NCBI GenBank assembly: GCA_949317995.1
Contig: OX439038.1
Location: forward strand, 37,143,113-37,207,112
Source of the DNA: Acholoe squamosa
Taxonomy: Eukaryota; Annelida; Polychaeta; Phyllodocida; Polynoidae
Length of the DNA: 64,000 nucleotides
Direction: 5' to 3'
The translations under genes and the position numbers were made by a program. Under the pieces are notes generated by a model. The model saw only the letters and a list, made by a program, of their open reading frames with translations. It was not told where the DNA came from and did no database searches. Positions 1-64,000 of this stretch are shown piece by piece (the stretch's first letter is position 1; each line of letters starts with the position of its first letter).

Positions 1-270
1 CTATCATGAATTTTAACCTTGCAGTTTCTGATATCTCTGTGCTGTTACCATCTGCCATATTCACCTTCACATTTGTATCAAGTGTTTCAACTATGCATTC
101 TTCCGGTAGTGATTGTTTATACCTTTTTGAAATGAAGCAGTCACTGGCTCCTGTGTCAAGGAATGCTGATTTTTCTCTCCCACTCAGGTTGATGGTCAAA
201 AACAATGGTTCGCTGTTAAGTTTGTCATTAGCTGGTCCGCCCATAGAATGCAGCGTAGTCGTGATAGGCG
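1..270 (-). CDS. Element A pol start (aspartic protease region), partial
   Basis: The minus strand encodes a retropepsin-like segment with the active-site block AFLDTGASDCF at about 133-165. It closely matches the same region of element C near 42443-42727. It follows gag and runs off the window. The matching plus-strand frame at 6-695 is a shadow of this segment and of gag. Confidence 0.75.
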
Positions 271-285
271 GCACGGACCAGCCAC

Positions 286-2301
286 TTAGTTTCCCTGCTG
301 GTTGTTTCCTGGTGTTTTACCACCTGTCCTTGGTGCTTGACCTGTGGCTCTCATCTCGCCCATTTTGTTACGGAGCCAGCTGCATGCATCTGTACTGTGT
401 CCATACATCTCATGAACTGTGCAGTATTTACGATTATCTTCTCCAATTTCAGCTCTTCCACCTGGGCGGTACTGGTTTCCCTGTCTACCCCTTCCTGCAT
501 TTACCTGCATTTGCTGACTTGGTTGCTGGACTGCAGCCTGTTGCATATTGGTTCTTCCAGTTTGTGGGTAAAAGCGAGGTCGTTGGTAAGCTTGGTTTCT
601 TGGACCGCTCTGCCACTGTCCTCTATTGGACCATCCCTGGTAACCAAGGGACTGGCCCCTGTTCGGGTAGAAAGGTCTCGGGTTCTGGTTTCTGAAATAG
701 GTGTCCGTATTTCCATTTGGATTGTAATTCCTGCTGGGTGGGTTGTACTTCTGACCTCCAGAAGGACTTGTCTGTTGCTTGTCTTCAGCAACCTCCAGGG
801 CTGCCAACAGTTGATCGATACGATCATCCACTTGTGTATTAGCAGAAGCCTCCAATACTGCTGCTGAGGCCTTTGGTACTTTCTTGTCCAATGATTCCAG
901 GCGTGACGCAACCCTAATGGCTTCTTCAATGGTCTTCACATCTGTCCTAGCAAGTTCCCTTGAAACTGCAGGAGAGGTTCCACCTATGAATACTGCTAGC
1001 ACCAGTTCTGGAGCCACATCACCAGCTACCTGGTGCTTCCTTAGGGTGCCTGCAAAATCCAGGATAGACTGATCCTTTTCCTGTTTTAGTGAGAAGAAAT
1101 CCCTGTGCTTCTGCCATGATGTTCGTTTGTCCTCGAAGATGTCCACCACAGCCTCCTTCAAATGGGCATAGGTATCCTTCTTGTCATCTGCCAGTGTTTT
1201 AACCCAATCTGCTGCTATTCCTTTCAGCCCATGCTTTGCCATCATCAGCTTCTTAGGTGCATCCCAGGTGTACAAGTCAGCAACAGCATCCAGCTCCTCG
1301 AAATATGTTTCTGGCTTCTCTCCTGTAGAGCCATTGAATATAGGGGGTTTTATTGGTGGCACCGCCATGTCGATTGGTGGGTTGATTCCTAGATTAGGGT
1401 TCTGCTGATCTTGATTTTGTATGTCGACCTGACCTTGATTCCGTGCGTCCTGTTGACCTTGGTCCTGATCGTCTATGTCCGATTGTTCCTGTTCCTCCTC
1501 TGATAGCACCTGTTCCTCTTCTGATTCTTCCTCCGACTGCCCCTTTTTAACTCCCTCCTGATACTGTATATTGTAGTGCAATTTCCTTTTGGTATTTTCT
1601 AAATCATGAGAATGTATTGAGTGATCCAATGGTGTTTCATCAAAATTAATAGCAGATCGTTTTGCATGAACCGCGGTTGAATTATTATCTGAGCTCAAAG
1701 GGCTCTCAGGTAGAAGGTTGACTTCGTCCTGACTATGGTTTACATTGGAGTCACTAGCTACATCGGTGTGTAGTCGGGCTGTGAGGACCTGGTCCGATGT
1801 AGCGCCGCTGGGGCCCGCGCCGTCGATTGGAGACGCCACGCCAGGTTGATCAGGCCCCTCTGTCAAGGCCGTTGGGTAGCCTGCTTCCCTGCCTGACCTG
1901 GCCGTACCTAGAATTCCCGTAATGAGCGCTCGTGGGTCTTCTAGGTCGGTTTTACCTGGGCTTGACTCCCTAAACTGACTAGGTATCAGGGAGCCACTGT
2001 CACTGGGGGTGGTAAATTTCCACCTGTGTATATTATGAATCCTTTCGTCAATAACAGCTTTGTTACGATAATCCAATGCTACAGGATCAGCCGCTCCACC
2101 GGACCGAGTTTTCCTACCGGACTGGCCAAATCCAGCAAGTACATCACAGTCCTTGGTGTGGTGCAAAGATCCTGCTGCGACTTGCTTACTTGATGTATCT
2201 TTCTCACCCTGCCGCACACGGCTGGAGGATTCAGCACCCAATTCACATGGAGGGTCAAAGAACGGCGGTGCTGGAGGACGAGGAAATGGCACGCCACTCA
2301 T
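286..2301 (-). CDS. gag: Element A gag polyprotein (671 codons)
   Basis: A long open Gag frame starts at MSGVPFPRPP, the same start seen in C (MSGVPFPIPPAPP) and E (MSGVPFPIPPAL). The order is a disordered N-terminal half with Gln/Asp-rich repeats (about residues 200-300), a capsid-like helical region (about 310-470, with YFEELDAVADLY and KHGLKGIAADWVKTLADDKK), a Gln/Asn/Arg/Pro-rich basic stretch, and a C-terminal zinc knuckle of the form C-x2-H-x4-H-x4-C (CTVHEMYGHSTDAC). CHHC knuckles are known in other Ty3/gypsy Gags. The start is supported by conservation in three elements and by its position just after the primer-binding region. The frame looks whole. Confidence 0.9.
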   Translation of the reverse strand: MSGVPFPRPPAPPFFDPPCELGAESSSRVRQGEKDTSSKQVAAGSLHHTKDCDVLAGFGQSGRKTRSGGAADPVALDYRNKAVIDERIHNIHRWKFTTPSDSGSLIPSQFRESSPGKTDLEDPRALITGILGTARSGREAGYPTALTEGPDQPGVASPIDGAGPSGATSDQVLTARLHTDVASDSNVNHSQDEVNLLPESPLSSDNNSTAVHAKRSAINFDETPLDHSIHSHDLENTKRKLHYNIQYQEGVKKGQSEEESEEEQVLSEEEQEQSDIDDQDQGQQDARNQGQVDIQNQDQQNPNLGINPPIDMAVPPIKPPIFNGSTGEKPETYFEELDAVADLYTWDAPKKLMMAKHGLKGIAADWVKTLADDKKDTYAHLKEAVVDIFEDKRTSWQKHRDFFSLKQEKDQSILDFAGTLRKHQVAGDVAPELVLAVFIGGTSPAVSRELARTDVKTIEEAIRVASRLESLDKKVPKASAAVLEASANTQVDDRIDQLLAALEVAEDKQQTSPSGGQKYNPPSRNYNPNGNTDTYFRNQNPRPFYPNRGQSLGYQGWSNRGQWQSGPRNQAYQRPRFYPQTGRTNMQQAAVQQPSQQMQVNAGRGRQGNQYRPGGRAEIGEDNRKYCTVHEMYGHSTDACSWLRNKMGEMRATGQAPRTGGKTPGNNQQGN

Positions 2302-2321
2302 GAACTAAGTAGTGTGCACCA

Positions 2322-2337
2322 CTAGTATTCTCCACCA
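2322..2337 (-). promoter_or_regulatory. Putative primer-binding site of element A
   Basis: Immediately inside the LTR end, the minus strand reads TGGTGGAGAATACTAG after a two-base spacer. The same TGGTGGAGAA start is found at the same place in C (44726 leftwards) and E (52465 rightwards). It begins with TGG as expected for pairing with a tRNA 3' CCA. The tRNA species was not identified. Confidence 0.55.
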
Positions 2338-2339
2338 GG

Positions 2340-3285
2340 TGAACGAATGTAGGTTGAGGGAGCTAGCTCAATGTAATCTTGGGGAGATGTGTTTTTGAGT
2401 CTGTCTAGACAACTAGTGGTAGAGGAAGGGCAGAGGGGAGTTCATCTCCCAATGACCTTACAACACTCGAAGCCGTCATAAAGTTCATTGCTTTATTACA
2501 GTAGATATTCTCCAAGTCCACTTTTACAAATGATGAAGCAAATGATTATAAGTCCAATAATAAAGTGTCAATCCCAATTGTCAATATACATGTGAATATA
2601 AGATCTCCAAGGTTACAACAGTGGGTTAAGGTCTCCTTGAAGTACTAACAAAATACGAAAACTCCATGAAAGATGCTGGAGCTAAGCCCCCAAGGTGTGC
2701 TGCAGCCAGATAGAATAATCCAAAGTATACACTTACACAGTCCAATCCTGTGCTTCCCAGAAGTATAGTAGGTAGTCCTCACAGCGAAGAGCACTTGTAT
2801 CTCTTGTTGGCTCAGACCAGCTCTCCAGCTTTTATACTAATTTCACAGCCATGACCCTAGGATCCGACCCTGACCTTGTTTTCTTACTAGCTAGGTCAAG
2901 GAAGGCCCGTCAAAGGTGAAGGTCACTAAAGGTGAGGGTTGACCAGAGGCCAATGTCTTCTGTGGCTAGAGGTCACACTTGTCCAATCAGGTGGCTTGGT
3001 TGTGCCACCCCTAGGTCAAGGTGTTTTCCCTTCCAGTCCAAGTGCATGACCCAGCTCAGCTCAGCCCAAAGGTCAAGGCCATCAGTGGCAAGAAGTCACA
3101 CCCGTCCAATGGGATGGCCTGGTTATGCCAGTCCCAGGTCAAGGTGCTTTCCCTTCAATGCCAAGGCCAAGGACCTTCAAGGCCAATGCCAATGCCAAGG
3201 ATCCCTGTTCCCGAGGTGCCCCATACCTTGTTTAATACCTAAGTACAGTCTATCTCCTGTCTCATATCTAAGTGGCTTCAGCACA
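2340..3285 (-). repeat. Element A 5' LTR (about 946 bp, TG...CA)
   Basis: On the minus strand the LTR begins TGTGCTGAAGCCACTT (compare TGTGCTGTAGCCACTTT in the C family) and ends ATTCGTTCA next to the primer-binding region. It holds a TATAAAA box (2830-2836), a GTAAGT 5' splice-site-like sequence 100 bases downstream (2731-2736) and an AATAAA signal (2492-2497). The upstream U3 part (2871-3141) is crowded with AGGTCA half-sites. It is nearly identical over ~785 bp to the inverted copy at 3286-4072. Confidence 0.85.
2828..3141 (-). promoter_or_regulatory. Element A LTR promoter with nuclear-receptor half-site array
   Basis: A TATAAAA box on the minus strand (2830-2836) is preceded by seven AGGTCA or TGACCT half-sites at 2871, 2893, 2920, 2970, 3013, 3070 and 3136. 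Four are followed by AGG (AGGTCAAGG). AGGTCA is the known core half-site of nuclear receptors; that these sites bind such factors is inference. Confidence 0.55.
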
Positions 3286-4072
3286 GCATAACCAGGCCAT
3301 CCCATTGGACGGGTGTGACTTCTTGCCACTGATGGCCTTAACCTTTGGGCTGAGCTGAGCTGGGTCATGCACTTGGACTGGAAGGGAAAACACCTTGACC
3401 TAGGGGTGGCACAACCAAGCCACCTGATTGGACAAGTGTGACCCCTAGCCACAGAAGACATTGGCCTCTGGTCAACCCTCACCTTTAGTGACCTTCACCT
3501 TTGACGGGCCTTCCTTGACCTAGCTAGTAAGAAAACAAGGTCAGGGTCGGATCCTAGGGTCATGGCTGTGAAATTAGTATAAAAGCTGGAGAGCTGGTCT
3601 GAGCCAACAAGAGATACAAGTGCTCTTCGCTGTGAGGACTACCTACTATACTTCTGGGAAGCACAGGATTGGACTGTGTAAGTGTACACTTTGGATTATT
3701 CTATCTGGCTGCAGCACACCTTGGGGGCTTAGCTCCAGCATCTTTCATGGAGTTTTCGTATTTTGTTAGTACTTCAAGGAGACCTTAACCCACTGTTGTA
3801 ACCTTGGAGATCTTATATTCACATGTATATTGACAATTGGGATTGACACTTTATTATTGGACTTATAATCATTTGCTTCATCATTTGTAAGAGTGGACTT
3901 GGAGAATATCTACTGTAATAAAGCAATGAACTTTATGACGGCTTCGAGTGTTGTAAGGTCATTGGGAGATGAACTCCCCTCTGCCCTTCCTCTACCACTA
4001 GTTCTCTAGACAGACTCAAACACATCTCCCCAAGATTACATTGAGCTAGCTCCCTCAACCTACATTCGTTCA
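3286..4072 (+). repeat. Older A-family LTR, 3' portion, interrupted by element A
   Basis: This plus-oriented copy of the A LTR starts inside the LTR (GCATAACCAGGCC) directly against the end of A's own LTR and finishes with ACATTCGTTCA at 4072, followed at once by satellite. It keeps a TATAAAAG box near 3580 and an AATAAA near 3918. Its missing first part should lie beyond A, outside the window. No internal region follows it, so it looks like a solo LTR in the satellite. Confidence 0.75.
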
Positions 4073-7000
4073 GATGGAGGTCTGAAACCACTCAACCCAG
4101 TTCTGTTTTGCTTTTTCACCTCAGGCAACAGGTAGAAATCAACAAACACTAAAACTGTTGGACCTAGTGTCTTGAAACTGTGTCACATGGTAATTTTAAG
4201 CCTGAAAATGCATATTTACATTGATTTTGGACAGAAAATAACAGGAACATGTCAATGTAAAAAAACTCTGAAACCATTGCCGATAGAGTCTTAAAACTTT
4301 GTCAGATGGTTTATTGAGGTCTAAAACCACTCAACACAATTCTGTTTTGCTTTTTCACCTGAGGAAACAGGTAGAAATAAACAAACACTAAAACCAAGTG
4401 TCTTGAAACTGTGTCACGTGGTAATTCTAGGCCTGAAAATGCATGTTCACATTGATTTTGGGCAGATAATAACAGGAACATGTGAAAATTTAAAAACTCT
4501 GAAACCGTTGCAGAAACTGTGTCACGTGGTAATTTTAAGCCTGAAAATGCATGTTCACATTGATTTTGGGCAGATAATAACAGGAACATGTGAAAATTTA
4601 AAAACTCTGAAACCGTTGCAGATAGAGTCTTGAAACTTTGTCAGATGGTTGATTCAGGTCTGAAACCACTCAACACAATTCTGTTTTGCTTTTTCACCTC
4701 AGTGAACAGGTAGAAATCAACAAACACTAAAACTGTTGGACCTAGTGTCTTTAAACCTTGTCAGGTGGTATCTTTCGGCCTGAAATGCATATTTTCATTG
4801 ATTTTGGGAAGAAAACTTAAAGAAACATCTGAAAAAATAAAAACAGTAAAGCTGATGGGGATAGAGTCTTGAAGCTTTGTCAGATGGTTGATTCAGGTCT
4901 GAAACGATTCAACACATTTTTCTTTTGCTTTTCAACCTGAGTCAACAGGTAGAAATAAACAAACACTAAAACTGTTGGACCAAGTGTCTTGAAACTGTGT
5001 CACGTGGTAATTTTAAACCTGAAAATGCATGTTCACATTGATTTTGGGCAGATAATAACAGGAACATGTGAAAATTTAAAAACTCTGAAACCATTGCAGA
5101 TAGAGTATTGAAACTTTGTCAGATGGTTTATTGTGGTCTGAAACCACTCAACACAATTCTGTTTTGCTTTTTCACCTGAGGCAACAGGTAGAAATCAACA
5201 AACACTACAACCAAGTGTCTTGAAACTGTGTCACGTGGTATTTTTAGGCCTGAAAATGCATTTTTACATTGATTTTGGACAGAAAACTAACAGGAACATG
5301 TGAAAATTTAAACACTCTAAAATTATTGCCGATGATCTTGAAACTTTGTCAGATGGTTGATTCAGGTCTGAAACCACTCAACACAGTTCTGTTTTGCTTT
5401 TCTACCTGAGGCAAGATGTAGAAATCGACCAACACCAAAACTGTTGGACCTAGTGTCTTGAACCTGTGTCACATGGTAGTTTTAGGCCTGGAAATGTATA
5501 TTTTCATTGATTTTGGAGAGAAAACTAAGAGGAACATGTAAAAAATTAAAAACTCTGAAATCATTGCCGATGGTCTTTACACTTTGTCAGATGGTTGATG
5601 GAGGTCTGAAATGACTCAGCACAGTTCTATTTTGCTTTTTCACCTGAGGCAACAGGTAGAAATCGACCTACACCAAAACTGTTGGACCTAGTGTCTTGAA
5701 CCTGTGTCACATGGTAGTTTTAGGCCTGGAAATGTATATTTTCATTGATGTTGGAGAGAAAACTAAAAGGAACAGGTGAAAATTTAAAAACTCTGAAATC
5801 GTTGCAGATAGAGACTTGAAACTTTGTCAGATGGTTGATTCAGGTCTGAAACCACTCAACACAGAACCTGTGTCACATGGTAGTTTTAGGCCTGGAAATG
5901 TATATTTTCATTGATTTTGGAGAGAAAACTAACAGGAACATTTGAAAATTTAAAAACTCTGAAATCGTTGCTGATGGTCTTGACACTTTGTCAGATGGTT
6001 GATGGAGGTCTGAAACGACTCAACACAGTTCTATTTTGCTTTTTCACCTGAGGCAACAGGTAGAAATCAACAAACACTAAAACTGTTGGACCTAGTGTCT
6101 TGAAACTGTGTCACGTGGTAATTTTAAGCCTGAAAATGCATGTTCACATTGATTTTGGGCAGATAACAACAGGAACATGTGAAAATTTAAAAACTCTGAA
6201 ACCGTTGCAGATAGAGTCTTGAAACTTTGTCAGATAGTTGATTCAGGTCTGAAACCACTCAACACAATTCTGTTTTGCTTTTTCACCTCAGGCAACAGGT
6301 AGAAATCAACAAACACTAAAACTGTTGGACCTAGTGTCTTTAAACCTTGTCAGGTGGTATCTTTCGGCCTGAAATGCATATTTTCATTGATTTTGGGAAG
6401 AAAACTTAAAGAAACATCTGAAAAAATAAAAACAGTAAAGCTGATGGGGATAGAGTCTTGAAGCTTTGTCAGATGGTTGATTCAGGTCTGAAACGATTCA
6501 ACACATTTTTCTTTTGCTTTTCAACCTGAGTCAACAGGTAGAAATAAACAAACACTAAAACTGTTGGACCTAGTGTCTTGAAACTGTGTCACGTGGTAAT
6601 TTTAAACCTGAAAATGCATGTTCACATTGATTTTGGGCAGATAATAACAGGAACATGTGAAAATTTAAAAACTCTGAAACCATTGCAGATAGAGTATTGA
6701 AACTTTGTCAGATGGTTTATTGAGGTCTGAAACCACTCAACACAATTCTGTTTTGCTTTTTCACCTGAGGCAACAGGTAGAAATCAACAAACACTAAAAC
6801 CAAGTGTCTTGAAACTGTCACGTGGTAATTTTAGGCCTGAAAATGCATTTTTTCATTGATTTTGGAGAGAAAACTAAGAGGAACATGTAAAAAATTAAAA
6901 ACTCTGAAATCATTGCCGATGGTCTTTACACTTTGTCAGATGGTTGATGGAGGTCTGAAATGACTCAGCACAGTTCTATTTTGCTTTTTCACCTGAGGCA

Positions 7001-10000
7001 ACAGGTAGAAATCGACCTACACCAAAACTGTTGAACCTAGTGTCTTGAACCTGTGTCACATGGTAGTTTTAGGCCTGGAAATGTATATTTACATTGATTT
7101 TGGACAGAAAATAACAGGAACATGTCAATGTAAAAAAACTCTGAAACCATTGCCGATAGAGTCTTAAAACTTTGTCAGATGGTTTATTGAGGTCTAAAAC
7201 CACTCAACACAATTCTGTTTTGCTTTTTCACCTGAGGAAACAGGTAGAAATAAACAAACACTAAAACCAAGTGTCTTGAAACTGTGTCACGTGGTAATTC
7301 TAGGCCTGAAAATGCATGTTCACATTGATTTTGGGCAGATAATAACAGGAACATGTGAAAATTTAAAAACTCTGAAACCGTTGCAGAAACTGTGTCACAT
7401 GGTAATTTTAAGCCTGAAAATGCATGTTCACATTGATTTTGGGCAGATAATAACAGGAACATGTGAAAATTTAAAAACTCTGAAACCGTTGCAGATAGAG
7501 TCTTGAAACTTTGTCAGATGGTTGATTCAGGTCTGAAACCACTCAACACAATTCTGTTTTGCTTTTTCACCTCAGTGAACAGGTAGAAATCAACAAACAC
7601 TAAAACTGTTGGACCTAGTGTCTTTAAACCTTGTCAGGTGGTATCTTTCGGCCTGAAATGCATATTTTCATTGATTTTGGGAAGAAAACTTAAAGAAACA
7701 TCTGAAAAAATAAAAACAGTAAAGCTGATGGGGATAGAGTCTTGAAGCTTTGTCAGATGGTTGATTCAGGTCTGAAACGATTCAACACATTTTTCTTTTG
7801 CTTTTCAACCTGAGTCAACAGGTAGAAATAAACAAACACTAAAACTGTTGGACCAAGTGTCTTGAAACTGTGTCACGTGGTAATTTTAAACCTGAAAATG
7901 CATGTTCACATTGATTTTGGGCAGATAATAACAGGAACATGTGAAAATTTAAAAACTCTGAAACCATTGCAGATAGAGTATTGAAACTTTGTCAGATGGT
8001 TTATTGTGGTCTGAAACCACTCAACACAATTCTGTTTTGCTTTTTCACCTGAGGGAACAGGTAGAAATCAACAAACACTACAACCAAGTGTCTTGAAACT
8101 GTGTCACGTGGTATTTTTAGGCCTGAAAATGCATTTTTACATTGATTTTGGACAGAAAACTAACAGGAACATGTGAAAATTTAAACACTCTAAAATTATT
8201 GCCGATGATCTTGAAACTTTGTCAGATGGTTGATTCAGGTCTGAAACCACTCAACACAGTTCTGTTTTGCTTTTCTACCTGAGGCAAGATGTAGAAATCG
8301 ACCAACACCAAAACTGTTGGACCTAGTGTCTTGAACCTGTGTCACATGGTAGTTTTAGGCCTGGAAATGTATATTTTCATTGATTTTGGAGAGAAAACTA
8401 AGAGGAACATGTAAAAAATTAAAAACTCTGAAATCATTGCCGATGGTCTTTACACTTTGTCAGATGGTTGATGGAGGTCTGAAATGACTCAGCACAGTTC
8501 TATTTTGCTTTTTCACCTGAGGCAACAGGTAGAAATCGACCTACACCAAAACTGTTGGACCTAGTGTCTTGAACCTGTGTCACATGGTAGTTTTAGGCCT
8601 GGAAATGTATATTTTCATTGATGTTGGAGAGAAAACTAAAAGGAACAGGTGAAAATTTAAAAACTCTGAAATCGTTGCAGATAGAGACTTGAAACTTTGT
8701 CAGATGGTTGATTCAGGTCTGAAACCACTCAACACAGAACCTGTGTCACATGGTAGTTTTAGGCCTGGAAATGTATATTTTCATTGATTTTGGAGAGAAA
8801 ACTAACAGGAACATTTGAAAATTTAAAAACTCTGAAATCGTTGCTGATGGTCTTGACACTTTGTCAGATGGTTGATGGAGGTCTGAAACGACTCAACACA
8901 GTTCTATTTTGCTTTTTCACCTGAGGCAACAGGTAGAAATCAACAAACACTAAAACTGTTGGACCTAGTGTCTTGAAACTGTGTCACGTGGTAATTTTAA
9001 GCCTGAAAATGCATGTTCACATTGATTTTGGGCAGATAACAACAGGAACATGTGAAAATTTAAAAACTCTGAAACCGTTGCAGATAGAGTCTTGAAACTT
9101 TGTCAGATAGTTGATTCAGGTCTGAAACCACTCAACACAATTCTGTTTTGCTTTTTCACCTCAGGCAACAGGTAGAAATCAACAAACACTAAAACTCTTG
9201 GACCTAGTGTCTTTAAACCTTGTCAGGTGGTATCTTTCGGCCTGAAATGCATATTTTCATTGATTTTGGGAAGAAAACTTAAAGAAACATCTGAAAAAAT
9301 AAAAACAGTAAAGCTGATGGGGATAGAGTCTTGAAGCTTTGTCAGATGGTTGATTCAGGTCTGAAACGATTCAACACATTTTTCTTTTGCTTTTCAACCT
9401 GAGTCAACAGGTAGAAATAAACAAACACTAAAACTGTTGGACCTAGTGTCTTGAAACTGTGTCACGTGGTAATTTTAAACCTGAAAATGCATGTTCACAT
9501 TGATTTTGGGCAGATAATAACAGGAACATGTGAAAATTTAAAAACTCTGAAACCATTGCAGATAGAGTATTGAAACTTTGTCAGATGGTTTATTGAGGTC
9601 TGAAACCACTCAACACAATTCTGTTTTGCTTTTTCACCTGAGGCAACAGGTAGAAATCAACAAACACTAAAACCAAGTGTCTTGAAACTGTCACGTGGTA
9701 ATTTTAGGCCTGAAAATGCATTTTTTCATTGATTTTGGAGAGAAAACTAAGAGGAACATGTAAAAAATTAAAAACTCTGAAATCATTGCCGATGGTCTTT
9801 ACACTTTGTCAGATGGTTGATGGAGGTCTGAAATGACTCAGCACAGTTCTATTTTGCTTTTTCACCTGAGGCAACAGGTAGAAATCGACCTACACCAAAA
9901 CTGTTGAACCTAGTGTCTTGAACCTGTGTCACATGGTAGTTTTAGGCCTGGAAATGTATATTTTCATTGATTTTGGAGAGAAAACTAACAGGAACATTTG

Positions 10001-13000
10001 AAAATTTAAAAACTCTGAAATCGTTGCTGATGGTCTTGACACTTTGTCAGATGGTTGATGGAGGTCTGAAACGACTCAACACAGTTCTATTTTGCTTTTT
10101 CACCTGAGGCAACAGGTAGAAATCAACAAACACTAAAACTGTTGGACCTAGTGTCTTGAAACTGTGTCACGTGGTAATTTTAAGCCTAAAAATGCATGTT
10201 CACATTGATTTTGGGCAGATAATAACAGGAACATGTGAAAATTTAAAAACTCTGAAACCGTTGCAGAAACTGTGTCACGTGGTAATTTTAAGCCTGAAAA
10301 TGCATGTTCACATTGATTTTGGGCAGATAATAACAGGAACATGTGAAAATTTAAAAACTCTGAAACCGTTGCAGATAGAGTCTTGAAACTTTGTCAGATG
10401 GTTGATTCAGGTCTGAAACCACTCAACACAATTCTGTTTTGCTTTTTCACCTCAGGCAACAGGTAGAAATCAACAAACACTAAAACTCTTGGACCTAGTG
10501 TCTTTAAACCTTGTCAGGTGGTATCTTTCGGCCTGAAATGCATATTTTCATTGATTTTGGGAAGAAAACCTAAAGAAACATCTGAAAAAATAAAAACAGT
10601 AAAGCTGATGGGGATAGAGTCTTGAAGCTTTGTCAGATGGTTGATTCAGGTCTGAAACGATTCAACACATTTTTCTTTTGCTTTTCAACCTGAGTCAACA
10701 GGTAGAAATAAACAAACACTAAAACTGTTGGACCTAGTGTCTTGAAACTGTGTCACGTGGTAATTTTAAACCTGAAAATGCATGTTCACATTGATTTTGG
10801 GCAGATAATAACAGGAACATGTGAAAATTTAAAAACTCTGAAACCATTGCAGATAGAGTATTGAAACTTTGTCAGATGGTTTATTGAGGTCTGAAACCAC
10901 TCAACACAATTCTGTTTTGCTTTTTCACCTGAGGCAACAGGTAGAAATCAACAAACACTACAACCAAGTGTCTTGAAACTGTGTCACGTGGTATTTTTAG
11001 GCCTGAAAATGCATTTTTTACATTGATTTTGGACAGAAAACTAACAGGAACATGTGAAAATTTAAACACTCTAAAATTATTGCCGATGATCTTGAAACTT
11101 TGTCAGATGGTTGATTCAGGTCTGAAACCACTCAACACAGTTCTGTTTTGCTTTTCTACCTGAGGCAACATGTAGAAATCGACCAACACCAAAACTGTTG
11201 GACCTAGTGTCTTGAACCTGTGTCACATGGTAGTTTTAGGCCTGGAAATGTATATTTTCATTGATTTTGGAGAGAAAACTAAGAGGAACATGTAAAAAAT
11301 TAAAAACTCTGAAATCATTGCCGATGGTCTTTACACTTTGTCAGATGGTTGATGGAGGTCTGAAATGACTCAGCACAGTTCTATTTTGCTTTTTCACCTG
11401 AGACAACAGGTAGAAATCGACCTACACCAAAACTGTTGGACCTAGTGTCTTGAACCTGTGTCACATGGTAGTTTTAGGCCTGGAAATGTATATTTTCATT
11501 GATGTTGGAGAGAAAACTAAAAGGAAGAGGTGAAAATTTAAAAACTCTGAAATCGTTGCAGATAGAGACTTGAAACTTTGTCAGATGGTTGATTCAGGTC
11601 TGAAACCACTGAACACAGAACCTGTGTCACATGGTAGTTTTAGGCCTGGAAATGTATATTTTCATTGATTTTGGAGAGAAAACTAACAGGAACATTTGAA
11701 AATTTAAAAACTCTGAAATCGTTGCTGATGGTCTTGACACTTTGTCAGATGGTTGATGGAGGTCTGAAACGACTCAACACAGTTCTATTTTGCTTTTTCA
11801 CCTGAGGCAACAGGTAGAAATCAACAAACACTAAAACTGTTGGACCTAGTGTCTTGAAACTGTGTCACGTGGTAATTTTAAGCCTAAAAATGCATGTTCA
11901 CATTGATTTTGGGCAGATAATAACAGGAACATGTGAAAATTTAAAAACTCTGAAACCGTTGCAGAAACTGTGTCACGTGGTAATTTTAAGCCTGAAAATG
12001 CATGTTCACATTGATTTTGGGCAGATAATAACAGGAACATGTGAAAATTTAAAAACTCTGAAACCGTTGCAGATAGAGTCTTGAAACTTTTGTCAGATGG
12101 TTGATTCAGGTCTGAAACCACTCAACAGAATTCTGTTTTGCTTTTTCACCTCAGGCAACAGGTAGAAATCAACAAACACTAAAACTCTTGGACCTAGTGT
12201 CTTTAAACCTTGTCAGGTGGTATCTTTCGGCCTGAAATGCATATTTTCATTGATTTTGGGAAGAAAACTTAAAGAAACATCTGAAAAAATAAAAACAGTA
12301 AAGCTGATGGGGATAGAGTCTTGAAGCTTTGTCAGATGGTTGATTCAGGTCTGAAACGATTCAACACATTTTTCTTTTGCTTTTCAACCTGAGTCAACAG
12401 GTAGAAATAAACAAACACTAAAACTGTTGGACCTAGTGTCTTGAAACTGTGTCACGTGGTAATTTTAAACCTGAAAATGCATGTTCACATTGATTTTGGG
12501 CAGATAATAACAGGAACATGTGAAAATTTAAAAACTCTGAAACCATTGCAGATAGAGTATTGAAACTTTGTCAGATGGTTTATTGAGGTCTGAAACCACT
12601 CAACACAATTCTGTTTTGCTTTTTCACCTGAGGCAACAGGTAGAAATCAACAAACACTACAACCAAGTGTCTTGAAACTGTGTCACGTGGTATTTTTAGG
12701 CCTGAAAATGCATTTTTACATTGATTTTGGACAGAAAACTAACAGGAACATGTGAAAATTTAAACACTCTAAAATTATTGCCGATGATCTTGAAACTTTG
12801 TCAGATGGTTGATTCAGGTCTGAAACCACTCAACACAGTTCTGTTTTGCTTTTCTACCTGAGGCAACATGTAGAAATCGACCAACACCAAAACTGTTGGA
12901 CCTAGTGTCTTGAACCTGTGTCACATGGTAGTTTTAGGCCTGGAAATGTATATTTTCATTGATTTTGGAGAGAAAACTAAGAGGAACATGTAAAAAATTA

Positions 13001-13611
13001 AAAACTCTGAAATCATTGCCGATGGTCTTTACACTTTGTCAGACGGTTAATGGAGGTCTGAAATGACTCAGCACAGTTCTATTTTGCTTTTTCACCTGAG
13101 GCAACAGGTAGAAATCGACCTACACCAAAACTGTTGGACCTAGTGTCTTGAACCTGTGTCACATGGTAGTTTTAGGCCTGGAAATGTATATTTTCATTGA
13201 TTTTGGAGAGAAAACTAAAAGGAACAGGTGAAAATTTAAAAACTCTGAAATCGTTGCAGATAGAGACTTGAAACTTTGTCAGATGGTTGATTTTGGTCTG
13301 AAACCAATCAACACAGTTCTGTTTTGCTTTTTCACCTCAGGCATCATGTAGAAATCAACTAACACTAAAACTGTTGGACCTAGTGTCTTGAAACTGTGTC
13401 TCGTGGTAATTTTAAGCCTGAAATTGCATGTTCACATTGATTTTGGGCAGAACATGTGAAAATTTAAAAACTCTGAAACCATTGCAGATAGAGTATTGAA
13501 ACTTTGTCAGATGGTTGATTCAGGTCTGAAACCACTCAACCCAGTTCTGTTTTGCTTTTTCACCTCAGGCAACAGGTAGAAATCAACAAACACTAAAACT
13601 GTTGGACCTAG
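4073..13611. repeat. Satellite array, block 1 (unit ~235 bp, higher-order blocks)
   Basis: Tandem units of roughly 231-240 bp share phrases such as CTTGAAACTGTGTCACGTGG, TTGATTTTGGGCAGA, AACTTTGTCAGATGGTTGAT and CACCTCAGGCAACAGGTAGAAA. Blocks recur at about 2873 bp (4311 and 7184), 2880 bp (7276 and 10156) and 1698 bp (10156 and 11854). Copies within one higher-order position are almost identical while neighbouring units differ, as in higher-order satellites. The short mirrored frames on both strands are products of the repeat and not genes. Confidence 0.9.
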
Positions 13612-14518
13612 TGTGCTGTAGCCACTTTAAATCAAGTCAAAACATCGAGTCAAAACACGTTTATCCCAACTCTGCAGCAGACGCCTAGTCTCTGCATGAA
13701 ACATAGTTACTCCAGCCACCTTTACTCCAGACAAGGCATAGGGATCCCCTTCCCAGCAGCCTCTGCGAGTAAACCTTCCCACAGTGCACCCTGATTGTAA
13801 ACATTCCCATCATGCAGCTGAAAAGCTGCATTTCTGATTGGTCTAGAAGTGCTGCAGTTCCTGTTGCAATACTTTGTGGGAAGGGTGCAAAGAACTGTGG
13901 GAATGCTCCACAGGAAGTGGCCTTTTAAGGCCACGGGACTGGTGGTTGGAGGCGTCTGAGTTGTATATAAGCAGATAAGCTGACCAAGCAGGCAGGAGAT
14001 AGAATGTAATGCTCTTCCTGTGAGGACTGACCATACTTACTGCTGGGATACACAGGGTTGGACTGTGTAAGTATTAACCTTTGGACTTAGTCATCTTGCT
14101 GCAGCACACACCTAGGGTTGGTTCATACTCATCATATTGGAGTTGTACTTGTAACCAGTTAGATTGGAACTCTACTTTGTACTTGTGACCATTACCATCC
14201 TTGCTCAATTGAACCAACTACCTGGGAGCAAGACTTCTGTGATTTGAAGTGGATATTACAATAAATATTGGAACTTTAATCGGCAGACTGCGAGTGTTGT
14301 AAGGTCATGGAGAGATGAACGCCTTCTTGCCCTTCCTCTACCACTTCCTTTAGAACAACGAATTAAACCCCTGAATTAATACCATAGTAACCAGCAAACA
14401 AGCATCACAACCATCAAACCATTTGAGCTAGCTAACCCACAACAACCTACAAACATCCTTTCTTCCACAACTGTTTATCAACATTCCTTCACCCACATCC
14501 ATTCACTTCTACTGTTCA
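13612..14518 (+). repeat. C-family solo LTR, copy 1 in the satellite
   Basis: A 907-bp LTR begins TGTGCTGTAGCC and ends CTACTGTTCA. It contains GTGGGAA motifs (13876-13882 and 13897-13903), CACAGGAAGTGG (ETS-like), TATATAA (13974-13980), GTAAGT (14067-14072) and AATAAA (14260-14265). The left flank is CCTAG and the right flank starts CCAGTGTCTT, consistent with a short target duplication. No internal region is present. Confidence 0.85.
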
Positions 14519-17500
14519 CCAGTGTCTTTAAACCTTGTCAGGTGGTATCTTTCGGCCTGAAATGCATATTTTCATTGATTTTGGGAAGAAAACTTAAAGA
14601 AACATCTGAAAAAATAAAAACAGTAAAGCTGATGGGGATAGAGTCTTGAAGCTTTGTCAGATGGTTGATTCAGGTCTGAAACGATTCAACACATTTTTCT
14701 TTTGCTTTTCAACCTGAGTCAACAGGTAGAAATAAACAAACACTAAAACTGTTGGACCTAGTGTCTTGAAACTGTGTCACGTGGTAATTTTAAACCTGAA
14801 AATGCATGTTCACATTGATTTTGGGCAGATAATAACAGGAACATGTGAAAATTTAAAAACTCTGAAACCATTGCAGATAGAGTATTGAAACTTTGTCAGA
14901 TGGTTTATTGAGGTCTGAAACCACTCAACACAATTCTGTTTTGCTTTTTCACCTGAGGCAACAGGTAGAAATCAACAAACACTAAAACCAAGTGTCTTGA
15001 AACTGTCACGTGGTAATTTTAGGCCTGAAAATGCATTTTTTCATTGATTTTGGAGAGAAAACTAAGAGGAACATGTAAAAAATTAAAAACTCTGAAATCA
15101 TTGCCGATGGTCTTTACACTTTGTCAGATGGTTGATGGAGGTCTGAAATGACTCAGCACAGTTCTATTTTGCTTTTTCACCTGAGGCAACAGGTAGAAAT
15201 CGACCTACACCAAAACTGTTGAACCTAGTGTCTTGAACCTGTGTCACATGGTAGTTTTAGGCCTGGAAATGTATATTTTCATTGATTTTGGAGAGAAAAC
15301 TAACAGGAACATTTGAAAATTTAAAAACTCTGAAATCGTTGCTGATGGTCTTGACACTTTGTCAGATGGTTGATGGAGGTCTGAAACGACTCAACACAGT
15401 TCTATTTTGCTTTTTCACCTGAGGCAACAGGTAGAAATCAACAAACACTAAAACTGTTGGACCTAGTGTCTTGAAACTGTGTCACGTGGTAATTTTAAGC
15501 CTAAAAATGCATGTTCACATTGATTTTGGGCAGATAATAACAGGAACATGTGAAAATTTAAAAACTCTGAAACCGTTGCAGAAACTGTGTCACGTGGTAA
15601 TTTTAAGCCTGAAAATGCATGTTCACATTGATTTTGGGCAGATAATAACAGGAACATGTGAAAATTTAAAAACTCTGAAACCGTTGCAGATAGAGTCTTG
15701 AAACTTTTGTCAGATGGTTGATTCAGGTCTGAAACCACTCAACACAATTCTGTTTTGCTTTTTCACCTCAGGCAACAGGTAGAAATCAACAAACACTAAA
15801 ACTCTTGGACCTAGTGTCTTTAAACCTTGTCAGGTGGTATCTTTCGGCCTGAAATGCATATTTTCATTGATTTTGGGAAGAAAACTTAAAGAAACATCTG
15901 AAAAAATAAAAACAGTAAAGCTGATGGGGATAGAGTCTTGAAGCTTTGTCAGATGGTTGATTCAGGTCTGAAACGATTCAACACATTTTTCTTTTGCTTT
16001 TCAACCTGAGTCAACAGGTAGAAATAAACAAACACTAAAACTGTTGGACCTAGTGTCTTGAAACTGTGTCACGTGGTAATTTTAAACCTGAAAATGCATG
16101 TTCACATTGATTTTGGGCAGATAATAACAGGAACATGTGAAAATTTAAAAACTCTGAAACCATTGCAGATAGAGTATTGAAACTTTGTCAGATGGTTTAT
16201 TGAGGTCTGAAACCACTCAACACAATTCTGTTTTGCTTTTCTACCTGAGGCAACATGTAGAAATCGACCAACACCAAAACTGTTGGACCTAGTGTCTTGA
16301 ACCTGTGTCACATGGTAGTTTTAGGCCTGGAAATGTATATTTTCATTGATTTTGGAGAGAAAACTAAGAGGAACATGTAAAAAATTAAAAACTCTGAAAT
16401 CATTGCCGATGGTCTTTACACTTTGTCAGATGGTTGATGGAGGTCTGAAATGACTCAGCACAGTTCTATTTTGCTTTTTCACCTGAGGCAACAGGTAGAA
16501 ATCGACCTACACCAAAACTGTTGAACCTAGTGTCTTGAACCTGTGTCACATGGTAGTTTTAGGCCTGGAAATGTATATTTTCATTGATTTTGGAGAGAAA
16601 ACTAACAGGAACATTTGAAAATTTAAAAACTCTGAAATCGTTGCTGATGGTCTTGACACTTTGTCAGATGGTTGATGGAGGTCTGAAACGACTCAACACA
16701 GTTCTATTTTGCTTTTTCACCTGAGGCAACAGGTAGAAATCAACAAACACTAAAACTGTTGGACCTAGTGTCTTGAAACTGTGTCACGTGGTAATTTTAA
16801 GCCTGAAAATGCATGTTCACATTGATTTTGGGCAGATAATAACAGGAACATGTGAAAATTTAAAAACTCTGAAACCGTTGCAGATAGAGTCTCGAAACTT
16901 TGTCAGATGGTTGATTCAGGTCTAAAACCACTCAACACAATTCTGTTTTGCTTTTTCACCTCAGGCAACAGGTAGAAATCAACAAACACTAAAACTGTTG
17001 GACCTAGTGTCTTTAAACCTTGTCAGGTGGTATCTTTCGGCCTGAAATGCATATTTTCATTGATTTTGGAAAGAAAACTTAAAGAAACATCTGAAAAAAT
17101 AAAAACAGTAAAGCTGATGGGGATAGAGTCTTGAAGCTTTGTCAGATGGTTGATTCAGGTCTGAAACGATTCAACACATTTTTCTTTTGCTTTTCAACCT
17201 GAGTCAACAGGTAGAAATAAACAAACACTAAAACTGTTGGACCTAGTGTCTTGAAACTGTGTCACGTGGTAATTTTAAACCTGAAAATGCATGTTCACAT
17301 TGATTTTGGGCAGATAATAACAGGAACATGTGAAAATTTAAAAACTCTGAAACCATTGCAGATAGAGTATTGAAACTTTGTCAGATGGTTTATTGAGGTC
17401 TGAAACCACTCAACACAATTCTGTTTTGCTTTTTCACCTGAGGCAACAGGTAGAAATCAACAAACACTACAACCAAGTGTCTTGAAACTGTGTCACGTGG

Positions 17501-18421
17501 TATTTTTAGGCCTGAAAATGCATTTTTACATTGATTTTGGACAGAAAACTAACAGGAACATGTGAAAATTTAAACACTCTAAAATTATTGCCGATGATCT
17601 TGAAACTTTGTCAGATGGTTGATTCAGGTCTGAAACCACTCAACACAGTTCTGTTTTGCTTTTCTACCTGAGGCAACATGTAGAAATCGACCAACACCAA
17701 AACTGTTGGACCTAGTGTCTTGAACCTGTGTCACATGGTAGTTTTAGGCCTGGAAATGTATATTTTCATTGATTTTGGAGAGAAAACTAAGAGGAACATG
17801 TAAAAAATTAAAAACTCTGAAATCATTGCCGATGGTCTTTACACTTTGTCAGACGGTTAATGGAGGTCTGAAATGACTCAGCACAGTTCTATTTTGCTTT
17901 TTCACCTGAGGCAACAGGTAGAAATCGACCTACACCAAAACTGTTGGACCTAGTGTCTTGAACCTGTGTCACATGGTAGTTTTAGGCCTGGAAATGTATA
18001 TTTTCATTGATTTTGGAGAGAAAACTAAAAGGAACAGGTGAAAATTTAAAAACTCTGAAATCGTTGCAGATAGAGACTTGAAACTTTGTCAGATGGTTGA
18101 TTTTGGTCTGAAACCAATCAACACAGTTCTGTTTTGCTTTTTCACCTCAGGCATCATGTAGAAATCAACTAACACTAAAACTGTTGGACCTAGTGTCTTG
18201 AAACTGTGTCTCGTGGTAATTTTAAGCCTGAAATTGCATGTTCACATTGATTTTGGGCAGAACATGTGAAAATTTAAAAACTCTGAAACCATTGCAGATA
18301 GAGTATTGAAACTTTGTCAGATGGTTGATTCAGGTCTGAAACCACTCAACCCAGTTCTGTTTTGCTTTTTCACCTCAGGCAACAGGTAGAAATCAACAAA
18401 CACTAAAACTGTTGGACCTAG
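14519..18421. repeat. Satellite array, block 2
   Basis: Continuation of the same ~235-bp satellite, about 3.9 kb, between LTR copies 1 and 2. It ends with the same sequence that precedes LTR copy 1 (ACTGTTGGACCTAG), showing that LTR plus flanks is one repeated block of 4810 bp (13612 to 18422). Confidence 0.9.
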
Positions 18422-19328
18422 TGTGCTGTAGCCACTTTAAATCAAGTCAAAACATCGAGTCAAAACACGTTTATCCCAACTCTGCAGCAGACGCCTAGTC
18501 TCTGCATGAAACATAGTTACTCCAGCCACCTTTACTCCAGACAAGGCATAGGGATCCCCTTCCCAGCAGCCTCTGCGAGTAAACCTTCCCACAGTGCACC
18601 CTGATTGTAAACATTCCCATCATGCAGCTGAAAAGCTGCATTTCTGATTGGTCTAGAAGTGCTGCAGTTCCTGTTGCAATACTTTGTGGGAAGGGTGCAA
18701 AGAACTGTGGGAATGCTCCACAGGAAGTGGCCTTTTAAGGCCAAGGGACTGGTGGTTGGAGGCGTCTGAGTTGTATATAAGCAGATAAGCTGACCAAGCA
18801 GGCAGGAGATAGAATGTAATGCTCTTCCTGTGAGGACTGACCATACTTACTGCTGGGATACACAGGGTTGGACTGTGTAAGTATTAACCTTTGGACTTAG
18901 TCATCTTGCTGCAGCACACACCTAGGGTTGGTTCATACTCATCATATTGGAGTTGTACTTGTAACCAGTTAGATTGGAACTCTACTTTGTACTTGTGACC
19001 ATTACCATCCTTGCTCAATTGAACCAACTACCTGGGAGCAAGACTTCTGTGATTTGAAGTGGATATTACAATAAATATTGGAACTTTAATCGGCAGACTG
19101 CGAGTGTTGTAAGGTCATGGAGAGATGAACGCCTTCTTGCCCTTCCTCTACCACTTCCTTTAGAACAACGAATTAAACCCCTGAATTAATACCATAGTAA
19201 CCAGCAAACAAGCATCACAACCATCAAACCATTTGAGCTAGCTAACCCACAACAACCTACAAACATCCTTTCTTCCACAACTGTTTATCAACATTCCTTC
19301 ACCCACATCCATTCACTTCTACTGTTCA
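18422..19328 (+). repeat. C-family solo LTR, copy 2 in the satellite
   Basis: 907 bp, nearly identical to copy 1 including both flanks, so it is an amplified copy of the same insertion rather than an independent one. It keeps the TATATAA box near 18784, GTAAGT and AATAAA. Confidence 0.85.
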
Positions 19329-22300
19329 CCAGTGTCTTTAAACCTTGTCAGGTGGTATCTTTCGGCCTGAAATGCATATTTTCATTGATTTTGGGAAGAA
19401 AACTTAAAGAAACATCTGAAAAAATAAAAACAGTAAAGCTGATGGGGATAGAGTCTTGAAGCTTTGTCAGATGTTTGATTCAGGTCTGAAACGATTCAAC
19501 ACATTTTTCTTTTGCTTTTCAACCTGAGGCAACAGGTAGAAATAAACAAACACTAAAACTGTTGGACCTAGTGTCTTGAAACTGTGTCACGTGGTAATTT
19601 TAAGCCTGAAAATGCATATTTACATTGATTTTGGACAGAAAATAACAGGAACATGTCAATGTAAAAAAACTCTGAAATCGTTCCCGATGGTCTTGAAACT
19701 TTGTCAGATGGTTGATTCAGGTCTGAAACCACTCAACCCAGTTCTGTTTTGCTTTTTCACCTCAGGCAACAGGTAGAAATCAACAAACACTAAAACAGTT
19801 GGACCTAGTGTGTTGAACCTGTGTCACATGGTAGTTTTAGGCCTGAAAATATATATTTTCAATCAACACAGTTCTGTTTTGCTTTTTCACCTCAGGCATC
19901 AGGTAGAAATCAACAAACACTAAAACTGTTGGACCTAGTGTCTTGAAACTGTGTCTCGTGGTAATTTTAAGCCTGAAATTGCATGTTCACATTGATTTTG
20001 GGCAGATAATAACAGGAACATGTGAAAATTTAAAAACTCTGAAACCATTGCAGATAGAGTATTGAAACTTTGTCAGATGGTTTATTGAGGTCTGAAACCA
20101 CTCAACACAATTCTGTTTTGCTTTTTCACCTGAGGCAACAGGTAGAAATCAACAAACACTACAACCAAGTGTCTTGAAACTGTGTCACGTGGTATTTTTA
20201 GGCCTGAAAATGCATTTTTACATTGATTTTGGACAGAAAACTAACAGGAACATGTGAAAATTTAAACACTCTAAAATTATTGCCGATGATCTTGAAACTT
20301 TGTCAGATGGTTGATTCAGGTCTGAAACCACTCAACACAGTTCTGTTTTGCTTTTCTACCTGAGGCAACATGTAGAAATCGACCAACACCGAAACTGTTG
20401 GACCTAGTGTCTTGAACCTGTGTCACATGGTAGTTTTAGGCCTGGAAATGTATATTTTCATTGATTTTGGAGAGAAAACTAAGAGGAACATGTAAAAAAT
20501 TAAAAACTCTGAAATCATTGCCGATGGTCTTTACACTTTGTCAGATGGTTGATGGAGGTCTGAAATGACTCAGCACAGTTCTATTTTGCTTTTTCACCTG
20601 AGGCAACAGGTAGAAATCGACCTACACCAAAACTGTTGGACCTAGTGTCTTGAACCTGTGTCACATGGTAGTTTTAGGCCTGGAAATGTATATTTTCATT
20701 GATGTTGGAGAGAAAACTAAAAGGAACAGGTGAAAATTTAAAAACTCTGAAATCGTTGCAGATAGAGACTTGAAACTTTGTCAGATGGTGGATTCAGGTC
20801 TGAAACCACTCAACACAGAACCTGTGTCACATGGTAGTTTTAGGCCTGGAAATGTATATTTTCATTGATTTTGGAGAGAAAACTAACAGGAACATTTGAA
20901 AATTTAAAAACTCTGAAATCGTTGCTGATGGTCTTGACACTTTGTCAGATGGTTGATGGAGGTCTGAAACGACTCAACACAGTTCTATTTTGCTTTTTCA
21001 CCTGAGGCAACAGGTAGAAATCAACAAACACTAAAACTGTTGGACCTAGTGTCTTGAAACTGTGTCACGTGGTAATTTTAAGCCTGAAAATGCATGTTCA
21101 CATTGATTTTGGGCAGATAATAACAGGAACATGTGAAAATTTAAAAACTCTGAAACCGTTGCAGATAGAGTCTTGAAACTTTGTCAGATGGTTGATTCAG
21201 GTCTAAAACCACTCAACACAATTCTGTTTTGCTTTTTCACCTCAGGCAACAGGTAGAAATCAACAAACACTAAAACTGTTGGACCTAGTGTCTTTAAACC
21301 TTGTCAGGTGGTATCTTTCGGCCTGAAATGCATATTTTCATTGATTTTGGGAAGAAAACTTAAAGAAACATCTGAAAAAATAAAAACAGTAAAGCTGATG
21401 GGGATAGAGTCTTGAAGCTTTGTCAGATGGTTGATTCAGGTCTGAAACGATTCAACACATTTTTCTTTTGCTTTTCAACCTGAGTCAACAGGTAGAAATA
21501 AACAAACACTAAAACTGTTGGACCTAGTGTCTTGAAACTGTGTCACGTGGTAATTTTAAACCTGAAAATGCATGTTCACATTGATTTTGGGCAGATAATA
21601 ACAGGAACATGTGAAAATTTAAAAACTCTGAAACCATTGCAGATAGAGTATTGAAACTTTGTCAGATGGTTTATTGAGGTCTGAAACCACTCAACACAAT
21701 TCTGTTTTGCTTTTTCACCTGAGGCAACAGGTAGAAATCAACAAACACTACAACCAAGTGTCTTGAAACTGTGTCACGTGGTATTTTTAGGCCTGAAAAT
21801 GCATTTTTACATTGATTTTGGACAGAAAACTAACAGGAACATGTGAAAATTTAAACACTCTAAAATCATTGCCGATGATCTTGAAACTTTGTCAGATGGT
21901 TGATTCAGGTCTGAAACCACTCAACACAGTTCTGTTTTGCTTTTCTACCTGAGGCAACATGTAGAAATCGACCAACACCAAAACTGTTGGACCTAGTGTC
22001 TTGAACCTGTGTCACATGGTAGTTTTAGGCCTGGAAATGTATATTTTCATTGATTTTGGAGAAAAAACTAAGAGGAACATGTAAAAAATTAAAAACTCTG
22101 AAATCATTGCCGATGGTCTTTACACTTTGTCAGATGGTTGATGGAGGTCCGAAATGACTCAGCACAGTTCTATTTTGCTTTTTCACCTGAGACAACAGGT
22201 AGAAATCGACCTACACCAAAACTGTTGGACCTAGTGTCTTGAACCTGTGTCACATGGTAGTTTTAGGCCTGGAAATGTATATTTTCATTGATGTTGGAGA

Positions 22301-22702
22301 GAAAACTAAAAGGAACAGGTGAAAATTTAAAAACTCTGAAATCGTTGCAGATAGAGACTTGAAACTTTGTCAGATGGTTGATTCAGGTCTGAAACCACTC
22401 AACACAGTTCTGTTTTGCTTTTTCACCTCAGGCATCATGTAGAAATCAACTAACACTAAAACTGTTGGACCTAGTGTATTGAAACTGTGTCTCGTGGTAA
22501 TTTTAAGCCTGAAATTGCATGTTCACATTGATTTTGGGCAGAACATGTGAAAATTTAAAAACTCTGAAACCATTGCAGATAGAGTATTGAAACTTTGTCA
22601 GATGGTTGATTCAGGTCTGAAACCACTCAACCCAGTTCTGTTTTGCTTTTTCACCTCAGGCAACAGGTAGAAATCAACAAACACTAAAACTGTTGGACCT
22701 AG
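19329..22702. repeat. Satellite array, block 3
   Basis: About 3.4 kb of the same satellite. The order of unit variants partly differs from block 2 (for example around 19800-19880, where a unit is fused to another variant), as expected from unequal exchange. Confidence 0.9.
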
Positions 22703-23609
22703 TGTGCTGTAGCCACTTTAAATCAAGTCAAAACATCGAGTCAAAACACGTTTATCCCAACTCTGCAGCAGACGCCTAGTCTCTGCATGAAACATAGTTA
22801 CTCCAGCCACCTATACTCCAGACAAGGCATAGGGATCCCCTTCCCAGCAGCCTCTGCGAGTAAACCTTCCCACAGTGCACCCTGATTGTAAACATTCCCA
22901 TCATGCAGCTCAAAAGCTGCATTTCTGATTGGTCTAGAAGTGCTGCAGTTCCTGTTGCAATACTTTGTGGGAAGGGTGCAAAGAACTGTGGGAATGCTCC
23001 ACAGGAAGTGGCCTTTTAAGGCCACGGGACTGGTGGTTGGAGGCGTCTGAGTTGTATATAAGCAGATGAGCTAGCCAAGCAGGCAGGAGATAGAATGTAA
23101 TGCTCTTCCTGTGAGGACTGACCATACTTACTGCTGGGATACACAGGGTTGGACTGTGTAAGTATTAACCTTTGGACTTAGTCATCTTGCTGCAGCACAC
23201 ACCTAGGGTTGGTTCATACTCATCATATTGGAGTTGTACTTGTAACCAGTTAGATTGGAACTCTACTTTGTACTTGTGACCATTACCATCCTTGCTCAAT
23301 TGAACCAACTACCTGGGAGCAAGACTTCTGTGATTTGAAGTGGATATTACAATAAATATTGGAACTTTAATCGGCAGACTGCGAGTGTTGTAAGGTCATG
23401 GAGAGATGAACGCCTTCTTGCCCTTCCTCTACCACTTCCTTTAGAACAACGAATTAAACCCCTGAATTAATACCATAGTAACCAGCAAACAAGCATCACA
23501 ACCATCAAACCATTTGAGCTAGCTAACCCACAACAACCTACAAACATCCTTTCTTCCACAACCGTTTATCAACATTCCTTCACCCACATCCATTCACTTC
23601 TACTGTTCA
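22703..23609 (+). repeat. C-family solo LTR, copy 3 in the satellite
   Basis: 907 bp with the same flanks as copies 1 and 2 (CCTAG before, CCAGTGTCTT after) and only scattered base differences. It lies 4281 bp from copy 2. Confidence 0.85.
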
Positions 23610-24756
23610 CCAGTGTCTTTAAACCTTGTCAGGTGGTATCTTTCGGCCTGAAATGCATATTTTCATTGATTTTGGGAAGAAAACTTAAAGAAACATCTGA
23701 AAAAATAAAAACAGTAAAGCTGATGGGGATAGAGTCTTGAAGCTTTGTCAGATGGTTGATTCAGGTCTGAAACGATTCAACACATTTTTCTTTTGCTTTT
23801 CAACCTGAGGCAACAGGTAGAAATAAACAAACACTAAAACTGTTGGACCTAGTGTCTTGAAACTGTGTCACGTGGTAATTTTAAGCCTGAAAATGCATAT
23901 TTACATTGATTTTGGACAGAAAATAACAGGAACATGTCAATGTAAAAAAACTCTGAAATCGTTCCCGATGGTCTTGAAACTTTGTCAGATGGTTGATTCA
24001 GGTCTGAAACCACTCAACCCAGTTCTGTTTTGCTTTTTCACCTCAGGCAACAGGTAGAAATCAACAAACACTAAAACAGTTGGACCTAGTGTGTTGAACC
24101 TGTGTCACATGGTAGTTTTAGGCCTGAAAATGTATATTTTCAATCAACACAGTTCTGTTTTGCTTTTTCACCTCAGGCATCAGGTAGAAATCAACAAACA
24201 CTAAAACTGTTGGACCTAGTGTCTTGAAACTGTGTCTCGTGGTAATTTTAAGCCTGAAATTGCATGTTCACATTGATTTTGGGCAGATAATAACAGGAAC
24301 ATGTGAAAATTTAAAAACTCTGAAACCATTGCAGATAGAGTATTGAAACTTTGTCAGATGGTTGATCCAGGTCTGAAACCACTCAACACAATTCTGTTTT
24401 GCTTTTTCACCTGAGGCAACAGGTAGAAATCGACCTACACCAAAACTGTTGGACCTAGTGTCTTGAACCTGTGTCACATAGTAGTTTTAGGCCTGGAAAT
24501 GTGTATTTTCATTAATTTTGGAGAGAAAACTAAAAGGAACAGGTGAAAATTTAGAAACTCTGAAATCGTTGCAGATAGAGACTTGAAACTTTGTCAGATG
24601 GTTGATTTTGGTCTGAAACCAATCAACACAGTTCTGTTTTGCTTTTTCACCTCAGGCATCAGGTAGAAATCAACTAACACTAAAACTGTTGGACCTAGTG
24701 TCTTGAAACTGTGTCTCGTGGTAATTTTAAGCCTGAAAATGCATGTTCACATTGAT
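23610..24756. repeat. Satellite array, block 4 (right end)
   Basis: The last ~1.1 kb of satellite. The 23610-24320 part repeats 19329-20040. The array stops abruptly inside a unit at about 24756, where LTR-like sequence begins. Confidence 0.88.
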
Positions 24757-25194
24757 ATTGGACTGTGTATTAACCTTTGGAGTTAGACATCTTGCTGCAG
24801 CACACACCTAGGGTTGGTTCATACACATCATATTGGAGTTGTACTTGTAACCAGTTAGATTGGAACTCTACTTTGTACTTGTGACTATTACCATCCTTGC
24901 TCAATTGAACCAACTACCTGTGAACAAGACTTCTGTGATTTGAAGTAAATATTACAATAAATATTGGAACTTTAATCGGCGGATTGCGAGTGTTGTAAGG
25001 TCATGGAGAGATGAACACCTTCTTGCCCTTCCTCTACCACTTCCTTTAGAACAATGAATTAAACCCCTGAATTAATAGTAACCAGCAACAAGCATCACAA
25101 CCATCAAACCATTTGAGCTAGCTAACCCAGAACAACCTACAACATCACATCACTTCCACATCCGTTTACAACATCCGTTCACCACATTCGTTCA
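24757..25194 (+). repeat. Element B LTR, 3' portion
   Basis: Begins near TTGGACTGTG and matches the second half of the 907-bp LTRs in the satellite, with AATAAA near 24956, and ends CACATTCGTTCA. The U3 and TATA part is absent. Confidence 0.75.
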
Positions 25195-25845
25195 CCACGA
25201 GCGCTCAATTTGGGAATTCTAAGCTCGGCTAGGTCAGGCAAGGAATCAATCCATCCAGCGGCCTTGACAGAGAGGTCTGACCAGCCTGGCGTGGCGTCTC
25301 CAACCGACGTCGCGGGCCCCAGTGGCGCTACATCGGAACCAGCCCTCACAGTACGACTACACCCCGATGTAGCTAGTGATACCAATGGAGAAGATTGCAG
25401 TCAGGATGAAGTACACCTTCTCCCTGAAAATACCAGTTTAACCACGGTTGCAGATCGGTCTGCTATTGATTTTGATGAAACACCATTGGATCACTCTATA
25501 AACTCTCAGGATTTACACAATACCAGGAGAAAATTGGAATATCATAAATCTGTCTCTCAGGATTTGGATAGACTTCTACAGGATTTATCAGGTATAGAGG
25601 AACAAAAAGAGCCAGAAGATCATAGTCAGGATCAACAAAATCTACAAAATCAAGGTCAGTTGAATATTCAGAATCAACATCCACCAGCTCCTGCTCAACC
25701 AACCAACCCACAAGCTCCTGCTCAACCAATCAACCCACCGATCAATATGGCGGCAGTACCACCCATAAAACCCCCTGTTTTCAATGGTTCAAATGGAGAA
25801 AATCCTGAAACTTATTTCGACGAACTAGATGCAGTTGCCCCACTG
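25195..25845 (+). pseudogene. Element B gag fragment
   Basis: An open stretch closely matches the middle of element C's gag, from the TERSDQPGVASPTDVAG region through the Gln/Asn-rich repeats to NPETYFDELDAVA, the start of the capsid-like part. Fragment only; it ends where D's LTR begins. Confidence 0.8.
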
Positions 25846-26841
25846 TGTAACTGGGGGGAAGAACCAAATGCACACTTCGCTGGTCTGGTACAAACTGAAT
25901 CATCTTTATTTCCAAAATCAAAATCTCATCTTGGGCTCCACTTTCCACTTGTCAATCATACAATATCAACCAACCACCTGAGGGGTAGGTGTCTCCCCCT
26001 GGTGGAGGTAGGCAGAACAATGCCAAACACAATACACACTTACAATTGGAATGCAATAACAACAAAACCCTTTTGTGACGTCCGTCACTAATCCTTACTA
26101 TAATACCCCCATAAAATAGACCATACAATGAATACAGACAGTACAATGAATTCAAACCTAGACAAAAACCATCAACTAACATCAGTGTCACAGTATATAC
26201 ACACAAAAGACATTGTAATTGCCCAGACGGCCGTTCCTGTCCTTTGTTGTGTTTCTGCATTTCTTTATATCATAATTACCTCCTACTCTATTATACACAC
26301 TTAAAAACGGAATGCAATAACATATTAATACACAAAAGGCACACCAGATGTACAATAGGCAGTGGCAGCCGTTTCTACAGCCCCCATCTCTATTGTCCAC
26401 AAAAACGGAATGCAATACCAACAAAACCCTTTGTGACGTCCGTCACTAATCCTTATTATAATACCCCCACAAAATAGACCATACAGTGAATACAGACAGT
26501 ACAATGAATTTAAACCTAGAGAAACCATCAACTAACATCAGTGTCACAGTATATACACATAAAAGACATTGTAATTGCCCAGACGGCCGTTCCTGTCCTT
26601 TGTTGTGTTTCTGCACTTCCTTATATCATAATTATGTCCTACTCTATTGTTCTCACAAAATACACACTTAGAAACGGAATGCAATAACATATAAATACAC
26701 AAAAGGCACACCAGATAGGCAGTGGTGGCCGTTTCTACAGCCCCCATCCCTATTGTCCACCATACATTCACAACAGTGTGGCGGACACAATAGCACTTTC
26801 TCCTTTTGTGACATTTTGTCTTGGCTCTTATATTCATTACA
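25846..26841 (-). repeat. Element D 3' LTR (~996 bp)
   Basis: Plus strand reads TGTAACTGGGGGG...TTCATTACA. An AATAAA on the minus strand lies near 25909. A ~357-bp internal tandem duplication carries two TGACGTCCGTCA sequences (26076-26087 and 26433-26444). Short frames over this LTR are not genes. Confidence 0.85.
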
Positions 26842-26857
26842 TACCTCCCCCCCCTAA
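26842..26857 (-). promoter_or_regulatory. Polypurine tract of element D
   Basis: On the minus strand AGGGGGGGGAGGTA lies directly before the LTR start TGTAATGAAT, where the plus-strand primer of reverse transcription is expected. It fixes D's orientation and marks 25846-26841 as the 3' LTR. Confidence 0.8.
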
Positions 26858-26897
26858 GCTTTCAACTCGTTTGAAACTTTATCTCCCCCCATCAGCC

Positions 26898-28344
26898 TTA
26901 CTCATTTATGCTGAGTTTCACTGAATCACTCATCTCCTGATAAGCGTTAGGATATAATGCATTCAACCTAGTGGCCCCTGCTGAACAACCATTATGTTCA
27001 GGCACTTCTGTTGTGGGTACAATGTACTTTGTTCCTTCCAGCATCAAACTCTTACTTTCTGTGCTCTCTTTGTCCTCAGTTACCTTAGGAGTTGCTTTCT
27101 TTACCAAATACTTCTGTACATACCATTTAGCATAAACTATGCCCACTACTACCAGAATCAGCCCCAATACAATAAAGAAAGAGTTAGATATTTTCCACCC
27201 ATCCATGCCTTGGATTCCTTTTTCTATGTCACCAGAGTACCAATTACAAACGTCATCTACAGATACTGTGAGCTCATCATGCGTCTCTAGTTCTTTAACC
27301 ACAGCAGGATGTACTTCTTCTGGCCAACTTATATTTAGCCCTGGGAGCTGCATGGGAGTGTATGCCGAATTCTTCATGTCCCATATCAATTCCACCAATT
27401 TCCAATCTTCCGAATCTAATTTGCATTCATTTTCCAAAAGTAGTGTCATTAAGCCTGAAACGGTTATTACTTTCGGGTTCTTTCCAGGACATCTTTGTAC
27501 AACTTTAGATGGTTTGTAGGCAACAATAGTAATTCTAGTGAGGTCGTCTGCAGATCTATAAACCAGTGACTTTTCATTTGCTTTCTTGGTCAGCGTTATG
27601 TTACATCCTACTGGGTTCTTCCCTAATATTAAATTTGACTCACATTTTCTTCTAGTGTACTGCACAGCTGGGTAACAAATTATAGGTTTCTTACCAGCAC
27701 AGATCCCATCATCAGGAGTGAAAGATACGCCTGATTCTGTGGACAGTGGAACTCTACTGTTACCACTCAATTTCCTGATATAGAATTTGTTATACAACAT
27801 AGGAAAATATTCTAATCTGTAACTGAGATACTTTTCTCGAAACTGCTGGAATAATCACCCTAAATGTTAACTGACCAGCCGATGTTTCCCAAATGGGTGT
27901 TATGCGTAAATATGTATAGTACCAATGCGTATCTAGTGGGATATGACCCTTAGCAGTCAACAGATGTAATATGTTCTTTAACTTATTAACTGGTAATATC
28001 TCCCTAGACAATGCTCCCCTCTCCATTTGCATGCGCTGATTGTGGAAGGTAGTTGCTGCTGCTACATATTGTGCAGCAGCTGTCTCCATCAAAGTCAATG
28101 TTTGGTCTATGATACGTTTCACTTGTAAAAGTCTAATAGCTTGACCATGCGACCTTCCATTTTCTACCAAATGCTGAGTTAATGTCACAAGTTCATTGGT
28201 TTTGTCCTGTACCATTCTAATATTGTGTCGATTATTGTCTACTAGAGTCTTAGTTGCATTCTTTACTGTCACCATTTTCTTGTTGTTGATCATAAGTCGC
28301 ACAGTGTCCTGCTCCAAATCTTTAACATATTTTGCGATTTGTGC
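26898..28344 (-). pseudogene. env: Element D envelope, C-terminal part (Baculo_F-like)
   Basis: The upstream part shows the Baculo_F and errantivirus Env pattern: a helical region, LPVNKLKNILHLL, a YYTYLRITP stretch, then GQLTFRVIIPAVS. The downstream part has a Cys-rich ectodomain, CNWYSGD, one membrane segment (SFFIVLGLILVVVGIVYA) and a charged tail. It resembles element C's envelope in layout but not closely in sequence. The gene is cut by the LTR of element C at 28345 and is broken. Confidence 0.7.
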
Positions 28345-29201
28345 TGAACGAATGTGGACGGTTGTGGAAGGAAGGATGTTGTAGGCTGTTGTGGGTTAGC
28401 TAGCTCAAATGGTTTGATGGTTGTGATGCTTGTTTGCTGGTTACTATGGTATTAATTCAGGGGTTTAATTCGTTGTTCTAAAGGAAGTGGTAGAGGAAGG
28501 GCAAGAAGGCGTTCATCTCTCCATGACCTTAAAACACTCTCAATCCGCCGATTAAAGTTCCAATATTTATTGTAATATCCACTTCAAATCACAGAAGTCT
28601 TGTTCACAGGTAGTTGGTTCAATTGGGCAAGGATGGTAATAGTCACAAGTACAAAGTAGAGTTCCAATCTAACTGGTTACAAGTACAACTCCAATATGAT
28701 GTGTGTGTGCTGCAGCAAGATGACTAAGTCCAAAGGTTAATACTTACACAGTCCAACCCTGTGTATCCCAGCAGAAAGTATGGTTAGTCCTCACAGGAAG
28801 AGCATTACGTTCTATCTCCTGCCTGCTTGGTCAGCTCATCTGCTTATATACAACTCAGACGCCTCCAACCACCAGTCCCGTGGCCTTAAAAGGCCACTTC
28901 CTGTGGAGCCTTCCCACAGTTCTTTGCACCCTTCCCACAAAGTATTGCAACAGGAACTGCAGCACTTCTAGACCAATCAGAAGGCAGCGTTTCAGCTGCA
29001 TGATGGGAATGTTTACAATCAGGGTGCACTGTGGGAAGGTTTACTCGCAGAGGCTGCTGGGAAGGGGATCCCTATGCCTTGTCTGGAGTATAGGTGGCTG
29101 GAGTAACTATGTTTCATGCAGAGACTAGGCGTCTGCTGCAGAGTTGGAATAAACGTGTTTTGACTCGATGTTTTGACTTGATTTAAAGTGGCTATAGCAC
29201 A
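28345..29201 (-). repeat. Element C 3' LTR (~857 bp)
   Basis: Plus strand reads TGAACGAATGTGG...GGCTATAGCACA. It matches the 907-bp solo LTRs reversed, with TATATAA (minus, near 28845), the pair of GTGGGAA motifs and AATAAA near 28565. Short plus-strand frames here are shadows. Confidence 0.85.
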
Positions 29202-30862
29202 CCCGTGGGCGGTTATTTAAAGAAATTGAGAAGCAATTTCTTTACTTCGAAAATTGTGAATACTTATATTTTGTTTCCAACACAAACATGCTGTTTTTGG
29301 TTACATTTGATTATATGTGCAGTATTTTCATCTTAAACCTGAGGTATTTTCATCATAAGCTGATTATGTCAGGTTTCTACATAAAATAGTGTGAATTGTT
29401 ACCCTGGTTCGACAACTACCCCTTGTTTAATTATGAGGGCGTACAGTTGTACATGCTTATTTTATTATGGTAACTCATCAAATCACGACTTAGTGTGTGA
29501 CAATTGGAGAGAGAGAGAGATCACGTTATTCCATAACTGGACATGGAAGACGCCTACAGAGATTTCATAATCGACTTATAACTGTAAGCAAGTTCAAGTC
29601 TGAGGTAAGTAGTATGCATATTCCATGAGATGATGATGTGATTGTCGCTAATGCGGAGCCATGAGGGTTGTCCGTCTGAGGACAGGAGCATAGATGTGCA
29701 AAATGTCCAAATGCTCCACATAGCAGGTAAGTAAAAAAGAATTGGAATTGGAATTTGAAGGATTTGCCCGTGCGTCATTGATGGAGTGCAGAATGGGCTG
29801 GGGATCAGCCAGAAAAGGCCAAATGATCATGAATGGAAAAAGAACACAAGACAAGAAGATTGGCACGTTGGCCACGTATATGGACGGTAGTGAATAATCA
29901 CGAATGAGACAGACGTCCCAGAGATCAGGCTTATCAAAAGCCGTCAGAGCGTCAATGTCAGTGAATTAGAATAAGAGTCTTTGAGTACCAACTCATGGCT
30001 GGTTGTCCACATCTGGATGTGGTGGAGTGGATAGTACAGCGGAGAAATAGACCCTTTGAAGACGGCTAGGGAAGCCAATTTTGAATTTTGAATTTGAATA
30101 TTGAATTTTCATTAAAGTGGGGGGCGGGACAATTTTGAATATCTCTCTTCTCTTTGGTATCAAAGAAACAGTAGTATTATGTTGTGAAACCCTATTCTTA
30201 CAAAACACCACACATAGTTATCTATACTTCGATAAGATAGTACAAGTTTCTTGCCATTGTTTAGAATACATGTCATTTTGGGCAAGTTTCTATCAACGTC
30301 TTTTCCCGAAAACAATTTAGAAGTTACTTTCTTTGTGGTTAGTTCCTATAAGTGTTATTCTTCTCTTATATTCTCATAATCAATGTCCGTTGATTAATGT
30401 CTATCATTTTACATCAGTTCATTTGTACTATTGCTGTGAGCGCGCTTGGGCGTCGACGAGTTTTTCATATCAATCAGTACAGGTATACTGCTATATATCA
30501 CACGTCAGTCCTACATATGTTATATATATTTCTTTTTGTTTTTGTCTCTTTTTCCACGAGAATAAAGAGTTAGGCAGCTGGTGCCAACGAAAGTTTTCTG
30601 GTAAAGTTTTTATCAACTTCCGTCTGTGATGTGGCTGTGCACCACAGAACTTCACGAGGTGCAGCCAATCAGAACACTTCATCCTTCCGTAATGTCATTG
30701 TAGATGTTTTCGTTCATCCGACCTGTCCCTACTTCAATGGGGACAGCGGCCGGAGGGGCGCTGGCGTCGGTTGTCCGTCTGTGCATGCGTAGTGCCTGTC
30801 TGCCGAGGTCATCAAGCAATCGTTCGTCGGCTAGATCTCCCCCGATGCGGGTCCACCCGGCC
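29202..30862. other. Gene-free 3' region of element C
   Basis: AT-rich sequence between envelope and 3' LTR. I see a short GA microsatellite near 29508, simple TTTGAATTT-type repeats near 30084, and a minus-strand AATAAA near 29458 that could end envelope transcripts. No frame with coding character and no clear polypurine tract beside the LTR. Confidence 0.6.
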
Positions 30863-33313
30863 TCAGCCAGTCAGTCTAGGCATGGAGAATGGAACAGGTG
30901 TGGCTAATCCGCCAGTGAAGCGGAGGAGCCGAGTCATTGTCGATGACTTCCCTTCTCCTACGAGGGTGGCTGCCAGTCTCTTCGACACTTTCAGCGAGTT
31001 CGGGAGGGGGATAATCTTCGGCACTTGACCAGGGCGGGTTGCGGCTGCATAGACGCTCATGCCCCAGGTGATGCGGGCTCGTGCACTCAGGAACAGGTGA
31101 TCGATTGATAGGTCTCTTATCAGTGCCTCTCCCTGGGTGTACAGATGGTCGAATGGCATAGTCAGTTCACCCAGGAAGATGGTTTCCAGGACCAACGGTG
31201 CCGAGAACTGTAGGTAGATCCCATCCGGTGTAGACCGTCGAGCGGCCTGTCGTAGTCTCCACACTAGGTAGAGTGCGAACAGCATCATAATCGTTAGCAG
31301 CAGGGCAAGGACGGCGGTAGGTGTCGAGCAGGCCAGCCGTTCGGTCGGGCACTCTGGTGGGGGGCCGTAGCACCTGATGGTTTGTGCTGTAGCAGCCGAT
31401 GTCTGAGACGCCAGGGCTGACGTAGCTAGAGCACGTCTGTGTCTCCAACAGAGAACAATCAGTGCAATAATGAGCACCACCGAGAGAGCCGACGAACCCC
31501 ACGCTGCATACTGTCCATAGAGTTCATTTTTGTAGGCCATCGGTCTCAGAATGAGCTTTTTCTTGTTAATCCTGTCAACCAAGTCTTTTAATGGCATGTG
31601 AAACGGCTTCCCGTCCGCTTCCTGTTCCATTGATTGCCGTAGTTCTTGTGGGATAGGGTCGTATACAATGTTCAATTTAGTATCATGGACCTCCGTGGTG
31701 ACCCAATGAGCCATTTGCATTCCCCTTACGACCAGGTCATTGGTAGGATATGTGATGGGCTCTCGGTCCCTGTGCTTTGCGCATCCTTGAAGACTGTATG
31801 GTATCCATGACTTTTCCATCATGAAGGCACAGTCGCACCCCAGACTTATCACAGCATAGTTACTTATGGTTTTAATTTCAGGTGGTCGATTTCCGCAAAT
31901 CAGCTGTCCCTCAGTTTCAGATGTTACAATAAGGACGGTTTCAGAGTCCAGTTGCACTGCCATTTCTTCAAAGTGTGGCTTTATGATATAGTCGACGATA
32001 CACAGTTCATCAATGGCCGATTTGTCATCTCTGATTAGGGCTGCCACGCACTCGTCATCGGTGATTTTCTTCATGTGAGGTACGTCCGAACATAAAGTCA
32101 CTGTGCTCCCGTAGCAACTAGCCCAGTCGATGATTGGGTTCGGGATGTAGTACCTTTGGCTTATAGACAACGCGATAGCATTTGGTACGTTGCTGACGAT
32201 CGCGCCATCTGCCTTCTGTCCTGCGACTCTGACTGGTACAGGGAATTTCAGGACCTGGTACATCCTGAACAGGTGTTCTTCTGAGACAACTGGAATGCGC
32301 AGGGTCACAACTATTGATGAGCCGTCGCGAGTGCACTGAGGGCGAGCATTCTCGTAGTAAAATGCTGGTGATTTAAAGGCAGACCTGAACCTTGAGTATT
32401 TCTGCCTCAGGTATACGTCCGTCCGTCTCACAGCCTTTATTATGGCTTGAGGTGGAATAATCTTAGGTGATAGTCTATGACGTGTTAGCTGGTGTATTTC
32501 AGATGTAAAAGTCTCAAGGTGTCTTAAATTGTTCACGTAGTGTAATATCAGGCCTAGTTTTACCCTATTTAGGTATCCAAGGTATGTAAGATAGGCCCTG
32601 TTTTCTTCTATCTTTAGACGATTTCTGACAGAGCGTTTGCTAAGGTTCAACATTTTGAAGTTGGTAGAGTCGGCTACAGCTTTAAGTCCTGATAATTTGA
32701 GTTCTATACTTGTCAACATGACGTTTGTTTTCAGCACTAGGTCCTTTGTAATGTCAGTAAGTTCATTATGTGCTTCAGTCAGGACTTCTATATTTTTTGC
32801 ATTGTATTCAATGTCCGAAGCACGGCCGGTTCCGAACACATGATATCCAAATTCAGATATTAGATTTAGCACAGGTATTCCTGCACGTATGGTGCGATTA
32901 AGTCCGTTGTCTTGAGGTACACTTTCCAACAGCTTAGCTATCATCTGATGACGTTCAATACGGAGCTTGGCAATGTGCTCGTCCAGCCATTGTTCAAACA
33001 CATAAATTTGATTGCACACTGCTTCATACTCTTCTGTTCCATTGCCTATTCTTACTTTTTCACGGTTCAGTCGATTTATGCACATGTTCGTGACGTTTAC
33101 ATCTTGGTTTAATCCAACATCAGGAGGGATGGTGACAGTCAGCTGTTGCACCACGTGGCTGGTGTCTGCTATTGATATCACACGTCCGGGTTTTAGGACG
33201 ACCCCAAGCTTTTCCCTGTGTATAGTCTCTTGGGTAGTCACGTGATGGAGTGTGTAAACTATCAGCAGTATTGTCAGGGTTGCAACTTGTGCAACAGGTA
33301 TCCCGACAATCAT
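30863..33313 (-). CDS. env: Element C envelope glycoprotein, Baculo_F-like (816 codons)
   Basis: An N-terminal hydrophobic signal (about residues 8-25) precedes a long ectodomain. A glycine-containing stretch near residue 130 (RAGIPVLNLISEFG, then VFGTGRASDIEY) resembles the fusion-peptide region and following heptad region of Baculo_F and errantivirus Env. Later come RLSPKIIPPQAI and VVTLRIPVVSEEHLF, typical family blocks, and Cys-rich segments. Near residue 610-632 is a membrane segment (SSALSVVLIIALIVLCW), and a second hydrophobic stretch (LALLLTIMMLFALYLVW) follows about 60 residues later, which is unusual for one-pass envelopes. The frame looks whole. It is divergent from the plus-strand frames at 33983. 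Family assignment is by eye. Confidence 0.75.
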   Translation of the reverse strand: MIVGIPVAQVATLTILLIVYTLHHVTTQETIHREKLGVVLKPGRVISIADTSHVVQQLTVTIPPDVGLNQDVNVTNMCINRLNREKVRIGNGTEEYEAVCNQIYVFEQWLDEHIAKLRIERHQMIAKLLESVPQDNGLNRTIRAGIPVLNLISEFGYHVFGTGRASDIEYNAKNIEVLTEAHNELTDITKDLVLKTNVMLTSIELKLSGLKAVADSTNFKMLNLSKRSVRNRLKIEENRAYLTYLGYLNRVKLGLILHYVNNLRHLETFTSEIHQLTRHRLSPKIIPPQAIIKAVRRTDVYLRQKYSRFRSAFKSPAFYYENARPQCTRDGSSIVVTLRIPVVSEEHLFRMYQVLKFPVPVRVAGQKADGAIVSNVPNAIALSISQRYYIPNPIIDWASCYGSTVTLCSDVPHMKKITDDECVAALIRDDKSAIDELCIVDYIIKPHFEEMAVQLDSETVLIVTSETEGQLICGNRPPEIKTISNYAVISLGCDCAFMMEKSWIPYSLQGCAKHRDREPITYPTNDLVVRGMQMAHWVTTEVHDTKLNIVYDPIPQELRQSMEQEADGKPFHMPLKDLVDRINKKKLILRPMAYKNELYGQYAAWGSSALSVVLIIALIVLCWRHRRALATSALASQTSAATAQTIRCYGPPPECPTERLACSTPTAVLALLLTIMMLFALYLVWRLRQAARRSTPDGIYLQFSAPLVLETIFLGELTMPFDHLYTQGEALIRDLSIDHLFLSARARITWGMSVYAAATRPGQVPKIIPLPNSLKVSKRLAATLVGEGKSSTMTRLLRFTGGLATPVPFSMPRLTG

Positions 33314-33982
33314 TTTGGTGTAGTGAATCGGGCGACGTTGCCCGTTTTAAAGTTTCCTAGATGTTGGTAGGGTGACTAGTATCTCTTTATAGTTTGTATA
33401 TAGTTATCCAGGTGGCGTCTGGATGACTGCCAGATTATAGCTCCCAGAATGCGCTGTAGGGGGCCCTGCTGGAGCAGTGGACGTCTAGTTCATCCGCTCA
33501 CCGCAGGGGCGCTATCGTAGGCGTTGGGGCGTTGGTTTCACCACTACTGTGTAGATGGCGCCACCCGCTGGAGTAAGGTGATCAGCTCACTGGTAGCCTC
33601 ACTGTAGCGTCTGGTCAGCATCTGGTCACCGTGTTTTATTTAAATTCGAGTCACTCAGGCCTACAAGAGATGAGAACATAGGTCCCTGTAGTATATACAA
33701 TTGTAGCCAATTCCATGTGTTAGGGGAGGGGAGGGCCTCTAATTTAGCTCAGTTTTAGGTTTGCTATCAGGGTAATCAGTCACTAGAGTACATCACACCA
33801 GTTCAAACACATAACCCTGTTTGGAGTTTTTAAGAGTTTTTGATTGCACGATCATGGAATATATTCCCTGCTCCATTGGCCACTCAGTCGTCCTAGTCAG
33901 ACGAAAGTATTTTAAGCCAGGCATGGTGTATGTATTGGTTGGAGGGGAGGAGTTAGATGACCCGTCATAGGGTCAACCGTGT
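33314..33982. promoter_or_regulatory. Divergent control region between env and plus-strand frames
   Basis: Toward env the minus strand has CTATATACAAACTATAAAG at about 33386-33404, some 75-90 bases before the start. Toward the plus frames there is TATTTTAAG near 33908 and CCATTGG near 33875. Between them are CTCCCAGAATGC (33441-33452), which matches the ZNF143/Staf core, and CACCGCAGGGGCGCT (33499-33513), which resembles a CTCF site. All sites are motif matches only. Confidence 0.45.
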
Positions 33983-34660
33983 ATGTTGGTGCAGGCTGGG
34001 CCGTATATGCCCCAGGAGCAATACCTGCGGAATCTACTGAGCGGATCATTATTGAGGGCGGGCGCGACACCCAGTCATCAGCAGAATGCTGTATTGTCTC
34101 TACAAGCTAGCGCCATTTCACAAAGTCATCGTCCTGTTCATGCGGTGCCGACCGCTCCTCCGATGATGTCGCCCGTTGCAGTGCAGCGGTCCATGGGAGA
34201 AGGCAGGTTGGGCTGGCGGCGAGGTGGGCCGTATAACAGATTCGTGGCCGCGACTTCGCCGTCTCGATCCTGTACGACGGTTGTCAATCCCACGGCTGTG
34301 CGAACCATTCTTCGAGACAACGTTGCAGCCGGAGCGGGACGCACTAGGTTACATAGTCCACGTCGGGAGTCGCCGTCCCCTGCTCCGCGGGTTGTCGCAG
34401 TGAGTAAAGTGGTTCGGACTCTTCCAGCGCGCCAGCCGTCGTCAAGGACGCGTGCCATCCCATTAGTTAAGACGTCCACCCCGGGTCTGACGATTCTTCG
34501 GTCCATCAGTACCGAGTTAGACAGTATGCCGCGGTCGTCGTCCGCCTCTCCGTCGAGGAGCTCGTCTCCTGTGCGGGGTTCTGATGGCGGGGGATGGTCA
34601 AGACATCCGGTCCCAGCGACTGCACGTCATCAGCCGCCGCCGGAACATCAGCTGCCGTAG
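33983..34660 (+). CDS. Antisense frame 1 in element C (225 codons, Arg/Ser/Pro-rich)
   Basis: Plus-strand frame, opposite to all other C genes, beginning MLVQAGPYMPQEQYLRNLL and continuing as a basic, Ser/Arg/Pro-rich, probably disordered protein with RS and SP runs (SASPSRSSSPVR). GC-rich with no stop for 225 codons. No family recognised. It overlaps the next plus-strand frame by about 67 bases. Its position recalls antisense genes of deltaretroviruses, by analogy only. Confidence 0.45.
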   Translation: MLVQAGPYMPQEQYLRNLLSGSLLRAGATPSHQQNAVLSLQASAISQSHRPVHAVPTAPPMMSPVAVQRSMGEGRLGWRRGGPYNRFVAATSPSRSCTTVVNPTAVRTILRDNVAAGAGRTRLHSPRRESPSPAPRVVAVSKVVRTLPARQPSSRTRAIPLVKTSTPGLTILRSISTELDSMPRSSSASPSRSSSPVRGSDGGGWSRHPVPATARHQPPPEHQLP

Positions 34661-35103
34661 GTTCGTCATCAGACAGCGGTGGACAAGCTCTAGGTTCGAA
34701 CCCTTCGACCACCCCTGTCAGTAGTTCCACTGTAGGCTGCCAGGGCAGCGGCAACTCTCCTCGTTCTGCTGCCTGTCCATCCGACTTAGCGTCGACGGAC
34801 GGCAGGGACAGCATAGCCTCCAGCCGACCGCGTAGGGATAGCGCGACTTCTAGTCGGTCGGGAGGCGCCGGAAGTCCCGCAGCAATGTCGTCCATGTCAG
34901 ACCCTGGAGCCTCGGCGTTGGAGGGACCGGTGCAGATACCGGCTGATGATCCTGATTTGGAGTTTGATCTTAGTATATTCCCACCAGGCACGATTATAGA
35001 CTGTGCCCCGTCCACGTCCACAGGGATCAGGTCTGGCAAGGCTCCGCATCGACCGGACATACCTAAACCATCCGCTGATCCATCGTTGTCAGACGATGAG
35101 TAA
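34594..35103 (+). CDS. Antisense frame 2 in element C (169 codons, acidic C-terminus)
   Basis: Plus-strand frame, Ser/Gly/Thr-rich for about 115 residues, then an ordered-looking acidic-hydrophobic patch (DDPDLEFDLSIFPPGTIID) and a C-terminal SLSDDE. The patch looks like an activation-domain-type motif. The minus-strand frame at 34506-35153 covers the same DNA and is an alternative reading. I prefer the plus strand because of this patch and the adjoining plus frame. Function unknown. Confidence 0.45.
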   Translation: MVKTSGPSDCTSSAAAGTSAAVGSSSDSGGQALGSNPSTTPVSSSTVGCQGSGNSPRSAACPSDLASTDGRDSIASSRPRRDSATSSRSGGAGSPAAMSSMSDPGASALEGPVQIPADDPDLEFDLSIFPPGTIIDCAPSTSTGIRSGKAPHRPDIPKPSADPSLSDDE

Positions 35104-35395
35104 TGCCATGAGGCAGTGGATGTCATATTGCAGCAGACGTTGCCCATTTCCACAGTTAGGGCTGGACACAGTATACCTCTCTGTCAGTGCCTCCATCTGC
35201 CGGGTGCTGGCGGGGTTATTCAGGTCTATTGGGCTCAGTGAAGGTATATAGTGAGTAGATCCTGATGTACTACGCAATGAGCAATATATCCCCTATTTAT
35301 ACATATTAGAATCTGACAGTTTCCTCAAAATATTGCATAATTTTGATACTAGTAGTTATCCTGTGTGAAGTCTTTCTTTTGTGAGGTAGATGCAC

Positions 35396-35614
35396 CTAAT
35401 TCACACATGTCCCAATAGGGCGTGGCAGGGGGAGTGGTGGCGCTGGCAGAGGCCTATTATCATGCACATACTGCGGTCCCAGGTATACTTTGCGTAGGGG
35501 TCTCCTGGTAGTGGAGTACCTGGCGGACCGAGGGCTTAGTTCTACCTTGTGCATCTGTACGGCCGGGGGCGGGCGCGCCCTAGCTCCAAGACAGGCACCC
35601 ATTGTTTTTCCCAA
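35396..35614 (-). CDS. Small Pro/Arg-rich frame in element C (72 codons)
   Basis: Minus-strand frame 15 bases downstream of the 139-codon frame. It contains RARPPPAVQ and a proline run PLPAPPLPLPRP that resembles an SH3-ligand stretch. No counterpart can be tested in E because E is cut by element F before this point. Low confidence that it is translated. Confidence 0.3.
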   Translation of the reverse strand: MGKTMGACLGARARPPPAVQMHKVELSPRSARYSTTRRPLRKVYLGPQYVHDNRPLPAPPLPLPRPIGTCVN

Positions 35615-35629
35615 GTTTAATGTGTCTTA

Positions 35630-36049
35630 TTAGAGTGCGCCACTTGCTCCTACTTCCGATGAACTGAAGGGGGAGGGAAGGACGAGGGCGTTGGTGACGT
35701 ATTTATCTTTTATTGCAGCTACTCTGTCCCAGCCTTTATGACTTGCCTCAGATGCTGTCTCAATTACGCAGGTAGGGCAGCAGCACAAATTGGTTAATGA
35801 ATACATCCTTGTCACGTTGTCCAGTCTCCTGAAGTAGAATGGGATGGTGATGATGGTGCGGTCTACAGAGTCAAGGGGAAACACATTGAAATAAATACCA
35901 GCTGTTTTACATTGTCCATTTCGTACAGCGAAGAAGTATTCCCTTGTTATCACAGGTATATAGCAAATACTCAAACAACTGTCGATATCATAAATGTGAA
36001 TCCCTGATGCATGTGCACATGGTTCAGCAGTGCCCAATGTAGCAGCCAT
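35630..36049 (-). CDS. Unidentified Cys-containing protein of element C (139 codons)
   Basis: Minus-strand frame after the SIM-like microprotein. Mixed alpha/beta-looking composition with aromatic residues (REYFFAVRNG, IYFNVFPLDSVDRTIITIPFYFRRL) and a cysteine cluster NLCCCPTC near residue 91. Well-balanced composition supports a real protein. No family recognised and no homologue in this window. Confidence 0.5.
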   Translation of the reverse strand: MAATLGTAEPCAHASGIHIYDIDSCLSICYIPVITREYFFAVRNGQCKTAGIYFNVFPLDSVDRTIITIPFYFRRLDNVTRMYSLTNLCCCPTCVIETASEASHKGWDRVAAIKDKYVTNALVLPSPFSSSEVGASGAL

Positions 36050-36156
36050 GTTGGTCGTATTGTTTTTCCAACACAGAATTAACTCAACAGTTTATTGTCT
36101 ATAATAACATGTGCAAACGATATATGAGCTGTGGCAACATAGCAATTTTTTATGAG

Positions 36157-36219
36157 TCATTCCTCATCATCGGACTCAATTACTATGACGATTATGGGCA
36201 TAGCAGGTCCCTCAGCCAT
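36157..36219 (-). CDS. 20-residue SIM-like microprotein of element C
   Basis: The frame encodes 20 residues: a short start, then PIIVIVIESDDEE. A run of Ile/Val followed by Ser and acidic residues is the known form of a phosphorylatable SUMO-interacting motif. Element E has a frame of exactly the same length at the same place in the cassette (56683-56745; PIVIIIVSDDED), with 10 of 20 residues identical by eye. It starts 25 bases after the acidic-protein frame ends. Conservation of length, position and motif supports translation; SUMO binding is inference. Confidence 0.6.
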   Translation of the reverse strand: MAEGPAMPIIVIVIESDDEE

Positions 36220-36244
36220 ATTTACTATCACAATGGCAAAATGA

Positions 36245-36481
36245 CTAGGCACGTGCATTTCTCCTAGATGTGCGCTGGGCCTGGATGAATCTTGCCAGGA
36301 GTTCCTGTATTTCCTCAGGGGTGGGGTAATCCTCGTCCCTGATATCGTCATATTCTTCATCAGATAAGTCTTCCATTATCTCCGCGGTAATTGGATCATT
36401 TTCGTAAGTGTAATCAAATGTGTCCAATGGCTCGCGTGTTGGCCGGCTGTCCTCATCCATCATGACAGTTTCATTACTCAT
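36245..36481 (-). CDS. Acidic accessory protein of element C (78 codons)
   Basis: Strongly acidic protein (MEDLSDEEYDDIRDEDY) with the core FDYTYENDPITAEIM, matched in E by FDYTYKDNPIHAELM at 56559-56681. The C-terminus here is a longer helix-like basic tail (ELLARFIQAQRTSRRNARA) not seen in E. Lies between the zinc-finger and microprotein frames. Function unknown. Confidence 0.6.
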   Translation of the reverse strand: MSNETVMMDEDSRPTREPLDTFDYTYENDPITAEIMEDLSDEEYDDIRDEDYPTPEEIQELLARFIQAQRTSRRNARA

Positions 36482-36506
36482 GATTGTATTTCTTCCAATT
36501 AGAATA

Positions 36507-36746
36507 TTATTCCATGACTAGATCAGCGTATCTGCTGCGCATCAAGGCAACGCAGTGTGCGGCGGTGCCGTAGTGAATTTTCAATTTAATGGTAGAAGCA
36601 TACGTTAAATTGCATGTGTCACAGTGTGTACCTAGGTAGGGGTGGCATAACTGAAGATGCCACACGACTTCCTGTCTAATATTAAATATGTCTCCACATA
36701 CACTGCATATGTGTGAATGTCTCGTTGTGTTGACCAGCGGTGTCAT
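36507..36746 (-). CDS. C2H2 zinc-finger accessory protein of element C (79 codons)
   Basis: A C2H2 finger HICSVCGDIFNIRQEVVWH followed by LQLCH has C-x2-C-x12-H-x4-H spacing. A second one starts CDTCNLTYA and continues to KIHYGTAAHC. The E homologue (56308-56508) shares about 21 of 39 positions over the fingers by eye. Likely nucleic-acid or protein binding; role in the element unknown. Confidence 0.7.
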   Translation of the reverse strand: MTPLVNTTRHSHICSVCGDIFNIRQEVVWHLQLCHPYLGTHCDTCNLTYASTIKLKIHYGTAAHCVALMRSRYADLVME

Positions 36747-36772
36747 TATAGGTCATTTAGCGCGCCAGTTTT

Positions 36773-37228
36773 TTACATTAAGATTTTCTTAAATATTTCT
36801 ATTGTCCACTTATCAGGGTAAGGGGGAGGTGAGGGTTCACCTAAGGGTCCAGCCTCGTATAAGTACCTTTTGCCAATTTCCCTCTTCAAATTAAATGTAC
36901 TTTTCACTTTGTCCCCAAAGAGCTTTTCCAGGTTATGCAGATATCTTAATTCATATCTTTTAAGACACGTGCGACAATCTCTGCCTGGTTTCTCGTTGCT
37001 ATGACAATAGAAACACAGATTGTCCCAGGGAAGGTGTGAAGTTAATTTTCCAACAGTGTAGGTGGCGTGATGCTGATTGACTAGAGTCTGTAGTGATGTA
37101 GGCAATTTGTAAATCCTCAGGTGAGATTTAGAAACAGCATCTACCGCCAAGCCCAGTAAAGAGTCGGTGGAGTAATTGCTGACACTTTCATCCAATAGTC
37201 TCCTGCCACTTCTTGTGTAGATGCTCAT
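36773..37228 (-). CDS. CxxC/PPPY accessory protein of element C (151 codons)
   Basis: N-terminal basic segment, a helical part (LGLAVDAVSKSHLRIYKLP), QHHATYTVGKLT, then a putative zinc site LCFYCHSNEKPGRDCRTC and a C-terminal PLGEPSPPPYPDK. PPPY fits the PPxY late-domain motif that binds NEDD4-type ligases in other viruses. The E homologue (55874-56311) shares HHAKYTVGELT, the two CxxC pairs and PYPD-like ending (PVPAYPDD). It begins one base after the membrane-protein frame ends. Confidence 0.65.
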   Translation of the reverse strand: MSIYTRSGRRLLDESVSNYSTDSLLGLAVDAVSKSHLRIYKLPTSLQTLVNQHHATYTVGKLTSHLPWDNLCFYCHSNEKPGRDCRTCLKRYELRYLHNLEKLFGDKVKSTFNLKREIGKRYLYEAGPLGEPSPPPYPDKWTIEIFKKILM

Positions 37229-37229
37229 A

Positions 37230-37466
37230 TCACAGCATAGTCACGATTTCTAAACTTACTTGAATAAATAATGTGTGCCAGGCACTAATGTTTTTGTTAT
37301 CCTGGGTGAGTGTTAGATCCCTCCGTAGCGGTATTATTTCCTCACGAGCTGCTTGTAACTGTTCAAAAGTGTGTCTGCAGCAGGCAAGCAGACATCCTAG
37401 AGTAAGGCCTCCAAAAATTGCAAATAAAATACAATATTCCAGATATGCAGAGCGTTCTGTCTGCAT
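37230..37466 (-). CDS. Small one-pass membrane protein of element C (78 codons)
   Basis: Short N-terminus, one membrane segment (YCILFAIFGGLTLGCLLAC) and a cytoplasmic CCRHTFEQLQAAREE. The dicysteine just after the membrane suggests palmitoylation. The E homologue (55643-55813) matches from the first methionine: MYGDRPVAIQYTLLFGLFGG against MQTERSAYLEYCILFAIFGG. A GTAAGT splice-donor-like sequence lies inside the 3' part of the frame (37254-37259, minus), and E has one at its stop codon (55810-55815), so spliced forms are possible. Viroporin-like or accessory membrane role is inference. Confidence 0.65.
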   Translation of the reverse strand: MQTERSAYLEYCILFAIFGGLTLGCLLACCRHTFEQLQAAREEIIPLRRDLTLTQDNKNISAWHTLFIQVSLEIVTML

Positions 37467-38557
37467 ATTAGCAGAAACAGCAAACTCACAGGTAGGTGCA
37501 ATATTCCAGTGATGGCATGACTCCTGTGTAGAGTAGAGTTATAGTATGGTGCAGAGCAGCTCGCTGAGTAGTGATCTGGCGCAGGGTATGGTACTCCAGT
37601 GGTGTCTCCATCAACACTGCAGGGGGAGGAGCGCCATTGCTGCTATATATACTGGGGGCGGGTGGAAGTTACTCACAGAACAGCCGTCCCACAGTGCATT
37701 GCGCGCCTTCCCACAGTTCTCTCTGGCATAAACAGAGCGTTGCTGGCTTCCTGTGCAGCCAGGAAGTCGGCTCCTAGCCCAGCAGGCTCCTTACTCAGGC
37801 AATCCTGATCGAGCGGCTCCTATATAAGTAGCGTCCCTAGCAACGATCCCTGCTCACTGTAATACAATCATTGGATCTGTTACCATTGGGGCGCCGTCCT
37901 TATGCACCAAATTGCGCTCAGTGTAAGTACTGTCTTCTGGTCCAGGTCATTATGAGCTTACAGATTTTTCACAGATAGCTATTTTCGTGGAAATTTTAGT
38001 ATGATACTGTCAGTTTTAAATTGTGCTTTTCATAGCTACAGTCATATCTATACAATGTGTATTTCTCTGCTAAAAAATGTTATCTGGGTATCTATAGTTT
38101 GCCCAGTAATATTTTTGTTTTCCTTATGGATCCTCTGAGGATAATTATTCATTGCTCTCCTTCAATAATAGCTTGTGTAGCGTCTTAGTGGTGACGTTCA
38201 ATGATAGCTATAGCGCGTTGCTTTCATGTTTAATGTGTAATGGGCTAGTTGTAGCGCGTATTGTGCGAGGCACGTATTTTCCATTGTAGTATTTTATAAG
38301 TATCCTTTTCATTCTTTGTTAGTAGTACATATTATCCTTGTTACTTTTCATTGCATTTCCATTATAGTTTCCATTTATCATTCATATAATCATGTGATAA
38401 GCCAGGGGTTTCATATACATTTTTCATAACCTCGGGGGTTTAAAATAGTAATAAGTCCTAATAGTTGAAACCTGTGGAACCCGGAACACGGTGTTCCCAT
38501 ACCCGCTGGCCTCTGTACCAACTCCCAGCCGTTGGGATTACCAGGTCAATTCAATAT
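37467..38557. promoter_or_regulatory. Internal divergent promoter region of element C
   Basis: Minus strand: TATATATA (37644-37651) before the cassette. Plus strand: TATATAAG (37822-37828) pointing back across pol, with GTAAGT at 37923-37928. Between them lie TTCCCAC (37708-37714), GTCCCAC (37686-37692) and AGGAAGTCGG (37761-37770). GGAAGT to TATATAA is about 60 bases, as in the C LTR. From about 37930 to 38557 I see no gene, only AT-rich sequence. Confidence 0.6.
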
Positions 38558-41500
38558 TTATATCACAATAAAATCACATTCATCATCCTCCCCGTCTGTA
38601 TCGGTCCAGTGCGTAGGGGGACGGGCTGCGGCCCTGGGGCGACTACTCCTCAGAGAAGGTTTCTTGCAGCTTTCCTGAGCCGGGGGCGTCGAGGAAGGGG
38701 TGCGGGCATGCGCCGCTGATTGCTTCTTTTTAGTGGCGTCGTCACTGGCAGACCGTCTGTCCAGGCTAGCCTTTTCTTTACTTTTCTTATTCTTTCCCAC
38801 CAAGCCTAGTGCCCGAAGCGCGTCAGCATTTTCTTTGACATTTTTGCCCACCTTGCCTAGTGCCCGAAGCACGTCAGCGTCCTGATTCTTTGTCCCAGGA
38901 GGGTCCTCTTGTGTCGGGACCTTATTTTCTTCTATAGTTTCTTCATGTATTTCATTTCCTTCTTCCATTTCTTCAGGAATTTCTTCATTTCTTTCTTCTT
39001 CTTCATAATTTTCGTTTTCTTCATCTACTTCTTCATCAGGATTTTCATTTTCTTCTTCATCTACATCGTCTTCCTCTGCTATCGCTGGTGCCCAAGTTTT
39101 GTAACACCTTTTGAGTTTCTGTATGTTCACGAAGTGTGGTATTTCAACACCAGTTGCTACAGATGCCACACGCACTAGGTGGTCATCCTTCACTTCTTCT
39201 ATGTGGTAGGGCCCTTTGTAGCGGTCCGAAAATTTGGAGACTCGGTTTGCAGAACACATAGGGTCATACACGTAGACGAGATCTCCTTCATTGAAGTCTA
39301 CAGGTCGTTTTCCTGCATCCAATCTTTTCCTAAGATTTTCCTCGTATTTGTCTGTGTATGTTTTAGCCAGTTTCTTGAATTGTTCTATGTTGTCCTTTGT
39401 TCTTAGGAACCATTCTGATTCTGAGAGAGTTGTAGGCGTTGGTCGGTTGTCAGGTAGGCCCATGGCCTTTGTGTCACGTCCAAACAACAGGGTGTAGGGG
39501 GAAAATCCCGTTCTACCACTGATAGTGGATCGGATCGTCCATAGGGCTATTGGGACCAAATCTGGCCACATGTCATGTCCGTCATCGATGTAGCATGCAA
39601 TAATGTTTTCGAGGCTTTTGTGCATCCTCTCAACTCTCGCATTCCCGGTAGGCATTCTTGCACTTGTCATGCTGTGGCGACAATTAAGTCTAGTTGTTAT
39701 TTCATGGAAGATTTTTTATATGAAAGTCGGGCCTCTGTCCGAGTGTATGCGTTCCACTTTTCCATATCTGCATACGATGTTCTTCAGAAACAGGTCTGCT
39801 CCTGTTGCTGCTGTCGAATCTTCTGTGCAAAATGCTTCTGGGTATCCTGTCAGCAAATCCACGAATGTCATTATATATTTTGACTTGTCTGCTGCTGGTT
39901 TCAACGGTCCTATGAAGTCCACTTGTACTTGCTGCCACGGGTAATCCGGTGTATCCCAGCTTTTGGCAGCTGCTTTGAAGTGAGGAGCTCTTTTTCTCAG
40001 AGCACAGGTTTCACATTTCCTGACATATTCTGCAATGTCCTCGTGTAGGTTCTTCCAATAGTATTTGGATGTCACTTTGCTGCATAGAGCAGCTGTGCCT
40101 ACATGTCCGCCGGTTATTATATCATCATGTAGAATCTTCAGTACCCTTTGCTGTAGTTCCTTTGGCACGACGATTTTGCCACTCACCTCAGTGAATTGTC
40201 CTCTTTTCTTTCTATGTGGAGCTGAGAATTTTACCAAGAGTCCTGGTTCTATCATTCCCATGAATTCTGATTTAATCATGACAGCTTTGGCTTCTTCCCA
40301 ATCATCTGGGAATACTTTGTCTTCCAGGTATTCAATCATCTGATTGCAGGTTGGATCGTCGCGCTGAGCTCTCATCATTCTCTCAGTGCTTATCTCCTGG
40401 TTGGGTTCAATGTTGAATATTTCACATCCCGCGTCTGGTTCGAATTCCTCCTCGTCACTGTTTTCCTCGTCTTCTTGTACACGAGACAGGTAGTCTGGTA
40501 GGTAATGAGTAGCTCCTGGCTCATATGTTACTTCCAGATCAAAGTCAGATAATGATAACGCCCATCTTTTCAGACGTTTCGAGGGCGCCTTGTGAGCTTG
40601 CATCAGTAATGATACTACTGGCTTGTGGTCTGTTACCACAGTCACTTTTCCTCCCTGCAACATATCTTCATATGTTTTCAGTGCTTTTACTACGGCCAGG
40701 GCTTCCTTTTCAGTCACAGTGTAGTTGAGTTCTGCTCCATTCATTGTGTACCCAAAGTACAGGATAGGTCTGTATAGATCGTCGATTTTGTGGCAGATTG
40801 CAGCACCACAAGCACGATCTGATGCATCTGTTAGCACTATGAAATGTCCACCTATCTCTGGGTGTATCAGCAATGGTGGTGAAGTCAGTTTTGTCTGGAT
40901 CTCCTGGAATGATGCTTCACACTTGTCAGTCCATTCAAACGTTGCATATTTTTGTAGCAACTTGTTCAGAGGAACAGCTGCCTTGGCGAATCCCGGGATG
41001 AAGGAACGGTAGTAATTGCACAGTCCTAGGAACGATTTGACAGCTTTCACGTTCTTTGGTTTTTTCACTGCCTTGACCTTTTTAATGATCCTAGGTTGGG
41101 TTTCAAGACCTTCCTTGCTGATAATATGTCCCAAGTAGTTGATTCTGTCCTTACACCAATCACATTTTTCGGGCTTGATTTTCAAGTCCGCTTTGGCTAG
41201 TGCTTTCAGAACAAGTTGAACGTTTTTCAGGTGATCCTCAAATGTCTGGTCGTAGATTATTACATCATCTAGGTATGCCAAACATGTCCTTGGTATGAGG
41301 CCATTTAAAGCAGTAGACATTACCTTGGTAAACTGCTATGGCACTCCACAAAGGCCAAATGCTACACGTCGATATTGGTAGACTCCTGTAGGTGTTTCAA
41401 ATGCTGTGTACTGTCTTGAATCCTTGTCTATCTCAACTTGATGATATCCACTGAGAAGATAGAGTGCTGTGAACATAGTGGGTTTCTTGTATGCCATGAA

Positions 41501-42727
41501 GAGGAATAAAGATCTTGCTGTAGGCATGGGGAACTTGTCCTTGTACGTGATGGAATTAAGCCATCTGTAGTCTGTGCAGAGCCTGGGTTTTCCATTCTTT
41601 TTATAAGCCACTACAAGAGGGCTTCGCCATGCTGATTCACTTGGTTCTATCACTCCTATGTCAAGAAGCTGTTTCACTTGCTCATCTATTACTTCCATTT
41701 TCTGTGGTGAGTATCTGTAGGGTCTTGTGCAGGCTATTCCTTTAGATTCATCCACTCTAATTTTCATTGGTGAAATTTTGCAATGACCGAGCTCAGACAT
41801 GTCAAATGCAAGACTGTCTTGATTGTCCAATAGCATCTTTACAAACTCTTCCTTTTGTGTTTCATCCAGACAAGATTCACTTAGGTCGATCTGTTTTATC
41901 TTTTCTTCCTTTGGTGTTGTTTTCCTTCGTTCTTCAAACTGGTCAGCTGTCAATGATTTTACAAAATCTATTGCCATTTGACACACTTCGGCTGGTATTC
42001 CCATTTTCTGTTGATGGTCTACTCTAAGGAAGTCTGTTAGATCTACAGGGTCCAGTCCAGGTGCTTCACCTTTACTGGCATATGCTAGGACATCATTCTT
42101 TCCCAGAATGATAGGTTTATCTGAGCAATTCATGATTTTTATCCACCATGTTTTTCCTAGTTGGTTGACACTGCTTTCTACACATAGTGGTGCAAGTCCT
42201 GATGGTTCACAGAGTACAGTATCTCCTTGTTCTCCTTGTACCTGTCTCCATGGTGAGACTGATATAATTTTCTCCTGCATAGGGAGCAATTTCTCGTTTT
42301 CTGTGCTTGATATTGGATTTCCTTTGAAGATTTCCACTTTTCTGTCTCCCATTTTCATATCTGCTTGAAGTGCTTCTAGTAAATTCCTACCAATCATGAC
42401 ATCATGGCAAAGATTTTCCATGACATGGAAGTTGAAATATAGTCATGCTCCTTCCACCATGAATTTTAATCTTGCAGTTTCTGAAATAATTTTGCTGTTA
42501 CCATCTGCCATATTTACCTTCAGATTTGCATCAAAAGTTTCTACTATGCATTCTTCTGGTAGTGATTGTTTGTACCTTTTTGAGATGAAGCAGTCACTGG
42601 CTCCTGTGTTGAGAAATGCTGATTTTTCTCTTCCACATAAGTTGATGGTCAGAAATAATGGTTCACTGCTAAGTTTGTCATTAGCTGGTCCGCCCATAGA
42701 ATGCAGTGTCATTGTAATAGGCGGCAC
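38558..42727 (-). pseudogene. pol: Element C pol (protease, RT, RNase H, integrase), broken
   Basis: On the minus strand the order is: a retropepsin region; RT with LCTDYRWLNSITYKDKFPMP and YLDDVIIYD; RNase H with FIVLTDASDRACGAAI and TDHKPVVSLL; integrase zinc-binding part (GGHVGTAAL... CETCALRKRA); and integrase core (VQVDFIGPLKP, IHSDRGPTFI, NARVERMHKSLENI). After the core is a GPYHIEEV-type domain, about 70 Glu/Asp/Asn-rich residues, a doubled ALRALG-VGKN motif and a basic end. This is the Ty3/gypsy order. Broken, with about three breaks. Confidence 0.85.
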
Positions 42728-42738
42728 GGACCAGCCTT

Positions 42739-44690
42739 TTAGTTTCCCTGCTGATTGTTTCCTGACGGGCCGCCTCGTGCTCCAGGTGCTTGTCCTGTCG
42801 CTCTCATTTCAGCCATCTTATTTTGAAGCCAGCTACAGGCATCAGTACTGTGTCCATACATTTCATGCACTGAGCAATATTTGTGATTATCTTCTCCTAT
42901 CTCTGCTCGATTACCTGGGCGATATTGATTTCCCTGTCCTGTTTTTCCTACATTCCTTTGTTGATTTGGCTGTTGTGTGGCAGGCTGTTGCATGTAGGGT
43001 CTCCCAGATTGAGGGTAAAAACGTGGGCGTTGGAAAGGCTGGTTTCTTGGACCGTTCTGCCATTGTCCTTTATTGGCCCATCCTTGGTACCCAAAGGACT
43101 GTTTATTTGGATAAAATGGTCGTGGTCCCTGGTTTCTTGGATTTCTATCTGCATTGTAGTTTCTGTTAGGCTGGTTGTAGTTCTGGCGCATGGGTGCATT
43201 TTGCTGTTGCTTTTCACCAGCAGCCTCCAGGGCGGCTAACAGTTGATCGAGACGATCATCTGGATGTGCCGGTGGAGATGCTTCTATAACAGCAGCTGAG
43301 GCTTTTGGTGTTTTCTTATCCAGAGATTCAAGCCGTGATGCTACTTTAATTGCATCCTCGATGGTTTTCACGTCTGTTCTGGCCAGTTCTCTTGATATTG
43401 CTGGAGAGGTTCCACCAATAAAAACTGCTAACACTAGTTCTGGTGCCACATCACCAGCTACTTGATGTTTTCTCAATATTCCAGCAAAATCCAATACAGA
43501 TTGGTCCTTTTCTTGTTTGAGTGAGAAGAAATCCCTATGTTTCTGCCGAGATGTCCGTTTGTCTTCAAAGATGTCTATAACGGCAGCTTTCAAATGTGCA
43601 TAAGTGTCTTTCTTGTCGTTTGCTAGAGTTTTTACCCAATCAGCAGCTATGCCTTTTAATCCATGCTTTGCCATCAACAACTTTTTATCATCGTTCCATT
43701 CATACAGTGTGGCAACTGCATCTAGTTCGTCGAAATAGGTTTCAGGATTTTCTCCACTTGAACCATTGAAAACAGGGCTTTTTATGGGTGGTACTGCCGC
43801 CATATTGATTGGTGGGTTGATTGGTTGAGCAGGAGCTGGTGGATGTTGATTCTGAATATTCAACTGACCTTGATTTTGTAGATTTTGTTGATCCTGACTA
43901 TGATCCTCTGGCTCTTTTTGTTCCTCTATATCTGATAAATCCTGTAGATGTCTGTCCAAATCCTGAGAGACAGATTTATGATATTCCAATTTTCTCCTGG
44001 TATTGTGTAAATCCTGAGAGTTTATAGAGTGATCCAATGGTGTTTCATCAAAATCAATAGCAGACCGATCTGCAACCGCAGTTAAACTGGTATTTTCAGG
44101 GAGAAGGTTTACTTCATCCTGACTGCAATCTTCTCCATTGGTATCACTAGCTACATCGGGGTGTAGTTGTACTGTGAGGGCTGGTTCCGATGTAGCGCCA
44201 CTGGGGCCCGCGACGTCGGTTGGAGACGCCACGCTAGGCTGGTCAGACCTCTCTGTCAAGGCCGCTTGATGGATTGATTCCTTGCCTGACCTGGCCGAGC
44301 TTAGAATTCCCGAATTGAGCGCTCGTGGGTCCTCTAAGTCGGTTTCACCTGTGATGACTCCTCAAACTGACTAGGTAATATGGAGTCAATGTCGCTCGGG
44401 GTGGTGAAATTCCACCTGTATGCACCATGTATCCTTTCGTTAATTATAGGTCTGTTACGATTGTCCAATGCTATAGGGTCAGCTTGCCCACGGGAGCGAC
44501 TTGATCTGCCAGACCGGCCGAATCTAGTGAGCAAATCGTAGTCCCTGGCGTTTTCTAGTGATCCTTCTGCAGCTTGTTGACTCGATGTATCAGTCCTACC
44601 TTGCAGCACACGATGGGAGGTATTATCCAACTCATCCGGATTATCAGATGTCGGCGGTGCCGGAGGAATGGGGAAAGGTACACCACTCAT
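42739..44690 (-). pseudogene. gag: Element C gag, broken
   Basis: Same layout as A's gag: start MSGVPFPIPPAPP, disordered Gln/Asn-rich half, capsid-like part (YFDELDAVATLYEW, KHGLKGIAADWVKTLANDKK), Gln/Asn/Arg-rich stretch and CHHC knuckle CSVHEMYGHSTDAC. Broken, with about one break. Confidence 0.85.
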
Positions 44691-44708
44691 GAACTAAGTA
44701 GCATACAC

Positions 44709-44726
44709 CACTGATATTCTCCACCA
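44709..44726 (-). promoter_or_regulatory. Putative primer-binding site of element C
   Basis: TGGTGGAGAATATCAG on the minus strand, two bases inside the LTR end, matching the sites of A and E. Confidence 0.55.
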
Positions 44727-45570
44727 GGTGAACGGATGTAGGTGGACGGATGTTGTTGTAGGTGGTGGGGTAGCTAGCTCAAATGGTTTGATGGTTGTGA
44801 TGCTTGTTTGCTGGTTACTATGGTATTAATTCAGGGGTTTAATTCGTTGTTCTAAAGGAAGTGGTAGAGGAAGGGCAAGAAGGCGTTCATCTCTGCATGA
44901 CCTTACAACACTCGCAATCCGCCGATTAAAGTTCCAATATTTATTGTAATATCCACTTCAAATCACAGAAGTCTTGTTCACAGGTAGTTGGTTCAATTGA
45001 GCAAGGATGGTAATAGTCACAAGTACAAAGTAGAGTTCCAATCTAACTGGTTACAAGTACAACTCCAATATGATGAGTATGAACCAACCCTAGGTGTGTG
45101 CTGCAGCAAGATGACTAAGTCCAAAGGTTAATACTTACACAGTCCAACCCTGTGTATCCCAGCAGTAAGTATGGTCAGTCCTCACAGGAAGAGCATTACG
45201 TTCTATCTCCTGCCTGCTTGGTCAGCTCATCTGCTTATATACAACTCAGATGCCTCCAACCACCTGTCCCGTGGCCTTAAAAGGCCACTTCCTGTGGAGC
45301 CTTCCCACAGTTCTTTGCACCCTTCCCACAAAGTATTGCAACAGGAACTGCAGCACTTCTAGACCAATCAGAAATGCAGCTTTTCAGCTGCATGATGGGA
45401 ATGTTTACAATCAGGGTGCACTGTGGGAAGGTTTACTCGCAGAGGCTGCTGTGAAGGGGATCCCTATGCCTTGTCTGGAGTATAGGTGGCTGGAGTAACT
45501 ATGTTTCATGCAGAGACTAGGCGTCTGCTGCACAGTTGGAATAAATGTGTTTTGACTCGATGTTTTGACT

Positions 45571-45936
45571 TTTTTTTTTTTTTTTTTTTTGGACTAGCTC
45601 ATTGCGTTAATGAACTGTCAGGTTCATTTATGTAACGCTATAGAGCCGACCAATTTTATTTATATTTCAAACAGATACCAAACAGTTGAAGTAAATATAG
45701 ACTCCACATAATCAGACATATGTCATTATGTACAATAACAGTAAGGAAGCAGGCAAGTGTGTCAAATCAATCACATAGTATTTGTTGAGATATATATCAA
45801 TATGACACAAGAAACACAAAATACAATCAAATGATCATCAATGATATAATATTATATAATGATGAAAATATGCTGATCACATAAATAATATTTGGAGCGG
45901 CGCGGTGACTACACCGTCTCCATCAACCTTTGTTCC
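45571..45936 (-). other. LINE 3' UTR and poly(A) tail
   Basis: About 345 bases of AT-rich 3' UTR, an AATAAA near 45660, then a short segment with self-complementary GTTCATTAACGCAATGAGC and the poly(A) tail (poly(T) at 45571-45590 on the plus strand). A poly(A) tail is unusual for CR1 itself, whose 3' ends are usually short repeats, and points to a Jockey-like or related clade. Confidence 0.7.
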
Positions 45937-48822
45937 TTAGTTATATCCAACCTTTAGCCTTGATCTGAGGTTTTTTAACTTTTTAACCTCATTCTTAAAT
46001 TTAACTTTTGTGGTAGCCCTCTGAACCTCCTCAGATAGTAGGTCCCAGAGGACTACACCCCTGTACCATGGCGATCTTTTATAATGGCGAGATATACTTC
46101 TTGGCAATTTAAAACGTATCTTATTTTGCGATCTTGTATTATATGCATGACCATGATTTATCTGATCCTTGGATTTCTTATACATCAAACTTAAAAGTAA
46201 CATATCAAATCTTTGTTCTAATTTTTCCACTTTACAGATGACATGTAACTCATCAACACTATATTTAACAATATTGCATCTAAGGCAAATTCTCAAAGCT
46301 CTATTCTGTAAACGTTGTAATGCCTTTAAACCTTCCTCATTACAACTAGTACTTATAAAAGAGCAATATTCAATAATCGGCCGGATGGTACAACAATATA
46401 TTTTTATGCTTTCTTCTTGTGTGAGATATTTCCTTAATTTAGCAAATCTAAATAATTTATTACAAATGTTTCTTTTAATAAGCTTAATTTGTTTGTCAAA
46501 ACTTAACTTACTGTCTACTGTAACTCCTAGGTAGGGGAAAAAACTTACAGTTTCTACTCTGGTACCATTTATTACAATATCTGTATCTGGACAATTTTTC
46601 AATTTGTGAGCACTACAAAACCACATAAATTTTGTTTTCTTTGGATTAACAGTCAACCTGTTGTGAAATACCCATGTCTTAAAGCGTTCAAGATCATCAT
46701 TTAACACTCTCATTACATCTTGGGGTGTTTTCGCTGCATGATATAAAACAATGTCATCTGCATACATTATAATTTTGCACTCGTTCAACTTTTCAATCAC
46801 GTCATCTATGTATAAAACAAACAACAGGGGGCCTAAAACAGACCCTTGTGGGACACCATATTTGATTTCAGATTCTTGAGAGAGATTATTGCCATAACTA
46901 GTTCTTTGTTTGCGGTTTTTTAGATAACTATTAAACCAGAGAAAGTTATTTTTGCTGAAACCTAATTTGCTAATTTTTTCCAGAAGTCTAACATGGATTA
47001 CACTGTCAAACGCTTTAGTAAAGTCAATAAATAGGGCCCCTGTTATTAAACCATCATTTCGATACTCATATAGATCATTAACAAAGTCAAAGGTGGCATC
47101 ACCTGTACCACTACCTTTCTTGTAACCATATTGCTCATCTGAAAAATTATCGTGATCTTTCATGGCACAACTTAAATAATAATACATTATTTTTTCAATA
47201 ATTTTTGAGGGCATTGGCAATAGCGAAATAGGCCTCCAATTCTTAACTTGTGATGAATCTCCGTCTTTGGGTAATGGCTTGACCAATGCAGAAGCCCATT
47301 TGACAGGAAAACCACCACTATCAAAACTTCTCTGAACAAGAAAAGTAAATTGATCTAGCAGGCATATTATTGCACATTGTAGTATATCACCTCTGATCCC
47401 CTCTATTCCGGATGATTTATTTTTATCAATCTCTTTTACTGTATAATAGATATCCCAGGAATTAATCTTTATATTCGATTCAGAGAAAATTCCACCCTGA
47501 ATGATTTCCTCTATACTCACATTATTATCCATGTCACACTGTACTTTACCAACAGAAGCCACATGTAAGTCTTTTCCAATATTGCAAAAGTATTGATTAA
47601 TATATTCACAAGCAGTTTCGGATGGGACCTTAACACCATCTACATGGTGCTTCATATCTGGATAAATCTCAGACCCATTACCCTTAAACATGTTATTAAT
47701 ATATTTATAAAAACTCTTAGGATTTCCTCTACATTCATGTAATTCTTGCATAATACCACCAATTTGATTAGCTTTTATTTTTTTCCTAATTTTTCTCCTG
47801 CAATCTTTAATAGCTTGCTTCTCTTCATCACTTTTATTCACCTTATACAACCTTAACCACCCTTCCCTCTCAAAAACAAGATCCATTACTTCATCATCTA
47901 TCCAACTTTTTCTAGTTTTTTTAACTAATCTCTCAACAAAGGGATGATATTTATCCAGATACTGATTAATAGGTGTTAGGAACATGTCCCACAGCACATC
48001 AGTACTCAAATTTTTACCATAATACAATGTCCAATCACAAGATTGCAGGAAATCTTTGAAATTACTTTCTTTAAAATTCCTATAATCACGGCCCGAATAA
48101 GTTGTTTTAGTATACTTGTAATTCTCACGGCCCTTACAGCCAAATACAGGAATGTGATCAGAAATGAATGCTTCTACCGTACCTGCATCAGTAATGTTAA
48201 CACAATTTGATAATACATTGTCAATACAAGTACCACTAAAGGGACGAGTAACCTCATGTACCAGAATTTTCCATCCTAAATCTTTACATAATGACCTAAA
48301 ACTCTCACAGCTTGCATCAGTATCATCAAACATATTTAGATTAATATCACCTAATACCCAAGTCTCATGTCTCCCTTGATTATCATTATATTCAAATCCA
48401 GCTACCTTCTTTAGAAAAGTAAGAAAATTTGGTACATTGGTATTTGGTATTCTATAAATAGATACTATGAGCTGTTCTTTCTCACCCGGTAGACATAGCA
48501 TAATAGCAATACTTTCAAAATCAATCGATTGAATAGTCAAATCATTTACAATGCTAATATATCGACATAGACCAGATCTACAACTAAGGCCTACTCCACC
48601 ACAATTCTTACCAATTCGATCATTTCTATACAAAATACGATCAGGTATATTTATAATTCCCTCTGGTGAAGCAGGCTTAAGCCAGGTTTCACATAAACAA
48701 ATTATATCACTACGTTTCAATAACTTGTATATCTCTTCATGTTTGTCTTCAAAACTACGACAATTAATTGAAGAAATCACCAGCCCCTTACTGTTGTTAA
48801 ATTCCTCATTACAAAGTACCAT
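45937..48822 (-). CDS. LINE ORF2: endonuclease-reverse transcriptase (961 codons)
   Basis: N-terminal exonuclease-endonuclease-phosphatase domain (about residues 12-230): SSINCRSFEDK, CLCETWLKP, WVLGDINLNMFDD and ISDHIPVFG. A linker follows, then reverse transcriptase (about 480-760) with WRPISLLPMPSKIIEKIM, ALFIDFTKAFDSV, YGVPQGSVLGPLLF and the catalytic YADDIVLYH. C-terminal region includes CCTIRPIIEYCS. Length and order fit CR1/Jockey-group ORF2. The frame is uninterrupted, and the key motifs of both enzymes are visible, so activity is possible. Confidence 0.92.
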   Translation of the reverse strand: MVLCNEEFNNSKGLVISSINCRSFEDKHEEIYKLLKRSDIICLCETWLKPASPEGIINIPDRILYRNDRIGKNCGGVGLSCRSGLCRYISIVNDLTIQSIDFESIAIMLCLPGEKEQLIVSIYRIPNTNVPNFLTFLKKVAGFEYNDNQGRHETWVLGDINLNMFDDTDASCESFRSLCKDLGWKILVHEVTRPFSGTCIDNVLSNCVNITDAGTVEAFISDHIPVFGCKGRENYKYTKTTYSGRDYRNFKESNFKDFLQSCDWTLYYGKNLSTDVLWDMFLTPINQYLDKYHPFVERLVKKTRKSWIDDEVMDLVFEREGWLRLYKVNKSDEEKQAIKDCRRKIRKKIKANQIGGIMQELHECRGNPKSFYKYINNMFKGNGSEIYPDMKHHVDGVKVPSETACEYINQYFCNIGKDLHVASVGKVQCDMDNNVSIEEIIQGGIFSESNIKINSWDIYYTVKEIDKNKSSGIEGIRGDILQCAIICLLDQFTFLVQRSFDSGGFPVKWASALVKPLPKDGDSSQVKNWRPISLLPMPSKIIEKIMYYYLSCAMKDHDNFSDEQYGYKKGSGTGDATFDFVNDLYEYRNDGLITGALFIDFTKAFDSVIHVRLLEKISKLGFSKNNFLWFNSYLKNRKQRTSYGNNLSQESEIKYGVPQGSVLGPLLFVLYIDDVIEKLNECKIIMYADDIVLYHAAKTPQDVMRVLNDDLERFKTWVFHNRLTVNPKKTKFMWFCSAHKLKNCPDTDIVINGTRVETVSFFPYLGVTVDSKLSFDKQIKLIKRNICNKLFRFAKLRKYLTQEESIKIYCCTIRPIIEYCSFISTSCNEEGLKALQRLQNRALRICLRCNIVKYSVDELHVICKVEKLEQRFDMLLLSLMYKKSKDQINHGHAYNTRSQNKIRFKLPRSISRHYKRSPWYRGVVLWDLLSEEVQRATTKVKFKNEVKKLKNLRSRLKVGYN

Positions 48823-49329
48823 TTCAAATAATAACGGGATAATAATGATGCCATCTCAATAGGTAATATACAAGGTGAGATACATTAACAACAACAGAAA
48901 AGAAAGCAATGTCCAATACCAGTATCATCATACAGTTTTTACAAAGTCTTCTACCACAAATTATCCTCGTAGTAGAGGTGACTGTTATAAGCAGTCTACT
49001 GTGTGTTCAACTATTGCTTACAACAGGTTAAACCCCCAGCCCCCCTTACACTTGACTATACGGTGGTAAACTTATCAGGGGTATCACTGGGGTTAGTGGA
49101 CTTAGTACACAACAAAAAGGGGCAGTGTCCTAATCCAAAAGAATTTTGAATAGAGAAAAATGATTTAGCACATTCAATTAATATGAATAGAAAATTTAAC
49201 AATGCTTTCATGATGACACTGTCAAGAAAAATGTGAAAAAAAGGCAAACATCCATTTCCGAATCAGTAGACATATATCAATAATGCAAAGCATGTTATTT
49301 AATTTAACACTAACATATACAAGTAATTA
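48823..49329 (-). other. LINE inter-ORF region
   Basis: About 500 bases between ORF1 and ORF2. I see no frame with coding character. How ORF2 would be translated (separate initiation or reinitiation) cannot be told. Confidence 0.5.
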
Positions 49330-50118
49330 TTAAAAATCATCATCAGCATCAGCATGATCCCTGTTTGGATTCAAACCAAGTGCTAGGTCAAGGTCAGTGT
49401 CTGTGTATTCAACACAAAAGTGGTGAAAGATCTTAACTACCATTGCACGTACCATCTTCTTTTTGTGTTTCCCATTCTTGAGGTGAATGCCATCTCTCAT
49501 ATGACTAGATAAGTCTCTCTTATGACAGCTACCTGCTCTTGATTTACTCACTGCACGTTCAAATCGCATTGTAGGGAGCCCCTCAGCAGCATTAAATGCC
49601 CTTATATTAGCATTAATTGTATCCAATGCTATGTCGAATTCCTCCTGAATTTTCGTACAATCCATTGTCCAGTTATTGGCCATAGCTAGGTTGGCTCCAT
49701 AAATACATGTATAACATGTATAACAGGTTGGTTGATCAAAAGGCAAGTTATTCAGGGCAGTAGTTATAGACTGGAACCCATCGCGAACAGACTGATATAC
49801 CTCCTCCGCATATTCTCCTTGTAAGCCGTATGACTTGTGGCCCTGTCTGTCCTTCCTCATAAATGACATGTTGTTAATGCCAGCTGATATTACACATAAA
49901 TCAAATGGTCCATTCATCAGCAGTTCCTGAACCAACCTTCTTTGAATGTGTTCAAGTTTTGCCCCAGGCATGACAATAGTATGATGCAAGATACCTTTTT
50001 GTGGAAACACAAGGTCTAGTAGCTCTTCAAAACCTGCTACACGTGAATCTCCAATAAATAACACATTAACTCTATAGTACAACAGCTGATCCATAGTGTC
50101 ATATGTCCATATGTACAT
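49330..50118 (-). CDS. LINE ORF1: SGNH/GDSL esterase-like protein (262 codons)
   Basis: N-terminal VLFIGDSRVAGFEEL carries the GDS nucleophile block, CVISAGINNM the G-x-N block, and DGIHLKNGKH the catalytic D-x-x-H block. Esterase-type ORF1 proteins are known from CR1/L2-group LINEs. No coiled coil, RRM or CCHC knuckle is visible, so this ORF1 is close to a bare SGNH domain. It sits between the LINE 5' end and ORF2, and the flanking LTR halves confirm that it belongs to the LINE. Uninterrupted. Confidence 0.8.
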   Translation of the reverse strand: MYIWTYDTMDQLLYYRVNVLFIGDSRVAGFEELLDLVFPQKGILHHTIVMPGAKLEHIQRRLVQELLMNGPFDLCVISAGINNMSFMRKDRQGHKSYGLQGEYAEEVYQSVRDGFQSITTALNNLPFDQPTCYTCYTCIYGANLAMANNWTMDCTKIQEEFDIALDTINANIRAFNAAEGLPTMRFERAVSKSRAGSCHKRDLSSHMRDGIHLKNGKHKKKMVRAMVVKIFHHFCVEYTDTDLDLALGLNPNRDHADADDDF

Positions 50119-50226
50119 TCCCTTTCTATCCCTAATGCTATGTAAGCTCTATATAGCCCAGATATATATAGCATGAGACATAGTCCTACTAACAAATGGC
50201 ACTTGATTTAAAGTGGCTACAGCACA

Positions 50227-51029
50227 CCTCTACCTTGACCTCCTCTACCCCGTCCACGGCCTCGCCATCCACCATTACTCCCTATGTTGTAGATAATGGT
50301 TGGTCCACCTCTAGAATGTTCTAATGCCTCCCCACCCTGCTGGGTAGAATTACTATGGCCAGGCACAGGACTAGGAGTTGCTGTACCAGCAAAACGGTTT
50401 GTGTCAATGGCTGCCATGGGCACAGCAGTGTGGGTGTTTTTCAATGACTTCATTGACATGGACATAGACTGCATACCTTTCTCCAAGGACTTTATAGCTC
50501 CTTCAATGTTCTTCAAACGGCTATCATCCACTGAAGTTTCAGGTGGAGGTGGGGGGAGGTCAACGGCTGCTTGATCCATTAATCCTGAAGGTTCATTCAG
50601 CCTCAAAGCTGATGCTCCAGTATTACAGGCTTTAAATGCCTCAGCCACGGTTTTAGGAGTAGCAACTGTGACATGATATTTCAACTGATCATTGCTCAAA
50701 CCATCAATAAAAGTCCGTATAAGGCTCTCCATCAGCATATCCTGTTTTAGATGTTCAGCATCATAAGCCCTGTCGACAGCACTTGTGAATCTAGTACAGT
50801 ATTCCCTCGGAACTTCAAATGGCTGTTGCACCATTTTATCCACCTTCCTCCTAAGGATCACCTCCTCCTCAGCTCCATGGTCTACTCCTGCTATCCACAG
50901 TCTTAAACCATCCTTGTTTTGGCCATCACAGTAACCAATACTCCTGCCATGATTGTCCAATAACTTCCTGTGTTCTGCCAATTTCAACAACCTCACTCTT
51001 TCCTGCTCAAGTTGAAGTTGTTCACCCAT
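50227..51029 (-). pseudogene. gag: Element D gag, N-terminal part
   Basis: From MGEQLQLEQERVRLL the frame shows a charged helix, a capsid-like part (EYCTRFTSAVDRAY, TFIDGLSNDQLKYHV, TPKTVAEAFKACN), a proline run, a helical region and an RG-rich segment (GWRGRGRGRGGQGRG). Unrelated in sequence to the gag of A, C and E. It is cut by element C's LTR. The ATG at 51029 is chosen because upstream codons run into the primer-binding region. Confidence 0.75.
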
Positions 51030-51100
51030 ATTGTACCCAGACCAACACAATCCTTGTACAGTGTGTTCACCTTTTTCCTCCTCCAGTTACAACCAAGTAT

Positions 51101-51118
51101 AGTCCCGCCGGAGGTTCC
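51101..51118 (-). promoter_or_regulatory. Putative primer-binding site of element D
   Basis: TGGAACCTCCGGCGGGAC on the minus strand, a few bases inside the LTR end. The form fits a tRNA acceptor and T-stem complement; the tRNA was not identified. It differs from the A/C/E site. Confidence 0.5.
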
Positions 51119-51122
51119 ACTT

Positions 51123-52124
51123 TGTAAGTGGGGGGAAGAACCAAATGCACACTTCGCTGGTCTGGTACAAACTGAATCATCTTTATTTCCAAAATCAAAA
51201 TCTCATCTTGGGCTCCACCTTCCACTTGTCAATCATACAATATCAACCAATCACCTGAGGGGTAGGTGACTCCCCCTGGTGGAGGTAGGCAGAACAATGC
51301 CAAACACAATACACACTTACAATTGGAATGCAATAACAACAAAACCCTTTGTGACGTCCGTCACTAATCCTTACTATAATACCCCCATAAAATAGACCAT
51401 ACAATGAATACAGACAGTACAATGAATTCAAACCTAGACAAAAACCATCAACTAACATCAGTGTCACAGTATATACACACAAAAGACATTGTAATTGCCC
51501 AGACGGCCGTTCCTGTCCTTTGTTGTGTTTCTGCATTTCTTTATATCATAATTACCTCCTACTCTATTATACACACTTAAAAACGGAATGCAATAACATA
51601 TTAATACACAAAAGGCACACCAGATGTACAATAGGCAGTGGCAGCCGTTTCTACAGCCCCCATCTCTATTGTCCACAAAAACGGAATGCAATACCAACAA
51701 AACCCTTTGTGACGTCCGTCACTAATCCTTATTATAATACCCCCACAAAATAGACCATACAGTGAATACAGACAGTACAATGAATTTAAACCTAGAGAAA
51801 CCATCAACTAACATCAGTGTCACAGTATATACACATAAAAGACATTGTAATTGCCCAGACGGCCGTTCCTGTCCTTTGTTGTGTTTCTGCATTTCTTTAT
51901 ATCATAATTATCTCCTACTCTATTGTTCTTACAAAATACACACTTAGAAACGGAATGCAATAACATATAAATACACAAAAGGCACACCAGATGTACAATA
52001 GGCAGTGGCGGCCGTTTCTACAGCCCCCATCCCTATTGTCCACCATACATTCACAACAGTGTGGCGGACACAATAGCACTTTCTCCTTTTGTGACATTTT
52101 GTCTTGGCTCTTATATTCATTACA
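51123..52124 (-). repeat. Element D 5' LTR (~1002 bp)
   Basis: Plus strand TGTAAGTGGGGGG...TTCATTACA. Nearly identical to 25846-26841, including the internal duplication and the two TGACGTCCGTCA sequences (51352-51363, 51710-51721). AATAAA on the minus strand near 51186. Confidence 0.85.
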
Positions 52125-52462
52125 CAGCTACCTTATGGACATTTTACTATTGGAAATAAGTATCAGTTTGAAATACCCCAGTTACTTGTGTGGATGGGCT
52201 ATGGACTTGTGATAAGGATAACATCTTGTAATTGTGCACTTCTTGGATGGAGATGTAACTCCAAAAAACATTGATACTTCACGGACGGCGTCGCAAGTGT
52301 TGTAAGGTCATGGAGAGATGAACGCCTTCATGCCCTTCTCAATAAGTAGCATTATAACACCAGATGACTTAAGAGCAACTTCATACCCCACAACCGTAGA
52401 CATTTAAACCCATTGAGGTAATTCACCCACATTTGGCATCGCACTCCTACCACATTCCTTCA
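52125..52462 (+). repeat. Element E LTR, 3' portion
   Basis: Contains GTGTTGTAAGGTCATGGAGAG and a CCCTTC stretch shared with the ends of the A and C LTRs, and ends CATTCCTTCA before CCTGGTGGAGAA. U3 is absent. Confidence 0.7.
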
Positions 52463-52464
52463 CC

Positions 52465-52480
52465 TGGTGGAGAAAATTTG
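52465..52480 (+). promoter_or_regulatory. Putative primer-binding site of element E
   Basis: TGGTGGAGAAAATTTG just inside the LTR end, matching A and C in its first ten bases. Confidence 0.55.
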
Positions 52481-52500
52481 TGGTGTATGCTGCTGCGTTC

Positions 52501-54463
52501 ATGAGTGGTGTACCATTCCCCATTCCTCCAGCATTGCCATTTGACAATCAAGGTGAGTTGGGTGAATCTTCTAGCCGTGTGCTGCAGAGTGCGACAGATA
52601 CATCAATTGGTCAATCTACCGCAGGACCTTCACACCACACCAGAGACTCGGATTTACTTGCTGGAATTGATCAATCTGGCAGATCAACTTGATCCCGTGG
52701 AAAAGCTGTTCCTGTAGCATTGGACAACCGCAACAGGGCTGTTATCAGCGAAAGAATTCACGGTACATGCAGGTGGGATTTTACCACCCCCAGCGACAGA
52801 GACTCCCTTTTACCTAGTCAGGGGAGTCAAGCCCAGGTGAAACCGACCTAGAAGCCCCACAAGCGCTCATCCCGGGAGTTATAGGCACGGCCAGATTAGG
52901 CACGGAAACAGGCTACCCAACGGTCTTGACAGAAAGGCCCGATCAACCGACGGCACGGGCCCCAGTGGCGCTATATCGGATCACGCCCTCACAGCGCGAT
53001 TACAGCCCAATGTAGCTAGTGATCCCAATGAAGAAGATTGCAGTCAGGATGAAGTCAACCTTCTCCCTGAGAGCCTACTAAGCTCAGATGATAATTTAAC
53101 TGCGGTAGCAGATCGGTCTGCCAACTTCAATGATACACCATTGGATCACTCATTACAAACTCATAATTTAGGAGATACAAGAAGAAGATTGAATTATGAA
53201 AAACCTGACACTCAGAGTATTACTCAGAATCAGAAGGAATCTGACATTTTCTGAGATTTATCAGATATAGAAGAAGTAGAAGAAGAAGATTCTGATGATC
53301 AGGCTTTGGACCAGCATAATATATTGAATCAAGGTCAGTTGAACGCACCAATTCAAGTCCTACCAAACCCTCATCAACCAGTTAACTCACCACCCAACAT
53401 GGCGGTGGGACCACACTTAAAACCTCCTGTCTGGAGAGAAACCTGAAACCTATTACGACGAATTGGATGCAGTTGCTGCAATATATGACTGGGATAGACC
53501 CAAAAAGCTGATAATGGCAAAGCATGGTTTAAAAGGCATAGCTGCAGAATGGGTGAGAACGTTGGCAAATGACAAGAAAGACACTTATCAGCATTTGAAA
53601 GACGCTGTAATAGACATCTTCGAGGACAAAAGGACGTCATGGCAGAAACACAGGGATTTCTTCTCACTTAAACAAGAAAAGGACCAATCTATACTGGATT
53701 TCGCAGGTGTTTTGAGGAGACACCAAGCAGCAGGTAATGTGGCCCCCGAACTGGCCCTAGCAGTCTTTATTGTAGGAACTTCGCCTTCTATTTCAAGGGA
53801 ACTCGCTAGGACGGATGTTAAAACCATCAAGGACGCTATTAAAGTGGCATTACGCCTGGAGTCACTAAACAAGAAAGGACCTAAAGCTACAGCTGCCGCA
53901 ATAGAGACTACTACAAATGCGACAGTGGACAATAACCTCACTCACCTATTAGCCGCCCTGGAGACTGCTGAAAGCAAGCCACAACAAAACGTTCCTAAAC
54001 CTCAGACCTGCAGCCATCTTACAAGGGCTACAATACAGGTGGAAATTTTAGAGGCAAGAGACAACCATTCTACCCTAATAAACAGTCATATGGTTACCAA
54101 GGATGGGCCAATAAACCACAATGGCAAAATGCACCTGGATATCAAGCACCCACACACCCTCGTTTCTATCCTCAGAATAGGAAACCTTACATGCAGCAAC
54201 CTAATATGCAACAACCCCCTGCGCAACAAGCAAATCAACAAGCACAAACAAATACAGGTAATGGAAGACAAGGAAATCAATACCGCCCAGCTGGAAGAGC
54301 AGAGATTGGAGAAGACAATCGTAAGTACTGCTCAGTACACGAAATGTACGGGCACAGCACTGGCGCTTGCAGCTGGCTGCGTAAAAAGATGGGCGAGATG
54401 AGAGCAACTGGACAGGCACCAAGAACAGGAGGTGGTCCATCTGGAAACGACCAGGGAAACTGA
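52501..54463 (+). pseudogene. gag: Element E gag, broken
   Basis: Starts MSGVPFPIPPAL, with the capsid-like block KHGLKGIAAEWVRTLANDKK and KHRDFFSLKQEKDQSILDFAG, and ends with the CHHC knuckle CSVHEMYGHSTGAC. Broken, with several breaks. Confidence 0.8.
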
Positions 54464-54499
54464 TAGGCTGGTCTGTGCCGCCTATCACAACTACACTGC

Positions 54500-55020
54500 A
54501 CTCTATGGGCTGACCAGCTAACAATGAACTTAGCAGCAAACCTTTGTTCCTAACCATATAATTGAGCGGAGAAGACAAGCTAGCATTTCTGGACACTGGA
54601 GCCAGCGACTGCTTTATCTCTAAGAAATAAAGACAGTCACTACCAGAAGAATGCATTGTAGAAACATTTGATGCAGGCAACATGACAGTGAATATGGCAA
54701 ACAGCAATAGCACGAAGATAGTGGAAACTGCAAGACTAATATTCATGATGGAAGGAGCACGTCTACACCTCCTCTTCCATGTCATGGATAATTTATGCCA
54801 CGATGTCATAATTGGTAGGAATCTACTTGAAGCACTACATGCAGATATGAAAATGGGAGACAGAAAAGTGGGAATCTTCACAGGAAACCCAGTATCAAGC
54901 ACGAAAAATGAAGAACTGCTACCTATGCAGGAGAAAATAATACCAGTATAACCATGGAGACAGATACCAGGAGAAAAAGGAGAAACAGTGATATGTGAAC
55001 CATCAGGACTTGCTCCATAA
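54500..55020 (+). pseudogene. pol: Element E start of pol
   Basis: Protease block AFLDTGASDCFIS (about 54570-54610), then the region before RT (MDNLCHDVIIGRNLLEALHADMKMGDRKV), matching C at about 42260-42440. Only this start is present. Broken. Confidence 0.75.
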
Positions 55021-55642
55021 AGGCACATAAAACGCCGTCACCTGAATGAACTTACATTACTCGACCTGCAGAGAAAAACAAATATAAATTGAAATATCAA
55101 CTTGGAGACCTGGAAATGAAAATAATGTAAGGGAAATATGTACCCTACCTGGCATGAAGACGGCAATCTTGTAGCAGTAAAATCACAGTAAAATCCTCTC
55201 CGATAGGCATAGAGTCACACACAGTGAGTGAATGAGCAGGGCCATCACTACAACTTTGCTTATATTTATATGGCGGCCGACTCAGGATTGGCTGGAGTAG
55301 GAGTGAGCAGAGGTCAAAGGTGACTCCCCACCACAGGAAGTGGGGCCACCTCCCTGTTTACTCAAGGCAGACTGGATGAGGTAACCACAGGAACCGGAAA
55401 TACAGTAGGATCCACTGACCTAGGAATCACAGGGGTCACAACCCCAGCCTACCTGTATATATACCGCTATGGCCACCCTCCTACTGCATTCCTCATGGTA
55501 CTACCCCTGGAGTACGATAGGCTGCACAACGCCACACTGAAGCATCACACTGCCAGATACACCATCTATGGATTACTGTGACTGCCTATAAACTTTGACA
55601 CTCTATGGGAAATTCGCTGTGAGCTGCTCAGCCTATGCCGGG
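55021..55642. promoter_or_regulatory. Internal divergent promoter region of element E
   Basis: Forward TATATATA at 55456-55463 before the cassette, followed by CCGCTATGGCCACCCTCCT, which resembles GCAGCAATGGCGCTCCTCC at the same place in C. On the minus strand there is TATAAATA at 55261-55270, about 185 bases away. CACAGGAAGTGG (near 55334), also found in the C LTR, lies between. A CAGGTAGGG donor-like sequence lies downstream on the minus strand near 55150. No gene is seen in this stretch. Confidence 0.55.
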
Positions 55643-55813
55643 ATGTATGGAGACCGCCCTGTAGCCATCCAATACACTTTATTATTTGGATTATTTGGAG
55701 GACTGCTACTTGGCTGCATTCTCTCATGCTGCAGGCATATTTTCGAACAATTACAAAGAGCTCGCTCAGGGAGAGATACTGAAGCTACGGATAACAATAT
55801 ATATGCACTGTAA
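55643..55813 (+). CDS. Small one-pass membrane protein of element E (56 codons)
   Basis: Starts MYGDRPVAIQYTLLFGLFGG, then LLLGCILSCCRHIFEQLQRA. It is the counterpart of the C protein at 37230-37466. The start is set where the two align; upstream in-frame codons exist but without an ATG. GTAAGTAC overlaps the stop, a possible splice donor. Confidence 0.6.
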   Translation: MYGDRPVAIQYTLLFGLFGGLLLGCILSCCRHIFEQLQRARSGRDTEATDNNIYAL

Positions 55814-55873
55814 GTACTGCATTAGTGACCCGGTAGTGCAGACATAACCTATTAATATTTAAGATGAAAGGTG

Positions 55874-56311
55874 ATGGACAAAAGGACCAGTGACAAGCAC
55901 ACAGATGCTTATTGGGGAAATTATAATTATAAAGTTAAGCGCTTTAATAAGAAAGGCGCCTCTATAAAGAAGTTGGCGATAGACGTTATTTCAAAAAATT
56001 ATATTAATATATATCAACTACACAGAATCCTCCAGGAGGAAATTAATGAGCATCACGCCAAATATACTGTTGGAGAGCTAACTACAGCGGCTCCAGCAAA
56101 ATTAATCTGCTTCTTTTGTGAACCAACTGGAGTTCAGGAAAGTAACTGCCACACGTGCAGAAAAATGTACGAACGTTCAGTTTTGAAAAATCTCAGCCAC
56201 TGCACTAGTTCATATGCATTTGGACCTCTGGCTAGACCGCCAGTACCAGCATATCCAGACGATAAAATAGCTGTTAAACTACATGAAAAGCTACAGAGAA
56301 AGCATACATGA
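55874..56311 (+). CDS. CxxC accessory protein of element E (145 codons)
   Basis: Counterpart of 36773-37228. Shares LAIDVISKNYINIYQLH, EHHAKYTVGELT, a zinc-like site ICFFCEPTGVQESNCHTC, and the proline-rich end GPLARPPVPAYPDD, where the strict PPxY of C is replaced by PAY-type sequence. The stop overlaps the next start (ATGA). Confidence 0.65.
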   Translation: MDKRTSDKHTDAYWGNYNYKVKRFNKKGASIKKLAIDVISKNYINIYQLHRILQEEINEHHAKYTVGELTTAAPAKLICFFCEPTGVQESNCHTCRKMYERSVLKNLSHCTSSYAFGPLARPPVPAYPDDKIAVKLHEKLQRKHT

Positions 56312-56508
56312 ATGCCACCAGTGAAATGTTATCTGAATACGAGGAGGCTCATGTATGCACGATATGTGGTTATAGTTTCGGCATAAAACAAGCTGTAGTT
56401 TGGCACATTCAGCTGTGCCACCCCAAGGTGACAACATATTGCAGCATATGTAAAACGGCCTATGCAGATCCAGTTACCCACTACAGAAACAAGATCACAT
56501 CGCGATAG
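56308..56508 (+). CDS. C2H2 zinc-finger accessory protein of element E (66 codons)
   Basis: HVCTICGYSFGIKQAVVWH plus IQLCH gives a full C2H2 finger, and CSICKTAYADP starts a second. Counterpart of 36507-36746 with a shorter second half. Overlaps the preceding frame by four bases. Confidence 0.65.
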   Translation: MNATSEMLSEYEEAHVCTICGYSFGIKQAVVWHIQLCHPKVTTYCSICKTAYADPVTHYRNKITSR

Positions 56509-56558
56509 TTTATTACAAGTACTGTATTATAAATATTTCTGATCAAAAACACCACATT

Positions 56559-56681
56559 ATGAATGAGGATGGACGTCAGCATGAACGCCGCCCCATTACG
56601 ACACCTTTCGATAAATTTGATTATACATACAAAGACAACCCCATTCATGCAGAGCTCATGAAAGACATTTTATTGTATTGA
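56559..56681 (+). CDS. Acidic-type accessory protein of element E (40 codons)
   Basis: MNEDGRQHERRPITTPFDKF followed by DYTYKDNPIHAELMKDI. It shares the FDYTY...P-I-x-A-E core with 36245-36481 but is half as long and lacks the strongly acidic tail. Ends one base before the microprotein start. Confidence 0.5.
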   Translation: MNEDGRQHERRPITTPFDKFDYTYKDNPIHAELMKDILLY

Positions 56682-56682
56682 C

Positions 56683-56745
56683 ATGGCATTCTCATCGGGA
56701 CCCGTGCCCATTGTGATCATTATAGTATCAGATGACGAGGATTAA
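56683..56745 (+). CDS. 20-residue SIM-like microprotein of element E
   Basis: Same length as the C frame at 36157-36219, ending PIVIIIVSDDED. Ile/Val run followed by Ser-Asp-Asp-Glu, the form of a SUMO-interacting motif. It is the last E feature before the junction with element F. Confidence 0.6.
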   Translation: MAFSSGPVPIVIIIVSDDED

Positions 56746-56760
56746 CATTATGAATACACT

Positions 56761-57249
56761 GGATTAAATGGATACCTTGTAAATGGCCTCAGACCCGAGC
56801 TGAAGAATGTTGTCGTAGCTAAGTCTCCCAAGACCTTGCTGGAAGCTGAGCAGTTAGCCATAAATCAGGAATTGAACCTCGAGGCCATTAAAATTGCTCA
56901 GAACAACTCAGCAGAGTTGTGTGCAGTAGGCTACAACAAGGACGACAACAGATCCAGAAAGGATAAATACCAGCGCGACCACAAGAAAGAAGACAGACTG
57001 CCCAGTAGTAATTATGGCAAGCAGTATGAAAATAAATTCAAGAACAGTTACAGAGGAAAGTCCAAGTCTTCAGACAGATCCAACCCCAAGGACTACAGAT
57101 CCAATTCCAAAAATAGATCTGACTACAAGTCCCCAGGAAGAGACAGGTCAGGAGACAGGTCAGAACAAAGATCAAAGTCCTCTGATAGCAACAAGAGTTT
57201 CGTCTTCATACCAGTTGCTGGGCAGCCAAATAACAACAAAGCGCTATAG
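56761..57249 (+). pseudogene. gag: Element F gag, C-terminal part
   Basis: GYLVNGLRPELKNVV and KTLLEAEQLAINQEL are typical of the capsid end of Ty3/gypsy Gags, followed by a long basic Ser/Arg/Lys/Asp-rich stretch (SSDRSNPKDYRSNSKNR). No zinc knuckle is seen. Fragment only. Confidence 0.65.
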
Positions 57250-60200
57250 GTCTCAATGTAGAAAATGAAGTTAAATTGGAATTAAAACCAGACTTCAAAC
57301 CCTGCAACAGACCGTCGTATAGAATGTCCCCTCACAAAGAAATTTTTCAAAGGGAACTCCTGAAGAAACATTTAGAACAAGGGATAATAGAAGAGTGTAC
57401 CAGACCCTGTGAGTGGAACTCACCTGCCTTTTTAGTGCCAAAACCACAAGGTGACAGGTCAGTAGCCTCTGGTTGGAGGATTGTAGTTGACTACAGATGG
57501 GTAAATGAGAATTTAAAGACCTTCTCTTACTCATTCCCCAGAGCTGACGACCTCATGCAGCAGATAGGTAGAACAGGCGCCAAATATTTTTCCAAATTGG
57601 ACGTCTACAGCGCCTATCACCAGATTCCCCTAGCAGAAGAATCTAGGCCACTTACCACCTTCTCTGCCAATGGCACGAGATACATGGCCAAAGTTCTCCC
57701 TATGGGACTCAAAACTTCAGGCCTATCTTTCATGAATGTAATGGAACAACTCCTCATGAAATGCAAGTATAAAAATGCTGCAGCATATGTGGACGATGTA
57801 GCCATTTACAGCCCCACGTGGGAAAGGCACTTACAAGATCTAGACGAGGTTTTGAAACTTTTTATCAAGGGAAACATCAAACTGAAATCAGAATAATGCG
57901 AATTTGGAACTACCAAAATGGAATTTTTGGGTTTCAATGTAGACCAGCATGGTTTGTCACCATCCCCAGACAAAATAGGACCTGTCAAAACTTTCCCCCC
58001 ACCTAAAAACATCCATGATCTTAGATGTTTCAATGGTATGGCGCAGTTTTACAAGAGGTTCATCAGAGGTTTTGCTCATGTCATGAAACCCCTTTATGAG
58101 GCGACAAAAAGCACCTTTAAATGGACCACTGAATGTCAGAGGGCTTTTGAGAAAATTAAAGCCGCTATCTGTACCGAAGCTGTGCTGAAATTTCCGGACT
58201 ATAAAAGACCTTTTGTCATTTTTACTGACTCAAGCAACTACAGCTTAGGAGCTGTAATCACTCAGGTAGATGACTATGGTTTCTATAGACCGATTGAATT
58301 TGCAGGGAGAGGTTTGACACCTCAAGAGTCTAGGTATGGGATAACTGATAAAGAACTGTTGGGAATAGTCTTTGCAGTCAAAATGTTCCACCATTATGTG
58401 GATGGAACTCACTTCAAAGTATACTTGGACCACACCGCCCTGGTTTCCCTTTTCAATAAAAAGGAAAATATAACCAATGGAAGGTTAGCCAGGTGGGTTG
58501 ACACAGTCATGTCCTATGATTTTGAAGTTAGATACCTGCAAGGCAGAGCCAATATTGTGGCAGATTTTCTTTCCAGAAGGAAATACTTGCCCGGTTCCGA
58601 TGACCCAATTCCCATCAGGTCTCAGGGTAAGATAATACTCCCTCCCAAATCAGTCAAATTCTCTGACATTACCATGACCAAAGTCTTCAGATCAAATGAC
58701 CCAGTTCCCAAAAATCCAGTCCTCATGGGACCGCCTAGATCCATACTAAAAGGAGGACAGATTTGGGGTAGTACCTCAAAGAAGCCAAAGGGTGTGATTG
58801 CCAAGAAAGGTAGCTCTGAGAGAGAAAAACTCAGCTCTATTCAAATTGAGCCCGAGCTGTGCATTTTGACTCGATCTAAAGCCAAGTTACCTGACCCGGC
58901 CACACCCCTTCGGTCCAGCAAATCAACCAGAAGTAAACAGACCCGCCCCCCTAAGGTCAAGGCCACCAAGACCAAACCAAGGGGCCGACCACCCATATCC
59001 AGGTCACCCAGAGTATCAGTGAAATTAGCTAACACCAGAAGGGCTAAGCTATCACACAAAGTGCTACCCATGGCTGAGCGAGCGATAAGCCAGCTATGTA
59101 AACACCACTCCCTAACCCCATCCAGGGAGACACTGATACAGGCACAGCAGGAGGATGTTTTCTCAAACTCCATGTTGTCATACATCAATAAGGGTAAATT
59201 ACCAGAAGCCCCAGCCTTAGCAAACAGATACTGCTAAACCATGACCAGTTCATGATTTTAGACGAAGTTTTATTCAGGATCACCAAGTCAACCTATGGAG
59301 ACAGTTTAGAGCCTACACTACAAATAGTGATGCCAGAAAAGTGGGCAGAGTCACTAATTGAGGCCACACACTGCTCGCCATTAGGAGGACACCTTGGTCC
59401 CACTAAAACATATGCAGCAATCAGATCCAGGTATTATTGGCGTTCCATGTTCAAACAAGTTTTTGACTACTGTGGCACTTGCCATACTTGTCTCACAACA
59501 AAGAAAAGACCAAAACACTTGAGAACACCAATGACCCTGAGAGACCCTGTTTTAACAGCCTACACTCACCTAACCATGGATACCATCGGTCCTTTCACAC
59601 CTGCTGTGGATGGATCCTCATTCATTCATGTTGTCACAGATCATGCCACCAGGCACATCACTGTTTGGTCCACAAAGGATTTTTCCAAAGGGTTATTTGT
59701 GTTTTTGGGACCCCATCAGTCCTGAACACAGATAACGCACAACAGTATGTGTCCAAATATTTCACATCTTTTTGTGAAAAATTCGGCATCAAACATGTGA
59801 CAGGAAGTGCACATTGGTCAAAATCACAAGGTCTATGTGAGCGTCAACACCAAACAATAGAATCTTCACTCAGAGCCTTTGTCTCCAAATCACAAAAACA
59901 TTGGTCAACTTTCCTACAGGCTATAGCATTCAGCATAAACAACACTGTATGCAGCGTGCTAGGATACTCACCCAATCTTTTAGTATTCGGAAGGCAAACA
60001 CATCTCCCAACTGAGTCCTCCCTCTCCTTGGTCCAACAAACTGAAGAGATCAAAGACAAGGAAAAATTGGTTACCGCCTTACTCAGTTTAAGGGATGACA
60101 TCCAGCTTAAGGCAGCTGAGAGCATGGTTAAATACCATAAAAAGATGAAAGCCAGATATGACGCCACTGCTTCCCCATGCACCTACGACACAGGTCAGCT

Positions 60201-60584
60201 TGTGTATTTACACATACCTAACCTGCTGGTCAAGCAAACGAGCAAGAAGCTGCAACCAACCTACAGTGGACCATACATCATCATGAAAATGACTTCACCA
60301 GTAACTGCAAAGTTAAAAAGGATGGTAAAGTATTGAAGAAATCAATACATGTATCTAGATTAAGGAGACCAATCACCAAGGCTAGCGCCAAGGCTGTGAT
60401 CAAAAGACTGCAGTCTGGGCCAATTAGTTCCTTATATGTCCCTGATCTAGATTTCACCCACACTGGTGAACCAGAATCCCCTGCAGTCAAAAAGAAAAGA
60501 GGACGACCAGCGAAGAAAGGACTTGTGACCTTTGCCCCTTCACCAATAAAGAAGGCGAAGAAAAAGTCCAAGAAAAAGAAATAG
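57250..60584 (+). pseudogene. pol: Element F pol (RT, RNase H, integrase), broken
   Basis: RT shows CEWNSPAFLVPKPQGD, WRIVVDYRWVNENL, SKLDVYSAYHQIPL, VLPMGLKTSG and the YVDD block AAYVDDVAIYS. RNase H shows FVIFTDSSNYSLGAVI and YGITDKELLGIVFAV. A basic linker contains PRGRPP. Integrase shows a zinc domain (GGHLGPTKTYAAIRSRYYW, CGTCHTC), core blocks (LTMDTIGPFTP, LNTDNAQQYV, CERQHQTIESS), a GPYIIMKM-type domain and a C-terminal Lys-rich tail with KKRGRPAKK. No protease is recognised before RT. Broken, with about two breaks. Confidence 0.85.
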
Positions 60585-61274
60585 ATTTTCAGAACACACA
60601 AAGTTTTTCCCTCTCCACCCCCCACCAAACTCACAAACATAACTCTCTACCTTCGTCCCCAACCAGTGGCAGCTTTGGTCACGTGTTATTTCGTGCAATG
60701 ATGTTTTTCCCCCACAAAATTTTTCTTTTTCTCATCATTATTCATTTTTATTACCAAAAATCATACACAAATTCCCTATAACGTTCAAAATTTCTACACA
60801 AACCCCAAAAGCTTATTTTTATCAATGGGACATTGTCAAGAATTTTATCTAGAGTTTGAGACTCAGACAGTCATATAATGATTGATTAAGGTTGGCACGC
60901 CACATAAATTACCCAAGGTCACAGCGTATTCTCGGTTCGTGGATCCTAATTTTAGGAACACGCATGCGCCGGTGTGTTACAAGCTCAGGGCTCCTCTATA
61001 CCCTAAGGTATTACCAAATGACCGCCTATTGTAGGAGAGCAGCACCTAGACATCCTGATCCGTGTTTATGCCTCTGTTTACCATCAGTACTGGAATGTTT
61101 GATGAGACTCTTAATCAAATAATTCAGCACGGTTCCCTGCTGTGTTATCACAACAGGAACAAGTGCACCCCTGGTAAGCTGACTAATCTCAGCGCCACAG
61201 CCATTACCCCCCCCTAGTTATACTACAATATTCAGATCATCCTATGATCATCCGTACCTCGGCCAAGGTCCCTT
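60585..61274. other. Gene-free stretch downstream of element F pol
   Basis: AT-rich with C-rich runs (near 60615 and 61207). I see no frame with coding character, no LTR ends and no similarity to other parts of the window. Confidence 0.5.
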
Positions 61275-61470
61275 AAATTTGCATATCACAGAACTGTTAT
61301 ATGCAAAACAACCAATAGCTAGGCCTCGTGCCATATATGGGTGAGACACACCTCATCGGGAGGCATGTAATGAGGAATTAGCCAACCTCATGAAGTGCTT
61401 ATAAGCCTCATTCCACCCCACATCTTAACCACTCTCATCAAATACACCAAAGTCACCACATCCAGCCACT
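61275..61470 (+). promoter_or_regulatory. Promoter-like block
   Basis: In order: ATTTGCATA octamer-like site (about 61277), a second ATATGCAAAA, CCAATAG (about 61312) and TATAAG (about 61402), about 69 bases before an ATG at 61471. Octamer, CCAAT and TATA in this order resemble an RNA polymerase II promoter. Motif match only. Confidence 0.4.
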
Positions 61471-61908
61471 ATGGAGCAAGCATCCGGAGACCATAGGACC
61501 CAAGTGTCAGGACTGCCATGCAACAAGCCCAGGTAGGATTGGTTTTTATGTGTCCATTAGTAGCGTCATCAATCGTTATAGCATGACTATGATGGAATCT
61601 ATCATCATGTTGCCCAGATACCCATTACATGCCAATGGTAGTGTGCGCCCAGAGTGCTTTGTAAAATGCAATAGTTGAATTTGCAGTGCTTTTTCAAAAC
61701 CATGTATGGCAGCCTGATTTTTCACACCTTTATTTATCAACCTCTTGACAAAAACCCCCCATCAACCCATTCATCTACCTTAGTCTAACCACAAACCTAT
61801 CAAACCATTTATTCACACAGCCTTAGAGCCCCAGAGATTAGACATGGAATCAACTCAGGGTGGACCATCCACAGTCTTTTAGGCCCAAACGGCATCAAAA
61901 GTAAGGCC

Positions 61909-62319
61909 ATGGATCTGTTCAAGATCAGAATAACTATCATGGAGCATAGAGACATGATCAAACATATATCCAGCAATGACCTAGGTGTATACCTAAACAA
62001 CAAAACAGTTCAAAGGGAGCTCACCCTACAAGACCCCATTGTATTATCGGCCACCAAGGCCATGATATTTGACTTATGCAAAGATTTCCCCACAGTCTCA
62101 TTATGGGATAGATTCAGTGAGGAAACATCAAGCTACATCGCACTTCTATGTGCCAGAACTCTGATTACCTCAGAAAAGTCACTGAACGAGCTACCAAGAT
62201 ATGAAACAGGTATTGGCAGATATAACGTCATAATCCAAACCATAAATCTTCAGACTCAGCTGGCAGCGTTTGAAATGGCCAAATACGCCCCTTACATAGT
62301 CAAAAGCTCTCAACCCTGA
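61909..62319 (+). CDS. Unidentified protein (136 codons), possibly with an upstream exon
   Basis: An open frame with balanced composition and helical character (MEHRDMIKHISSNDLGVYL, DPIVLSATKAMIFDLC, NVIIQTINLQTQLAAFEMA). The frame stays open upstream to an acceptor-like TTTATTCACACAG ending about 61820. A short ATG frame at 61471-61533 ends at a donor-like CAGGTAGGA and is in phase with it, so a two-exon gene driven by the block at 61275 is possible. No family recognised. It could be a host gene or an accessory gene of element F. Confidence 0.4.
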   Translation: MDLFKIRITIMEHRDMIKHISSNDLGVYLNNKTVQRELTLQDPIVLSATKAMIFDLCKDFPTVSLWDRFSEETSSYIALLCARTLITSEKSLNELPRYETGIGRYNVIIQTINLQTQLAAFEMAKYAPYIVKSSQP

Positions 62320-62470
62320 ATTGACCCATTTCTCCCCTACACATTCACAATGTGAAGAATCAATTACTTTTTCTTCAATTTTTTTTTTCTTGTCAATATT
62401 TTTGTATGACTAAGCTAGAGACATCCTTGCTAGTTAAGATATCAGCCTAGCAACCTGATAAGTAGTATAT

Positions 62471-62523
62471 ATATAGGTCTTCTTTGGATATTTCCAAAAA
62501 AAATATCCAAAGAAGACCTATAT
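62471..62523. repeat. Perfect 22-base inverted repeat (hairpin)
   Basis: Arms 62471-62492 and 62502-62523 (ATATAGGTCTTCTTTGGATA at the left start) flank a 9-base loop. The core GGATATTTCC/ATATCC recurs nearby at about 62531. It might be the tip of a small DNA transposon or a cruciform. No T-run terminator role is implied. Confidence 0.75.
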
Positions 62524-62599
62524 TTTTTGAATATCCAAAAAATACCTATTATTTTGGATAATAGCAGTTTTGACTATAAGCCGCACTTGCTAATAATGG

Positions 62600-63630
62600 A
62601 GATGAATAGTAGAGGATTATTTTTGATTAGAATGTTGGTTTGGATTTCACCAAACCTTCAAAAATTCCCTAATAAGAAAGACTTCGGGAAAATCTTAAGC
62701 TAGTGTTAGTCTAGACTTAAGTTATATTAGTATGATAAATGTATGAATTTATTTTTCTATATCTGTGTTTTACTGTTATAATTATGGTGTGCTACATCGA
62801 TACATGTTTTAGAGAGATGAAAAGTTGTAAATAAATGTTACCTGGTCTATTTATTGAATTGGGTTATTGGTTTAGAGTGTTAAGATTTGTATTGTATTAT
62901 TATGTTCCTTGTTATAATGTTATATATATATAGGACAGCAGAGTTTGATACGCTGCTTTGTATGAATTGCGTATAGTGCTGCCACCTACCGTTTCAGCAG
63001 TATATGACATACGACATTGACTTATATATAGACTCATTTGTATGAAATGGTTTACATTATGTTTCAATGAAGCTATTACTATATTGATCGCATCTACCAG
63101 TTATAGAGATGCTATAAGCATATAGTAGAAGAACAGTATGGGATTGTTTTTTGTTTAGAATGTCGGTTTGGATTTCACCAAACCTTCAAAAATTTTTGTC
63201 AAGAAAGAATTGGAGAGACAAACTTAAGCTAGTATTAGTCTAGACTTAAGTTATGTTAGTGTGACACATGCATGAGTCTATTTCTTTATGATTGTGTATG
63301 ACTGTTATGATTATGGTGTGCTACATTGATACATGTTTTGAGAGATGTTACGTAGTAAATAAATGTTACCTGATGTATTTATTGGTATAGGTTATAGTTT
63401 ATTGTGTAAGAGATTTGTATTGTATCAATATGTTCCTTTACATAACGTTATATTTATATATGATAGAGGAGTTCTGATACGTGGCTTTGTGTAATTTGTG
63501 AATAGTGCTGCCACCTGTCGATTTAGTAGAGTATTGCATACGGTGTAGTAAGCACGATTTACTATTAAGGTGCTGACGAGTAGCATTTTATTGATGAATT
63601 ATATTTCACGATGTATTAAGACTGTTACCG
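62600..63630. repeat. Tandem duplication, period ~528 bp
   Basis: Phrases such as GGTTTGGATTTCACCAAACC (near 62637 and 63165), TTAGTCTAGACTTAAGTTAT, GTGCTACAT-GATACATGTTTT and AGTAAATAAATGTTACCTG occur twice in order. The copies have diverged by base changes and small indels. Each has an AATAAA. No coding frame; origin unknown. Confidence 0.75.
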
Positions 63631-63745
63631 TCTAATGTTGTAGTGTCGAGCCTGTGGGCGCCAGGGAAAGTCCATTATGGGGGAAACCTCGGGGGTGGCC
63701 GGTGGTGGTCGCTGAGGATGCTGAGCGTCCCCAACAATCCCCACA

Positions 63746-64000
63746 TCAGCCAAAACTAACGGTTGAAAACATGAAAGACCTACCATTTACGGTGTCAATG
63801 GCCCTCTCAGCCAGTGTAGGGTCAAATAAATACAGATCCTTGGGGGGTTGTGTTTCCCTGAACTGTAGCAGAGCCATCTCTGCCGGAGTCGTCCTGCTGG
63901 TGGAGGCTTTAGGGGCACCCCGCCTGGGCAAGTCCTTTCTCCGTGTCATAGGTGGCACTGGGTTAAAACCGGCCGAAAGTTCATAGTCACTTGGTGTGAG
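63746..64000 (-). CDS. Partial unidentified frame at the right edge
   Basis: Minus-strand frame open to the window edge. Readable parts include PRRGAPKASTSRTTPAEMAL and LFDPTLAERAIDTVNGRSF. Arg/Thr/Pro-rich, then more ordered. It looks like a protein C-terminus, but there is no family match and the plus-strand frame over the same DNA is equally long. Confidence 0.25.
   Translation of the reverse strand, partial: LTPSDYELSAGFNPVPPMTRRKDLPRRGAPKASTSRTTPAEMALLQFRETQPPKDLYLFDPTLAERAIDTVNGRSFMFSTVSFG

What the first reader, a model, noticed from the sequence alone, without database searches (positions are those of the whole stretch)
36157..37466. Accessory gene cassette conserved in order between two diverged retroelements (C and E)
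Five small frames follow an internal promoter in the same order in C (37466 down to 36157) and E (55643 to 56745): one-pass membrane protein, CxxC protein, C2H2 protein, acidic protein, 20-residue microprotein. The proteins have diverged strongly (about 21 of 39 positions identical over the zinc fingers by eye) yet order, sizes and motifs persist, which implies selection on the proteins. I know of no Ty3/gypsy cassette with this content. Lokiretroviruses and errantiviruses are the nearest known env-bearing relatives to compare with.
Basis: partly seen in the sequence, partly recalled or inferred. Interest (0 to 1): 0.92.

Follow-up and report, generated by a model that had tools for sequence, protein, structure and literature searches.

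The report
Accessory gene cassette in Ty3/gypsy elements
Virus-like mobile elements in this probably animal genome carry, next to their polymerase and envelope genes, a set of small extra genes kept by natural selection that may help them resist host gene silencing and steer host protein breakdown, a strategy otherwise known from complex retroviruses.

Summary
The cassette is real. Codon ML gives omega 0.17 over 311 codons (p 5e-19), below 1 in each frame. The genome holds at least 37 C-type places; of 30 examined, TM, CxxC, C2H2 and acidic frames are each kept in 28, the microprotein in 26. CxxC genes also occur in a Ty3/gypsy lineage of about 95 listed copies with C-like pol and env, and beside a Baculo_F envelope. 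New readings: the microprotein looks like a bare SUMO-interacting motif; the CxxC core resembles an Elongin-BC/cullin box before a zinc knuckle, a Vif-like layout (positive, negative in Pfam and PDB searches); the internal promoter shares a 16-nt word with the LTR. Best explanation: a regulatory, anti-silencing cassette behind a second promoter. Expression and all binding are untested. Not a lokiretrovirus by the features tested. New variant of a known kind.

The parts
44728..45576 (-). 5' LTR of C (outer end cut by the poly(A) of a LINE)
   Evidence: 19 mismatches in 791 aligned bases to the other LTR copy
42739..44690 (-). gag region of C, in more than one frame
   Evidence: Retrotrans_gag in the 506-aa frame
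38558..42727 (-). pol region of C, interrupted (protease by position only)
   Evidence: Separate frames; RVT_1, RNaseH, Integrase_H2C2, rve; best PDB match Ty3
37705..37720 (-). 16-nt word shared with the LTR, 69 bp 5' of the internal TATA
   Evidence: its 11-nt core is in 30 of 30 C-type copies
37644..37651 (-). TATA box of the internal promoter
   Evidence: Aligned with E 55456-55463
37486..37611 (-). leader frame, 41 aa (METPLEY...)
   Evidence: Open in 25 of 30 C-type copies; E counterpart
37230..37466 (-). one-pass membrane protein (78 aa here, 56 aa in most other copies read and in E)
   Evidence: omega 0.34
36773..37228 (-). CxxC protein: BC-box/cullin-box-like core plus zinc knuckle; this copy lacks 18 residues
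   Evidence: omega 0.23
36507..36746 (-). two-finger C2H2 protein, 79 aa
   Evidence: Pfam hits below cut-off, alignment; omega 0.12
36245..36481 (-). acidic protein, 78 aa
   Evidence: 17 of 40 aligned residues identical to E
36157..36258 (-). SIM-like microprotein, 33 aa, or 20 aa from the ATG at 36219
   Evidence: omega below 1, p=0.012
35630..36049 (-). 139-aa frame
   Evidence: Kept in 17 of 30 C-type copies
35396..35602 (-). 68-aa frame MGACLG..., possible lipid-modified start
   Evidence: Kept in 25 of 30 C-type copies; lipidation inferred from the N-terminus
34138..35147 (-). two frames, MGNVCC... (213 aa) and MDRR... (122 aa), with a TGATG stop/start overlap
30863..33313 (-). env-like frame, 816 aa, open
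   Evidence: Six relatives at 33-41% identity, E<=3e-98; relative at the same relative place in another lineage
28345..29202 (-). LTR copy taken as the 3' LTR of C
   Evidence: no target-site duplication could be shown
52452..55017 (+). E: stretch matching gag and following part of C, frames interrupted; pol beyond it missing
55331..55343 (+). E: 13-nt word shared with the C LTR
55456..55463 (+). E: TATA box of the internal promoter
55495..55581 (+). E: leader frame, 28 aa
55643..55813 (+). E: membrane protein, 56 aa
55874..56311 (+). E: CxxC protein, 145 aa
56308..56508 (+). E: C2H2 protein, 66 aa, start overlapping the CxxC stop (ATGA)
56559..56681 (+). E: acidic protein, 40 aa
56683..56745 (+). 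E: SIM-like microprotein, 20 aa

Best explanation
An accessory regulatory cassette of env-bearing Ty3/gypsy elements, working as in complex retroviruses. SHOWN: the proteins are under purifying selection, the gene set is kept in many C-type copies, and CxxC genes recur in other lineages beside env genes. SUPPORTED BY SEQUENCE: a second, TATA-bearing promoter between pol and env shares control words with the LTR, so one factor could switch both; short frames with near or overlapping stops and starts suggest one polycistronic transcript read by reinitiation. INFERRED: the CxxC protein recruits Elongin BC and a cullin (Cul2-like LPxxLxxxV spacing) through its N-terminal box and a host target through its zinc knuckle and tail, as Vif does; the 20-33 aa microprotein is a free SUMO-interacting motif that competes in SUMO-dependent silencing such as the KAP1/Bonus-SetDB1 bridge; the C2H2 protein, helped by the acidic protein, acts on nucleic acid, most simply as activator of LTR and internal promoter. 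The membrane protein works at membranes, task unspecified.
For: Omega 0.17, LRT p 5e-19; all five frames below 1, p 3e-6 to 0.012; in another lineage (L037 vs L049) C2H2 0.32, CxxC 0.27, Gag-like 0.13, MGHL 0.27, antisense ORF 0.27, all p<=0.015. 37 C-type places at >=60% identity, window copy included. TGTGGGAA occurs 16 times in the window: 15 in five LTR copies, 1 in C's internal promoter. The 16-nt word lies 69 bp (promoter) and 73 bp (LTR) from TATA; 0 of 500 control segments reach 13 nt for C or E. Core word in 30 of 30 copies, TATATA at -48/-49 in 22 of 30. SIM pattern: of 915 short ATG frames (12-40 aa, nested counted) only the two microproteins match, in four nested rows. Box: invariant or nearly invariant residues are L24, I39, L42, P43, L46, V50, Y57, V59, G60, C72, C85, C88, R91, Y137, which include the box and zinc positions; a box pattern fits 10 of 11 members and 1 of 10,000 shuffles; profile vs FEM1B/FEM1C/SOCS2/SOCS4 boxes scores 23.6 against at most 16.1 in 100 column shuffles; FEM1B vs E aligns over 32 residues, 0 of 500 shuffles; summed over five lineages no control segment of 301 reaches FEM1B or SOCS2. 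Papers: PMC13108219 (passages) on the SUMO-SIM link of KAP1/Bonus and SetDB1; PMC8131101 (abstract) on SUMO in Argonaute-directed silencing; PMC8670036 (abstract) on Tas, LTR and internal promoter.
Against: No Pfam SOCS or VHL box in any of 11 family members at E<=10; the only Pfam hits were other families below cut-off, best Cyclophil_like2 E 0.0043 and Herpes_ORF32 E 0.032. No meaningful PDB match. hhalign probability only 31%. E lacks the box proline. Single comparisons are mixed: FEM1B vs C 13, L031 17, L037 28, L047 126 of 500 shuffles reach the score, FEM1C vs E 377 and L037 416; some best alignments (FEM1B-L031, FEM1C-L047) fall outside the box, so the summed scores are only partly about the box; boxes of 31-39 aa were compared with 32-aa controls; FEM1C is reached by 8 of 301 controls. 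The SIM and box patterns were written after seeing the sequences. No SIM-type frame was flagged near CxxC in the 20 further loci scanned, C-like L043 included. E's longest LTR word is reached in 1 of 200 shuffles, and E's own LTR was not available. By eye no TATA precedes the cassette in L037. Structure predictions failed (pLDDT 35 and 42). No expression data.
Confidence: 0.5

Rival explanations
1. The cassette serves virion assembly or envelope function: the membrane protein, the MG-starting proteins and the zinc-knuckle protein act in budding or entry, and linkage to env is the reason for their place.
For: CxxC genes lie near two kinds of env: C-like env in 8 of 8 fetched copies of the large lineage, L031-type env sequence in 9 of 9 fetched copies of another; Baculo_F was tested in L031 alone. 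C-type copies carry PPPY near the CxxC C-terminus.
Against: PPPY is not kept in the other lineages; C2H2, acidic and SIM-like proteins look nuclear (inference); separate promoter.
Confidence: 0.2
2. An RNA-export or splicing-control system like CERV of Cer1: zinc-finger proteins bind the genomic RNA and take it out of the nucleus.
For: Cer1, a Gypsy/Ty3 element, needs its accessory protein CERV for RNA export (PMC10309623, abstract and passages). The second C2H2 finger of C has an HYG..H spacing that I recall from RNA-binding fingers. A GTAAGT donor lies at the end of the TM frame in both C and E.
Against: Likeness to CERV was not tested; E's second finger is truncated; the donor's reading phase differs between C and E.
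Confidence: 0.15
3. A block of genes captured from a DNA or RNA virus together with env, with functions from that virus.
For: Dense small frames, stop/start overlaps and a repeated TTGGRARAAA-type motif; env matches no Pfam family at E<=1.
Against: No donor found: no relatives of C's CxxC or of the TM pair among 5.8 billion proteins (few candidates, low sensitivity), none in IMG/VR, PHROGs only weak zinc-finger-region hits of unknown function. Gene content differs by lineage around the CxxC gene.
Confidence: 0.1
4. Neutral leftovers: open frames by chance in dead copies.
For: C pol and E gag are interrupted.
Against: Codon tests in two independent comparisons; census.
Confidence: 0.02

Closest known systems
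Spumaretrovirinae (foamy viruses): internal promoter and Tas
   Same: Second promoter inside the provirus; transactivator Tas needed for LTR and internal promoter (PMC8670036, abstract).
   Different: Here Ty3-type pol; cassette between pol and env; transactivator only inferred.
Lentiviral Vif and other viral Elongin BC-cullin adaptors (recalled)
   Same: Short BC-box-like and cullin-box-like stretch plus a zinc-binding motif in a small accessory protein.
   Different: Zinc motif follows the box; Cul2-like spacing; no homology shown; binding untested.
Cer1 and its CERV protein (C. elegans, Gypsy/Ty3)
   Same: Ty3/gypsy element with a novel accessory protein (PMC10309623, abstract and passages).
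   Different: One protein from a spliced mRNA; no SIM or zinc-finger set described in what I read.
Bdelloid rotifer LTR elements with extra ORF3 types
   Same: Extra ORFs shared among lineages (PMC5408684, abstract and one section).
   Different: GDSL, DEDDy or dUTPase enzymes, or env-like ORFs.
Plant Retand elements
   Same: Long pol-to-LTR region with antisense ORFs, many with a probably DNA-binding domain (PMC11963269, passages).
   Different: TRP28 domain; no env-type sense ORFs found there.
Ty3/gypsy elements with additional genes (Tat and another clade)
   Same: Additional genes in some Ty3/gypsy clades are noted (PMC2774666, passages).
   Different: Content not described in the passages I saw.
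Errantiviruses
   Same: Ty3/gypsy pol in C; Baculo_F env in the L031 lineage that also carries a CxxC gene.
   Different: C's env is another, Pfam-less type; such a cassette is unknown to me in errantiviruses (recalled).

Membership tests
Metaviridae (Ty3/gypsy) | Ty3-type RT-RNaseH-integrase order and similarity | tested here: met
   Best PDB match Ty3 Gag-Pol, E 1.5e-54; Pfam order RT, RNaseH, H2C2, rve
Lokiretroviruses | Dual RNase H (PMC9040795, passages) | tested here: not met
   Pfam sees one RNase H region, residues 130-260, then integrase from 385; a degenerate second one could escape Pfam
Lokiretroviruses | Env like Mononegavirales fusion proteins | tested here: not met
   No Pfam family at E<=1 for C env; low-sensitivity test
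Errantivirus | Baculovirus-F-like env | tested here: not met
   Not detected for C env or five of its six relatives scanned; met in L031, E 4e-19
Foamy-virus-type internal promoter | Core promoter inside the provirus sharing control elements with the LTR | tested here: met
   By sequence only:
Foamy-virus-type internal promoter | Own transactivator acting on both promoters | not testable with these tools
   The C2H2 protein is only a candidate
SUMO-interacting motif proteins | Hydrophobic core flanked by acidic/serine run (consensus recalled) | tested here: met
   Both window microproteins; 26 of 30 copies by the strict criterion
SUMO-interacting motif proteins | Binding to SUMO | not testable with these tools
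   None
SOCS/VHL-box (Elongin BC-cullin) proteins | BC box and cullin box | tested here: inconclusive
   Profile test and part of the segment tests positive; Pfam and PDB profile searches negative

The most novel reading that the evidence does not exclude
Ty3/gypsy elements of this genome independently evolved the full complex-retrovirus strategy: a two-promoter circuit, a Vif-like ubiquitin-ligase adaptor found in five lineages (Ty3-type gag or pol seen in three of them), a SUMO-motif microprotein that blocks SUMO-dependent heterochromatin silencing, and in one lineage a selected antisense gene upstream of env, recalling HBZ of HTLV.
Probability: 0.3. Interest if true: 0.93.

Novelty: new variant of a known kind. 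Interest (0 to 1): 0.82.

Why it matters
Multi-gene accessory sets are thought of as a trait of complex retroviruses. A selected accessory set in Metaviridae, with a core gene shared across lineages, would show that a similar arms race, with silencing and ubiquitin pathways as likely targets, runs in mobile elements long regarded as simple, and it gives defined small proteins with which to test how hosts silence transposons. The SIM-like microprotein makes a role of SUMO in transposon silencing directly testable.

Tried and rejected
Protein search of C's CxxC (27 candidates, none at E<=10) and of the TM pair (1 candidate, none). Viral-contig scans with CxxC, env, a pol piece, the env alignment and TM: no relatives; genome contigs with the env alignment: none. 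Rfam at gathering threshold: none. AlphaFold of CxxC (2 sequences, pLDDT 35) and env (7 sequences, 42) unusable, so no fold search was run. PDB search with the microprotein: only a designed protein at E 1.6. Conserved TM-exon splicing: dropped, donor phases differ (positions). Mosaic origin of gag and cassette: branch lengths hinted at it, but aligned cores differ only at p=0.04 for C/E (0.005 against C/A gag). TSD test of C: not possible, the outer end of the 5' LTR is cut by a LINE, and the first 25 or so nt of the other LTR copies also occur in another repeat at 50226. The L003/E C2H2 likelihood ratio looks unstable and is not used.

Full report
WHERE. The window lies in a 1.48-Gb genome of 63 contigs, unnamed; that it is an animal is an inference. 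Element C is a minus-strand Ty3/gypsy provirus: LTR 45576-44728, gag, interrupted pol to 38558, cassette, further small frames, an 816-aa env-like frame 33313-30863, and an LTR copy 29202-28345. The two LTR copies differ at 19 of 791 aligned bases. Pol matches Ty3 best. E is a plus-strand relative with a gag-containing remnant, no pol, and the cassette, followed from about 56750 by sequence of another element.

OBSERVATION. The five frames are there in both, collinear. A sixth, leader, frame was missed: PLEY..L is shared and 25 of 30 C-type copies keep it. The window's C copy is somewhat decayed: eight of nine other loci displayed have a 56-aa TM frame and a CxxC frame with 18 residues that the window copy lacks.

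SELECTION. Pairwise codon ML, C vs E: TM 0.34, CxxC 0.23, C2H2 0.12, acidic (first 52 codons of C) and microprotein near 0 with runaway branch length, so only the direction counts; all five together 0.17, grid interval 0.10-0.25, p 5e-19; gag C/A 0.16, gag C/E piece 0.12. Silent sites are near saturation, which is why third-position counts are given too. A second comparison with short branches, two members of the large lineage (L037/L049), gives omega 0.13-0.32 in five accessory frames, one of them antisense.

OTHER COPIES. 170 matches of the CxxC protein were reported, a lower bound since 150 of 356 candidates were scored. At >=60% identity there are 37 places on 11 contigs, the window copy included. 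I examined 30 of them (L001-L030): TM 28, CxxC 28, C2H2 28, acidic 28, SIM 26, 139-aa frame 17, MGAC frame 25, leader 25 (a frame counts if it reaches 75% of the reference self-score, SIM if pattern and AEGP are both present; one further copy has the motif without AEGP, and two have a near-identical frame that fails the pattern). Eight of the 30 (L015-L022) lie in one tandem array of 4146-bp period and are not independent. I fetched 20 further loci: one C-like (L043, which keeps TM, CxxC, C2H2 and acidic frames but shows no SIM frame), nine of an L031-type lineage, eight of a large lineage, two of another (L047, L050). In the large lineage, 8 of 8 loci show C-like pol (52-65% identity), C2H2 195-228 aa, CxxC 157-161 aa, a Gag-capsid-like frame of 80-129 aa and C-like env (about 34-37%) in this order; about 95 listed rows look like it. 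Thus C's layout pol-cassette-env recurs in a distant lineage, which also supports env being part of C. In the L031 lineage CxxC is followed by a 62-aa frame and env; L031-type env sequence is found in 9 of 9 loci, several broken, and L031's env is Baculo_F at E 4e-19. No pol was found in L031 or the 5 kb upstream (L051), nor in L047 and L052, with the queries used, so these two lineages are not shown to be Ty3/gypsy.

PROMOTER. C and E share a TATA block and leader. TGTGGGAA occurs 16 times in the window: three in each of five LTR copies and once in C's internal promoter. The longest word shared with the LTR is 16 nt, 69 bp from TATA in the internal promoter and 73 in the LTR; E shares a 13-nt word. 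Controls: 0 of 500 window segments reach 13 nt in either case; the A-type LTR shares 9 and 11 nt; dinucleotide shuffles reach the observed length in 0 of 200 (C) and 1 of 200 (E). The core word is kept in 30 of 30 C-type copies and TATATA at -48/-49 in 22 of 30. L037 shows no such TATA by eye, so this promoter may be a C/E trait.

MICROPROTEIN. C: MAEGPAMPIIVIVIESDDEE; E: MAFSSGPVPIVIIIVSDDED. Both are a hydrophobic run followed by an acidic, serine-bearing tail, the layout of SUMO-interacting motifs (consensus recalled). Among 915 short ATG frames of the window only these match. In C-type copies the run varies little. SUMO-SIM contacts hold silencing complexes together: KAP1 or Bonus with SetDB1 (PMC13108219, passages), and SUMO promotes Argonaute-directed silencing (PMC8131101, abstract). 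A free SIM as competitor is an inference.

CXXC PROTEIN. Across 11 members of five lineages the conserved core reads [ST][LIV]xx[LI][AV]xxx[IV], then LPxxLxxxV, then HHxxYxVG (YY in one lineage), then CxxC or CxxH and CxxC. The first two have the shape and spacing of a BC box and a cullin-2-type box (consensus recalled). Tests with box segments printed from the PDB: FEM1B aligns to E over 32 residues, 0 of 500 shuffles; summed over five lineages FEM1B (147) and SOCS2 (149) exceed 301 of 301 control segments, FEM1C (129) is reached by 8, SOCS4 scores 117; single comparisons are uneven and some best alignments fall outside the box. Profile comparison 23.6 vs at most 16.1 in 100 shuffles, probability 31%. 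Against: no Pfam or PDB profile match. I hold the ligase-adaptor reading at somewhat under even odds.

KNOWN KINDS. See Closest known systems. Literature searches; in what they listed I saw no Ty3/gypsy cassette of this content, and the search for a viral SIM microprotein returned no paper. The library lacks most subscription journals and preprint servers, and I read only abstracts, passages or single sections.

VERDICT. A real, selected accessory cassette in env-bearing Ty3/gypsy elements, with a core gene shared across lineages; mechanism plausible, unproved.

Noticed in passing
33851-35103 (+), C; L037:5521-6777 (-): Frames antisense to the element 5' of env. In the large lineage a 418-aa antisense frame is under purifying selection (omega 0.27, p 7e-18); its start weakly resembles the window at 33851-34039 (E 0.015), while the window's longer antisense frames found no convincing match in L037. 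A possible HBZ-like gene.
   Followed up: partly
L037:3977-4318 and seven sister loci: A separate protein resembling the N-terminal capsid part of Gag (26-31% to C and A gag), under selection: perhaps an interfering Gag.
   Followed up: partly
C-type copies: On the six contigs with more than one C-type place, all places found lie within 0.01-1.24 Mb (for example C6 28.56-28.68 Mb); the other five contigs have one each. The large lineage is dispersed. Suggests centromere targeting, as the window copy sits near a 239-bp satellite; the satellite was not found in the short loci tested.
   Followed up: partly
13611-14452, 18421-19301, 22702-23582: An LTR of C type is embedded in the 239-bp satellite and amplified with it.
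   Followed up: no
G000:C2 about 53.90-53.94 Mb (L015-L022): Eight cassette-bearing places at a constant 4146-bp spacing, a tandem array.
   Followed up: no
26898-28317 (-): Two frames next to the 3' LTR of C that by eye look like remains of another env; neither Pfam (both frames) nor BLASTP of the shorter one against C env supports it.
   Followed up: partly
49330-50118 (-): 262-aa SGNH/GDSL-like frame (PF13472 E 0.029, below cut-off) beside another frame, reminiscent of retroelement GDSL ORFs.
   Followed up: no
36498, 36071, 35614 (-): TTGGRARAAA-type motif starting 12-22 nt before three starts in C; role unknown.
   Followed up: no
2332-4080: Inverted repeat (98.7%) next to gag of element A, probably two LTR copies.
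   Followed up: no
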